IMG/VR virus record: IMGVR_UViG_3300034061_002761
Span: 1 to 41,798 of that record
DNA from: a virus
Length of the DNA stretch: 41,798 nt
Strand: one strand, 5' to 3'
In this document: piece after piece, positions 1-41,798 of the stretch
How the letters are laid out: each line of letters starts with the position of its first letter
Position numbering within the stretch: the stretch's first letter is position 1
Position numbers and translations under genes: made by a program
Notes under the pieces: generated by a model
The model's input: the letters and a program-made list of their open reading frames with translations, nothing else
Databases searched by the model: none
What the model was told of the DNA's origin: nothing

Positions 1-2
1 AC

Positions 3-3000
3 AAGTTTTATTCGTCAACGAACTACTATGTCGAGTTTCGGCTGACGGCGAACAATCCAGACAACCTCACGCCGCACGGCCCGCCCAACACGCTGATCTC
101 CCCAACTCAGGTCACCATCCCCGGCACCGGCTACACCAATGGTCAGGTGGGGACGATCACGCTGCTGAAGCGCGCACTCACGGCGGCAGTCAGCACGGCG
201 ACCAGCGCGCAGGCACTGTCGTGGACGGCTTCGCAGTTGATGCAGTTGTCTGCCTCTGCTGCGGGAAAGATTGCCAGCATCGACATATTCAGCAAGGGGC
301 GGAACTACTTCTCCCCCCCCGTCATCGAGGTGCGAGGCGGCGGGGCGGGGTACGGCCTTTCTGTGCTGCCCGTTGTCGAGAATGGTCGCATCGAGTCGGT
401 GCAGATCATCGATCCGGGCCTTTCGTACACATCGGCTACGGAGTTGTACACAGCCTCTCGCGCAGCCCAACTGACGCCCGTCATGCGCCCGACCATGCGT
501 GGCACGTACCGCTGCGCATACCGATTCGCAGACCGCACCGACACGATTGTGAAGACGGTAACAGCGACCCTTGGCAACTCGTCAACGACGCTGACGCTTT
601 CGGACACCAGCGGCGTGGAGCCAGACATGGTGCTGGACTCGCCGTCGCTTCCATTCAACGCCCGCATCAAGAGCGTGAGTGGCGACGAGGTCGAGATCAA
701 CCAGCAGATCACGGGGCTTGCCGCCAACACGACGATCACTGTCAAGGTGCGTGATCTGACAAAGCCCATTGCCTACAGCGACCTGTCCCCAATCGTGGAT
801 GTGGATGCAGGACCGAATGACTCGCGAACGCATTCATCGGAACTGAAGTGGTTGCTCTCTGGAGTGCGGCCCCCAGCCCGTGCAGACCTCATCGAACTGT
901 GGCGCACGAGCGCAGACCAATCGCTGGTCTTCTATCGGATCGAGGCATACGGGATACCGTCTGACAGCGGCGTGACCATTGTTGGGACGGACACCCTGAC
1001 AGACGAAGAACTGTTCGATCCCGACAGGCCGTTCTATGCAGCGATGCCCGTCGTTCTGCCCAACGGTAACGTCAACGCCTATCGCTTCGGTCAGCCCCGC
1101 AGCGACATGTCCGTTGGGGTGGCGTTTCAGGACAGGCTCTGGATGGGCGTATCCACCAGCGGCGAGGGGGCCAACACGCTGTACTACAGCGAGTTTGACG
1201 AGTTTGAGAGCCTCCCCGATGTGAACGAACTGCCAATTCAGAACAACACCAAAAGCACAGACGTTCTCACTGCCCTCGTGCCGTTTGGGTCACTGCTGCT
1301 GGCGATGCAGCACACTCACACGTATGCGGTGCAATACAACACAGACCCCGCCATCGACGCCACGATCCAGATGCTCAGTCACCGTGGGTGCCTGCATCAG
1401 CGTGCGTGGGACATTCACGAAAACGTCCTCTACGCCGCAGACGAGTCTGGCATCTACTCCATGGCCCGCAACGGTGAGGTGCAGGACATTAGCCTGCCGA
1501 TTCGCAACTTCTTCGTTGGCGAGTTGATCGACTTCAGCAAGCGGGAGACGTTTTTCTTACAGGCGGACTCCCGCACCCACATCCTGCGGTTCTTCTGCAC
1601 CCTCACCTCGCAGGCAGCCGACACGCCGTCCATGGCGTTGTGCTACGACATTCAGGCGAAAACGTGGTGGACCGAGTCGTACCCCAACGGCATAACCTCT
1701 GCCTGCACTGGCAGGCCCGCCGCAGCCCGCATCAACACGATCCTGTTGGGGGCGGTGGACGGGAACCTGTATGAGATCGAAGGCGACAGCGACCACGCCA
1801 ATGACTGCCTTACGGACTGCTTTGTGGAAGAGGGCGGATCGGGCTACCGCGAGGCTCCCACGATCACGGTCCCCAACTGCGTTGGTGCGTCTGTTCATGG
1901 GGTGGTCAGCGAAGGGCGGCTTGTCGATGTGATCATCCAAAGCCCTGGCTGGCAGGCCAAGGGAGGTTTGGAACTCGCAACGGAAGATGGAAGGGTTCTC
2001 ACAACCAGAAGTACCGCCGACGCGAATGAAGACGGCAGGGCTATCGGCGGCGTCGAGTACTACCCAATCAAGTTGACCATCGGCCCGCCGGAACCCGGCG
2101 GAACGCAAGCCGTCGCCTACGCCAACTTCAGCGTGACCCCACGGGTTGTGCGTGAATGCACCGTGGCGCAGGGGGAATCGTTCGTCCGCCTCGATCCGGC
2201 CCGCACGGCGCAACTGCAACCGGAGTTCACTTCTCCGATTGCGCTAGAGAACGAGGGGCTATTGCTCACACAGAGCGGCCTGCCCATCACGACGGAGCCT
2301 CCTCCGGTCGAGATCGGAATGGAAGCCATCGGGGACTTCCTGCCGCTGAACGCCTTCGTCTCTCGCATAGACGGCAGGGACATTTATCTGGAACACCCGG
2401 ACGGCACACCGGCACTGGTCACCAATGGTGCGCAGCGCACGAACCAAACAGGAACGACAGCGGACTATCTGGAACTGGGCGGCACACAGATGACCGTCAC
2501 GTTCCGCAAGCCGTTCCGCATCCATATCCCCTTCCGCATGGCGACGGGGTACGCAGAGGTCGTGAACGAGAGCAACGCGCGTGGCGGCGGCGGGCTTGTG
2601 GACCGCTCCGTTTCGATTGTCTACACGCCCACGCAGGACGATAAGTACGTGGAGTTGATCGAGCGGTACAACGGTCGCGAGGAGATGCGGCCAAACCTCA
2701 TCCGCCGTGGCCGGGGTGGACCCGGCGGGTTCGTTCACCGCGAGGACTCCGCCAGCACTGTGCTGAACACGAGCCGCGAGGCATCGACGCTTGGGTTCGC
2801 AACTGGCGTGGCGAAGGCCAAGTTTGCCAGCCAAGCCAACTCCGATCTCACCGGCACCGACCAGCATCTCCAAGTCGAACTGTACGCGCGACCGGAGCAG
2901 GCCAGCCCGTGGAAGCGAACGAACTACTGGATTCCTGACGCGGCCATTCGCACCCCGCAGTCTTTCGCGCTGCACGGCATGACGGTCGAGGGGGTCATCG

Positions 3001-3014
3001 AAAATGGCGAATGA
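3..3014 (+). CDS. Tail hub/nozzle-like structural protein, 5' end cut off by window edge
   Basis: The reading frame is open from base 3, so the GTG at 147 is not the real start and at least 1,003 residues lie in the window. Two copies of a beta-rich GGxGY module are visible, around bases 290-450 (GGGAGYG then PGLSY) and 1835-1960 (GGSGYREAPTITV then SPGW). Bases about 1090-1800 resemble the propeller part of podovirus tail-tube/nozzle proteins (QDRLWMGVS, LYYSEFDEFESLP, LYAADESGIYSM). The likely role is a tail-tube end or hub protein to which fibres attach. This rests on fold-level resemblance and on its place just before small virion and fibre genes. It overlaps the next ATG by 11 bases. Confidence 0.75.
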   Translation, partial: KFYSSTNYYVEFRLTANNPDNLTPHGPPNTLISPTQVTIPGTGYTNGQVGTITLLKRALTAAVSTATSAQALSWTASQLMQLSASAAGKIASIDIFSKGRNYFSPPVIEVRGGGAGYGLSVLPVVENGRIESVQIIDPGLSYTSATELYTASRAAQLTPVMRPTMRGTYRCAYRFADRTDTIVKTVTATLGNSSTTLTLSDTSGVEPDMVLDSPSLPFNARIKSVSGDEVEINQQITGLAANTTITVKVRDLTKPIAYSDLSPIVDVDAGPNDSRTHSSELKWLLSGVRPPARADLIELWRTSADQSLVFYRIEAYGIPSDSGVTIVGTDTLTDEELFDPDRPFYAAMPVVLPNGNVNAYRFGQPRSDMSVGVAFQDRLWMGVSTSGEGANTLYYSEFDEFESLPDVNELPIQNNTKSTDVLTALVPFGSLLLAMQHTHTYAVQYNTDPAIDATIQMLSHRGCLHQRAWDIHENVLYAADESGIYSMARNGEVQDISLPIRNFFVGELIDFSKRETFFLQADSRTHILRFFCTLTSQAADTPSMALCYDIQAKTWWTESYPNGITSACTGRPAAARINTILLGAVDGNLYEIEGDSDHANDCLTDCFVEEGGSGYREAPTITVPNCVGASVHGVVSEGRLVDVIIQSPGWQAKGGLELATEDGRVLTTRSTADANEDGRAIGGVEYYPIKLTIGPPEPGGTQAVAYANFSVTPRVVRECTVAQGESFVRLDPARTAQLQPEFTSPIALENEGLLLTQSGLPITTEPPPVEIGMEAIGDFLPLNAFVSRIDGRDIYLEHPDGTPALVTNGAQRTNQTGTTADYLELGGTQMTVTFRKPFRIHIPFRMATGYAEVVNESNARGGGGLVDRSVSIVYTPTQDDKYVELIERYNGREEMRPNLIRRGRGGPGGFVHREDSASTVLNTSREASTLGFATGVAKAKFASQANSDLTGTDQHLQVELYARPEQASPWKRTNYWIPDAAIRTPQSFALHGMTVEGVIENGE

Positions 3015-3561
3015 CCTAGAGGCGAACCTAATCATGGGTGGCCTGACGCCCTCTGCGGCCAAGGTCATTGCCAACGCGATCTCCAACGTCGCCACCGGGA
3101 GAACCAACATCGGTCGGCAACTGGCGGACGCCACCCCGGCTGACAAGATGCGGGTGATCGACTCCGACACGCGGCGGTATCTGCTTACCAATCTTGACTA
3201 TCCGACCGACAGCCCGTTCCGGTCGAGACTGCAAAGCACCGCATCCCAGTACGACCAGAATCCCAAGACCCACCCCTACCAAGACAGCCAACCGGCCTCC
3301 GCCAATCCGACGCTCCAGACGCCCGGAGTGAAGGCTGGCAAGTTTGTTTCGGTAGCCGCCGCAACAACGGACGATGTCGCACAATCCGAGGTGACGCTGC
3401 GGGTTGCCACTCGCGGAGGCACCCATGCACGGCTGAACGACGCCACCGGGGAGGTCGAGGCAGTGCCGATTTTGGTGGAGGTGGAACCAAAATCAAGGCT
3501 AGAGGCTGTTGTCGAGGAGCGGCCAAACGCCACCGTCATCAAACTCCGGTTCCTTACGTAA
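3004..3561 (+). CDS. Hypothetical virion-associated protein (185 aa)
   Basis: I do not recognise this family. The ATG lies inside the 3' end of the tail hub gene and the stop is directly followed by the next ATG (TAA then ATG), so it is translated as part of the late block. The first 60 residues look helical (ANLIMGGLTPSAAKVIANAI); the middle is rich in Pro, Gln, Ser and Thr (about 75-110); the last 70 residues look like beta strands (EVTLRVATRGG, VPILVEVEPKS). There is no signal peptide or membrane segment. A small tail or head-completion role would fit the position, but nothing in the sequence proves it. Confidence 0.7.
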   Translation: MANDLEANLIMGGLTPSAAKVIANAISNVATGRTNIGRQLADATPADKMRVIDSDTRRYLLTNLDYPTDSPFRSRLQSTASQYDQNPKTHPYQDSQPASANPTLQTPGVKAGKFVSVAAATTDDVAQSEVTLRVATRGGTHARLNDATGEVEAVPILVEVEPKSRLEAVVEERPNATVIKLRFLT

Positions 3562-4134
3562 ATGCCAAGGCCACAAGTAGGCAACTGGACGCCGTTCAAG
3601 AGCGGCGGCGGCAAGCCTGCCGATCCGCCCCCGGTCGGTCGCGCCCCAAAGGCTGGCTTCGCTAACAAGCGATTCCCGACTGTCGGCCCCACCGACATAT
3701 CGCCGCCGTCTGGTGGCTATCAGTCGATCATCTCGACCAAGTCTCCGTTCGATGCCGGTCAGATGGGCCGGATCGCAAACGTCCAGACACCCACCACCTC
3801 CTACGCCCGTGGTGCCGGTGCGCAGTCGAGCAACGCCTTCAATCGGGGGATAGCGGACACCAGCCGCAACACGATTCAGAACGCGGCGAACAAGTTCACG
3901 ACCGACTATCAGCGGCAGGCGGAGAAGTCTCTGTCCGAAGACATGCTCGCGCAGCGGCAGAACGCAGCCGACCGTTTCCGCATGGACTTGTTCAAGAACA
4001 TGTTCGATACGGATACACGAGTGCGCTACACCGAAGGCATCAAGGACTTGTCGCAGTACCGCGAGACAGAGAAGCGCAACGAAGAGGCCAAGCGTACCGC
4101 CATGGTCATGCGGTTCATCGGGGGCTTGCTGTAA
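3562..4134 (+). CDS. Hypothetical structural protein with helical C-terminus (190 aa)
   Basis: Unknown family. The ATG follows the preceding stop with no gap. The N-terminal 80 residues are rich in Pro, Gly and Ser and probably disordered; residues about 95-185 are charged and helical, likely coiled coil (DYQRQAEKSLSEDMLAQRQ). The protein ends in MRFIGGLL. The next gene has the same layout (disordered start, long helix, end ILGGLL), so the two may be diverged duplicates or bind the same partner through their C-termini. Inferred to be a minor virion or ejected protein from its position. Confidence 0.7.
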   Translation: MPRPQVGNWTPFKSGGGKPADPPPVGRAPKAGFANKRFPTVGPTDISPPSGGYQSIISTKSPFDAGQMGRIANVQTPTTSYARGAGAQSSNAFNRGIADTSRNTIQNAANKFTTDYQRQAEKSLSEDMLAQRQNAADRFRMDLFKNMFDTDTRVRYTEGIKDLSQYRETEKRNEEAKRTAMVMRFIGGLL

Positions 4135-4137
4135 CCC

Positions 4138-4647
4138 ATGTTCTCATCCCCCTCCACAAACGCGCCGACGCAGTACCGGACGAACAACACGTTCGCCACG
4201 ACGTTCACCGGCCCGGTGCAGCGCGACCAGCGCATGCAGGATGTGACGCGCAATCAGTCCATGGCGCAGGGGGCGATGCAGGGCAACACCCGCCAGTTCA
4301 ATCAACAGGCCGGGGCCGGGGTCCGGGCGGGCGGGAAGATGCAGAACTACCTCGCGCAGATGAAGGGCGACTCCGCCGCCGCCAAGGGCTTCGCGCAGGG
4401 GCAGCAGGACATGATGGACAAGATGGCGGACAACTCGACCGCCAACTTGCAGTTCCAAGAGCGGCTATCGGGAGAACGCGGCTGGGTGCGTGATCTCTTG
4501 CTCGACCGCGACGAGAGCCTCAACAAGGAGCGGATGGGGGCTTACAAGCGGTTTGTGGACACAAATCTTGGTGAATACGAACGACAGATCAAGGAGGCGG
4601 TCGCCGCACAGGCGCGGCAAACCGAAATCCTTGGCGGGCTTTTGTGA
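4138..4647 (+). CDS. Hypothetical structural protein, possible paralogue of the gene before it (169 aa)
   Basis: Unknown family. It starts three bases after the previous stop. It is rich in Gln, Met and Ala in the first half (RDQRMQDVTRNQSMAQGAMQ) and strongly helical in the second half (LDRDESLNKERMGAYKRFVD). It ends in ILGGLL, like the IGGLL end of the preceding protein. No membrane segment or enzymatic motif is visible. A minor virion protein is the simplest reading. Confidence 0.7.
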   Translation: MFSSPSTNAPTQYRTNNTFATTFTGPVQRDQRMQDVTRNQSMAQGAMQGNTRQFNQQAGAGVRAGGKMQNYLAQMKGDSAAAKGFAQGQQDMMDKMADNSTANLQFQERLSGERGWVRDLLLDRDESLNKERMGAYKRFVDTNLGEYERQIKEAVAAQARQTEILGGLL

Positions 4648-4655
4648 GGTGTGAC

Positions 4656-4970
4656 ATGGAAATCGATCTTGGAAAGAACCCATTCAAGAAGTTCACGAAG
4701 AGCGCGCTGGTGGACATGCTTGAAGATGCCATCGCAACGGAGAAGGAACGCTCTCTCCCGCTGCACAAGCGCGGCCAGAAGACGGCGGTCGAGAAGGATG
4801 ACGCCACCGAAGAGGCGGATGAGGAGCGAGAGAAGTTGGCCGACCTCGCGGAAGAGAGCAAGGGAGCGGCCAGCCCCGTCGAGATGGATGACGAGGACAT
4901 GTCCGACGAAGCGATGGAGAAGTTGGAGCCGCCCGCGAAGGTCAAGAAGAAGGCACCTAAGAAGGCATGA
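4656..4970 (+). CDS. Small highly charged protein (104 aa)
   Basis: The ATG at 4656 is preferred over the GTG at 4644 because GAGG at 4646-4649 sits six bases before it. The N-terminus (MEIDLGKNPFKKFTKSALV) is basic and helical, the middle is very acidic (EEADEEREKLADLAEES, VEMDDEDMSDEAMEKLE) and the end is a lysine/alanine tail (KVKKKAPKKA). Such composition occurs in scaffolding-like and DNA-binding virion proteins, but no family is recognised. The stop overlaps the next start as ATGA. Confidence 0.65.
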   Translation: MEIDLGKNPFKKFTKSALVDMLEDAIATEKERSLPLHKRGQKTAVEKDDATEEADEEREKLADLAEESKGAASPVEMDDEDMSDEAMEKLEPPAKVKKKAPKKA

Positions 4971-6520
4971 GCGAGATCATCCGACTGTCCAAGCGTCTTG
5001 CCGCCCCCGAGGGGTTTGGCCGTGGTGTGGGCGATATGCCTACCACGGTGGACGGTATCCCCATGGGGCGCGGCGCGGGCGAGGACGAAGTGGCCGACGC
5101 CGCAGCCCGACACCTTGCGCGGTTTGAGGACGCTCATCGGCGTTACCTCACGGTCAAGGAAAAAGAGGCTGCTCGTGGGCCTGCCGTCGCGGAATACCGT
5201 GCGCAGAAAGAGTTCGATGCCATGTCGGACCTTGTGCGCCGGTTCGCATCGGAGGCTGGACCGGACGGCAGCGGTGCAGTGACTGCGGACATGGCGACCG
5301 CCTTGGCTTCGCTCGACCAGCCGGTGCTGGCAATGGTTCTCCGCAGGGCGGGCAACCCGCCTCTCTTCCAGCCGCTTCTGGGGGCAGAACTCGATGACGT
5401 TCCCCTCATGCAAGAAGGGGACAAACTGGCAGGGAAAGTGGAATCGCGTGGCGAGGCGCGGGATGTAGAAGCAGCATCGAGCGTCAAGTCTCTCCCGATG
5501 ATCATGCGACCGTCCTCGCACTTCAACAAGCCCGGTGGCGCGTCAGACTCCTACAAGGATTTCAAGCCGAAGAATCACGACCCGATGGAGATGGACACGA
5601 CGCGGTTCATCAAGGACAAGAAAACGGGCGAGGTGCGGCTGTTCGATACCGTTGCCGACAAGGGGCGCGAGGGCGAGGTCATCTATGCAGGCGGCGGGGA
5701 AGGCAAGCAGGGCTACAAGCCACAAACAATCAAGCATCTGCAAAACAGGATGGCTGGCGACCAGATCGGTCAGGCCAAGGCTATGGAGGAGGGAGGCGGT
5801 CGCCTGACAATCGGCGCAGGGGATTCGGGAGACGCGCCGTGGAACACCAAGCCCGGAAGGCGTGACTCAGGAAAGACCATCGACCGTGTGGTCGCCAACA
5901 GAAACCGTGGGCCTTTCACGAAACTTTCGGAGGCTTTGGACCGAGCCTCCTATTCGGTAGACAAAGACGGCACAGAAATTTCGACAGAAGGCTCGATCAA
6001 CCTCGACGCCATCTTCCCCCGCTGGCGTACTCGCGTAGCAGAACTGGATGACTCTGGAAAACTGGCTTATCCGCCGCGCATGCCGTCCGCAGAATATGTG
6101 ACGGGCATGATCCTTGGGCTGCACAACTTTACGGAGCCTGGGCTTTTCGAGCGGTGGCTTCCTGCCGTGCGAAGGTCAATCGACGCGGCCCCGGAGAAGC
6201 CAAGCACCCAAGAGGCAATGAAGTACAGCGAGATGGTGCTGCAACCCAATGAGTCTTTCCGAAAGGCTATGGGCGGTGGTGTTGGCACAAAAGAATACCC
6301 ATTCAAGATTTACGGCCCCCGGAGGGCAGACCTCCCGCCGGTAGAGGAGCCGGGTGCAGCACCTGTCGAATCGCCAAAGCCCAGCGTCGAGGCTCAGAAC
6401 GCCAAGACAAGGGAGAGGCTGGAGCGCATGAAGAAGTCCCGAAGCAAGCCCGAAATTACGGACCAATCGTCCATATACACGGTGCCTGCTGATTCCCCCA
6501 TGAGCGGCCTGTTGGCCTAG
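4967..6520 (+). CDS. Large virion-associated protein of unknown function (517 aa)
   Basis: Starts at an ATGA overlap. The N-terminus MSEIIRLSKRL closely resembles those of two later small proteins (MSDIIRLAKSI at 21079, MSDTIRKLKSG at 21719). The protein is mostly charged and helical, with a probably disordered, Pro-rich stretch near residues 450-490 and the end SPMSGLLA. I see no enzymatic motif. It sits among structural genes, so a minor virion or ejected protein is inferred. Confidence 0.7.
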   Translation: MSEIIRLSKRLAAPEGFGRGVGDMPTTVDGIPMGRGAGEDEVADAAARHLARFEDAHRRYLTVKEKEAARGPAVAEYRAQKEFDAMSDLVRRFASEAGPDGSGAVTADMATALASLDQPVLAMVLRRAGNPPLFQPLLGAELDDVPLMQEGDKLAGKVESRGEARDVEAASSVKSLPMIMRPSSHFNKPGGASDSYKDFKPKNHDPMEMDTTRFIKDKKTGEVRLFDTVADKGREGEVIYAGGGEGKQGYKPQTIKHLQNRMAGDQIGQAKAMEEGGGRLTIGAGDSGDAPWNTKPGRRDSGKTIDRVVANRNRGPFTKLSEALDRASYSVDKDGTEISTEGSINLDAIFPRWRTRVAELDDSGKLAYPPRMPSAEYVTGMILGLHNFTEPGLFERWLPAVRRSIDAAPEKPSTQEAMKYSEMVLQPNESFRKAMGGGVGTKEYPFKIYGPRRADLPPVEEPGAAPVESPKPSVEAQNAKTRERLERMKKSRSKPEITDQSSIYTVPADSPMSGLLA

Positions 6521-6526
6521 TTAACA

Positions 6527-8035
6527 ATGTCTGAAGCACTACGCAAATTCATCACCGGCAAGGCCAAAAACGCTAAGGCGTTTGACAAGAAGTTTGGTGG
6601 TGAGCAGGGACTCACCGCTCTGGTTGACACGTTGGATGGCGCGCCTACCGACGCCCAGAAGGCTGGCATGAAGGTGCTTCGCGATAACGCCGACGATCTG
6701 GAGGCGGCTGCTGCCAAGTTGCGTGACATGGTGTACGGCCCCGCCGAGCCGGTAAAGAAGACCGGGGTGCAGGGGAAGACCAGCGCGCCCGCCGAAAGGA
6801 TCGAGGGCAAACTTCCCAACAATGCCCGCGACAAGGGGACGCTGCCAGACCCGCCGAAGACGAAGACGAAGACAAAGGGCAAGCCCACGGTCGAGGAAGA
6901 GTCGGTGGCTACGGCAAAGAAGTCCCAAGCATTTCAAGCCGAGAGAGAGGCGGCAAGCGCGGCTGCTCGCGAGCCGCGAGGGAAACGAAAGGCTGCTGCG
7001 AGGAAGGAAATTGAAGACGCGCAGGCCACCCGTGAAGTCGCTGCACAGGAGACTGCGCCGCTTGAAGAAGAGGCTGCGGTTGATGAGGACGTTACGGAGA
7101 TCGGGAAATTCGTCCCCGCTTCCTCGCTTGGTGGCGTAGATGTGGCGGGTTCTTTCCTGCCCGGAGTATTCGACCCGCGAGTCGAACTGGAACTGGGGGG
7201 AGCGGCCCCGGACTTCTCAGTGACAACGGACCCGGCATCTCTTCGTCGCGCCAACCCGATGGACATGTCCCTGCTTGCGAGGTCGCAGTTTGATACGCCG
7301 GTAGACACTGGAACACCGCCGCCCGTCGAGCCGAAGATCGATCCGTTTGCGTTGCCAGAAAGCCCCGCTGATCTGGGCGCGATGGACATGTCGTGGATGC
7401 AGCCGCAGGCCACGCCGGGAGTTTCGATGCGGGCACTGGCTGGACTGATGGACGCTCCTTCATCGTCCCCCGATGCGCCGATCCCCTCCCCTGCTCCAGA
7501 AGCCCCGGCTCCAGAAGCCCCGGCACCGCAGTCGGCCATGGACATGTCTCTGCTATCTCCCGGCGCGGTTGGCCCAATGGACATGAGCCGTATGGCAGAC
7601 CCGGCATTCCGATATTCTCCCCCTGCCGAAGCACCTCCCAAGACTCGCCCGCCATTCTATGACCCCAACGTGGGTGCTAGGGGATATTTCAGAGAGCCGG
7701 GGCTTGTCAGCCGCGCGAATGAGTTCCTCTACCAGCGAGGAATGCCAGCGGGTGTTGCGCGAGCAATCCGCCCCACTGCGGCTACCCTCGACTTCGCCAC
7801 GAAAGTGCTTGCCCCCCTTGGGGTCGCGGGCGCGGCAGTGGGCGGTCTTGGCTACGCAGGGCTAAAGGGCTTGCAGGCGTTGTCGAGCGGCGGCGCGACT
7901 TCGCCCGGTGGGCCTCCCACTGATGAAGAGCAGGCAATTCTGGAGGAGAGGGCAAAGCGGTCGATGGGTGAACTCCAGCAGATTCTTGGAGGCAGAAACC
8001 CTGCTTCGGCCCCGGCATCTACGCCTGTACAGTAA
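6527..8035 (+). CDS. Pro/Ala-rich virion-associated protein with repeated MDMS motif (502 aa)
   Basis: Unknown family. Residues 1-80 are compact and helical. Residues about 90-180 are highly charged (Lys, Glu, Ala) and likely coiled coil. Residues about 240-355 are disordered, with four copies of a short (P/A)MDMS motif (PMDMSLL, AMDMSWM, AMDMSLL, PMDMSRM) spaced 41, 52 and 13 residues apart. A hydrophobic glycine-rich helix (LAPLGVAGAAVGGLGYAGL) near residues 425-445 could cross or insert into a membrane. That layout would suit a protein ejected from the particle, but this is inference. Confidence 0.7.
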   Translation: MSEALRKFITGKAKNAKAFDKKFGGEQGLTALVDTLDGAPTDAQKAGMKVLRDNADDLEAAAAKLRDMVYGPAEPVKKTGVQGKTSAPAERIEGKLPNNARDKGTLPDPPKTKTKTKGKPTVEEESVATAKKSQAFQAEREAASAAAREPRGKRKAAARKEIEDAQATREVAAQETAPLEEEAAVDEDVTEIGKFVPASSLGGVDVAGSFLPGVFDPRVELELGGAAPDFSVTTDPASLRRANPMDMSLLARSQFDTPVDTGTPPPVEPKIDPFALPESPADLGAMDMSWMQPQATPGVSMRALAGLMDAPSSSPDAPIPSPAPEAPAPEAPAPQSAMDMSLLSPGAVGPMDMSRMADPAFRYSPPAEAPPKTRPPFYDPNVGARGYFREPGLVSRANEFLYQRGMPAGVARAIRPTAATLDFATKVLAPLGVAGAAVGGLGYAGLKGLQALSSGGATSPGGPPTDEEQAILEERAKRSMGELQQILGGRNPASAPASTPVQ

Positions 8036-8048
8036 CCCAAGGTGACCA

Positions 8049-8999
8049 ATGCCCGATCCAGTAAAAATCTCTGACCTCCCGGTGGCCTCCATTGTTTTGG
8101 GTGGCGACATTCTCCCCGTCGTTGATTCGGGGTACACCCAAACCCGGCGGTGTACTGCCGCGCAGATCGCTGCGATTGGCGGCGGACCTCCGGGTGCAGG
8201 AACGGTGACCGCCGCCAGCCTCGCTTCCGGGGCGGTGACCTACGCCAAAATCCAGAACGTCACTGGCGACCGCGTCCTAGGTAAAACTGCCGGTGCCAGC
8301 GGCGTTGTGGAGGAGATTCCTTGCACCACGTTTGCCCGCACCCTGCTGGCGGCGGCGGACAGCAACGCGGCGCGTGTTTTGATCAACGACACGCCGACGT
8401 TCTCTGGCAACATGACGGTCAACGGCAACGTGAGCGTGACCGGCTCGATCTCCGCTTCGGGCGGCATCACGGGACAGGTGCAGGCGGGAGACGGGACGGC
8501 GTCCGCTCCTTCGTACTCGTTCGCCGCCGACACGAACACCGGCCTCGCGCGTCTGAACGGAGCGGATTCGCTCTCTCTGGTGACGGGCGGCGTACAGCGG
8601 CTCCGCGTCGAGGCCGATGGCTCCATGCGGTCGCATGTCTACGGAGACACAGCCCTCCTGCCGCACTTCGGGTGCCGAGCGTTCGCCGCGTTTCACTCCT
8701 ATGGGGCATCCGACGAGCGTGGCCCCACCCCGGCCACGACCCAGCAGGGCAACGTGTCGAGCATATCGCGAACTTCAGTCGGCTATCACCTCGTCAACTT
8801 TGCGACTCCCATGCCTGACACCAATTACGCAGTGGTCAGTTCTGCCAACTACAGCGCGTGGGCTAGCGGCGATCCGATGTTCGATGATCTGTATGTGGCT
8901 ACGCCGAAGGGCTTGCTTACCACTGGCTTCCGCATCTTGACCGGCAACGTCAGCAACACTCTTCTCGACTGTTACGTGTACTTTGCCATTTTCCGATAG
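8049..8999 (+). CDS. Tail fibre protein with shared N- and C-terminal modules (316 aa)
   Basis: Likely an adsorption fibre. The start has the look of short attachment domains (ISDLPVASIVLGGDILPVVD). It is followed by the segment YAKIQNVTGDRVLGKT, which reappears in the 458-aa protein at 13488 as YAKMQNVAGDRLLGRS. The middle (MTVNGNVSVTGSISASGGI) is a beta-helical shaft pattern. The last 110 residues begin TALLPHFGCRAFAAF and end YFAIFR, again matching the C-terminus of the 13488 protein (TLLPQFQCRAWVAF to VAIFR). The shared end may be a trimerising or receptor-binding tip. AAGGTGA lies just before the ATG. Confidence 0.8.
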   Translation: MPDPVKISDLPVASIVLGGDILPVVDSGYTQTRRCTAAQIAAIGGGPPGAGTVTAASLASGAVTYAKIQNVTGDRVLGKTAGASGVVEEIPCTTFARTLLAAADSNAARVLINDTPTFSGNMTVNGNVSVTGSISASGGITGQVQAGDGTASAPSYSFAADTNTGLARLNGADSLSLVTGGVQRLRVEADGSMRSHVYGDTALLPHFGCRAFAAFHSYGASDERGPTPATTQQGNVSSISRTSVGYHLVNFATPMPDTNYAVVSSANYSAWASGDPMFDDLYVATPKGLLTTGFRILTGNVSNTLLDCYVYFAIFR

Positions 9000-9008
9000 G
9001 GACGAGAG

Positions 9009-9266
9009 ATGAATCAGACAATCGTCTACCCTCGCGAAGACGGGGGCTTGGTGTTCGTTATGCCAGCCAACTGCGGCCTCTCCGTTGCAGAGATCGCCCG
9101 CAAGGACGTTCCGGCTGGGATGCCGTATCTGATCGTTGACAACGACGATCTGCCAGAGGACCGCACGTACATAGATGCGTGGACCGCCGACTTCTCAGAG
9201 CCTGACGGCTACGGCATCGGCCCGGAAGCGTGGTTCGCGGAACGAGCAGCACAGGAGGGAAACTGA
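9009..9266 (+). CDS. Small fibre-associated protein (85 aa)
   Basis: Follows the fibre gene after nine bases that include GAGA. The sequence IVYPREDGGLVFVMP, then AEIARKDVPAGMPYLIVD and DLPEDRTYIDAWTADF, is a pattern I know from small hypothetical phage proteins found next to fibre or fibre-assembly genes. No catalytic motif. Its place between a fibre and a DUF4376-like protein suggests a fibre-assembly or accessory role (inferred). Confidence 0.7.
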   Translation: MNQTIVYPREDGGLVFVMPANCGLSVAEIARKDVPAGMPYLIVDNDDLPEDRTYIDAWTADFSEPDGYGIGPEAWFAERAAQEGN

Positions 9267-9267
9267 A

Positions 9268-9615
9268 ATGGGCATCGTCACAGTGGACCCGGCGAAGAAG
9301 GCGGAGATCGACCGCAAGGCTGCGCTGCGTGATGCGGATGCGTGGTTCTCTGGCGAGGTCGCCAGGGGGTACGAAACCGAAGACGGATGGAAACTTGGCC
9401 TGTCGGAGTCCGATGTGACGCTCCTCACCGGGCAGTTTGTGCTGGCAAAAGAGGCGGCTGCGGTTGACCTTCCGCTGCCGCCCGTGATCGACACCGATGG
9501 CGTTGTTCACCAGTTGACTCTTGCGGAACTGACCGCACTGATGCTGGGCTACGGCGCACATCGCGCCGCCCTGTCTTCGGAATACGCAGCGCGCAAGGCC
9601 GCTATTGAGGTGTAA
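9268..9615 (+). CDS. Fibre-assembly-like protein, DUF4376-like (115 aa)
   Basis: The ATG at 9268 is chosen because AGGAGGGA lies eight bases before it; the longer frame from 9175 runs back through the preceding gene. The C-terminal half (LPPVIDTDGVVHQLTLAEL followed by TALMLGYGAHRAAL) resembles the DUF4376 domain found at the end of phage fibre and fibre-assembly proteins. The helical start (DPAKKAEIDRKAALRDADAW) is typical of such chaperone-like proteins. The assignment is from memory of the pattern and moderate. Confidence 0.65.
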   Translation: MGIVTVDPAKKAEIDRKAALRDADAWFSGEVARGYETEDGWKLGLSESDVTLLTGQFVLAKEAAAVDLPLPPVIDTDGVVHQLTLAELTALMLGYGAHRAALSSEYAARKAAIEV

Positions 9616-9618
9616 CCA

Positions 9619-10122
9619 ATGGCGATCTTCAAGCAACGGCGCGGTACTGCCGCCGCACTAGCCGCTGCGAACGAGACGCCAGCGGCTGGGCAGATCATCG
9701 TTGAGACGGACACCAACCGGATCAAGGTTGGTGACGGCGTGACGGCGTGGAACTCGCTGGGCTACCTCAACAACGACATAGTCGTTAGCGACGTTACAGG
9801 CTTGCAGGCCGCTCTCGACGGCAAGCAGCCAGTCGGCAGTTACGCCTCGCTCGTGCATGCGCATGACGTTGGCGCGATCAGTGGATTGCAGTCGGCACTG
9901 GAAGGCAAGGCCGCACTCGTCCACACGCACACGGTATCCGCTCTCACTGACGCTGGCACAGCGGCCACGCGAGACGTTCCTGCGGTGGGCAACGCAACAA
10001 CCACACAGGTGGTGATCGGGTCCGACACTAGGCTATCCGATCAGCGGGTTCCGACTGACGGCAGTGTCACGTTCGCGAAGTTGTCTTCCACGCTGAAGAT
10101 TGATGGAGGCACTGTCTCCTAA
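9619..10122 (+). CDS. Fibre protein with tropism-determinant-like N-terminus (167 aa)
   Basis: The first 50 residues (FKQRRGTAAALAAANETP, then IIVETDTNRIKVGDGVTAW) match the N-terminal virion-binding domain pattern of the major tropism determinant and many fibre proteins. After it come two copies of a beta/turn repeat (VTGLQAALDGKQPVGSYASLVHAHD; ISGLQSALEGKAALVHTHT). The next gene begins with the same domain, so the pair is duplicated. It overlaps the next gene by one base (TAATG). Confidence 0.75.
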   Translation: MAIFKQRRGTAAALAAANETPAAGQIIVETDTNRIKVGDGVTAWNSLGYLNNDIVVSDVTGLQAALDGKQPVGSYASLVHAHDVGAISGLQSALEGKAALVHTHTVSALTDAGTAATRDVPAVGNATTTQVVIGSDTRLSDQRVPTDGSVTFAKLSSTLKIDGGTVS

Positions 10123-11303
10123 TGCCACCCATTGTCCAGCACCGTCGCGGCACGTTTGCCGCCCTCACCGCAGCGAACGAGACGCCGTCCGCCGGGGAGA
10201 TTTATTTTGAGACTGACACGAACAAACTGAAGGTTGGCGACGGCACAGCGTCGTACAACCTCCTGCCGTACATCGTCAGCGGTTCCGGCGGTGGAGGGGG
10301 AAGCGGCTCCGCCGCCAACAGCATCCTCAACTCGCTGGCGTTCAACGGCTCGACAACGACGTTTAGCCTAGTTTCTGGCTCCACCGCCGTTACGCCAGCC
10401 AACGCCGCCTCGCTTTTGATCGTACTCAACGGAGTTGTCCAGCAACCGGGAGTTGCCTACACGGTCAGCGGGTCGCAAATCGTTTTTCTGTCGGCCCCTG
10501 CCGCAACGGACACGTTCTTCGGCGTCCACCTTGCTGGCGGCAGCGGGCCAGACGCGACCACCAGCGTCAAGGGCGTTGTCATCGTCGGCACCGGACTCTC
10601 TGTGTCGAGCGGCACAGTGTCTGTGGCCTACGGAACTTCCAGCACGACGGCATGCGTTGGGAATGACAGCAGACTTTCTGATAGCCGCTCTCCACTTTCG
10701 CATGCCCACGGCAACATCACGAACGCCGGTGCCATCGGCTCAACGAGCGGGCGAATCGTTGTCACTACCACCAGCGGAGTGCTGACCACTGCGGCGTCAA
10801 TCTCGACATCTCAGGTGAGTGGCCTCGGAACACTGGCAACGCAGAGCGGCACGTTCTCGGGGACTTCAAGCGGTACTAATACCGGCGACCAGACGATTCA
10901 ACTCACGGGCGACGTTACCGGCAGCGGCACTGGATCGTTTGCGGCAACGCTCTCGACCACGGGTGTGGCGGCTGGCACCTACACCAGCGTGACAGTCGAT
11001 GCCAAGGGCCGCGTGACGGCTGGATCAAATCCTGCCATCTCCTACTCGACGCTCGCTGGAGTACCCAGCACCTTCGCCCCGTCATCGCACACGCACACTC
11101 TTTCGGACCTCGCCCAAAGCGGCGCGACCACCGGACAGGTCGCCCAGTGGGATGGAACCGCATGGGTGGCCGCGACCGTTTCGAGCGGATCGTCATCTGC
11201 ATCGTCGCTCACAAACGGCACACTTGCTGACGAGCGACTGTCGGCCAATGCCCAACAGGCGATCACCAATTTGCTCCACCCGTTCCTCCTAGCCGGAATG
11301 TAG
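10122..11303 (+). CDS. Fibre protein, paralogue of the preceding gene at its N-terminus (393 aa)
   Basis: Residues 1-48 (VQHRRGTFAALTAANETP, then IYFETDTNKLKVGDGTASY) repeat the domain seen in the previous protein. A glycine/serine linker (GSGGGGGSGSA) follows, then Ser/Thr/Gly-rich repetitive sequence typical of beta-helical fibre shafts (GTLATQSGTFSGTSSGTNTG, SVTVDAKGRVTAGSNPA). Late residues carry the AHSHTHTL-type motif found in many fibres (SSHTHTLSDLAQSGATTGQ). The likely role is host attachment. Confidence 0.8.
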   Translation: MPPIVQHRRGTFAALTAANETPSAGEIYFETDTNKLKVGDGTASYNLLPYIVSGSGGGGGSGSAANSILNSLAFNGSTTTFSLVSGSTAVTPANAASLLIVLNGVVQQPGVAYTVSGSQIVFLSAPAATDTFFGVHLAGGSGPDATTSVKGVVIVGTGLSVSSGTVSVAYGTSSTTACVGNDSRLSDSRSPLSHAHGNITNAGAIGSTSGRIVVTTTSGVLTTAASISTSQVSGLGTLATQSGTFSGTSSGTNTGDQTIQLTGDVTGSGTGSFAATLSTTGVAAGTYTSVTVDAKGRVTAGSNPAISYSTLAGVPSTFAPSSHTHTLSDLAQSGATTGQVAQWDGTAWVAATVSSGSSSASSLTNGTLADERLSANAQQAITNLLHPFLLAGM

Positions 11304-11304
11304 A

Positions 11305-11628
11305 ATGCCAGCCAATTACAAAGTGCTGGGGCAGTCGGCCCCCGCCTCTAACACGCTGACCTCGCTGTACACGGTCCCTGCCTCCACGCAGGCATGTTGC
11401 TCGACCATCGCGATCTGCAACTTGGGTGTCAGTTGCACCTACCGGGTGGCGGTTCGCCCTGCGGGTGCCGCGATCAGCAACCAGCACTACCTCGTCTGGG
11501 ATGCCTCGGTTAACGCTGCCGACAGCGTACTGCTGACATTGGGCATTTCGTTGGCCGCGACAGATGTTGTCAGTGTGCAGGCCAGCGGCACCGTGGCGTT
11601 CAGCCTGTTTGGCTCGGAGATCACCTAA
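11305..11628 (+). CDS. Small beta-rich tail protein (107 aa)
   Basis: The sequence YKVLGQSAPASNTLTSLYTVP, followed by alternating hydrophobic strands (STIAICNLGVSCTYRVAVRP, LGISLAATDVVSVQASG), looks like a single beta-sandwich. Similar small proteins occur beside fibre genes in many phages, with no proven function. It starts one base after the preceding stop and overlaps the next gene by one base (TAATG). Confidence 0.75.
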   Translation: MPANYKVLGQSAPASNTLTSLYTVPASTQACCSTIAICNLGVSCTYRVAVRPAGAAISNQHYLVWDASVNAADSVLLTLGISLAATDVVSVQASGTVAFSLFGSEIT

Positions 11629-13274
11629 TGTCTGCGATCCAAGCGCAGGGCGGTGGGCGCGCCAGCAAGCGCAACGTCAACCAGACGGCATCAGCGTCAG
11701 CCAGCACAGCGGTGCCAGCACCGTGGGTGCGGCCAGCCGATTGGATCGCGCTGCCAGACGTTACCGGACTGCAACGGTTCGTGGGCATTCACCGAATTGA
11801 TCCAGAGGCGAACTTTGTCGCCCTCACTGCCGCAGGCGCATACACAGTGGATTGGGGCGACGGCACCACGACGAACCACGCCACCGGCACCACGGCGCAG
11901 CGGCAGTATGACTATTCCACAATCAGCAGCGCAGGCGAATCAACGCTTGGCTATCGCCATGTTCTGATTCAGGTGTACCCGCAATCCGGCCAGAATCTGA
12001 CCAGCCTTAATCTTCAAGTGCGACACAATCAATCTGGCATTTCCGCATACGCAACCGGGTGGCTCGACATTGCGATCAATAGCAGCAACCTCACCTCGCT
12101 GACGATCTCCAGTTCCACACTAGGACACCCATACCTACAGCAAGTCGCGATTGGTCAGCATGCGATTACCAATGCGACTTCCCTGTTCGCGTGGTGTCCA
12201 GCCCTGCAATCGGTGCCGCTGTTCAACACAGCAAACATCACCAACATGAGCAACATGTTTCAAAGTTGCTCCTCACTGCAATCGGTTCCGTTTTTCAACA
12301 CTGCGTCCTGCACGAACATGTCTGCCATGTTCGGATCGTGCCGTCGCCTGCTCTCTGTGCCGTCGTTCAGTACCGCGGCAGCGACGAACATGTCCTCAAT
12401 GTTCACTAACTGCATGTCGTTGCAGTCGGCTCCGTTTATGAACACCTCGGCAGCGACGAACATGTCCTCAATGTTCAACAACTGCGTGTCGCTGCAGTCG
12501 GTTCCGCACTACAACACGGCGGCCTGCACGAACATGCAATCAATGTTGTCAGGCTGCTATTCGCTGCTCACGGTGCCGCCGTTCAACACTGCGGCCTGCA
12601 CGAACATGAGTTCAATGTTCTTTGCTTCATCTGCGCTCACGACCGTCCCGTTTTTCAACACGGCAAACGTCACCAACATGGCTGGCATGTTTAACCAGTG
12701 CCACTCGCTGGTGTCGGTTCCGCTGTTCAGCACAGCAGCGGTTACGGACATGAGCAACATGTTTCGGCTGTGCTACTCGTTGACCACCGTTCCGCTGTTC
12801 AGCACAGCAGCCGCCCAGAACACCAGCAGCATGTTTTCTGGATGCACTGCACTGACCTCTGTTCCTCAGTTCAATCTCGCGGCCTGCACAAATGCGAACA
12901 ACATGTTTGTGGGTTGCACTGCGCTGGCCACGGTTCCGCTGTTTAACCTCTCGGCCTGCACGAACATGACCGCCCTGTTTAGCGGATGCACAGCACTGGC
13001 AAGCGTGCCTGCGCTCGTCACCTCCGCAGTGACGAGCGGAAACTTTGCGACGATGTTCGCCACATGCACCGCACTCTCCTCCGCGCCCCTGTCAGGCACC
13101 AACCAGAGCATCAGTTATTCGGGTTGCAAACTCAGCGGCACCGCGCTCAATGCGATCTACACGGGACTCTCGTCAAGCGGTGCTGGGAAAACGATCACGG
13201 TGACAGGAAACTACGGCACTGCCACACACACCACCTCTATAGCCACAGCCAAGGGGTGGACCGTAACGGTCTAG
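11628..13274 (+). CDS. Tail protein with BspA/DUF285-type leucine-rich repeats (548 aa)
   Basis: Residues about 50-180 look like a beta domain (ANFVALTAAGAYTVDWGDGT is the core of a PKD-like fold). Residues about 186-485 are roughly twelve tandem 24-residue repeats of the form MFxxCxSLxSVPxFNTAxxTNMSx, which is the DUF285/BspA-like repeat known from bacterial surface proteins. A separate C-terminal cap follows (SGTALNAIYTGLSSSGAG). The repeat face would form an elongated solenoid, well suited to binding a host surface molecule. Units differ mainly at solvent-exposed positions. The place among fibre genes supports a receptor-binding role, which is inferred. Confidence 0.8.
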   Translation: MSAIQAQGGGRASKRNVNQTASASASTAVPAPWVRPADWIALPDVTGLQRFVGIHRIDPEANFVALTAAGAYTVDWGDGTTTNHATGTTAQRQYDYSTISSAGESTLGYRHVLIQVYPQSGQNLTSLNLQVRHNQSGISAYATGWLDIAINSSNLTSLTISSSTLGHPYLQQVAIGQHAITNATSLFAWCPALQSVPLFNTANITNMSNMFQSCSSLQSVPFFNTASCTNMSAMFGSCRRLLSVPSFSTAAATNMSSMFTNCMSLQSAPFMNTSAATNMSSMFNNCVSLQSVPHYNTAACTNMQSMLSGCYSLLTVPPFNTAACTNMSSMFFASSALTTVPFFNTANVTNMAGMFNQCHSLVSVPLFSTAAVTDMSNMFRLCYSLTTVPLFSTAAAQNTSSMFSGCTALTSVPQFNLAACTNANNMFVGCTALATVPLFNLSACTNMTALFSGCTALASVPALVTSAVTSGNFATMFATCTALSSAPLSGTNQSISYSGCKLSGTALNAIYTGLSSSGAGKTITVTGNYGTATHTTSIATAKGWTVTV

Positions 13275-13278
13275 CACC

Positions 13279-13491
13279 ATGCCTTTCTGCAAGATCGACG
13301 CTATCGGCGATTTCTTCGTGGCACCGACTGCGGTCTACGCACCGGGGTTCACGCTCCTCGCAGAATCCCACGCCTCATACCAGTACCCCGTCGATGGCTG
13401 GTATTGGTTCGACAGCGAGGGGCAAGCCCGCGAGGTATTCGGCCTGCCACCGGCACCGCCGCCACCAGTTGAGACAGAGGAGCCGCAATGA
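13279..13491 (+). CDS. Small proline-tailed protein (70 aa)
   Basis: Unknown family. It has a short folded part (FCKIDAIGDFFVAPTAVYAPG, then VDGWYWFDSEGQAREVFGL) and a Pro-rich acidic end (PPAPPPPVETEEPQ). The stop overlaps the next fibre gene start by four bases (ATGA). Its aromatic, compact sequence and its place between two adsorption proteins suggest a small fibre accessory protein. Confidence 0.65.
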   Translation: MPFCKIDAIGDFFVAPTAVYAPGFTLLAESHASYQYPVDGWYWFDSEGQAREVFGLPPAPPPPVETEEPQ

Positions 13492-14864
13492 CACGCACCC
13501 GAATCACACTCGATGGTCTGGCAGACCAGAGCGTCACCACCGCCAAGATCGCTGACGCCTCGATCACCACCGCCAAGATCGCCGCCGGTGCAGTTGTCGA
13601 AGCGGATTTGGCGAGTGCCAGCGTCACCTACGCCAAGATGCAGAACGTCGCTGGCGACCGCTTGCTTGGGAGATCGAGCGGCACAGCCGGTGTCTGCGAG
13701 GAGATTGTCTGCACATCCGCAGGGAGGGCGTTGCTCGATGACGCCAGTGCCGCCGACCAGCGCACCACGCTGGGGCTTGGATCGATCAACGATGTGTCTG
13801 GGAACGTGGGCATCGGGACCGCAAGCCCCTCTTGGCGATTGCACTTGTACCACTACACAGCCGACTGCGTGGCAATCGTGCAGGGGCGCGGCGTCCCGTT
13901 CGGCGGCACTGGCAAGGCCGCGATGCAACTCGACGTTGACGGCCACGGTGGATTTGCCCTCCAAGTGGACGCGACCAGTGGAACGCGATTATTCCGGCTC
14001 CGCAGCAACGGCGGATATGGAGCGGGGGATTTCGATTGTCTTGTCGTGTCCCCAACTGGGCGAGTGGGAGTAGGCAACTCTAGCCCGCAAAATGTCCTCC
14101 ACGTTGATTCATCTGCCAGTTTCTCCCCGCTCACAGTCGGCGGCAGCGATGCCGTGGGTGGCATTGAATTTCGCAACACCGGAGCAACGCTTGGCTATAT
14201 CCATTACGACACCACGCCCAGCATGATCTTCCACGTTGCCGCATCGGAAAAGATGCGAATCTTGACCAACGGAAACGTGGGCATTGGCACTTCCGCACCG
14301 GCGACCAACCTCCACATTGTGGAAGCCACTCGACCGGACATTCGACTCAGCGGTGCGGGGCCGACGCTCGATGTGTTCACCACCACGGCAGCGGCCTATG
14401 TCGGCACAACCACCAGCCACACAATCGCCGTGCGGACAAACAACGTGGACAGATGGGCGATTGACGCGAACGGCAATTTCTCATCCACGACACAGGGCGG
14501 CACGACACTCCTGCCCCAATTCCAGTGCCGCGCGTGGGTGGCGTTCAACGGAACCGCCGACAGCGATGGCATTGCATCAAGCGCAACCACGCCACGGTTC
14601 ATTCGCGCCAGCGGGAACGTGACAAGCGTCACGAGAAACGCCACGGGCGACTACTCCATTGCGTTCAACAACGCGATGCCAGACGCAGAATACTGCTGTG
14701 TTGGCACCTGCGGAACAGGGGCAGTTGGACACACGATTGCGGTGCTTCGCCACGGCCTGTCCTCCACCACCGCCGTGCGCGTCACCACGATTTTTGGTAA
14801 CAGCACGACCACCACTGGCGTTGCGCTGGAAGCGACCTACGGCCATGTCGCGATCTTTCGTTAA
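13488..14864 (+). CDS. Tail fibre protein, shares end modules with the fibre at 8049 (458 aa)
   Basis: The N-terminal repeats DQSVTTAKIADASITTAKIA are typical of fibre attachment regions. They lead into YAKMQNVAGDRLLGRS, matching the fibre at 8049. Two GNVGIGT motifs (about residues 105 and 263) mark fibre segments commonly seen before intramolecular-chaperone-type or tip domains. The last 120 residues (TLLPQFQCRAWVAF to VAIFR) match the end of the 8049 protein. The two proteins may therefore form fibres with a common base and tip but different shafts, or compete for one site on the particle. Confidence 0.8.
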   Translation: MTRTRITLDGLADQSVTTAKIADASITTAKIAAGAVVEADLASASVTYAKMQNVAGDRLLGRSSGTAGVCEEIVCTSAGRALLDDASAADQRTTLGLGSINDVSGNVGIGTASPSWRLHLYHYTADCVAIVQGRGVPFGGTGKAAMQLDVDGHGGFALQVDATSGTRLFRLRSNGGYGAGDFDCLVVSPTGRVGVGNSSPQNVLHVDSSASFSPLTVGGSDAVGGIEFRNTGATLGYIHYDTTPSMIFHVAASEKMRILTNGNVGIGTSAPATNLHIVEATRPDIRLSGAGPTLDVFTTTAAAYVGTTTSHTIAVRTNNVDRWAIDANGNFSSTTQGGTTLLPQFQCRAWVAFNGTADSDGIASSATTPRFIRASGNVTSVTRNATGDYSIAFNNAMPDAEYCCVGTCGTGAVGHTIAVLRHGLSSTTAVRVTTIFGNSTTTTGVALEATYGHVAIFR

Positions 14865-14895
14865 TGCCCATAAACGAGGGTAGGAGACACGGCCC

Positions 14896-16464
14896 ATGGC
14901 AGAAGCCCAAAATTACCTCGCGGAACTGAATGCGGCACGGCAGCGGGCGCGTGGGGCCGTCCGCAGCCGGATCGACCAGATCATCGATCCCATGCAGAGC
15001 GCGGCAGAGATGGACCGCCTGCAAGGCACGAGCGTGATGCAGACCACGGGTCAGGTAGACCCCGGCGTCCAAGGCGTATTCCGGCTGGCTGGTGGTGGCG
15101 GCGGCTCTGCTCCAGTACGCACCGCAGTAGGCGGCGGCGAGGCTCCGATCACTGCCACGGCTGGCCCGCTCCAGCGGCTCTTCGGCGGCGGCGGGCAGAC
15201 TGTTGTCAGTCAGCCCGCGCAGTCCACCGGGCAGTGCCAGATCATCAACGGGCGGCGGGTCTGCCCCGGCTCGTCGCAAGCCACCGTTGTCCCGCAGGAA
15301 TCTATGGGAAGCACGGTGGAGTACTCCGCCCCTGTAGCCACGACGGTGGGCCAGTACGCACCTATTGAGTACGCGACCAATCCCAACGCGATGGACCCCA
15401 GTTACCTTTTCTCGCGCGCCCTCCAGCAAGGAGATGCGGCGACAGCGTCTCGCGCAGCGGGTAACGCACGTGTATCTGCCATGGAGTCTCGTGCTGCGTC
15501 TGGTGCTGCCGGTCTTGCCGGGGAAGCATTGGCGGCAGAGCAGCGAGACAAGGACCGCGACCTCTCCCGGTACTTGGATGACACTTACAAGGGGCCGCTT
15601 CTGAAGTCGGAGGCTGCGCTGAACTACGTGATGGCCGGGGCGACTCGCAACACATATCCTGTCGGCCAACTCCAAGATCGCGCCCAAATTGCCTCCGAAG
15701 TTTTTCAGGGACGCATGTCGCACAACGACTACGCTGACCTTGTCGTTCGCCAGCATGCTGCATCCGCTGGGTTCTCCGACGAAACGAAGGACCGCAAGCG
15801 TTCCGTGCAGCCCAACCCTGCGATTACGGGAGAAGGAAAGTTGGAGCAAGTGCGGAAGGACGCACTTCGCGAAATCAGTACCGGCTCGATCATGTATGGA
15901 CTTATGCAGGCCAATCGCGGACTCCAGCAGTTGGCTGACACACCCGAAGGTCAGTTTCGGCAGATGGATTTGTCCGCGAGTGTGCCTGACTCTATTGGCC
16001 TGTCTCCTGCTCTGTCTGGCATCGCTCGATCTTACGCCGCAAACGGCGCGTTCAAGGGCGACCTATCCTCCGTCGAGCAGTCACTGCGCTCCGACCTCAA
16101 CCGGCTGAACGGGGCAGTGTCGGACTACTTTGCCGATGAGCGAAGGAACGACGCCGACTTCGCTGCACTCCCTGCCGCCCGCCAGCAAGAGGAATTGAAC
16201 GCCGCCAGACAGCGCGGCCTTTCCACTGCCACCGTCATCTTCAACCACGCCAACAATCAGATGCAGGCGTGGTGGGGGCAGTCGCAGCGAGGCGAATTCA
16301 ACGAGGCCGATCCGTACAAGCCGCTTCGTGGTGGAAAGGCAAAGAGCCAAGACGGGTGGTGGCCGAATATGGACTTCTCCACACCCAAGCCGGTGGACAG
16401 CAATGACACCCTTCCGCCACCGAAGCAGCAGGCGGCACCCATTGATGAGGCGAAGCGAACATGA
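14896..16464 (+). CDS. Probable internal/ejected virion protein (522 aa)
   Basis: Starts after a clear AGGAG (14882-14886). The first 200 residues are Ala/Gly/Pro-rich with linkers (GGGGGSAP, LFGGGGQ). Residues about 200-470 are mostly helical and charged (ASGAAGLAGEALAAEQRDKD, LNRLNGAVSDYFADERRN). No catalytic residues are recognised. Its place just before the 1235-aa protein, as in the internal-core gene sets of podoviruses, suggests an ejected or internal core protein, without direct proof. Confidence 0.7.
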   Translation: MAEAQNYLAELNAARQRARGAVRSRIDQIIDPMQSAAEMDRLQGTSVMQTTGQVDPGVQGVFRLAGGGGGSAPVRTAVGGGEAPITATAGPLQRLFGGGGQTVVSQPAQSTGQCQIINGRRVCPGSSQATVVPQESMGSTVEYSAPVATTVGQYAPIEYATNPNAMDPSYLFSRALQQGDAATASRAAGNARVSAMESRAASGAAGLAGEALAAEQRDKDRDLSRYLDDTYKGPLLKSEAALNYVMAGATRNTYPVGQLQDRAQIASEVFQGRMSHNDYADLVVRQHAASAGFSDETKDRKRSVQPNPAITGEGKLEQVRKDALREISTGSIMYGLMQANRGLQQLADTPEGQFRQMDLSASVPDSIGLSPALSGIARSYAANGAFKGDLSSVEQSLRSDLNRLNGAVSDYFADERRNDADFAALPAARQQEELNAARQRGLSTATVIFNHANNQMQAWWGQSQRGEFNEADPYKPLRGGKAKSQDGWWPNMDFSTPKPVDSNDTLPPPKQQAAPIDEAKRT

Positions 16465-16697
16465 GCGCACTTATCCCCGCGTTGATCGAACTGCTGATGA
16501 GCCGCATGCGTGGTGGCGGCGGTGGCGGCGGTGGTGGCGGCGGCGGCGGAGCGGGTCGTGCGCCAATGTCCGAAGCCGACAAGGACGAGAAGTACTGGGA
16601 TCGGGAACTGTTCAAGATGCCAGACCTCGATGATGCAGAACGTGCATCCAATGCCCGCATCCGCGAAATGAACTCCCGCCCAATCCCGAAATTGTAA
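16461..16697 (+). CDS. Small protein with 13-glycine run (78 aa)
   Basis: Unknown family. A short helix (MSALIPALIELLMSRMR) is followed by an uninterrupted run of thirteen glycines, encoded by mixed GGT/GGC/GGA codons, and then a charged helix (MSEADKDEKYWDRELFKMP). The mixed codons argue that the run is kept for the protein rather than being a slippage artefact. It overlaps the preceding gene by four bases and ends three bases before the next. The run probably acts as a flexible hinge between a hydrophobic anchor and a binding helix. Confidence 0.7.
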   Translation: MSALIPALIELLMSRMRGGGGGGGGGGGGGAGRAPMSEADKDEKYWDRELFKMPDLDDAERASNARIREMNSRPIPKL

Positions 16698-16700
16698 GAC

Positions 16701-17375
16701 ATGTTCGGACTTCTTGGCGGTCTACTGGGCGGCGCGATGCGCGGCGCAATAGCGCGACCGCGAGGGGGCGGCGCATTGAGTGGCCTGCTTTCCCAGCGGC
16801 GTTCCGGTGGTGGCGGTGGCAGTCAGCCACGCAACACAGAGCCGATGCAGAGCAAGGCGGCTCCGGCCCCGCAGGAGCAGCAGGAGCAGTCCGGGCAGGA
16901 CAAGCCGCAGGAGCAGCAGCCGGAACCCCAGCAGCAGCCTCCAGAGAAGGCTCCTGTCGAGACGCAGTCCTCGCAGATCGAACTGCCCAAGGTGCAGCAG
17001 CAGGCAACACAGCAAAGCCCCCTGAAGGGTCTGGCTGACGATCCTGTTGCGGCACCCACCCCAACAAAGCGGGCGGACGAGCCAATCCCCGAGCCAGCGC
17101 AGATCGTCAACAAGACGGCAATGCCCACTCCGGTCGCTCGACCAATGGACGAGCAACTTGGCTCCACTCCGACCATGCTCTCGCAGGACGGGGTGCAGAA
17201 CCAACTCATGGACTCTGGCTCCAACCGCCAGATATTTGAGTTCCAAGAGGCCAATCCAGCGAGACAGCCTGACCTTCCGAATCAGACCATGTCGGCGGAC
17301 CAAGGCTACCGCTACCAAGGGCCGACTACTGTCGAGGGCGCGATGCCCGCGCGCAGGTATCGCACGAGGGTTTAA
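16701..17375 (+). CDS. Pro/Gln-rich virion-associated protein (224 aa)
   Basis: The N-terminus MFGLLGGLLGGAMRGAIA is hydrophobic and glycine-rich and could associate with membranes. Residues about 50-130 are strongly Gln/Pro/Glu-rich (QEQQEQSGQDKPQEQQPEPQ) and disordered. The remainder is Pro-rich with few secondary-structure signals. No family recognised. The stop overlaps the start of the 1235-aa gene by one base (TAATG), which suggests coupled translation and a related job. Confidence 0.7.
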   Translation: MFGLLGGLLGGAMRGAIARPRGGGALSGLLSQRRSGGGGGSQPRNTEPMQSKAAPAPQEQQEQSGQDKPQEQQPEPQQQPPEKAPVETQSSQIELPKVQQQATQQSPLKGLADDPVAAPTPTKRADEPIPEPAQIVNKTAMPTPVARPMDEQLGSTPTMLSQDGVQNQLMDSGSNRQIFEFQEANPARQPDLPNQTMSADQGYRYQGPTTVEGAMPARRYRTRV

Positions 17376-20300
17376 TGAGCGACTTGCTAAACGACATTCG
17401 CTCGTCCCCCGCCCGACGCCGCTATGAAGCGATGTTTGGCCCCGCGCCAGCATCGCGGGCAGCGGCTGACTATCTGCCGGAAGAGCAGAAGGAAAGCATG
17501 ATGGCGTACCTTGCCCGCCAGGGCGGTGGTGCGCTGGCTGGAGTTGGCAAGACTCTCGACACTCCGGGTGCCATCTTTCGCGGCGTACTCGCTGGCGATC
17601 CCCTCTCTGGCCTCAGTTGGGACGATGACCGTCGCGTGAGCGGCGAGGAACTGCTGACCAAGTACGGGCTGCTCAACGACAAGTCGAACCCGTGGCTGGC
17701 GAGTGGTGCAGGGCTGGCGGCTGAAATCGCCCTCGATCCGTTTGCCATGGCGAAACTCCCTCTACAGGCTCTCACTGGTGCAGGCCGTGCAGCCAAGGCG
17801 GCAGGCATCCTCGACTACGCATCCGACGCCGTCACCAAGTCGATGGGGTTTGACGAGGCACTGAAGGCTGCACAGAACACTCGCACCGGCAGGGCGGCGT
17901 ACAAGTTCCTTGGCGACCTCTTGCCCGCTGGCAAGGGCATCAACCCCGAGAACGTGAAGTACCGCCCGCTTGTTGGGCCGCGTGTCGCAAGAACGAAGGC
18001 CACGCTGGAGGAGACGATCAACGCCGCCCCCGATCCTGCCAAGGCAAAGGAAGAGGTACTCAATTACCTTCGCGCCAAGGGCGTGAGCGAGGACGGGGTT
18101 GCCTCCGCCTACGACTCGCTCAAGGGGCAGAACCTTGGCGGAGCGTTCGGTCTTGGGTACTTCAACTTCGTGGACCCGATCATCTTCAACCCCAAGGGGG
18201 CGGAGCCGTACCTCGATGCGCTCGATGCTCTTGGGCAAAGCGCACGCTGGTCTGCCCCGGCCCGCGCGCTCAGTCGCTTCGCTGACAAGCGCGTGGATGG
18301 CGAGATGGCTGCGAAGGAACAACTGTTTGCGATGAAGCGGATGGACCGGGTTGCAAAAGCCTCTGCCGACCAAGAGGTCAAGGCTGCTCAGAATCTGCTG
18401 ATGGTGCAGTCGGTTCCGCTATCCCCCGCTGCGAAGACCCTGCTTGGCGGAGACAACCTCGCTGGCGAAGAGGGCAGGAAGTTTCTGCGGCGCATGTACG
18501 AAGGAGCGCATACCGCATCCGATCTGCGCCTGCGTGATGCGATTGGCCCGCAGCAAGTCGATGCACTCGTGCAGAACTGGGACAGCATCCGCACCGATAT
18601 TGCGAATCAAGCCGCCGCTCGCGGCATGAAGACCGCCAAACTGGTGGATCAATACGGTGGGCGGTGGAGTCCTCGCCGCGCACTGGAGGCCGACTTCGGT
18701 GAGTACGGTTCGGGGGCTGGGCGAAAGACGCTGAACACTCGCACACTGGAGAACGAGGCTCGCCAGCAGTATCTCAGCCTCCCCGGAGTCACCACCGACA
18801 TCGAGGAGATTTCGCTGCTACCGGCGGTCCAGCAGTTCATCAAGGAGGGACCGGCCAGCAAACTGTCTGTCGATGATGTGGCGGTTGAGATCAAGAAGTT
18901 CATCGACGCCAAGCATGGGCCGAATGCCGCTGACCCTCGCGTCGTGCCGTTCAAGACCTTCGTTCCCAAACTGGACGCCAGCGGCAACCCGGTGATGGAG
19001 ACGGTGCTGGACGAGGCTGGCAAGCCGAAGATGGTTGCGGAGCGCACGGCCAACGGAAAGGTTGTCATCGACAAGGCGACCGGCCAGCCGAAGATGATCG
19101 AGAAGACAAAGAAGGTGATCTCTCCCGATGAGGTGATCACCATGAAGCAGGCGCAGAAGATCGCCCGCTTTATGATGCGCAAAAGCCCCGACGTTCCCGA
19201 CAACATCGGGATGTTTTCGGAGAATCCGCTGAAGGGGCAAGCCCGCGCAATGGTGTCGCAGGGTGTGGCCCGCGAGAACGCGGACTTCATCAATGACTCA
19301 CTAGCCGAAGCGGCAGTCAAGGCTGGGGACGGCTTGGATGCCAACTCTGTCGCCGGGACTCGATGGGTTCCGATGGACTCCGCGCTTCTGCGGATAGCCA
19401 ACGAGACAGGATTGCAGACGCGCAAGGGCGGCAAGGCAGTGTCGAAGGTGGTGCAGGAGCGACTCCAGCAGAAGATCGCACAGTTGGAGGGAATTGCCGA
19501 TCCATCAACGGTCAACCTCAAGAACTACGCCCTGCCAGAGGATGTGCATGACCGCCTGACCCGCATCAAGGATTTTTACAACAGCCCTCGTGCGCAGGAA
19601 GACGTTGTCACGCTGTTCGACCAAGTGACGCAACTGTTCAAGGGCTTCGCACTCGCGTTCCCCTCCACCAAAGTGCGCGATTTTTACTCCAATACTTTTC
19701 TTGTGTGGACACAGGTCGGCAACGGGTTCGACGTTGGCATCGGCATGTCTGCCGCGAACAAGGTGCTGGCAGGGAGCCTCGACCAAGCAGCCGCCTCTCT
19801 TCGACAGATACCACGCTACAACGTCGCTGACGCTGCGGAACTACAACGCCGTGTCGCAGAGGACGTTTCCCGTACTGGCATCCTTCGCTCCCTCGCGTCC
19901 AACGATCTGCTCACCACCAATCGGTCGGCACTGATGAACCAGTTGGTGCCGGGTTCTTCCCCGATGCGGGCGGGTGATTGGGCGCGTGAACTGATTCCCG
20001 ATGGCTCGCGCTCTCCGATGGAGATGCTTTCCGATCAGTTCCAATTCCGGGGCATGCAACTACCCGGTCAGTCGAAGAAGGCGTTTGAGACTCGCAACGC
20101 CATGCTGAACGCCAGCCAGAAGGCAAGCGATTGGACCGATAGCGTGGCGCGACTTGGTGGCATGTTCGCTCTCATGCGGCAAGGCGTGTCTGCCGACGAA
20201 GCGGCGAAGCGCATGATGAGTGCGCTCGTTGACTACGGGTCTATGACCATGCTGGAACGCCAGACGCTGCGGAGAATTTTTCCTTGGTATGCCTTCCAGA

Positions 20301-21082
20301 GCAGAATTGGAAAGTTCGTGGCGCAGGAACTGGCGCAGAACCCCGGCGGCGGATACGCGCAGACGCTGCGCGCATTCAACACACTTCAGAAGAGCGACGA
20401 GGACACGTACATCCCCGAAGCCTTGCGTCAGCAGTTTGCGTTTCGTGTACCAGATGCGGCCAAGCCGTACCTTGGCATCTCTCCCGACTCGCAGGCCACG
20501 ACGTTCCTCAAGGACATTGACGTTCCGGGGTTTGACGTTGGCTCTCTTTGGGGATCGGCACCCACCGCATACGGCACTGTACAGAGTACGGCCTACAACC
20601 TGTTGCAGCAGACGAATCCGTTCATCCGCTCTGCGGCGGAACTCGCAACCGGCATCGACACCTTCTCCCGCCGCCCGCTGGAACAAGCGGTGACGCCGCT
20701 CGACCGAATCTATAAGAAGGTCACCGGCTCCGAGACTTCGATGAACCCCCTGCTTCGGCAGTTGATCAATGTCTTGCCGGGTCCGCAACAGCGGATCATC
20801 TCTCTGGCCGGGGGTCTGATGGATGACCGGCTCCCGCTCCAGCAGCGGATCGCCAAGCAGGCGTTCAACACGCTGGCGGGCATGAAGTTGCAAGACGTTG
20901 ACCCGGCGTGGCAATTGCAAGACGCCCGCCGCCTTCTCACCCAGCAACTGGGAGAGTTCATGCAGGACTACACAGAGTCCTACATTCCCGAGAAGGTCAT
21001 CCCGCAAGTGCCGCCAGAACTCCTGCCGCAGTACCAGTTGTTCCGCACGCTTGGCCGCGATCTAAGAGAGGCACGTAAGTGA
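17375..21082 (+). CDS. Very large internal/ejected virion protein (1235 aa)
   Basis: By size and position this is the counterpart of the large DNA-ejection/core proteins of podoviruses. Residues about 35-60 contain a small amphipathic segment (MMAYLARQGGGALAGVGK). Residues about 140-720 are helical with many charged residues. Around residue 755 lies GFALAFPSTKVRDFYSNTF, a pattern I associate with large phage internal proteins. The C-terminal 300 residues have further helical segments ending in ELLPQYQLFRTLGRDLREA. No lytic transglycosylase or protease catalytic motif is seen. The function is inferred from context and size only. Confidence 0.75.
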   Translation: MSDLLNDIRSSPARRRYEAMFGPAPASRAAADYLPEEQKESMMAYLARQGGGALAGVGKTLDTPGAIFRGVLAGDPLSGLSWDDDRRVSGEELLTKYGLLNDKSNPWLASGAGLAAEIALDPFAMAKLPLQALTGAGRAAKAAGILDYASDAVTKSMGFDEALKAAQNTRTGRAAYKFLGDLLPAGKGINPENVKYRPLVGPRVARTKATLEETINAAPDPAKAKEEVLNYLRAKGVSEDGVASAYDSLKGQNLGGAFGLGYFNFVDPIIFNPKGAEPYLDALDALGQSARWSAPARALSRFADKRVDGEMAAKEQLFAMKRMDRVAKASADQEVKAAQNLLMVQSVPLSPAAKTLLGGDNLAGEEGRKFLRRMYEGAHTASDLRLRDAIGPQQVDALVQNWDSIRTDIANQAAARGMKTAKLVDQYGGRWSPRRALEADFGEYGSGAGRKTLNTRTLENEARQQYLSLPGVTTDIEEISLLPAVQQFIKEGPASKLSVDDVAVEIKKFIDAKHGPNAADPRVVPFKTFVPKLDASGNPVMETVLDEAGKPKMVAERTANGKVVIDKATGQPKMIEKTKKVISPDEVITMKQAQKIARFMMRKSPDVPDNIGMFSENPLKGQARAMVSQGVARENADFINDSLAEAAVKAGDGLDANSVAGTRWVPMDSALLRIANETGLQTRKGGKAVSKVVQERLQQKIAQLEGIADPSTVNLKNYALPEDVHDRLTRIKDFYNSPRAQEDVVTLFDQVTQLFKGFALAFPSTKVRDFYSNTFLVWTQVGNGFDVGIGMSAANKVLAGSLDQAAASLRQIPRYNVADAAELQRRVAEDVSRTGILRSLASNDLLTTNRSALMNQLVPGSSPMRAGDWARELIPDGSRSPMEMLSDQFQFRGMQLPGQSKKAFETRNAMLNASQKASDWTDSVARLGGMFALMRQGVSADEAAKRMMSALVDYGSMTMLERQTLRRIFPWYAFQSRIGKFVAQELAQNPGGGYAQTLRAFNTLQKSDEDTYIPEALRQQFAFRVPDAAKPYLGISPDSQATTFLKDIDVPGFDVGSLWGSAPTAYGTVQSTAYNLLQQTNPFIRSAAELATGIDTFSRRPLEQAVTPLDRIYKKVTGSETSMNPLLRQLINVLPGPQQRIISLAGGLMDDRLPLQQRIAKQAFNTLAGMKLQDVDPAWQLQDARRLLTQQLGEFMQDYTESYIPEKVIPQVPPELLPQYQLFRTLGRDLREARK

Positions 21083-21477
21083 GCGACATCATCCGACTCG
21101 CAAAGAGCATCTACGGACAGAACTACGGCAGGCTGGCAGAAGACGCCGGTCGCGTGAAATCCGAATACGTGGCAGCGGGCGGGAACCCGGAGGATGTGTA
21201 CAGCCCGGAGCGGACGGCGGCACTCTCCAACGGAGGCCCGCTCTCCCTGCTCCGGGCCGAAAGCACGATTCGGAATGACGGCAGCATCGCCGCCCCTTAT
21301 GTGCCTACGCCTTTAGCCGTAGCCACAAACATGATTGAGCCATCCGCACTGCCTGCGGTGGTCGAGGCGAACCTTCACGGGATCGACACGGTCAGCAGCG
21401 GGAAGGACACGGCTACTGGAAAGGGATTCGCAATCGGACGCGACCCGAATGGAAACGTGGTGAAACTCCTGCGATGA
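21079..21477 (+). CDS. Small virion-associated protein with MSDIIRLAK start (132 aa)
   Basis: Unknown family. Starts at a four-base ATGA overlap with the 1235-aa gene. The N-terminal peptide MSDIIRLAKSI is nearly the same as MSEIIRLSKRL of the 517-aa protein at 4967. The rest is moderately ordered with no catalytic motif, and the C-terminus (GKGFAIGRDPNGNVVKLLR) is beta-like. The shared start may be a docking or packaging signal. Confidence 0.7.
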   Translation: MSDIIRLAKSIYGQNYGRLAEDAGRVKSEYVAAGGNPEDVYSPERTAALSNGGPLSLLRAESTIRNDGSIAAPYVPTPLAVATNMIEPSALPAVVEANLHGIDTVSSGKDTATGKGFAIGRDPNGNVVKLLR

Positions 21478-21722
21478 GTTGCTTAATCCGACACGTGCTG
21501 ATCACGCCGCAGCCGCGCCCCACTTCGGAGGACGCGCCCGTGATTCGCTACCCCAACACGGCGGGCTTGCTCACTTCACAGGTGGAGTCACAGCAGCGGT
21601 CTACAGAGCGGTCAATCGCAAGAATGATTCGCGCTGGCAGACAGCCCGCAGTCGCTGATTCCGTACAGCCCATTCGCCTGCCGAGCAACAACAACTTCTT
21701 CATCAACCTACCGATCGCATGA
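21474..21722 (+). CDS. Hypothetical small protein (82 aa)
   Basis: Unknown family; overlaps both neighbours by four bases, so it is probably translationally coupled. The sequence has an Arg-rich helix (RSTERSIARMIRAGRQ) and an end rich in Asn and hydrophobics (SNNNFFINLPIA). No membrane segment. Confidence 0.6.
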   Translation: MSCLIRHVLITPQPRPTSEDAPVIRYPNTAGLLTSQVESQQRSTERSIARMIRAGRQPAVADSVQPIRLPSNNNFFINLPIA

Positions 21723-21985
21723 GCGACACCATCCGAAAACTGAAGAGCGGGGCGTGGAGCCGCAAGGAGGGCAAAGACCCTGACGGTGGCCTGAACGCCA
21801 AGGGACGCGAGTCCTATAACCGCGAGCATGGGGCCAACCTCAAGGCTCCGCAGCCAGAGGGCGGGCCTCGCCGCGATTCTTTTTGCGCTCGCATGGAGGG
21901 GATGAAGAAGAAGTTGACGAGCAAGAAAACAGCCAACGATCCCGACTCGCGAATTAACAAATCCCTACGCGCATGGAAGTGCTGA
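21719..21985 (+). CDS. Conserved phage protein with FCARM...NDPDSRINKSL pattern (88 aa)
   Basis: The start MSDTIRKLKSG resembles two other N-termini in this window. The body has the recognisable layout KDPDGGLNAKGRESYNREHG, then DSFCARMEGMKKKLTSKKT and NDPDSRINKSLRAWKC. I know this from small basic proteins of unknown function in many phages, sometimes near terminase or structural genes. It contains two Cys and many Lys/Arg, so it may bind DNA or the portal. The family is recognised; the function is unknown. Confidence 0.75.
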   Translation: MSDTIRKLKSGAWSRKEGKDPDGGLNAKGRESYNREHGANLKAPQPEGGPRRDSFCARMEGMKKKLTSKKTANDPDSRINKSLRAWKC

Positions 21986-21986
21986 C

Positions 21987-22250
21987 ATGGTGCTAGACCC
22001 GCAAGCCGTACACCGCTTTCGCCACGATCCTTTTAATGCGGAGACGCCTCTGCCCGCCGGGATGGAGTTGCCAGCAGGGTTCCATCGACCGGCCCCGCCG
22101 CCCAACCAGCAGCCGATGCAGAGCAACATTCGCGGTCTGATCCAGCGGCTGCGTGGCATGAACCCCACCCCGGCTGGCGATCCGCCCCCAGCCGAGGCAC
22201 CGCCATTCGCTCCCGGCCCGCCGGTTCGGTCGGTCCTGCGGAGGCCGTAG
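21987..22250 (+). CDS. Pro-rich small protein (87 aa)
   Basis: Unknown family. It begins one base after the preceding stop and is rich in Pro and Ala (HRPAPPPNQQPMQS, PPPAEAPPFAPGPPVR), with one short basic helix (IRGLIQRLRGM). The PMQSN phrase also occurs in the 224-aa protein at 16701 as PMQSK. Probably disordered; possibly a small virion protein. Confidence 0.6.
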   Translation: MVLDPQAVHRFRHDPFNAETPLPAGMELPAGFHRPAPPPNQQPMQSNIRGLIQRLRGMNPTPAGDPPPAEAPPFAPGPPVRSVLRRP

Positions 22251-22744
22251 TGCTGCACATCACGCCAGACACTACGGTTGTGATCATCGGTCCACCGGGC
22301 AGCGGCAAGACCACCGTGGGCGAGTTGCTGGCAGAGCAGAGCGCACTGCCCCTGTACTCGACCGACCGATACTTGGGCTACGGTCACATCAAAGCCCTGT
22401 ACTGGGTCATGCAGGAGATCGGTGACGTTGGCTGGATCGTGGAAGGAATGATCGGCTACCGCCTGCTGCGCAAGCGAAAGCAGTTGGGCATGCCAGCACC
22501 GGACATCGTGATCCAACTAGACGCCGCTGACGCCGACATACTGGAGGCGTACCGGCAGCGGAACCGGCACTGCAACATCAACCACCTCCGCAACTTCTGC
22601 AAAGCCCACGAGACGGTGCTGAAGGAGTATGTCCTGCTCGACGGCGACATGCCCAAGATTTGGATTCACTGCAAGAGCAGGCAGGCTTGTCACCTAATCG
22701 GCGGCGGTCCTTCCGGCACCGCCAACAACGATTCGTCAATGTAG
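22250..22744 (+). CDS. P-loop kinase-like protein (164 aa)
   Basis: Walker A motif GPPGSGKT at residues 14-21, preceded by the strand TTVVII, and a general adenylate/shikimate-kinase-like size. The segment PDIVIQLDAADADILEAYRQR is consistent with the kinase core plus lid region. The substrate cannot be told. GTG start overlapping the previous stop by one base (TAGTG), with GGAGG a few bases before. The 3' end overlaps the 3' end of the convergent integrase by 55 bases. It is the last gene of the late block. Confidence 0.75.
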   Translation: MLHITPDTTVVIIGPPGSGKTTVGELLAEQSALPLYSTDRYLGYGHIKALYWVMQEIGDVGWIVEGMIGYRLLRKRKQLGMPAPDIVIQLDAADADILEAYRQRNRHCNINHLRNFCKAHETVLKEYVLLDGDMPKIWIHCKSRQACHLIGGGPSGTANNDSSM

Positions 22745-23520
22745 TGACGCACCGTCGTGGCACCGTCGCCATGCTGAAGGTACGCCCTCGCGCTCCCCGG
22801 CGTGGCCCGCTCCTTCATGGTGGCGCAAGAGCGGCGGAGAAACTTCATCGTGCCGCTGAACTTGTGTCGCTCCCGAAACGCGGCCATGCAAAGGAATGCC
22901 CTGCGGCGGGTGAGGAACCACCGGAACAACGTGCCGTCAGGAGAGGCGTCCGCCAGTTGCTTGGCCTGCTGGACTGCGTACTCCGACAGCGGACGAATGA
23001 ACGTCTTCCCTGTCTTGTGAGCAGTGCCAACCACTACGCAATCACGTATCTGATCGATGTGCAACTCATGCACATCTTGAAATCGCAGGCCACTGTCATA
23101 CGCAATCGTGATCCACGCTGGGAGAAAGTCGCAGACACGCTTCTTGTGACGCACGCTGATCACTGCCTCGTCTTGCTCCGCACACTCAAGCATTCGCGAC
23201 AGTGTTGGCATCGCCCACGCTTGCGTGGGTTTCGGCGCAGCCCTGACTCTCATCACTCGCAGCGGAGGCTCGTCCGTCAATCGTTCTTCAAATGCATACC
23301 GCCAGAGCGTAAGTGCTTCACGGCGAATGTTTTGCTTCGTCGTAGAAGTCAGGCTTGACAGGCTGACGAGCAGCCGGTTCAAATGTTCAGCCTGCAAATC
23401 GGAAACGGATTCGATTCCGGCTTCAGTCATCTTCCGCACGGTGCGGTTCAGGGACTCGCGGTAGCGGCTACCGCAATCCCGACCGCCCACATAGGCAGCA
23501 AGGAGGTCTGTCAGTTTCAT
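22690..23520 (-). CDS. int: Tyrosine site-specific recombinase (integrase)
   Basis: Catalyses integration of the phage at the att site next to its start. Counted from the MKLTDLL start, the catalytic set is Arg146 (SGLRFQDV), Lys169 or nearby (TAHKTGK), Arg229 (MKFLRRSCAT), His250 (YLQHGDG) and nucleophile Tyr260 (VRHYIDE). The first His of the HxxR box is replaced by Lys226, a known variation. An N-terminal SAM-like core-binding domain (about 1-90) is present. The frame stays open to an ATG at 23592, adding 24 poorly folded residues, so the start is uncertain. It is 276 aa, shorter than lambda-type enzymes, with no clear arm-binding domain. It overlaps the convergent kinase gene by 55 bases. 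Confidence 0.9.
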   Translation of the reverse strand: MKLTDLLAAYVGGRDCGSRYRESLNRTVRKMTEAGIESVSDLQAEHLNRLLVSLSSLTSTTKQNIRREALTLWRYAFEERLTDEPPLRVMRVRAAPKPTQAWAMPTLSRMLECAEQDEAVISVRHKKRVCDFLPAWITIAYDSGLRFQDVHELHIDQIRDCVVVGTAHKTGKTFIRPLSEYAVQQAKQLADASPDGTLFRWFLTRRRAFLCMAAFRERHKFSGTMKFLRRSCATMKERATPGSARAYLQHGDGATTVRHYIDESLLAVPEGPPPIR

Positions 23521-23619
23521 CGTTGTGCATCGGGGACCGCCTAATACATAGGGTTGCACCCCCCTTGCGCAGGTCAACCTGTTCGTAACCATATTCCCCC
23601 CATTTGAAGGATCAGTTTT
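23521..23619. promoter_or_regulatory. Divergent control region between integrase and recombination operon
   Basis: Ninety-nine bases separate the favoured integrase start from the GTG of the RecE-like gene. I see a GAAGGA ribosome site at 23606-23611, eight bases before that GTG. On the minus strand a TTGACC (23572-23577) faces a weak TATGTA (23545-23550), but the 21-base spacing is poor. Runs of G/C (ccccccttgcgc) are present, with no clear palindromic operator. No repressor gene is recognised nearby. Confidence 0.4.
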
Positions 23620-24534
23620 GTGACGCCTTTAACGAGCGCGCAAACTGATGAAGGGCAGCAGCACCGGCTTCATAAGCCGGGTGTCGCCGGTTCAAATCCG
23701 GCCGCCGCTACTACTCATCAGATTTGCCACACCCCAGCGGAGGAGTACCACCGCTGGCCCGAAGTTTCTTGCAGCCAGTTGAAGGCTCTTCGTGAGTCCC
23801 CGCTGGCATTCTACTTCCGCTTCATAGCACGAAGCGCACCCCCCCACAAGAGTGACGCTCTTGCATACGGGACGCTCCTCCATTCGTGGGCGGAAATCGG
23901 TGAGTCGGAGTTCTGGCCCAAGGTCGTTGTTGCCCCGGACACTTTGGTAACGGCGACCGGCGCACTCTCCAAGAAGGCTGACGAGTGGCTTGCCAGACTT
24001 GAGCCGGGGGTGATCCCGATCTCCCCAGCCGACCACGCCAAGTTGCGTGAGCAGACCAAGCGGCTGCTCGACAACCCGGATGTGGTCGAGATTCTGGAAG
24101 CCAGTACGGATGCAGAGTTCAACATCCGTACTACGTGGAACGGGCATGCAGTGCGTTGCCGTGTGGACGGCTGTACTCCCGCGTTCTTCTACGATTGGAA
24201 GACCACTCGCGATCTGAACCCGATGCGAGATTGGTGGCGCAGTGCCAAGCAGTTTGGATACCACCTCCAATCTGCCTTCTATCAGCACTGTGCCGAAGTG
24301 GCTGGATGGCCTCGCCATCGCATGCGCTTCATCGTGACCAGCACTGTCTGGCCCTACGACAACGCTGTTGGCGTATTGCCCGAAGAGTGGTGTGAAGCGG
24401 GGAGGAAGCAGTGCATTCGTCTTCTTGACGAACTGCGCACCCGCATGGATTTCGATCAGTGGGCGAACGTCAATCGCTCCACTGAAGTTCAAGAGTTCCC
24501 GTTCCCGGCCTATGCATTGAAAGGAGAAGAGTGA
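23620..24534 (+). CDS. RecE-like PD-(D/E)XK nuclease (DUF3799-like), N-terminus encoded by the att site
   Basis: Resembles the PD-(D/E)XK nuclease of phage RecE/exonuclease VIII type that resects double-strand ends for a partner annealing protein, here the ERF gene directly downstream. Visible are the family start (YHRWPEVSCSQLKALRESP), the LAYGTLLHSWAE helix with its His, and the core DGCTPAFFYDWKTTRDLNP near residues 183-200 with the DxK pair. GTG start with GAAGGA eight bases before it. No other ATG lies in frame before the conserved part. Residues about 14-30 (HRLHKPGVAGSNPA) are simply the tRNA fragment in translation, so integration must replace this gene's 5' end. Confidence 0.85.
   Translation: MTPLTSAQTDEGQQHRLHKPGVAGSNPAAATTHQICHTPAEEYHRWPEVSCSQLKALRESPLAFYFRFIARSAPPHKSDALAYGTLLHSWAEIGESEFWPKVVVAPDTLVTATGALSKKADEWLARLEPGVIPISPADHAKLREQTKRLLDNPDVVEILEASTDAEFNIRTTWNGHAVRCRVDGCTPAFFYDWKTTRDLNPMRDWWRSAKQFGYHLQSAFYQHCAEVAGWPRHRMRFIVTSTVWPYDNAVGVLPEEWCEAGRKQCIRLLDELRTRMDFDQWANVNRSTEVQEFPFPAYALKGEE
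23659..23710 (+). other. attP: Phage attachment site: 3' part of a tRNA-Met(CAT) gene
   Basis: Bases 23664-23680 form a perfect anticodon arm (CCGGC-TTCATAA-GCCGG, anticodon CAT), 23686-23702 a perfect T arm (GCCGG-TTCAAAT-CCGGC), and 23703-23710 the 3' acceptor strand plus discriminator (CGCCGCTA). No CCA is encoded. The upstream 26 bases do not complete the tRNA: only four of seven acceptor pairs can form, and the D arm is irregular. A tRNA 3' fragment next to an integrase is the classic signature of attP at a tRNA gene. CAT could be elongator Met or tRNA-Ile2; the stem is not the GGG/CCC initiator type. Confidence 0.85.
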
Positions 24535-25316
24535 TGCCACAAATTGGCAACTTGATGGTGAGTGTGTATCGGGAGGAGTCGAAGCATTGCAGCGAATTGA
24601 TCGCTGCAATGTGTGCAGCCCAGCCCGAATTTGAGCCTGTTGTTCTCGATAGCACGGGCTATCGCAATGGGCAGAAGTACAGGTACGCCTCGATCAAATC
24701 GATCCGCCGTGCCACACAGGTTGCGTTGGCGAAGCATGGCCTGCTTTGCCACCACATCTACGGGCATAGCGACGAGGGCGAGTACGTGGTCACGGTGCTG
24801 CGTCACGTGAGTGGCGAGTACATCGCGTCCACGCTGCGTATCCCGTCGAAGGACGATGTGCAGGAGAGCAAGGCAGCGAAGACGTTGCTGTGCCGCACCG
24901 CCATCGAGGGGCTGCTTGGCATCGTGACAGAGGATGACGATGACGGCGCATGCGTCACCGTCGATCCGGCCAAGCAGTCTCAGTGGAAGAGCAACCTCGA
25001 CCTTGCACTCAAAGCAATCGCGAGTGCCAGAAGTGAGGCAGACGTTATCCGCTACGCCACCCTGGCTGCGGATCGGATCAAGGAAGGAACCATGGCGCAG
25101 GACGCCATGGTCGAAATCAACACCAAGTGCGATGAACGTCGCGCGCAACTTCAAGGAGGAAAGAATGTTGACAACGCACGATTTGCTGGAACTGAAGGCC
25201 CGGATGCTTCTCGCAGCCGAGGCGGCTCACCAGATCGTGAGCAAGGAGGAGCCGCTGCAACTGGACGAGCAGACGTTCGCTCTGGTGACAAGCGCACTGT
25301 CGGCACTGCGGGCTGA
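24534..25316 (+). CDS. erf: ERF-family single-strand annealing protein
   Basis: ERF proteins anneal complementary strands and act with a 5'-3' exonuclease; here they follow a RecE-like nuclease with TGATG overlap. ERF hallmarks are visible around residues 45-105: YASIKSIRRATQVALAKHG, YVVTVLRHVSGEYIASTLRI. The ATG at 24534 is preferred to GTG 24531 because AGGAG sits seven bases before it. Residues after about 212 (GGKNVDNARFAGTEG and on) are low complexity and read through the next gene in another frame, so the true fold probably ends near residue 210. A coiled-coil-like region precedes this. Confidence 0.85.
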   Translation: MPQIGNLMVSVYREESKHCSELIAAMCAAQPEFEPVVLDSTGYRNGQKYRYASIKSIRRATQVALAKHGLLCHHIYGHSDEGEYVVTVLRHVSGEYIASTLRIPSKDDVQESKAAKTLLCRTAIEGLLGIVTEDDDDGACVTVDPAKQSQWKSNLDLALKAIASARSEADVIRYATLAADRIKEGTMAQDAMVEINTKCDERRAQLQGGKNVDNARFAGTEGPDASRSRGGSPDREQGGAAATGRADVRSGDKRTVGTAG

Positions 25317-25599
25317 CGCCCGCGCACTGCTTGCGGAGGTGGACATCCTCCGGGGCATGACCACTGGTTCGTTCGATTCCCTTTTTCAGGAGCATGAACA
25401 TGGACGTTCAGCAGATGTGGGAGCAGTGCAGCCACAAGAGGTTGCGTCAGGTGGCGGAGGAGAACGGCCTGACGAGCCAAGCACTGGTAGCCCTGTTCGA
25501 TCTGGCGGGGCTGACGGGGAGGAGGGCGGCGGACCCAAGCCCAAGCGAAATCGCCGCCGCCGCAAGAGTGATTCGGGAGTCGTGGACACCGGAGGTTGA
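25165..25599 (+). CDS. Hypothetical helical protein overlapping the ERF tail (144 aa)
   Basis: An ATG preceded by AAGGAGGA (25153-25160) starts a convincing helical sequence: LELKARMLLAAEAAHQIVSK, ALVTSALSALRADARALLA. Unknown family. It shares 152 bases with the ERF gene in the +1 frame. Its own last 60 residues (GGGGERPDEPSTGSP, KPKRNRRRRKSDSG) are low complexity and lie over the next gene in another frame. A small protein of the recombination operon, function unknown. Confidence 0.6.
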   Translation: MLTTHDLLELKARMLLAAEAAHQIVSKEEPLQLDEQTFALVTSALSALRADARALLAEVDILRGMTTGSFDSLFQEHEHGRSADVGAVQPQEVASGGGGERPDEPSTGSPVRSGGADGEEGGGPKPKRNRRRRKSDSGVVDTGG

Positions 25600-25645
25600 G
25601 AGGCAGCGTTGGATTGCTGCCAAGACTCCACAGGGAATGGTCTGA
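25400..25645 (+). CDS. Hypothetical small helical protein (81 aa)
   Basis: The ATG at 25400 has CAGGAG seven bases before it; the ATG at 25394 is only one base from that site. The sequence MDVQQMWEQCSHKRLRQVA, then LVALFDLAGLTGRRAADPSP and IAAAARVIRESWTP, is helical and soluble, reminiscent of small DNA-binding or adaptor proteins, but I recognise no family. It overlaps the gene before it by 200 bases in the +1 frame and ends just before the helicase. Confidence 0.6.
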   Translation: MDVQQMWEQCSHKRLRQVAEENGLTSQALVALFDLAGLTGRRAADPSPSEIAAAARVIRESWTPEVERQRWIAAKTPQGMV

Positions 25646-25659
25646 CAAGGAGGTGCCGC

Positions 25660-27234
25660 ATGCAGGGCTGGATGGATTTCATGGAGGGAGAGGTCGAACG
25701 TGCGCCCAAGCCGTATCGACCACGCCCGTACCAAGTCGAGGCCAAGGACCGTGTAAAGGCGCACTGTCAGACCACTGACAAGACCGCCCTCTACATCGCG
25801 ACCGGGTGCGGGAAGACGGAAATTGCAGCCTTGTTATGCCAAGAGGATTGGTCAGGGAAGGGCCACCTCTTCATCACACCGCGCAGAGAACTGGTGCGTC
25901 AGTCGGCTGACCGCCTGACTCTGCGCGGTGTGCCATGCGGCATCGAGATGGCGGAGCAGCGTTCGGACGAGCGCACCACCGTGGCCTGCTACCAGAGCCT
26001 GCAAAGCAGGCAGCGGTACAGGAAGTTCCTTGGGACCGTTGGCCTCGTGATCGTGGACGAGAGCCATCTGAACTACAGCGAGTCCGCCCTGCGAATGCTG
26101 GCGGAGTTCCGCGAGTGGGGGGCAAAGGTGGTGGGCATGACTGCCTCCCCCCCGAAGAAGAAGAACGTCACCCTGCACGAACACTATGGCGATGCAGCCT
26201 ATGTCTATGACTACGGGCAGGCAGTCGCGGACGGGTATCTCGTGCCGTGTGAGTTAAGCCTTTGCCTTCTGGAAGACCTCGACCTCTCCGGGTTCAAGGC
26301 GTCGTTCGGCGGCGAAGACCCGGACTTCAACCAGAGCCGCATTGCGCGACTCATGGAGAAGAAAGCCATCGTCGCAGGCGTTGGCAACATGGTCGCACAG
26401 TACTGGGAAGAGAAGCCTAGTGTTGTCTTCTGCTCCTCGATCCAGCAGGCAGAGTTGGTTCGCGACGATCTCTGCGGGCGTGGCATTCATGCGTCCATCG
26501 TCCATTCGCAAATGGATGCCGAAGAGCAGAGGCTGCACCTCAACGATTTCATGGATGGATCGTCACAGGTCGTTATCAACGTGGGCATCCTAACACTGGG
26601 ATGGGACGCGCCACATGTCGTGAACCTATTTATCGCGAGGCCCACCGCCAGCGGGTGCCTCTATATCCAGATGTTCGGCAGAGGGACTCGCTGCCTGCCC
26701 GGAGTGATCGACGGGCTGGACACGGTGGAGGAGCGGCTGGCTGCGATTGCTGCATCCGCAAAGCCGCACTTCCGGGTGTTCGATATCACAGACGCATCGC
26801 GGCACAACGATCTGAAGACCGCGCTCGATGTGCTGCGGCCCAATCTCGATGACCGCTTGATGAAGCGGATGCGCCGCCGCATGCAGCGTGGGCCGGTTGC
26901 CCCGCAGGAACTGGATGCCGTCATCAAGGCAGAGGCCAAGGCTCTCGCGGCGGAGCAGGCAGCGATTGACGCGCTGGAGATGCGGAAGCGTGGCAACGTC
27001 TACGTGGGCGGCACGGTGGTGGCGTATGAGCGAGACACGTTCGCTGACGCCGAGACGCACCACCGCAGGAAGGTTCACGATGTTTGGTGGATGACGTTCG
27101 GTCGCTTCAAGGGGCGTGGCTTCAAGGCCATTCACGCTGAAGCCCCGTGGTATCTGCCTTACATGCTGAAGAAGGGCGTCATCAAGGACGAGGGTCTGGC
27201 CCGCAACATCCGCAAGTTCCTGTCCACCCGTTAA
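25660..27234 (+). CDS. Superfamily 2 DEAD/DEAH-box helicase (524 aa)
   Basis: ATP-dependent helicase, probably for replication or recombination since it follows the RecE-like and ERF genes. Walker A ATGCGKT near residues 47-53, Walker B box VDESH near 131-135, motif III TASPP near 160, and helicase C-domain motifs including INVGILTLGWDAP and QMFGRGTRC (near 336). The Arg pair of motif VI is present. The C-terminal 110 residues are extra, with a charged helix (DAVIKAEAKALAAEQAAID) and KFKGRGFK-like end. Start: ATG with AAGGAGGT (25647-25654) five bases before it, two bases after the preceding stop. Confidence 0.85.
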   Translation: MQGWMDFMEGEVERAPKPYRPRPYQVEAKDRVKAHCQTTDKTALYIATGCGKTEIAALLCQEDWSGKGHLFITPRRELVRQSADRLTLRGVPCGIEMAEQRSDERTTVACYQSLQSRQRYRKFLGTVGLVIVDESHLNYSESALRMLAEFREWGAKVVGMTASPPKKKNVTLHEHYGDAAYVYDYGQAVADGYLVPCELSLCLLEDLDLSGFKASFGGEDPDFNQSRIARLMEKKAIVAGVGNMVAQYWEEKPSVVFCSSIQQAELVRDDLCGRGIHASIVHSQMDAEEQRLHLNDFMDGSSQVVINVGILTLGWDAPHVVNLFIARPTASGCLYIQMFGRGTRCLPGVIDGLDTVEERLAAIAASAKPHFRVFDITDASRHNDLKTALDVLRPNLDDRLMKRMRRRMQRGPVAPQELDAVIKAEAKALAAEQAAIDALEMRKRGNVYVGGTVVAYERDTFADAETHHRRKVHDVWWMTFGRFKGRGFKAIHAEAPWYLPYMLKKGVIKDEGLARNIRKFLSTR

Positions 27235-27257
27235 TCCGGCGCGCACTGGAACAACGC

Positions 27258-27268
27258 CGCTCTTGACA
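27258..27268 (+). promoter_or_regulatory. CGCTCTTGACA promoter-like motif, copy A
   Basis: First of three copies of an identical 11-base motif, all between genes and all pointing downstream. It contains a consensus TTGACA. No good TATAAT-like hexamer is seen at 16-18 bases; the nearest is TAAGTG at 27283. The position fits initiation near 27295, ahead of a hairpin terminator. Confidence 0.5.
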
Positions 27269-27289
27269 AGCATTTAGGTTTCTAAGTGA

Positions 27290-27558
27290 AGCCCCAACTG
27301 GCACTCGCCCCACGCCCCGCCGACGCACAATTCCGGCGCGCCGTGGAAGAGAAACGAAAAGGCAGTTGAGGCAGGCGACACCCAGCGGAGTGACCCGGTT
27401 AACAGGGACCGGGCAACCGCGCTGGCTACGCGATTGCGGTGGTAAATCGCACACAGGCTCTGTTGCCAAAGACTGCCACCCAGCGGTGGGAAAGACCAGA
27501 CGGCTACGGCCAGAGGGAGAAACGACACCGCTTGCCACGCGCCATAAACGTGGCTTTT
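27290..27558 (+). ncRNA. Possible small structured RNA between copy A and a terminator
   Basis: The 485 bases 27235-27719 hold no convincing protein. Several stems can be drawn: a long-range pairing of GACCGGGCAACC (about 27408-27419) with GGTTGCCCCGGTC downstream at about 27564-27576, a local hairpin CCACC-CAGC-GGTGG near 27475-27489, and GCGATT/AATCGC near 27430-27450. A hairpin ending in TTTT lies at 27534-27558. A promoter-like motif upstream and a terminator downstream would define an RNA of roughly 270 bases. The long pairing extends past the terminator, so boundaries are uncertain. No known RNA family is recognised. Confidence 0.3.
27534..27558 (+). terminator. Hairpin terminator, six-pair stem with TTTT
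   Basis: GCCACG (27534-27539) pairs with CGTGGC (27549-27554) around a nine-base loop, followed by TTTTG. It lies between the helicase stop and the next gene's promoter motif, as expected for an independent transcript end. Stem strength is moderate and the T run short. Confidence 0.5.
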
Positions 27559-27663
27559 GTGCCGGGTTGCCCCGGTCTGTGCTGATGTATCTCTGTCAGT
27601 GCCAGAGCCAGAGCAATCTCCATGAGCGTCCGAATGATCTTCGACCGAAAAGAAAATCGTTGT

Positions 27664-27674
27664 CGCTCTTGACA
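27664..27674 (+). promoter_or_regulatory. CGCTCTTGACA promoter-like motif, copy B
   Basis: Identical 11-mer to copy A, 46 bases before the ATG of the zinc-ribbon gene at 27720, the same distance as copy C has to its gene (45 bases). Upstream bases TTGT match copy C's TTGC. No standard -10 box is evident. Confidence 0.55.
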
Positions 27675-27719
27675 CGCAAATACAACGAGAGAAAGGCAAG
27701 TTAACCCAGAGGATTACCC

Positions 27720-28061
27720 ATGAAAGCAAGCATGATTTTCGGCGGTCTTACGGTCACTGCGGAAGGCGACACGAAGGAGGTCTTCGTGGAGTTGGCTGCT
27801 GCTGCGGAGGTGTTCGGCCAGAACGTCTGCGGCTCGTGCGGATCGGAACACACTGCCCCGGTAGTTCGTGATGTGGACGGCGTCACCTACTACGAGATGA
27901 AGTGCCACTCATGCGGCTGCACTCTGGGCTTCGGGCAGACCAAGGTCGGCGGTCGGCTGTTCCCTCGCCGCAAGGACAAGACCGGCGATTGGCTCCCCAA
28001 CCGTGGATGGGCTGACCACCGTGCCAAGTACCAGCAGCAGCCCGCCAGCGAACCCTTCTGA
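27720..28061 (+). CDS. Zinc-ribbon protein (113 aa)
   Basis: Two Cys pairs, CGSCGS (residues 39-44) and CHSCGC (61-66), form a zinc ribbon, followed by a basic stretch (KVGGRLFPRRKDKTGDW) and LPNRGW. Small phage proteins of this layout occur beside replication and recombination genes and are suspected nucleic-acid binders. Function unproven. The ribosome site is GAGG, nine bases before ATG. It is the first gene after promoter motif B; its TGA overlaps the next ATG (TGATG). Confidence 0.75.
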   Translation: MKASMIFGGLTVTAEGDTKEVFVELAAAAEVFGQNVCGSCGSEHTAPVVRDVDGVTYYEMKCHSCGCTLGFGQTKVGGRLFPRRKDKTGDWLPNRGWADHRAKYQQQPASEPF

Positions 28062-28618
28062 TGATCCAGATCACAGCCGACATAGCGATCAACATTCATC
28101 CGCATGTCGCGGAGCAATGCGCCGCTCGTTTGTGCCACGACGAGAGCGAGATGCAGGGAGTGTTCAACCGAATCTCTCTGCTCTCGCTCTCGCCTCGCGA
28201 GCGAGAGCAGATGATCGCCTACGCATGGCAGGCCAGCGACGACGGTCAACACGTGATCGGCTGGGTCAGCGTCAGCGAATGGGTGGTCGGTAACGAGACG
28301 CGCATACAGGTGCAGGGATTCGTTGACCAAGAGTTCCGAGAGCGCGGACTAGCCAGCGCATTGGTGGCTTGTCTGTGCCACGACATGCCAGCGACACGAC
28401 TGCCGGTGGCGGTGTTCTCGAAAGAGTTCTTCGCGATTGCACAGAGGTTCGGATGGAACGCCACACGGTACAGGTACGCCACTGATGGATGGCTGGGAGT
28501 TGCCACGACTGATGGGAGATACAGCACCAGACGGATTGACCCCGCAGGACTACATGCTGATGCACCAGAGGTGCGCGGTATGCCATTGGCCCGCGAACAG
28601 GAGGGGGAGGCGTCTTGA
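28061..28618 (+). CDS. GNAT-family N-acetyltransferase (185 aa)
   Basis: Likely transfers an acetyl group from acetyl-CoA to an unknown substrate. The GNAT core is visible around residues 70-105: DDGQHVIGWVSVSEWVVG, then QGFVDQEFRERGLASALV, where RERGLAS matches the pyrophosphate-binding Q/RxxGxG/A loop with a Leu variant. A later strand is LPVAVFSKEFFAIAQRFGW. The end (after about 145) is low complexity and lies over the HNH gene, so it may not fold. Phage GNATs can modify host factors; the target here is unknown. Confidence 0.75.
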   Translation: MIQITADIAINIHPHVAEQCAARLCHDESEMQGVFNRISLLSLSPREREQMIAYAWQASDDGQHVIGWVSVSEWVVGNETRIQVQGFVDQEFRERGLASALVACLCHDMPATRLPVAVFSKEFFAIAQRFGWNATRYRYATDGWLGVATTDGRYSTRRIDPAGLHADAPEVRGMPLAREQEGEAS

Positions 28619-28907
28619 ACTACATCACATCGTCGGTGGACCGGGCCGTAAAAATTTGCCAGACGGTTCAAATTTTCTCTGCATTTGTGGGCGATGCCAT
28701 CACGCGCTTCATCATCAAGGGATGCCCGGATACAGCGACCTTGCAAAGGGCGCGATCCTTACGGCGAAGGTCGAAGAGGACGGGCCTGTCGATGTTGAGA
28801 AACTCGCGGCCTTGAAGCACCGGCGCGCACTGCCCTACGAACCAGAGCCAATACCACCAGAGTTTCTCAGTGACCGCACACGCAGGGGAGGCGATCCATG
28901 GCCGTGA
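28485..28907 (+). CDS. HNH endonuclease (about 140 aa)
   Basis: Counted from the ATG at 28485, CAVC (30-33) and CICGRC (66-71) hold structural zinc, LELHHIVGG (44-52) contains the catalytic His pair and NLPDGSNFLCI the Asn region. The end HHALHHQG completes the fold. Start uncertain: 28512 and 28554 (CAGGA four bases before) are also possible. It shares up to 134 bases with the GNAT gene in the +1 frame. HNH nucleases near replication or packaging genes nick or cut DNA; here the context is recombination. It could also be a free-standing homing enzyme. Confidence 0.75.
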   Translation: MDGWELPRLMGDTAPDGLTPQDYMLMHQRCAVCHWPANRRGRRLELHHIVGGPGRKNLPDGSNFLCICGRCHHALHHQGMPGYSDLAKGAILTAKVEEDGPVDVEKLAALKHRRALPYEPEPIPPEFLSDRTRRGGDPWP

Positions 28908-29320
28908 ATAGCAGAGCCAAGGGCTGCGTCGGTGAGCGCACCGCATGCCATGACCTCAAGGCTATGTTCGGCTGGGATGCCCATCGCACCCAGCAGAGGA
29001 CCGGCTGGTCGGACGGCAACTCACCCGACATTGAAGTCGATCAGACGCCAGACATTTTTTGGGAAATCAAAAGAGTTGAAAAACTATGCGTTGCCCGTGC
29101 GCTGGCCCTCGCGGTGAAGCAGGCGGGCCGACGCTGCCCAGTAGTCATGCACCGCCCCAACCGGAGCGTGAACGGATGGATGCTGACGCTGCGCCTAGAA
29201 GACTTACCGAGGTTGGTTCATGCCTACACCTGCGCCATTGACTCCGAAGTTAAGGTCACTCATTCGCTGGCTGCGCCGCTACTTTCCGACACGCACCCCG
29301 GTGATCGTCCGCGTGGGTAA
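28898..29320 (+). CDS. PD-(D/E)XK nuclease, Holliday-resolvase-like (140 aa)
   Basis: Has the small-resolvase layout: NSRAKGCVGERTACHDLKA with Glu13, RTQQRTGWSDGNSPDIEV with catalytic Asp44, and IFWEIKRVEKL with Glu56-x-Lys58, then KQAGRRCPVVMHRPNR. Such nucleases cut branched DNA or act in replication-coupled repair. It overlaps the HNH gene by ten bases. The end after about residue 107 lies over the next gene and is probably unstructured. Confidence 0.75.
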   Translation: MAVNSRAKGCVGERTACHDLKAMFGWDAHRTQQRTGWSDGNSPDIEVDQTPDIFWEIKRVEKLCVARALALAVKQAGRRCPVVMHRPNRSVNGWMLTLRLEDLPRLVHAYTCAIDSEVKVTHSLAAPLLSDTHPGDRPRG

Positions 29321-29531
29321 CGTCCCCGGCGCGCACGGCATCTGCGAGATCGGAGAGGACCGGGCGTTGATACGCCTGACGCAAGGCAACGAACAGATGA
29401 TGAAGGAGACACTGCTTGAGGAGTGGGCGCACGTGCTTCGGCACGACACCCCAGTTCCCTGCACCGACGATCACGACGCGATCTTCTGGGCGATCTTAGG
29501 AGCGGTCACCAAACAGTGGAGGGGCGAGTGA
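29220..29531 (+). CDS. Small protein with degenerate HExxH motif (103 aa)
   Basis: Residues 62-71 read KETLLEEWAH; phage proteins with HEWAHAL are thought to be metallopeptidase-like, but here the first His is Glu, so zinc binding would be weakened. The sequence around (VIVRVGNVPGAHGICEIGED, IFWAILGAVTKQWRG) fits a small compact domain. It overlaps the previous gene by 101 bases in the +1 frame and ends in a GTGA overlap with the next. Function unknown; possibly an inactive peptidase-like binder. Confidence 0.55.
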   Translation: MPTPAPLTPKLRSLIRWLRRYFPTRTPVIVRVGNVPGAHGICEIGEDRALIRLTQGNEQMMKETLLEEWAHVLRHDTPVPCTDDHDAIFWAILGAVTKQWRGE

Positions 29532-29740
29532 ACGATCCCGACATGCAGATACTTCTCAGGCACATCTCTGATCTTCGGGAGGAGATCGAGGCAATCAAGC
29601 GCGCCCTTGCGTCGTTGCGTATCTCAACAGGGCATACAGGCAATCAGTGGTTCACACTACCACCACCACCAGTGAAGGGAGAGGGAGAGGAAGATGGACA
29701 GCGAGAACTCGATGACTGCGGCAGAGGAGTTGTTGCGTAA
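29528..29740 (+). CDS. Small coiled-coil protein (70 aa)
   Basis: GTG start after GGAGGGG, overlapping the preceding stop by four bases. Residues 1-30 form a clear coiled coil (PDMQILLRHISDLREEIEA). The later part (LPPPPVKGEGEEDGQRE) is disordered and overlaps the next gene by 47 bases. No family recognised. Confidence 0.5.
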   Translation: MNDPDMQILLRHISDLREEIEAIKRALASLRISTGHTGNQWFTLPPPPVKGEGEEDGQRELDDCGRGVVA

Positions 29741-29987
29741 GACGATTGCGGCGGTTGACCAGCGGCGGCAAACGTATGGCCCGCCCGGTCAACACTTCGC
29801 CCGCACGGTCGGAATGATCAACGCACTGTTCGCTCACAAGTTGAAGGTGCCGCTCACCGTCGAGGAGTGGGCGCAGATCATGGTGCTGGACAAGTTGGCT
29901 CGACACCAAGAGCGGCCCATCGAGGACAACCCGCTCGACGTTGCAGGCTACGCAGCCTGTTGGTTTGAGTGCAGCAGCAGGAGGTGA
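29694..29987 (+). CDS. DUF6378-like phage protein (97 aa)
   Basis: The pattern RRQTYGPPGQHFARTVGMIN, then LTVEEWAQIMVLDKLARHQ and DNPLDVAGYAACWFE, is that of DUF6378, a small helical family common in phages and of unknown function. Good ribosome site (GGGAGAGGAAG) just before ATG. It is followed by a protein starting at a TTG. Confidence 0.75.
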   Translation: MDSENSMTAAEELLRKTIAAVDQRRQTYGPPGQHFARTVGMINALFAHKLKVPLTVEEWAQIMVLDKLARHQERPIEDNPLDVAGYAACWFECSSRR

Positions 29988-29989
29988 AT

Positions 29990-30313
29990 TTGACCGGCGC
30001 GTTAGACCAGATCATTGACGAGCAACTAGACCACGCCACCCCCGCAGAACTGGCTGGCGCGTACCGTGCGCTGTGTGGCATGATGCTCGTGTACTCCGCT
30101 CTGGCGTTTCGGAAGCGGCACATCAACCGTAACGACGATGCGTACCAGAAGAACGCCGCCAAGAACTGGCTGGCAAGCGGAGGCGGAGTCCTCACTTTCC
30201 CCGAGTGTTGCGAGGCTTGGGACATGAACGCCGGAAGGGCAGAAAAGGCCATTCGCGAGTGTGTGCCACGGCATTCCACGCTGCCCATAAATAGAGGGAA
30301 ACCCGGAGGCTAG
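29990..30313 (+). CDS. Hypothetical protein, possible TTG start (107 aa)
   Basis: AGGAGG at 29980-29985 points to TTG 29990; GTG 29984 or GTG 29969 are alternatives, so the N-terminus is uncertain. The body (LDQIIDEQLDHATPAELAGA, KKNAAKNWLASGGGVLTFP with EAWDMNAGRAEKAIRECV) looks helical; the last helix pair resembles a winged helix/HTH, but this is weak. Unknown family. Confidence 0.6.
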   Translation: MTGALDQIIDEQLDHATPAELAGAYRALCGMMLVYSALAFRKRHINRNDDAYQKNAAKNWLASGGGVLTFPECCEAWDMNAGRAEKAIRECVPRHSTLPINRGKPGG

Positions 30314-30316
30314 GGC

Positions 30317-30661
30317 ATGGCAGTGGATAGCGACATTCTGAAGCAGATCGAGGAGTTCCTGACGGTCACCCGCGCCCGTGTTGCGGACGGCATCACGGTG
30401 GCGGACCTGACGCAGATCACGCTGGGCGGCATGCGTCTGGTGATCGGCCTGCTCGACCGGGTGAACATGCCCGGTGCGGACAAGAAGGCGGAGGTTCTGA
30501 AACTCGTCGCCTATCTGTTCGATCAGTTCTCCGACTCGTGCGTCCCGTTCCTGTCGAAGCCCCTCTGGTGGATCGTCAAGCCCGCCGTTCGTGCGCTTGT
30601 CCTCTCTGCCGCCAGTGGTGCCGTCGAGTTCCTGCTGCCAGTGGTGAGGTCCGCGCGATGA
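30317..30661 (+). CDS. Hypothetical protein with amphipathic C-terminus (114 aa)
   Basis: Mostly helical (MRLVIGLLDRVNMPGADKKA, LKLVAYLFDQFSDSCVPFLS) with a hydrophobic C-terminal stretch (PAVRALVLSAASGAVEFLLP) that may associate with membranes. It overlaps the next gene start by four bases and is followed by several membrane-anchored proteins, so it probably belongs to that module. Unknown family. Confidence 0.6.
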   Translation: MAVDSDILKQIEEFLTVTRARVADGITVADLTQITLGGMRLVIGLLDRVNMPGADKKAEVLKLVAYLFDQFSDSCVPFLSKPLWWIVKPAVRALVLSAASGAVEFLLPVVRSAR

Positions 30662-30891
30662 TCGTCTGGATTCTGGTTGCCGTCGCCGTCGCCATCCTCC
30701 TCTGGCCGTCGAAGCCGCCCGCCCTCCCCTTCTCCCTGCCGGGGAAGCCTACCGGCCCGGACTACATGGAGTCAGTGCGTTGCCTTCAGGTGGTGACGCA
30801 GCGGCTGGCCGCAACCCAGCGGCTGAACGAGGCGGAGCGGAAGTCGCTCGACGCCATCATCCTCGCTCTCGCATCGGGGAGCGACGAATGA
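30658..30891 (+). CDS. Small membrane-anchored protein (77 aa)
   Basis: The N-terminal segment MIVWILVAVAVAILLWPS is one transmembrane helix; the rest is soluble and helical (YMESVRCLQVVTQRLAATQ). ATGA overlaps at both ends couple it to its neighbours. The size and layout fit a holin- or spanin-like part of a lysis module, though no family is recognised. Confidence 0.65.
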   Translation: MIVWILVAVAVAILLWPSKPPALPFSLPGKPTGPDYMESVRCLQVVTQRLAATQRLNEAERKSLDAIILALASGSDE

Positions 30892-31340
30892 GATTCAAGA
30901 TCGCCATGGGTTTGCTGGGTCTGGCTGCGGCCCTTTACTTCTTTACAGCCCCGACCCGGATTCCCCCTGGCCCGCCATCCCCGCCGCTGGAGATCGACCT
31001 GTCCTCCGGCTTTCAAGGCCCAAGGGCTGCGGACGATGCCGCCCTGCTATCGGAGATGGCTGCGGCAGTGGCGGAGAATATCGAGTGGGACGGCAAGCAG
31101 CCCGAGCCGCTGCTGAAGACGGCGCACTCGCTTGATCAGTTGCGCACCCGGACAAGGGAGTTCTTGTGCAAGGGCGAGAGCATTGGCGAACGCAACCCGA
31201 AGGTTCGCCAGATTGTGGGGGATTATCTGGAGTCGAAACTTGGCACCAGCGGGGGAGCAATCACACCAGAACAACGCGCCTCATGGGTGAGCGCGTATCG
31301 AGAGGTGTCGAGGGCTGCTTCCTATGCCATCGCGCACTAA
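30888..31340 (+). CDS. Membrane-anchored or exported helical protein (150 aa)
   Basis: N-terminal MRFKIAMGLLGLAAALYFFTA is a signal or membrane anchor. A Pro-rich linker (PTRIPPGPPSPP) follows, then a helical domain of about 100 residues (DDAALLSEMAAAVAENIEW, YLESKLGTSGGAITPEQ). It ends 17 bases inside the papain-like protease gene. Unknown family; its exported location and neighbours suggest a role at the cell envelope. Confidence 0.65.
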   Translation: MRFKIAMGLLGLAAALYFFTAPTRIPPGPPSPPLEIDLSSGFQGPRAADDAALLSEMAAAVAENIEWDGKQPEPLLKTAHSLDQLRTRTREFLCKGESIGERNPKVRQIVGDYLESKLGTSGGAITPEQRASWVSAYREVSRAASYAIAH

Positions 31341-32355
31341 ACGCTGGCTGCTTGCCGCCCTCATACTGGGGTGCTTGTTCGCTGCATGGGTGAACGGCCC
31401 GCCGTCCGTCCAGCGGTACGGCTACAGCCCCGATCCTGACGGTGCCAAGCGGTTCGCCGCCGCCCTGCCCAAGCCCACTTTCGCAGCCGCCGCCCCGGAG
31501 GCCATGGCGAAGGCCACGCCACGGGATGTGTTCCTCTGGCGGGCAATGGATTCCGCCCACCGGGCGAGGTACGGCAAGCCCTTCCAGTGCAGCAACCAGA
31601 AGGATGTGGGTTCGTGCGTTTCACATGGAGCCGCACACGCTGTATATGCAAGCGAGTGCGTAGCATGGGCGTCCGGGGAGCGGAGCGAGATACCCTTCCT
31701 CGCACACCAAGGTGCGATATACGGGGGTTCACGTGTCGAGGCGAGGGGTCAGCCGGGTGACGGCGCACGCCCTTATGGGGGCTATTCAGACGGCTCCACG
31801 GGCTACCACGCCGCGAAGTGGCTGCGAGAGTGGGGGGTCATCTACAAGCGGCAGTACCCATCCACCGACTGCACGGTCAGCAACCCCGACATTGAGCGTG
31901 AGTACGGAGCGTATGGGTGCGGTGGCAAGGGGGACCAAGGCAGGCTCGACGCCGAAGCCAAGAAGGTGCCATGCCTGCACGTGGCGCAGGTCAAGACTTG
32001 GGCGGAACTGGTAGCCGCGATCACCTCCGGGCATCCGGTGACAATCGCGTCGAATCAAGGCTTCAGCAAGAGTCTTGACGATCAGTCATTCGACCGCCCG
32101 TCCGGGGTGTGGATGCACCAGATGGCTGTGATAGGTCTGCGCGTGGATCGCGAAGGCGCAGCCGTGATTAATTCGTGGGGAAACTACCTCCGCTACTCGT
32201 CGCCACGCTACCCGCACGATCTGCCAGACGGTGTGTTTTGGGTTGATCGCTCTGTGATGGAGCGGATACTGGCGCAAGGTGATTCATGGGCGATCAGTGA
32301 GGTGGCATTCAAGTACAGGGACATCAACCATACCGATTGGATGGATAGGAAATGA
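31324..32355 (+). CDS. Papain-like (C1A) cysteine protease with N-terminal membrane anchor (343 aa)
   Basis: The anchor or signal RWLLAALILGCLFAAWV spans about residues 8-24. The C1A triad is complete: oxyanion Gln92 and catalytic Cys98 in NQKDVGSCVSHGAAHAV, the His near 265 in VWMHQMAVIGLR, the Asn near 283 in VINSWGN. Between them SPNPD-like regions keep family spacing. Papain folds are rare in phages. With an exported N-terminus and no visible peptidoglycan hydrolase in the window, it may cleave envelope proteins during lysis or entry, or process a host protein. The role is inferred. Confidence 0.8.
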   Translation: MPSRTKRWLLAALILGCLFAAWVNGPPSVQRYGYSPDPDGAKRFAAALPKPTFAAAAPEAMAKATPRDVFLWRAMDSAHRARYGKPFQCSNQKDVGSCVSHGAAHAVYASECVAWASGERSEIPFLAHQGAIYGGSRVEARGQPGDGARPYGGYSDGSTGYHAAKWLREWGVIYKRQYPSTDCTVSNPDIEREYGAYGCGGKGDQGRLDAEAKKVPCLHVAQVKTWAELVAAITSGHPVTIASNQGFSKSLDDQSFDRPSGVWMHQMAVIGLRVDREGAAVINSWGNYLRYSSPRYPHDLPDGVFWVDRSVMERILAQGDSWAISEVAFKYRDINHTDWMDRK

Positions 32356-32579
32356 ACAGGCTTGCAATTGTTCTTGCGCTGATCCTCGCGTTCGCCCTTG
32401 GTGGGTGGATCGGTGACGAATCGAGGCAGCAGCCGGATCGCCCGGTGTTGAAGTTCCTCGCCAAGGCTGCGCGCTGGGGGTTGTGGCTCATGGTGGTGGG
32501 TGAACCAGCCCCGCCGCAGGAGCCGAAGTACACACGCTCATTGTCGCCCGATCACATCGACCATCAGCGGAGCCTGTGA
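32352..32579 (+). CDS. Small membrane protein (75 aa)
   Basis: Residues 1-22 (MNRLAIVLALILAFALGGWI) form a transmembrane helix; residues about 40-50 (RWGLWLMVVG) may form a second short one. ATGA overlap with the protease gene. Possibly a holin-like partner of the protease module; unknown family. Confidence 0.6.
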   Translation: MNRLAIVLALILAFALGGWIGDESRQQPDRPVLKFLAKAARWGLWLMVVGEPAPPQEPKYTRSLSPDHIDHQRSL

Positions 32580-32755
32580 TGCGTTGGCTTACGGCGTTAC
32601 TCACCTGGATAGCGACTGACCCGGCGGTGGTGGATGCGTGCGCTGCACGATCCGCTGCCGCAGTGGAGTGCGCCTACGCCAGCATGTCTGTGGGCGGGAA
32701 GAAGCAGGGGGAGAATTGTCCGACAGGTAAGTGTCCTCCCTCCCATCGCAACTGA
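32579..32755 (+). CDS. Small cysteine-containing protein (58 aa)
   Basis: A short open frame starting at a TGATG overlap with the previous gene: MRWLTALLTWIATDPAVVDA, then CAARSAAAVECAYASM, and a Cys-containing end (NCPTGKCPPSHRN). The first 15 residues are hydrophobic and amphipathic, the end holds CPTGKC, a possible metal or disulfide pair. Its stop (32753-32755) lies three bases before the sigma-like gene. Tight coupling to its neighbours argues that it is real; unknown family. Confidence 0.5.
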   Translation: MRWLTALLTWIATDPAVVDACAARSAAAVECAYASMSVGGKKQGENCPTGKCPPSHRN

Positions 32756-32758
32756 ACC

Positions 32759-33274
32759 ATGCCCCGCCGACTCACGCAGAAGCAGCAGGCGCAAGCCGAG
32801 GCTGCTATGCGATTCATACAGCCGACTGTTGCGGTGTTCGTGCGCCGCAATCCAGACCTTCGTCCATCCATTAGGCGAGTGGACATGGAGAGCGTGGCCC
32901 AGTACGCAGTGTGCATGGCTGCGTTCACGTATGACCCGGAGAAGTCGCAGCCGACCACCTACTTCAGCAGTGCCATCCGCCACGCACTGTACCGGGCTGT
33001 GTTGAATCAGCAGAAGTTGGATGGCCGGTACATTCCGACCGAAAGACTGTTTGAGCCGGAACCCAATCGGCACCGTACCCGCCAAGAGATGCGGGCGATG
33101 CGTGCGCTGCGGAGACTGTCGGCGCAGGACCGCACACTGCTGGAGGACAGACTGATCGAGCAAGTCACGCTGGAGCAGTTGTCTTCCGAGCAGCGGTGCG
33201 ATCCGCGCACGATAGGAAAGAGAGTGCGACGGGCAATCGACCGTCTACGTGCGGCACAGGACGATCTGCCCTGA
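32759..33274 (+). CDS. Sigma-70-like RNA polymerase sigma factor (171 aa)
   Basis: Residues about 40-82 look like sigma region 2 (FTYDPEKSQPTTYFSSAIRHALYRAV; the YDP...TTYF...IR core is typical). Residues about 115-165 look like region 4 (LSAQDRTLLEDRLIEQVTLEQ, TIGKRVRRAIDRLRAAQ). It would direct host RNA polymerase to phage promoters. It has no region 1.1 and is shorter than primary sigma factors. It ends inside the convergent serine recombinase gene, overlapping by 30 bases. A direct DNA-binding regulator using only region 4 is an alternative. Confidence 0.75.
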   Translation: MPRRLTQKQQAQAEAAMRFIQPTVAVFVRRNPDLRPSIRRVDMESVAQYAVCMAAFTYDPEKSQPTTYFSSAIRHALYRAVLNQQKLDGRYIPTERLFEPEPNRHRTRQEMRAMRALRRLSAQDRTLLEDRLIEQVTLEQLSSEQRCDPRTIGKRVRRAIDRLRAAQDDLP

Positions 33275-34024
33275 CCGCCACTTGCGGCTGAACTCTTCCA
33301 TGTTGGTGATGAGTGGGTAGTCAGCCATCCTCGCCCGCAACGCCCACTTCACCCGGTTGCCCGTGAAGAAACTCCGCTTGCAGGTGAACTGCTTCTGCGT
33401 GTAGTTCCACTGTGCGATCTCGTCATACGACATGCCACTGTCCCGCATGTCCTGCATGTGGTCGCACAGTTTCCTCTCCAGATGGTCAACCCGATAAGCC
33501 TTGGACTTGCGATCACCCACGATCTTCCACCCGATGGGGGCAGACCGTGAGTACGGCAGACCTTGCTGCCGCTTGATCGCGTTGTCCTCCTTCATCCTCT
33601 CGCTGACCACCCGCCGCATGAGTTGGGCGGAGAGCAGGAGAGTACCCTGCATGTACTCCGCATACGCACGGGGCATGCGGTCGAAGTCGATCATGGGCAT
33701 GTCGAGCAGCACGTGCTTGACGCCCCTCGCCTCCAGCATGTCGAGCGTATGGAACCCATCCTTGCGGGAGCGGAACATACGATCCATGGCAGCAGTCACG
33801 ATCATGTCCCCACGCTGGGCGAGGAGAAACACTTGCCGCCCGTACTCACGCTCTGCAAACGGGGATGAACCAGAGACGGCGGGATCGTAGTAGAACCCGC
33901 CCCACTCATACCCTTCTGGCTGAAGGTGCCGCTTGAAGTACTCCTCGCACTTCGCTTCCTGCACCTCCTTCGTCATGCCCTGCTTGTCAGTACTGTGCCG
34001 CCCGTATCCGTAGCACTTAGCCAT
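33245..34024 (-). CDS. Serine site-specific recombinase (resolvase/invertase type, 259 aa)
   Basis: The N-terminal catalytic domain reads MAKCYGYGRHSTDKQGMT with nucleophile Ser11 (YxRxST), then DPAVSGSSPFAEREYGRQVF and MIVTAAMDRMFRSRKDG (the DRxxR pair). The C-terminal 100 residues contain a helix-turn-helix-like region (SGMSYDEIAQWNYTQKQFTC). It could resolve multimers, invert DNA (fibre switching) or act as a second integrase. It is the last gene of the MoxR/VWA operon, overlapping the gene before it by one base (TGATG) and the sigma gene by 30 bases. AAAGGAG precedes ATG by ten bases. Confidence 0.85.
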   Translation of the reverse strand: MAKCYGYGRHSTDKQGMTKEVQEAKCEEYFKRHLQPEGYEWGGFYYDPAVSGSSPFAEREYGRQVFLLAQRGDMIVTAAMDRMFRSRKDGFHTLDMLEARGVKHVLLDMPMIDFDRMPRAYAEYMQGTLLLSAQLMRRVVSERMKEDNAIKRQQGLPYSRSAPIGWKIVGDRKSKAYRVDHLERKLCDHMQDMRDSGMSYDEIAQWNYTQKQFTCKRSFFTGNRVKWALRARMADYPLITNMEEFSRKWRSGQIVLCRT

Positions 34025-34317
34025 CAGACTGCCGCTCCTTTCTTCGCACGAGGGCGATGGTCGCACAGGTGCCTAAGCGCACCCATGAACCAGACCGGCG
34101 TGTCATCGCCGTTCATCTCGATGATCTTCGAGCGCACAACCATCGGGTCTGTTCCCATCGGAACGAAGGACCGCAGTGTGCGATGGATGATCTTGTGATC
34201 TGGCTTCCACTCAACCCACTCTGCAACGTAATCGCAGACGGGGTATTCAGTCTCGTCCAGATAGAACCGCACTTCCTTCTTGCCTTCGGACATGAAGGCA
34301 TCGCTGTTGCTAAACAT
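34024..34317 (-). CDS. Hypothetical protein (97 aa)
   Basis: Start chosen at ATG 34317 with AAAGGAG six bases before it; the longer frame to 34461 is the coding shadow of the gene upstream. It reads EVRFYLDETEYPVCDYVAEW, then PMGTDPMVVRSKIIEMNGDD. Unknown family. The TGA overlaps the recombinase ATG by one base, so it may be translationally coupled to the recombinase. Confidence 0.65.
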   Translation of the reverse strand: MFSNSDAFMSEGKKEVRFYLDETEYPVCDYVAEWVEWKPDHKIIHRTLRSFVPMGTDPMVVRSKIIEMNGDDTPVWFMGALRHLCDHRPRAKKGAAV

Positions 34318-34843
34318 TGACCGCTCCTTTCTTAGCGTAGTACTTCTGCTTCTTCCGGTACGCAGCCAACTTAGTCTTGGCGTAACGGAACTTCCTCTCC
34401 CACTCCGCCACCTTGGCATCGGCCTTCTCCGCCCTTCGCTCGACCAGTGTCTTCGGCACACGCCGCTTCCGCTCCTTGCGTGGCAGCGGCATCTGCGCCA
34501 TCAGTTCGTACTGGGCTGCGTTGGTGCGCAAGTCACGCAACAGGCAATCCTCAAATCGGGACTGATTGCCGCCGCCCGTGTAGGCATAGCGAACCACAAC
34601 GCCCAAGAGAGAACGCAGGTTCTGGCTTGGAAGGTCGGCAAACTTCCGAGCCTTTGAGAACGCAACAGTCGCAAACAAAGAGTCGATAGTCGGCTCTGCC
34701 GATGGCGTAGAGGCTTCGGTCCACAGTGCCGGGAGGTCAATCGCCCTTCGCTTGCCAGTGGAAACCACTGTCTTGGCAAACGCACGATCAATCGCTCCCT
34801 TCAAAATCCGCAGGGTGTTCCTGCGTGTCGGCGTCATCTTCAT
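34310..34843 (-). CDS. Hypothetical basic helical protein (177 aa)
   Basis: Residues 1-100 are mixed helical (LRILKGAIDRAFAKTVVSTG); residues 115-177 are a long, very basic coiled coil (KRRVPKTLVERRAEKADAK, WERKFRYAKTKLAAYRKKQK). This could bind nucleic acid. No family recognised. It overlaps the next gene by eight bases and has AAAGGAT before its ATG. Confidence 0.65.
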   Translation of the reverse strand: MKMTPTRRNTLRILKGAIDRAFAKTVVSTGKRRAIDLPALWTEASTPSAEPTIDSLFATVAFSKARKFADLPSQNLRSLLGVVVRYAYTGGGNQSRFEDCLLRDLRTNAAQYELMAQMPLPRKERKRRVPKTLVERRAEKADAKVAEWERKFRYAKTKLAAYRKKQKYYAKKGAVNV

Positions 34844-34855
34844 GCGAGAATCCTT

Positions 34856-34930
34856 TCAGTTCTTGGGTGTGGTAATCAACAGGACAATGAACACTGCCGC
34901 CGCGATGTAGGTAAGGGTGTCAGCCTGCAT
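34856..34930 (-). CDS. Micropeptide with one membrane helix (24 aa)
   Basis: MQADTLTYIAAAVFIVLLITTPKN is exactly one transmembrane helix with short polar ends. GGGAGGT lies eight bases before ATG. It overlaps the end of the VWA gene by eleven bases and ends 12 bases before the 177-aa gene. Could be a membrane anchor or regulator of the MoxR/VWA pair. It is too short to test by similarity. Confidence 0.45.
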   Translation of the reverse strand: MQADTLTYIAAAVFIVLLITTPKN

Positions 34931-36170
34931 AGGTCGGCACCTCCCTTGTGAGGTCGATGACCTTCGCCCACGACGGTGGAGTCGAGTAACTCGACCGCTT
35001 GACCAAGGCCACGACGAGCCTCGCCCTTGTTGGGGTGGACGGCCAATCAGTCTCGCCATCGGTGACAAGGACGATGCAATCGGGACGGTGCTGCGTGTCC
35101 TCCTCCTCGATAGCCTTCGTCATGTCGGTGCCACCGTACCCCTTGAACTCAAACTGCGAGACGCTGGAGATGCGTCGTGCCGATTGACACACGTAGTCGA
35201 AAGCGATCACGCGGGGACGCTGCACCCGACGCAGTCCCTGTGCAATCGTGGTCATGGCCTTCGACTCCATGCCCTGCATGGACCCGGAGGTGTCGATGAT
35301 GATCGAACACTCCGGTGCCAACCGCACGTAGCCCCTGCGTCGAGGCTGATCCTCCTGCTGCCTGCGATTGAGGCGGCGGTAGGTGTACTCCTCCACCCCC
35401 AGCGGCGAGGCGACAGAGCGTGACACGATGGACCGCAGTTCATCGAAGGGATTGGGCTGCGGATGGAGCCTGCACTTGAGACTCTTGCGAATCTCCCCCG
35501 GCACAGTGCCAGGGCGGCAGGATTCCAGTGCCTCGATCTTCTTCTCCGCCTCTTGCAGTGCATGCTCGACCATGGCCTGCTCGACTGCGGATGACTGCTT
35601 CTCGTACTCACGTGGCACCCCATCGCTGGCACTGCCCGCATCCATGGGGTCGAGCGGGTTGCCCTTCCCACGCTGCGGTTGTTCCGGCACGTGCTGGAAT
35701 AGCAGGCCGTAGTACTGCTCGACCGTCATGCCATGTACCAATCCCGGTACATGGAGGAACTTCGTCTGCGTCCCCGGAATCAAGCCGTCGATGCGGATGA
35801 TGCCCGAAGGTTCATGCACATCGTAGTGGCGGGACAGCATCTGCTGGATCACGAGGTCAGCGGCAAGGTTCCACGTGTACCGCTCCTGCTCCCCGTGCTG
35901 CGGCACTGCAAGTTTGAACCGCTTGCAGTGGGACAGCACGATGTGCATGACCTCGTGAAGCAGGCAGTACGCCACCTCCTGCGGGGTCAGGCTTTCCATG
36001 AACTCCGGGTTGCAGTACAGGCGGTTCGACTGATCGACAGCCATTGTCGGAACCTCCTGCGTCTCGACGGTACGCATCATCGAGAACACGTGAGTGAGGT
36101 ACGGAACCCAAGACCGCAGCCGCAGTTTGGCTTTGGTCAGCATTCGCTGGACTGATGTGAGAGTATTCAA
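34920..36170 (-). CDS. Metallopeptidase plus VWA protein (DUF2201-like, 416 aa)
   Basis: The N-terminal half carries the zinc motif HEVMH at residues 72-76 (YCLLHEVMHIVLSHC). The C-terminal half is a von Willebrand A domain with MIDAS motif DTSGSM near residues 292-297 and a later VTDGE. Proteins with both domains (DUF2201_N plus VWA-like) pair with MoxR-type ATPases, encoded here just upstream with an ATGA overlap. The MIDAS residues are intact, so metal-dependent binding of a partner is expected. The substrate is unknown. Confidence 0.85.
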   Translation of the reverse strand: MNTLTSVQRMLTKAKLRLRSWVPYLTHVFSMMRTVETQEVPTMAVDQSNRLYCNPEFMESLTPQEVAYCLLHEVMHIVLSHCKRFKLAVPQHGEQERYTWNLAADLVIQQMLSRHYDVHEPSGIIRIDGLIPGTQTKFLHVPGLVHGMTVEQYYGLLFQHVPEQPQRGKGNPLDPMDAGSASDGVPREYEKQSSAVEQAMVEHALQEAEKKIEALESCRPGTVPGEIRKSLKCRLHPQPNPFDELRSIVSRSVASPLGVEEYTYRRLNRRQQEDQPRRRGYVRLAPECSIIIDTSGSMQGMESKAMTTIAQGLRRVQRPRVIAFDYVCQSARRISSVSQFEFKGYGGTDMTKAIEEEDTQHRPDCIVLVTDGETDWPSTPTRARLVVALVKRSSYSTPPSWAKVIDLTREVPTYAG

Positions 36171-37261
36171 GCGACACCCCCAATCTGCGAAACGAGTTTC
36201 CCGTACCGGGCCAGCAACTTCTTCGGCACCCGGTAGTCCGGGTACGTGTTGGTAACGTCGCTCAACACCGGGCCGACGCAGTCGAGCATGCCGCGTTCGC
36301 CCATCTCGACCAGCGTCTCGACCGCATTGTCCAGACGCTTGGACGAGTGGTCATCGGCCAGCGTTTCCAGAATCCCCACGGGCAGGAAGATCAACTGATC
36401 GACACGGTCACCGTCGTAGTCGATGGTTGCCTTGCGATCCACGATCTCCGCCGGATCGTAGAGATCACGGGCGGCGAGGTACTGGAGCAACATGCCCGCT
36501 GCATTGGCACCGACCATGCCACTCGCCAGTTGACTGATCACCTCGCCGCCAGCCTTCACCTTGTCCGCACCGGCAAGGCACTTGGCAAGGTTGAACCACT
36601 GGCGAAGCGAAGCGAACGCCCTCTCGCCTTCGGGGATGACCTTCGTCTCCCGAATAGCGGGGTGCCGCTGATTCAGGTAGCCGATGATGCGAGTCCACTT
36701 GGGGAGGTAAGTGGAGAAGTCACCGACAATCGGGAAGCCTGTCGGAAGTGGGAAATTCCCACCGTTCTTCATCCCTTCCAGCCACGAATCGAAGGGGGTT
36801 TCCCAATCGTGGTGGTACAGGCGGTTGCACAGACTTGCCTCCAGTGGGCTGGAGTTGGGTGCCATCTCCGGGGGATTGGCGATCATCACGACAATCGTTG
36901 AGGGATGCAACGCAAGCGACCCAATGCGCCGCTCGTTCGCAAGCGAAAGCATCGGAGGACGCATCGGCTGCGGGGCAGTGGTCGCCTCGTCCAGCACGAG
37001 CATGCCCTTCGGCTTGGTCAACTGGTGCAGCCAATCCATGTACCGCATGGTGACCACGCCCGTCTTCTTGTCGATGTCAGGGACACCGCCAATGTCTTCG
37101 GGCATGTGCATCGAGGGGATGAATACCTTCAGGTAGTCATACCCCAGTGCCTTGAACAACGCCTCAAACCACGCCGTCTTGGCAACTCCCGTTGTCCCCC
37201 AAGCGATCCCGGTCACGCCGCACTGGATCGCAATCATCAACGCCGCATTCAAGCAGTACAT
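36167..37261 (-). CDS. MoxR-type AAA+ ATPase (364 aa)
   Basis: Walker A GTTGVAKT at residues 22-29, Walker B MLVLDEATT with Asp91-Glu92, sensor 1 VVMIANPPE (about 130) and an arginine-rich region later (SLCNRLYHHDWETP). The layout is that of MoxR/RavA-type remodelling ATPases, which act on targets presented by a VWA partner, here the next gene. ATG 37261 with AAAGGAG nine bases before it; the frame extends upstream but without a better start. It lies 69 bases after the stop of the 298-aa gene. Confidence 0.85.
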   Translation of the reverse strand: MYCLNAALMIAIQCGVTGIAWGTTGVAKTAWFEALFKALGYDYLKVFIPSMHMPEDIGGVPDIDKKTGVVTMRYMDWLHQLTKPKGMLVLDEATTAPQPMRPPMLSLANERRIGSLALHPSTIVVMIANPPEMAPNSSPLEASLCNRLYHHDWETPFDSWLEGMKNGGNFPLPTGFPIVGDFSTYLPKWTRIIGYLNQRHPAIRETKVIPEGERAFASLRQWFNLAKCLAGADKVKAGGEVISQLASGMVGANAAGMLLQYLAARDLYDPAEIVDRKATIDYDGDRVDQLIFLPVGILETLADDHSSKRLDNAVETLVEMGERGMLDCVGPVLSDVTNTYPDYRVPKKLLARYGKLVSQIGGVA

Positions 37262-37330
37262 CGTACTGTCTCCTTTCGTGAAGTGAACGCCACCTAGCCA
37301 AGATGGCGGGAAGTAAACCCAATCAACCAA

Positions 37331-38227
37331 TCAACCAGCGAACGCACTCAACGCAACCGATCCGATCTTCTCCTTCGCATAGGCCGCAGCCTTTGCGATG
37401 TGTGCGAAACCCTTGCCGAGCAACGCCTTGTTGTGTTCAAGGGTTTCATACGTGGACACCCACTGCTCCAGCCGTGTCTGCTGCCCGTTGGACCGGGCCT
37501 TCGCTCCACGGTGGGACATGTCATCCGCCTCTTCGATCTGCCCGTTGAACACAGCCATGCTGCGGCGTGTCAGTTCATCCGACACGTGCTTGACCAAGGC
37601 AGCGTTCACCGTGGGGTTGAACCGCACGGTCTGCATCACGACGCCATGCCTACCCAAGGCATCGGCCACGGTGGTGTACGAATCCAACTTGTCTTCGGGC
37701 AGATACCACACCACGCCCTCGTCCCGCAGGAGAAAGCCATGCTGCGCTTTAACCAGACCAGTGATCGCATTGGTCAGGTCATTGGCGGACAGGAACGTGC
37801 ATGCCTCACGCCAGTAGCGGTCGGCCTGACGCTGGATCGCCGCCCGATTCTTGTGAATCTCCGGGCAGGCAGTGGCGTCAACGTCGAGAATCTCCACGGC
37901 AAACGAGCCGTCGCCCTGCTTGCACACACCCATGGAGAACAGGAACGGGAGGTCATTGCGTGTCTTGCCACGCACGAACCGCCGCAACTCCACGCCCACG
38001 GCATCGGCTCTGCCCGACAGACCGAACGGCTTGACCCTCTCGCCACCACCCACGCCGTATGCGGTGACAATATCCGCCGCAGATTTCTGCAACGCAGCGT
38101 AGTGATCGACGGGCGGCAGCAGACTTGCCATGCCCACCGCATCGAACGCTTTCTCCGCCGCATCACGGGGCATACGCTTGCTGCCCCAGAAAACAATCAC
38201 GTGTTCCGAACTCAATGACTTAGCCAT
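37331..38227 (-). CDS. Hypothetical protein at head of the MoxR/VWA operon (298 aa)
   Basis: Start set at ATG 38227, with AAGGAG six bases before it; the frame continues upstream through the promoter region and is not coding there. Mixed alpha/beta sequence (EHVIVFWGSKRMPRDAAEKA, DLPFLFSMGVCKQGDGSFAV, FLLRDEGVVWYLPEDKLDSY, then YETLEHNKALLGKGFAHIA). No family is confidently recognised. Its place upstream of the ATPase suggests a substrate or adaptor for it. Confidence 0.7.
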   Translation of the reverse strand: MAKSLSSEHVIVFWGSKRMPRDAAEKAFDAVGMASLLPPVDHYAALQKSAADIVTAYGVGGGERVKPFGLSGRADAVGVELRRFVRGKTRNDLPFLFSMGVCKQGDGSFAVEILDVDATACPEIHKNRAAIQRQADRYWREACTFLSANDLTNAITGLVKAQHGFLLRDEGVVWYLPEDKLDSYTTVADALGRHGVVMQTVRFNPTVNAALVKHVSDELTRRSMAVFNGQIEEADDMSHRGAKARSNGQQTRLEQWVSTYETLEHNKALLGKGFAHIAKAAAYAKEKIGSVALSAFAG

Positions 38228-38233
38228 GCGATA

Positions 38234-38248
38234 CTCCTTGTTGAGATG
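38234..38248 (-). promoter_or_regulatory. CATCTCAACAAGGAG leader motif
   Basis: One of three copies of CATCnCAACAAGGAG, ending in the ribosome-binding sequence before an ATG (others at 40019-40033 minus and 40968-40982 plus). Identity extends beyond the Shine-Dalgarno core, so it may be a 5' leader element. Confidence 0.5.
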
Positions 38249-38271
38249 CCCACCCTGCCATCGTCCTCCCC

Positions 38272-38282
38272 TGTCAAGAGCG
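38272..38282 (-). promoter_or_regulatory. CGCTCTTGACA promoter-like motif, copy C
   Basis: Same 11-mer as copies A and B, on the minus strand 45 bases before the ATG at 38227. The preceding bases GTTGC match copy B's GTTGT. It probably drives the 38227-33245 operon. No good -10 box is visible. Confidence 0.55.
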
Positions 38283-38304
38283 GCAACGCACCGCTCACCC
38301 ATAC

Positions 38305-38332
38305 CCTTCTCCCCCCCGGCAAAAATCCGGGG
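38305..38332 (-). promoter_or_regulatory. G7 motif, copy 1, with CCCCGG hairpin
   Basis: CGGGGGGGAGAAGG (38305-38318 on the minus strand) preceded by CCCCGG (38327-38332) that can pair with CCGGGG (38314-38319) around a seven-base loop. It points at the gene at 38227. Bases after the motif read GGTATGGGTGAG, close to copy 3. Confidence 0.65.
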
Positions 38333-38342
38333 AGGGAAAGGC

Positions 38343-38383
38343 AAAAGCCCCGGAACCAGCGGCAAAACCACTGGTTCCGGGGC
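38343..38383 (-). terminator. Strong terminator, perfect 13-bp stem
   Basis: GCCCCGGAACCAG (38347-38359) and CTGGTTCCGGGGC (38371-38383) form a perfect 13-pair stem with an 11-base loop; on the minus strand it is followed by TTTT. It ends the operon that starts at 40662. It also lies just upstream of motif copies 1 and C, so it insulates the two minus-strand operons. Confidence 0.85.
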
Positions 38384-38408
38384 TACACTGCACGACACTG
38401 TGACCGCA

Positions 38409-38666
38409 CTAATCGTTCTTAAATTCACGAACGATGTCGGTGATCGTTTCCCAGTTGCTCTTCACGCGATCCACCAACGGCGCGCCCACTGAAAAGAACT
38501 TCTGGAAGACGCGACCAACCTCGTCCCACTGGTTGGTATCAATGTCTGGTCCGTTGTCGATCAGGTCACGGGCAACCTCTGCCAGATTGCAGTTCCAGTT
38601 CCAGCGGTTGCAGGCTTCCGCAGCCCACGCCTCCCACTGTGTGTAGGTACGCATCAACTTCGCCAC
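38409..38666 (-). CDS. Hypothetical small protein (85 aa)
   Basis: GTG start with AAAGGAGA six bases before it. Aromatic, helical: RTYTQWEAWAAEACNRWNWN, DTNQWDEVGRVFQKFF. Five Trp in 85 residues is notable. Unknown family. Last gene before the terminator. Confidence 0.6.
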   Translation of the reverse strand: MAKLMRTYTQWEAWAAEACNRWNWNCNLAEVARDLIDNGPDIDTNQWDEVGRVFQKFFSVGAPLVDRVKSNWETITDIVREFKND

Positions 38667-38678
38667 GAGACTCTCCTT

Positions 38679-38876
38679 TCAGTGAGGAATCACAACCATC
38701 TGCTCGATCTTGCACAGCCTGTCGGCCAAACGCTTGGCCTCGTCATACAGGCGTTCACCATCCGGCACATCACAGTTCCCCCAGATGAAGTCACTGTCAT
38801 TCAACAACTCTTCGACCGCGCCCTTCAGCAGGAAGAACTCCTGCGGTGTGAGCGTGAGGACGATGGGCTTCTGCAT
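38679..38876 (-). CDS. Hypothetical small protein (65 aa)
   Basis: Helical (LTPQEFFLLKGAVEELLND, ERLYDEAKRLADRLCKIEQ). ATG 38876 overlaps the previous stop by one base (TGATG) with GAGGAA before it. Unknown family. Confidence 0.55.
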   Translation of the reverse strand: MQKPIVLTLTPQEFFLLKGAVEELLNDSDFIWGNCDVPDGERLYDEAKRLADRLCKIEQMVVIPH

Positions 38877-39073
38877 CACTTCCTCGCTGTCTTCTGTAGC
38901 GACACCGTCATCCTGTACCGCAGACCGCCCACCTCATCAACCAACTCTTTGACTTGGTAGTAATGCGGGTCTTCGTATTCCAATGCCATCCATGCGCCAA
39001 GCAACGCATTGTGTGCGCGAACAACGCAATCTTCCGCCTCCACCAAACGCCTGCGTAGTGGTGTCTTGGTCAT
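38876..39073 (-). CDS. Hypothetical small helical protein (65 aa)
   Basis: Two helices (RLVEAEDCVVRAHNALLGA, PHYYQVKELVDEVGGLRYR). It starts with GGAGGGTGAGTGATG, a start region very like those at 39934 and 40011, and overlaps the previous stop by one base. Unknown family. Confidence 0.55.
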   Translation of the reverse strand: MTKTPLRRRLVEAEDCVVRAHNALLGAWMALEYEDPHYYQVKELVDEVGGLRYRMTVSLQKTARK

Positions 39074-39408
39074 CACTCACCCTCCACATCTGGGAAAACA
39101 CAATCCAACGCGGGGACAAACCCATTGCCCTCGCTTGCCTCGCCCTGACGCACCGACTTGCACTTGCGAATCTGCCCAAGCAGATCGCCCTCCATGCACT
39201 GCATGGTGAACTCCACCCTGCGGTTGTAGTCCTCCCAATCCATGACCTCCGCTAGCAGGAGGGACACAATGTCCACCAACTGGTACTCGTTCTGCGTTAA
39301 GCAGCCGACAGCATGTAGCAACTGCGGCCTGCGAGTCATAACGGCAGCGCGCACCAAGCCAACCATCGGTGTTGCCTGTTCAGCAGGCGGATGACCAACG
39401 CGACTCAT
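39073..39408 (-). CDS. Hypothetical protein (111 aa)
   Basis: Helical centre (VGLVRAAVMTRRPQLLHAVG, IVSLLLAEVMDWEDYNRRVE) with two Cys later. ATG 39408 overlaps the previous stop (TAATG), so it belongs to the same message. Unknown family. Confidence 0.6.
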   Translation of the reverse strand: MSRVGHPPAEQATPMVGLVRAAVMTRRPQLLHAVGCLTQNEYQLVDIVSLLLAEVMDWEDYNRRVEFTMQCMEGDLLGQIRKCKSVRQGEASEGNGFVPALDCVFPDVEGE

Positions 39409-39581
39409 TACTCATCTCCCTCTAAATCCACCAGAGATCGCCACAAGATCACGACTTGCAGTCCATCGATCTCCGGTTCGTGAATGTCCAGTGCCGTGCG
39501 CTCCGCAAGGTGCTGGACTAACTGATCCCTCGGCACATCTCCTTCGTGCGTGACAACCACTACTCCCCGGTAGGTGGGCAT
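39408..39581 (-). CDS. Hypothetical small protein (57 aa)
   Basis: Reads MPTYRGVVVVTHEGDVPRDQ, then LVQHLAERTALDIHEPE, and ends VDLEGDE. The strand-helix pattern is protein-like. GAGGGGAG lies ahead of ATG, and the TAA overlaps the next ATG by one base. Overlaps the preceding gene by 22 bases. Unknown family. Confidence 0.55.
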   Translation of the reverse strand: MPTYRGVVVVTHEGDVPRDQLVQHLAERTALDIHEPEIDGLQVVILWRSLVDLEGDE

Positions 39582-39934
39582 GGGATGTTTCTCCCCTCTG
39601 CCTTGGCGATTGCCAGATTCGCAGCCCGAATACTTGGGGCTTCGATGTAATCGGGGTAGTCGCCTTCCGCTTCTTCCTTGGTGCAGCGGATAACAAAATT
39701 CCCTTCATTGTCATACTCGCCAGCATCAAGAAGTCCCTTGATTGCAGCCAGTAAATCCGGGGCAGCGGAAATCAGCGGTGCATTACTGTGGTGGCAGTAA
39801 GCAACGTGGCCCCCGATGTCCTCGTCAACAACTTCAACCGCCAGCCAATCGCTGTTGTGTGCCACCTGATCGGCCATGTGGTCGCCATCTGCCGTGTAGT
39901 CGATTCTCCACGGTCCCGGTGTATGCGTACTCAT
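39560..39934 (-). CDS. Small phage protein of HTPGPW...ISAAPDLLAA type (124 aa)
   Basis: STHTPGPWRIDYTADGD and NAPLISAAPDLLAAIKGLL form a pattern widespread in small proteins of tailed phages, of unknown function. AAAGGATGTGAGTG precedes ATG 39934. It belongs to the minus-strand small-gene operon. Confidence 0.75.
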   Translation of the reverse strand: MSTHTPGPWRIDYTADGDHMADQVAHNSDWLAVEVVDEDIGGHVAYCHHSNAPLISAAPDLLAAIKGLLDAGEYDNEGNFVIRCTKEEAEGDYPDYIEAPSIRAANLAIAKAEGRNIPCPPTGE

Positions 39935-40011
39935 CACTCACATCCTTTCTTCAAGAGTTCAAGAACCACACGAATCACGAAGAACAACAACTCCATGTCA
40001 CGTTCATTCAT
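39934..40011 (-). CDS. Micropeptide (25 aa)
   Basis: MNERDMELLFFVIRVVLELL then KKGCE. AAGGAGG lies six bases before ATG, part of a CATCACAACAAGGAG leader motif, and the TGA overlaps the next ATG. The hydrophobic stretch could be a membrane helix. The excellent start site suggests it is translated, either for its own product or to couple translation of the 124-aa gene. Confidence 0.45.
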   Translation of the reverse strand: MNERDMELLFFVIRVVLELLKKGCE

Positions 40012-40018
40012 CACTCAC

Positions 40019-40033
40019 CTCCTTGTTGTGATG
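40019..40033 (-). promoter_or_regulatory. CATCACAACAAGGAG leader motif, second copy
   Basis: Same element as at 38234. A TTGACA (40038-40043, minus) lies just upstream, only four bases away, so it is not a standard promoter spacing. Confidence 0.45.
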
Positions 40034-40098
40034 GGTATGTCAATAGCAACGGACGCAGCACACACCATGCGTACTGCGCCCGTTGCCCACACTGGAAA

Positions 40099-40662
40099 TC
40101 ACTTGATCTCGCACGTGCCGGGACGCACCTCGACGGTCTTTGCCTTCACGAACTGGGCAAGCAAAGCCTTCGCCAGTTCCTCGTAGTCGATCTCTGCCGC
40201 AACGTCAGCGACGTTGATCTCTTCGGCCAGATCAGACATGGACACATGGGAAGCGATCTCGGAGTAGTCGATCTCCAGATCACTGGTGTCGATCTCATGC
40301 GCCAGATCAGAAACGTCGAGGCTCGACGCGATCTCGGAGTAGTCGATGTCAATGGCAGCGACCACCTTGTCGTAGTCCAACTCGATGTAGCCAGCCACCT
40401 TGTCCGCGATCTCCTCTTGATCCAGACCATTGACCACATCGTTAACGTCGATCTCCTCCGCCACATCGGTGGCACTGATCGTCACCTTCTTCGCGATCTC
40501 CTGCTCAATCTCGGACAGGTCGAGCAGATCGCACACCACCTCGGAAACGCGGGTGATGTTGAGATGCCCAGCGATGTGCTTGCACACCTCGTCAAAAGGC
40601 AGCAGCGCAGCAACGCGGCAGGCAATCACGTGAACGCAGCGGTCAAAGAACTTGGCAAACAT
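40099..40662 (-). CDS. Acidic protein of repeated IDYxEIAxxxxxSDLA units (187 aa)
   Basis: Residues about 60-170 repeat short helical units: ISATDVAEEIDVNDV, LDYDKVVAA, IDYSEIASS, VSDLAHEID, IDYSEIASH, MSDLAEEIN, IDYEELAKAL. The protein is rich in Asp/Glu with few Arg. The first 35 residues are Cys-containing and helical (CVHVIACRVAALLPFDEVC). Acidic repeat proteins can mimic DNA and block host defence enzymes; that is a hypothesis only. Similar SDLA/DYxxLA repeats occur in some phage proteins. GGGAG seven bases before ATG. Confidence 0.7.
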   Translation of the reverse strand: MFAKFFDRCVHVIACRVAALLPFDEVCKHIAGHLNITRVSEVVCDLLDLSEIEQEIAKKVTISATDVAEEIDVNDVVNGLDQEEIADKVAGYIELDYDKVVAAIDIDYSEIASSLDVSDLAHEIDTSDLEIDYSEIASHVSMSDLAEEINVADVAAEIDYEELAKALLAQFVKAKTVEVRPGTCEIK

Positions 40663-40738
40663 GTGAGAACTCCCAGTGTGTGACGGGCCGATTGGCGTCG
40701 AGCAACTGCTGCCCGCCGCTCCGACCCGGCACCTAACT

Positions 40739-40752
40739 CCTTCTCCCCCCCG
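40739..40752 (-). promoter_or_regulatory. G7 motif, copy 2
   Basis: CGGGGGGGAGAAGG on the minus strand, pointing at the gene starting at 40662, about 75 bases away. Preceded by CCTCCTTACCCGGC, partly matching the CCCTCCCCGG arm of copies 1 and 4. Confidence 0.6.
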
Positions 40753-40925
40753 CCGACCGCCGCCGGGTAAGGAGGCGCGGGCGCGTTACCGCGTTACGTC
40801 GCGCGCGAAGTCAGCCCTCATTGCAGCCCTGACTCTGCGCGCATGTCGTTCGCTCGATCTTTCAGCGGGCTATTGCGATTTGCCCGCAAGCCACAAGGCA
40901 TGACGCGAAGTGGTGGTGCTGGCAG

Positions 40926-40939
40926 CGGGGGGGAGAAGG
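40926..40939 (+). promoter_or_regulatory. G7 motif, copy 3
   Basis: CGGGGGGGAGAAGG on the plus strand followed by GATGGGGTGAGG, very close to copy 1. It points at the gene at 40991, about 50 bases away. No pairing arm is seen upstream here. Confidence 0.65.
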
Positions 40940-40967
40940 GATGGGGTGAGGCTGCTGCTGGAGCGGC

Positions 40968-40982
40968 CATCCCAACAAGGAG
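40968..40982 (+). promoter_or_regulatory. CATCCCAACAAGGAG leader motif, third copy
   Basis: Third copy of the leader that ends in the ribosome-binding sequence, eight bases before ATG 40991. Confidence 0.5.
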
Positions 40983-40990
40983 TTGTTCCC

Positions 40991-41674
40991 ATGTTCGTTT
41001 CCCTCACGATGGTCAGCGCGAATCGCAAGGTTGGTCCGATCCCGGTCAGCACGACGGAGAAAGACTCTTGCCCCAAGGAGTGTTCGCTCAAGGACACCGA
41101 TTGCTACGCCCGGTTTGGTCCGCTCGGCATGCACTGGAGCAAGGTGGGAGAGGGCAAGCGTGGCTGGCAGTGGACGTTGTTCTGCCGTGCCGTTGCCAAG
41201 TTCCCCAAGTTCCAACTCTGGCGGCACAATCAAGCGGGCGATCTTCCGCAGGATGACAACGGCAAGATCGACGCCGACAAGTGCAGCGAATTGTCCGCTG
41301 CCTCTCGACACACGAGGGGCTGGACATACACGCACTACGATCCGACCGACTCGCACAATGCTGCGGTCATTCGGAAGATGAACAGTGTCCGCGGACTGAC
41401 GGTCAATCTGTCAGCGGACACGGTGCAACAGGCGGACGAGTACCACGCTCTTGGCATCGCCCCGGTCGTGGTGATTCTGCCCGAAGATGCCCCGGCCATG
41501 GGCAACAAGACTCCCGGTGGCCTGCCGATTGTCACGTGTCCCGCACAGACAACGGACGGCATGGCCTGCAATCAGTGCAAGTTGTGCTACGTGAAAGACC
41601 GCAAGTCGATTGTCGGCTTTCTCGCTCACGGTGCTGCAAGCAAGCGGCTGTCTCGCTCACTGCGGGCAGTCTGA
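40991..41674 (+). CDS. Gp88-like cysteine-rich phage protein (227 aa)
   Basis: ATG 40991 with AAGGAG eight bases before it. The N-terminus SANRKVGPIPVSTTEKDSCP, then CYARFGPLGMHW, and RHNQAGDLPQ match the Gp88/DUF7227 pattern known from actinophages and other phages. A Cys-rich motif near residues 199-207 (ACNQCKLCYVKD) could bind a metal or an Fe-S cluster. The biochemical role is unknown. Followed by a terminator. Confidence 0.75.
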   Translation: MFVSLTMVSANRKVGPIPVSTTEKDSCPKECSLKDTDCYARFGPLGMHWSKVGEGKRGWQWTLFCRAVAKFPKFQLWRHNQAGDLPQDDNGKIDADKCSELSAASRHTRGWTYTHYDPTDSHNAAVIRKMNSVRGLTVNLSADTVQQADEYHALGIAPVVVILPEDAPAMGNKTPGGLPIVTCPAQTTDGMACNQCKLCYVKDRKSIVGFLAHGAASKRLSRSLRAV

Positions 41675-41689
41675 CGCAGCCCTGACACG

Positions 41690-41733
41690 ACGCCCCGTGT
41701 TCTTCACCCGAAGTTCACGGGGCGTTTGTGTTT
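41690..41733 (+). terminator. Terminator, ten-pair stem
   Basis: ACGCCCCGTG (41690-41699) pairs with CACGGGGCGT (41716-41725) around a 16-base loop; then TTGTGTTTC. It ends the 40991 transcript. The T run is broken but the stem is strong. Confidence 0.75.
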
Positions 41734-41766
41734 CTCGCGTGTAGTTCATGCGAGTACGCCAACCCT

Positions 41767-41798
41767 CCCCGGTCGCTGTTGACCGGGGGGGAGAAAGG
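41767..41798 (+). promoter_or_regulatory. G7 motif, copy 4, with hairpin, cut by window end
   Basis: CGGGGGGGAGAAAGG (41784-41798), preceded by CCCCGGTC (41767-41774) that pairs with GACCGGGG (41781-41788) around six bases. It presumably points at a gene just past the window. Confidence 0.55.

Follow-up and report, generated by a model that had tools for sequence, protein, structure and literature searches.

We found that, in this virus, the 3′ half of a tRNA-Met gene is read as part of the 5′ end of a RecE-like nuclease gene. We consider it probable that this half is the core of the phage attachment site (attP) and that integration would split the nuclease start from its body, leaving the enzyme off until excision. 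The stretch analyzed, hereafter the window, comprises a single linear IMG/VR record (41,798 bases). In it, a leftward tyrosine integrase gene, the tRNA-Met(CAU) half, and a rightward recombination operon (RecE-like nuclease, ERF, helicase) follow one another. The features on which the argument draws are these (related records carry L numbers):

22690 to 23520, minus strand: tyrosine integrase, 276 aa from the ATG at 23520 (PF00589, 8.6e-6, a score below the Pfam cut-off; PHROG integrase, 2.8e-8).
23521 to 23619, no strand assigned: divergent intergenic region, presumed to hold the integrase and nuclease promoters.
23606 to 23611, plus strand: ribosome-binding site GAAGGA (AAGGA at 23607-23611), 8 nt before the GTG; equivalents in L018, L021, and L023.
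23620 to 24534, plus strand: RecE/ExoVIII-like PD-(D/E)XK nuclease, 304 aa, reading through the tRNA segment (PF12684, 4.7e-14; PHROG exonuclease VIII, phrog_412, 2.5e-44).
23662 to 23710, plus strand: 3′ half of an elongator-type tRNA-Met(CAU), 49 nt, the putative attP common core, from sequence, Rfam, and lineage comparison.
23664 to 23680, plus strand: anticodon arm, a 5-bp inverted repeat with a 7-bp loop, identical in five lineages; putative integrase core site and place of strand exchange.
23722 to 24531, plus strand: conserved nuclease core, from residue 35, where 62-64% identity to L018 and L021 starts.
24534 to 25316, plus strand: ERF-type single-strand annealing protein (PF04404, 2.2e-8), with its own AAAGGAG and an ATG at 24534.
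25609 to 27234, plus strand: DNA helicase, conserved part from about 25660 (PF04851/PF00271).

The nuclease combines a PD-(D/E)XK domain with RecE-family similarity. The best Foldseek match for its structural model was E. coli RecE (3h4r, E 1.4e-7), from a model that is of low confidence (pLDDT 58.5 overall) and in which the tRNA-derived leader is disordered (pLDDT < 40). The frame is open downstream of an in-frame TGA at 23605-23607. GTG 23620 is the sole canonical start ahead of the conserved core and stands between the integrase and the tRNA segment; after it, the frame has no canonical start until TTG 23779, which falls within a conserved N-terminal motif. The initial annotation had read the tRNA fragment as translated in the nuclease frame, at 23659-23710 and residues 14-30, with the GTG and its ribosome site on the integrase side. 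We refine the fragment to 23662-23710 and residues about 15-31, and the start lies on that same side in all five lineages described below. Because it does, any crossover inside the block would part the nuclease start from its body, as had been claimed for recombination in the tRNA segment, and by this geometry an attP in the block would lie inside an ORF whose product integration would alter, in each of the five lineages. The further claim that no good in-frame start remains agrees with a codon scan: between the end of the tRNA and the YHxW motif at the start of the core, ATG, GTG, and TTG account for 0 of 55 in-frame codons pooled over the five lineages. Leaky initiation may still occur at TTG 23779, at a non-canonical codon, from a start supplied by the host tRNA 5′ half, or, in L031, at GTG 3017 within the tRNA.

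The fragment spans the tRNA from just 5′ of the anticodon stem through the discriminator base. The stem pairs CCGGC (23664-23668) with GCCGG (23676-23680) around the loop TTCATAA (23669-23675); the variable loop (23681-23685), the T-arm (23686-23702), the acceptor 3′ strand CGCCGCT (23703-23709), and discriminator A (23710) follow. Rfam scored 23644-23710 as tRNA at 29.9 bits against a gathering threshold of 29, with the signal coming from the 3′ half and a 5′ part that is not tRNA-like, and ARAGORN called no complete tRNA at the fragment in the window. An inverted repeat of 5 bp with a 7-bp spacer is the form of the tyrosine-integrase core site at tRNA attachment sites. The common cores of tyrosine integrases usually take in the tRNA 3′ half, so that the tRNA is rebuilt on integration (PMC10865867). 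The window has both a core that reaches the tRNA 3′ end and an adjoining tyrosine recombinase gene, whose product retains R146, K169, KxLR (R229), H250, and Y260, with the first box II His replaced by Lys. From this arrangement, the tRNA-Met half is very probably the attP of the neighboring integrase. That identification draws on the same order in five lineages with an adjacent integrase and on the absence of the fragment from three relatives without one, a distribution that also fits the initial placement of attP within the start of the RecE-like gene.

Several searches bear on how the site is used. The anticodon-arm pattern occurs as one exact copy in each of the five integrase-bearing records searched, which is the free attP form, and among the integrase-bearing records searched no attL or attR junction or prophage form was found. 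Plasmid and phage collections searched for a host or attB site with the tRNA half and the integrase yielded, for the tRNA, only partial matches to unrelated taxa, at about 80-88%. Neither exact nor degenerate tRNA patterns had a match among the genome contigs and viral contigs; by requiring TTCRAAT, the degenerate pattern passed over variants with TTCAAGT. Candidate arm-type sites, an inverted TGGCAAAT(C)/GATTTGCCA pair of 8-9 nt, were seen on both sides of the tRNA core only in L018 and L021, where one member sits upstream of the nuclease start; the window has only the right copy, at 23722-23731, and clear paired arm-type sites were not found in it. No sigma-70 consensus was found in a sequence search of the 23521-23619 intergenic region.

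The arrangement recurs in at least five diverged lineages (the window, L017/L018, L021, L023/L024, and L031) from seven IMG/VR records, two of these lineages each being present in two different metagenomes. The near-identical L017 and L018, from two metagenomes, were found through the helicase, which is 66-71% identical in relatives; L021 and L023/L024 were found with two-sequence alignments of nuclease and integrase, and L030 to L033 with a four-sequence nuclease alignment. All five lineages share the order of leftward integrase, upstream start codon, tRNA-Met 3′ half, and nuclease core. The leaders are mutually unalignable, and the tRNA block is kept while its flanks cannot be aligned. Within the block, the anticodon arm is the same in all five, and T-arm and acceptor bases vary among the window, L018, L021, and L023; such lineage-specific variants are as expected if each phage tracks the tRNA of its own host. 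The window, L021, and L023 read the tRNA as RLHKPGVAGS(N/S)PAA and L018 and L031 in a different frame (GFISR...), so conservation is not of the amino acid sequence; the third frame would hit a TAA in the anticodon loop. In L018, despite its different frame, the nuclease is still open from an ATG preceded by a ribosome site. That site is GGAGG, and L021 and L023 have AAGGAG; the L031 start (ATG 2936) is uncertain, with a weak ribosome site. In L023, a four-codon ORF (ATG GTT TCC TAA) just upstream shares bases with the nuclease ATG (TAATG) and may act as a coupled leader. For L031, ARAGORN called a whole tRNA overlapping the fragment; it scored below the Rfam gathering cut-off and was treated as a half-tRNA. 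Comparison of SNPs between near-identical pairs gave nothing informative on the leader.

To gauge chance, the flanks of the tRNA block were shuffled and scored for an open core frame reached from an upstream start with a Shine-Dalgarno-like word. This outcome arose in 0.03-0.13 of shuffles per lineage, and the five-lineage product of about 6e-7 is a rough guide, optimistic because related lineages are counted as independent.

Three relatives (L030, L032, and L033) have nucleases that are 49-53% identical, with no integrase adjoining. Here "no integrase" means none beside the nuclease, since PF00589, which matched nothing in these records, also missed the L031 integrase (detected by comparing it directly with that of the window), and the records may be fragments. 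Their nucleases have a normal ATG about 10-13 codons ahead of YHGW, and none of the three has a tRNA match. The fragment thus tracks the adjacent integrase, being present in 5/5 lineages with one vs. 0/3 without. In the nuclease tree, L031 groups with L032 and L033 and the remaining integrase-bearing lineages group with L030, so the integrase-bearing state changed at least twice; on these sequences, the history would be explained by a cassette that was acquired on two occasions or by an ancient one that was lost at least two times.

The window has other features of note. A serine recombinase (33245-34066, minus strand, PF00239, 2e-18) is found in relatives both with and without the tyrosine integrase, and a plus-strand ORF at 32759-33274 has weak similarity to sigma-70 region 4 and may encode a phage sigma factor. 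The element CTTCTCCCCCCCG recurs at about 313, 38311, and 40745 (plus strand) and at about 40933 and 41791 (minus strand), apparently mostly between genes, and is a possible phage regulatory element. A diverged 72-nt repeat occurs in ten copies at 12204-12980 in a putative tail gene. The DUF7227 protein (40910-41674, plus strand) is common to many otherwise different viruses at about 45-71% identity; the relatives found through it carry neither the nuclease nor the integrase and were set aside.

In the mechanism that we propose, translation from free phage DNA would run from GTG 23620 through the tRNA segment into the nuclease core, with the tRNA-derived leader dispensable and probably disordered. 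Integration would most likely occur by strand exchange in the 7-bp anticodon loop, a crossover point that we infer from the form of the arm. The 23521-23619 region, with the promoter region, ribosome site, and start codon, would stay at the integrase end of the prophage. The nuclease body, with no canonical start ahead of its core, would land at the other end, immediately after the host tRNA-Met that integration rebuilds. The nuclease would be off in the prophage, and excision would restore it. As the body would lie behind the host tRNA promoter, the missing start may shield the lysogen from a double-strand exonuclease, and a benefit of this kind is plausible.

Whether such a split has been selected is a separate question. 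We can only tentatively suggest that temperate phages of this family share a conserved, selected switch: integration would disconnect the nuclease from its promoter and start codon, excision would re-arm it, and the arrangement would have arisen or disappeared on two or more occasions. The split could instead be a tolerated by-product with no selected role, a reading that we also hold as possible rather than probable, in which an integrase-attP cassette inserted at the front of the operon and a start was re-made beyond the tRNA. Unrelated leaders read in two frames would then be mere filler peptide, and relatives without an adjacent integrase fall in both parts of the nuclease tree, which suggests that the cassette comes or goes; for example, in L030, a kinase-like gene adjoins the nuclease with no integrase between. 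However, all five integrase-bearing lineages retain the site within the gene even though the integrases of the others are just 45-52% identical to that of the window, and in none of the five has the start moved downstream of the tRNA. The physical split would occur regardless of its origin.

The initial annotation had gone further and proposed that the entire RecE-like/ERF/helicase operon works only from free phage DNA. This does not follow, as ERF has its own ribosome site and ATG and a host tRNA promoter could serve the downstream genes. Only the nuclease loses its start, so any effects on ERF and the helicase would be indirect, through lost coupling or polarity; lost coupling to an untranslated nuclease could lower ERF. 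Another reading is promoter capture, in which the host tRNA-Met promoter might drive ERF and helicase in the lysogen, with the nuclease staying silent. The operon and the tRNA have the same orientation, ERF can be translated independently, and there is a precedent in ICEKp1, where the tRNA promoter reads a gene placed behind the tRNA when the element is integrated (PMC13023037). We nevertheless regard such capture as unlikely, as the overlap of the nuclease stop with the start of ERF (TGATG), together with polarity across the untranslated nuclease region, should reduce ERF.

There is little likelihood that nuclease translation begins beyond the tRNA segment, at ATT 23722 for instance, and that integration thus leaves the gene unsplit. 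Conservation does begin there, at residue 35, with ATT TGC CAC identical at the DNA level in the window, L018, and L021. However, no integrase-bearing lineage has a canonical start or a ribosome site at that point, L023 and L031 have GTT and GTC, respectively, in place of the ATT, and the upstream frame is open with a start codon in 5/5 lineages, at a chance of about 3-13% each. A reading of the tRNA half as a relic or regulatory hairpin, and not as the attP of the adjoining integrase, would fit the unmatched tRNA patterns in genome contigs (the degenerate one being too strict at the T-loop) and the fact that the searches above turned up no host attB or prophage, but it is highly improbable given the strict link to an adjacent integrase, the lineage-specific tRNA variants, and the palindrome with a 7-bp spacer.

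An attP inside a gene is already known from several systems. The initial annotation gave the mycobacteriophage repressor as the known parallel, and the parallel holds but is not the sole one. In BPs and its relatives, attP lies inside the repressor gene and immunity depends on integration (PMC4557955); as here, an attP within a phage ORF means that integration changes the gene product. However, the BPs repressor loses its 3′ end and becomes shorter, while this gene is a RecE-like nuclease that would lose its promoter region, ribosome site, and start, with no product expected. Phage Mx8 also has attP inside a coding sequence, that of its integrase, whose 3′ end is altered, and not in an early lytic or recombination gene (PMC6070905). 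In the SSV-type (suicidal) archaeal integrases, the attachment site likewise lies in a viral ORF that is broken in two by integration, but there the integrase itself is split (PMC8371274), whereas in the window the fragment lies outside the integrase gene, which stays whole. ICEKp1 integrates at a tRNA 3′ end and sets element genes behind the tRNA promoter, but the switched gene is the integrase, transcribed from that promoter, and no ORF is split (PMC13023037). Cyanophage P-SS2 has a tRNA-Met segment near its integrase and phage recombination genes as a putative attP, although, by its description, which is the basis of this comparison, the segment lies between int and bet and is non-coding (PMC2784084); the stretch retrieved around the P-SS2 exonuclease gene does not contain the integrase. 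Our literature search of open-licence papers found no published case of attP within an early recombination nuclease, in agreement with the annotation, to which no described case was known.

If the proposed mechanism is correct, integration-dependent control, known for repressors and integrases, would also cover a recombination gene of the early lytic phase, and phages would have a repressor-independent means of holding their exonuclease off in the lysogen. The tRNA fragment, serving as a translated leader in two frames, also provides a clean natural experiment in which selection at the DNA level can be set against selection at the protein level.

Follow-up and report, generated by a model that had tools for sequence, protein, structure and literature searches.

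The window, that is the whole stretch of DNA analysed, is a 41.8-kb phage contig, and four transcription units can be recognised in its last 3.5 kb. On the minus strand, an operon starts with a gene encoding a 298-aa protein (37331..38227) and continues through genes for a MoxR-like ATPase (36167-37330) and a DUF2201/VWA protein (34920-36170); the DUF2201/VWA and MoxR-like ATPase pair (34920-38227(-)) has a remote likeness to N4 gp24 and matching N4-type neighbours. A second minus-strand operon starts at 40662 and ends at an intrinsic terminator of 18 pairs (38346..38384, minus). Its first gene (40099..40662) encodes an acidic, repetitive protein of 187 aa, which matches no family and is built of repeated segments of the type I-D-x-S-E-I-A/D-L-A-x-E-I. 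This operon diverges from a plus-strand gene of the DUF7227 family (40991..41674; PF23872, E 5.7e-81), which is followed by a terminator-like hairpin (41690..41725, plus; fold z-score -5.7) that was not among the sites of a consensus terminator scan. At the head of each of the four units lies one copy of a G-rich motif, CGGGGGGGAGAAGG, present in the contig as three exact copies and one copy with a single change.

Copy 1 (core 38305-38318, with its extension 38296..38318, minus) reads CGGGGGGGAGAAGG-GTATG-GGTG and sits between the 18-pair terminator and the ATG of the first gene behind it, at 38227, which is 77 nt on. Copies 2 and 3 share the 328-bp gap between the diverging genes starting at 40662 and 40991. 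Copy 2 (core 40739-40752, with extension 40730..40752, minus) reads CGGGGGGGAGAAGG-AGTTA-GGTG and is followed after 76 nt by the ATG at 40662; copy 3 (core 40926-40939, with extension 40926..40948, plus) reads CGGGGGGGAGAAGG-GATGG-GGTG, and the ATG at 40991 is 51 nt on. Copy 4 (41784..41798, plus; one-change match 41784-41797) lies 58 nt after the terminator-like hairpin, has the sequence CGGGGGGGAGAAAGG and ends with the last base of the contig, 41798; its change looks like one added A. An earlier note on this DNA had listed four copies at these places with exactly seven G in each, and this was confirmed for all four. It had also reported sequence in common after copies 1 and 3. These two copies indeed have GGGTATGGGTGAG / GGGATGGGGTGAG in common, in register and without gaps, and the GGTG extends to copy 2. 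Over 23 bases, an ungapped alignment of the three complete copies consists of 14 identical positions, five variable ones and then GGTG, giving the extended consensus CGGGGGGGAGAAGG-RNNNR-GGTG. Copies 1 and 3 further have in common CAACAAGGAG, the ribosome-site end of the leader.

With at most one mismatch, four matches to the motif were found against 0.03 expected, and four were reached in none of 100 dinucleotide shuffles. Allowing two mismatches added two matches, at 307-320(-) and 30728-30741(-), both within coding DNA. Seven runs of at least seven G are present in the window: four are the motif copies and the remaining three, at 320(-), 23845(-) and 26153(-), lie inside predicted genes. 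A matrix built from the copies returned no further good site in the contig, the next best scoring 14.8 against 33-36. As a control, the commonest 13-mer was counted in shuffled DNA; it was present at three copies in 7 of 60 shuffles and at four in none. Three exact copies of some 13-mer chosen post hoc are therefore only mildly unusual, and the case for the motif rests on its own count and on its position rather than on 13-mer repetition. Another repeated 14-mer, CATGTTCGTGCAGG, was set aside as most of its copies come from the DUF285 repeats of a gene located among the tail genes (11628-13274(+)).

Non-coding DNA makes up about 5% of the contig, an approximation obtained with a simple codon-based gene finder to which the integrase and sigma ORFs were added, and all four copies lie within it, between genes as the earlier note had described. 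At one mismatch no copy was found inside a gene. The structural-gene arm carries none, and all four are within the non-structural right arm. The three copies that could be tested for orientation, copies 1-3, are all in the sense orientation to the gene ahead, as had been claimed; for copy 4, whose gene ahead lies beyond the contig end, that claim is unproved. The anatomy, with four unit heads occupied and none of the copies in genes or in the structural arm, thus agrees with the suggestion that the copies control a phage regulon and are oriented with its transcription; their function as such is a proposal. Within the contig, the motif passed the refutation test named in the earlier note, a scan for equal density in genes or for random orientation.

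In a blind scan for words repeated in the non-coding DNA, two distinct families of 11-mers emerged of which every copy is non-coding: CGGGGGGGAGA, which belongs to the G7 motif and has four copies, and CGCTCTTGACA, which has three. The second word occurs exactly at 27258-27268(+), 27664-27674(+) and 38272-38282(-), always in sense, and two of its copies lie 45 and 44 nt before the starts at 27720 and 38227. It contains a perfect -35 hexamer with no -10 and, apart from a one-base gap, is similar to the boxA antitermination signal, GYTCTTTAANA (PMC5725501). Two copies flank a 485-nt gap (27235-27719) that is possibly a non-coding RNA gene; it had no Rfam match, and its fold z of about -1.6 in sense and -2.4 in antisense is at best modest.

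Elsewhere in the contig, a tyrosine-integrase-like gene (22690-23592(-)) adjoins a tRNA-like sequence with a CAT anticodon (23644-23710(+)), which scored 29.9 bits with Rfam and was not reported by ARAGORN. This sequence is likely an attP derived from a tRNA gene of the host; when it was used to search for the host, identity reached no more than 85-88%, in two phyla. The proteins scanned included no recognisable terminase or capsid protein. The contig is therefore probably incomplete, and a polymerase or a repressor may lie outside it.

The earlier note had described a hairpin before copies 1 and 4 and a fit to G-quadruplex spacing. In the pairing analysis the hairpin is clear at both places, copy 1 being the right arm of an inverted repeat at 38305..38343 (minus) and copy 4 that of an inverted repeat at 41764..41798 (plus), each with the left arm CCCTCCCCGG. 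It is not general: of random upstream stretches, 0.45% paired at least as well as copies 1 and 4 do, whereas copy 2 was equalled by 3.2% and copy 3 by 75%, so that pairing is strong in two copies, weak in copy 2 and absent from copy 3. Hairpins directly after GGTG were no better than those of shuffles (fractions 0.15, 0.39 and 0.07). The canonical quadruplex pattern (four runs of at least G3, loops of 1-7) is matched by copies 1 and 3, as the earlier note had it; copy 2 fails and copy 4 is truncated. The same pattern also turns up four more times, each time within a predicted gene, and in shuffles it was found 1.6 times on average and 7 times at most. Because neither structure occurs in all copies, the common feature is the linear sequence, and the quadruplex and hairpin readings are weaker than that of a transcription-control site.

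We put at about even the chance that the G7 element controls transcription in the non-structural arm, as a phage-specific site of promoter or operator class whose action depends on its orientation. The sequence is new, and the kind of site, a repeated phage control site, is already known. With a terminator before copy 1, a terminator-like hairpin before copy 4 and diverging operons around copies 2 and 3, promoters are expected where the copies lie. The hairpin of copy 1 is separated by 3 nt from the stem of the terminator before it, and its presence as a whole in the transcript of its own operon would thus need a promoter in or before the terminator; as that transcript can hardly contain the hairpin, a site acting at the DNA level is favoured over RNA. 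The block is also linear and strand-specific, with 14 + 4 identical bases in 23. Against a promoter counts the spacing, a 14-bp block plus GGTG being unlike a -35/-10 pair. The evidence comes from four copies, of which one is incomplete and two, copies 2 and 3, share one gap and are not fully independent, and the sequence leaves the mechanism undecided among promoter, operator and leader RNA. We infer that the element is read as DNA and acts on transcription. With one copy at the head of each transcription unit of the non-structural right arm, a phage regulator would recognise the duplex CGGGGGGGAGAAGG-N5-GGTG in one direction, and this one-direction recognition would co-ordinate the units headed by the motif. 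The regulator could be an ECF-like sigma factor that the contig encodes, an immunity-type repressor, or a phage polymerase whose gene lies outside the contig.

The ECF-like sigma-70 family factor, of 171 aa, is encoded at 32759..33274 (plus) and was recognised by NCBIfam TIGR02937 with 47.7 bits against a cut-off of 42.9. This ORF is absent from the output of the codon-based gene finder. It matched RpoE of structure 2q1z (E 2.8e-4, residues 21-165), its matches to Pfam region-4 models were below the cut-offs, and no match was found in the phage collection. Its AlphaFold model was too poor for use (pLDDT 57), and Foldseek listed several sigma chains, none of them significant. That this factor is the reader of the motif is a hypothesis. 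Sigma-70 consensus promoters were found nowhere in the contig against 9.0 in shuffles, which, with a sigma factor encoded, speaks for the phage-specific control site; across eight control loci their number varied between 0 and roughly threefold the expectation, and their absence from the whole contig could simply mean that the host uses other promoters. Promoters of the sigma-70 family have two conserved elements about 16-18 bp apart. The motif does not have this spacing, its 14-bp block being followed by GGTG after 5 bp. The sigma gene is preceded at 32707 by the word GGGGGAGAA, which is indistinguishable from chance, as this 9-mer occurs 7 times in the window, 3 of them outside the four copies. 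We regard as rather unlikely the reading in which CGGGGGGGAGAAGG-N5-GGTG is a G-rich promoter class distinct from known -35/-10 promoters and recognised by the ECF-like sigma factor or by a phage polymerase not seen here; if true, the class would define a private phage regulon in a genome devoid of host sigma-70 consensus promoters.

A possible, distinctly less probable alternative to the transcription-control site is that the motif acts in the leader RNA, as a G-rich 5'-UTR element of the quadruplex, hairpin or antitermination type through which translation or elongation of the downstream operon would be regulated. The 51-77 nt that separate the copies from the start codons are within leader range, a quadruplex is compatible with copies 1 and 3, and copies 1, 2 and 4 pair with an upstream arm more strongly than random upstream DNA (fractions 0.0045, 0.032 and 0.0045, respectively). 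However, no single structure is common to the four copies, the hairpin of copy 1 abuts the preceding terminator, and Rfam gave no real match. All three complete copies contain AGAAGG-N6-GTG, resembling a ribosome site with a start codon, yet the frames opened at GTG yield unrelated peptides, and the similarity of the DUF7227 relatives to the protein begins no earlier than the ATG at 40991 or one residue later. It is improbable that the copies have no function and arose by chance or as remnants of a duplicated leader in a GC-rich genome: the ribosome-site leader end common to copies 1 and 3 is what a duplicated leader would leave, and some 13-mer reaches three copies in shuffles at the frequency given above, but the motif itself is observed four times against an expectation of 0.03, its position and orientation are non-random and the flanks are otherwise mostly dissimilar. 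Slightly less probable again is a role in DNA processing (as a replication origin, in recombination or packaging, or at a module boundary) with no part in gene control, since, even if G-rich asymmetric sites and inverted repeats serve DNA processing in some phages and the contig ends exactly on a copy, an end at a G7 repeat also has assembly explanations and the four copies are dispersed, each at a unit head and in sense where this can be tested.

By analogy, a transcription-control site of this form would in its working come closest to a strand-specific phage promoter or to the repressor sites of cluster A phages, which are asymmetric and oriented with transcription. The operators and stoperators of cluster A mycobacteriophages, which are L5-type repressor sites, are short, lack symmetry and lie in promoter regions and between genes, and their orientation correlates with transcription (PMC9283540). 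The G7 motif is likewise asymmetric and repeated, its orientation follows transcription in copies 1-3, and the phage also has an integrase-like gene. In contrast, its sequence is different, there are four copies where L5 has more than twenty, and the many sites known from cluster A, including those inside operons, have no counterpart here, where the motif is confined to unit heads in the last 3.5 kb of a possibly incomplete contig. No immunity-type repressor was recognised among the proteins scanned. The start-associated sequences of cluster K mycobacteriophages, SAS and ESAS, are asymmetric, G-rich and repeated, occur only in the non-structural arm and have one orientation to genes, ESAS adding an imperfect inverted repeat (PMC3203893). 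The G7 motif resembles SAS in asymmetry, G-richness, repetition, confinement to the non-structural arm and single orientation. However, SAS occupies the position of the ribosome site, 3-7 bp from start codons (PMC3203893). The G7 copies are farther off, at 77, 76 and 51 nt, with a separate ribosome site nearer to each gene, and these distances rule out identity with the cluster K start-associated sequence. The early promoters of N4 employ hairpins (PMC4496689). With phage-specific promoters, among them those of phage sigma factors and single-subunit polymerases as well as the N4 hairpin promoters, the motif has in common a conserved, strand-specific block of about 23 bp, present once per unit, in a phage that encodes a sigma factor; it differs from them in having no -35/-10 spacing and, at copy 3, no hairpin. 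Among the proteins scanned, no phage polymerase was found.

The scan of IMG/VR for relatives used three proteins from the right arm and two from the structural arm, as well as three DNA patterns. Relatives emerged for the DUF7227 protein alone, in six contigs at 62-71% identity. The motif was present in none of the six; the DNA upstream of their DUF7227 genes differs, several having TTGAC...TATAAT-like sequences. A protein of the copy-1 operon used as a query gave no match in the phage or GTDB searches, and no phage with more than three genes in common was found in any of the searches. The 15-mer CGGGGGGGAGAAGGR occurred once each in 20 IMG/VR contigs, 18 times inside predicted ORFs, and none of the IMG/VR records held a second exact copy; the extended consensus was found in three GTDB contigs with no link to the phage studied here. 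The IMG/VR and GTDB searches thus returned no related phage carrying the motif. Two unrelated DUF7227 contigs (L005 and L009) have intergenic palindromes of their own, AAGTCNTT...AANGACTT, beside tracts of G6-G7.

If the G7 element is a promoter or an operator, it would define a private regulon in a phage for which the searched collections contain no close relative. The G-rich site and the phage sigma factor would then form a directly testable pair. The motif also illustrates how, in uncultured phages for which standard promoter models return no site, transcription units can be marked by words that recur exclusively in non-coding DNA.
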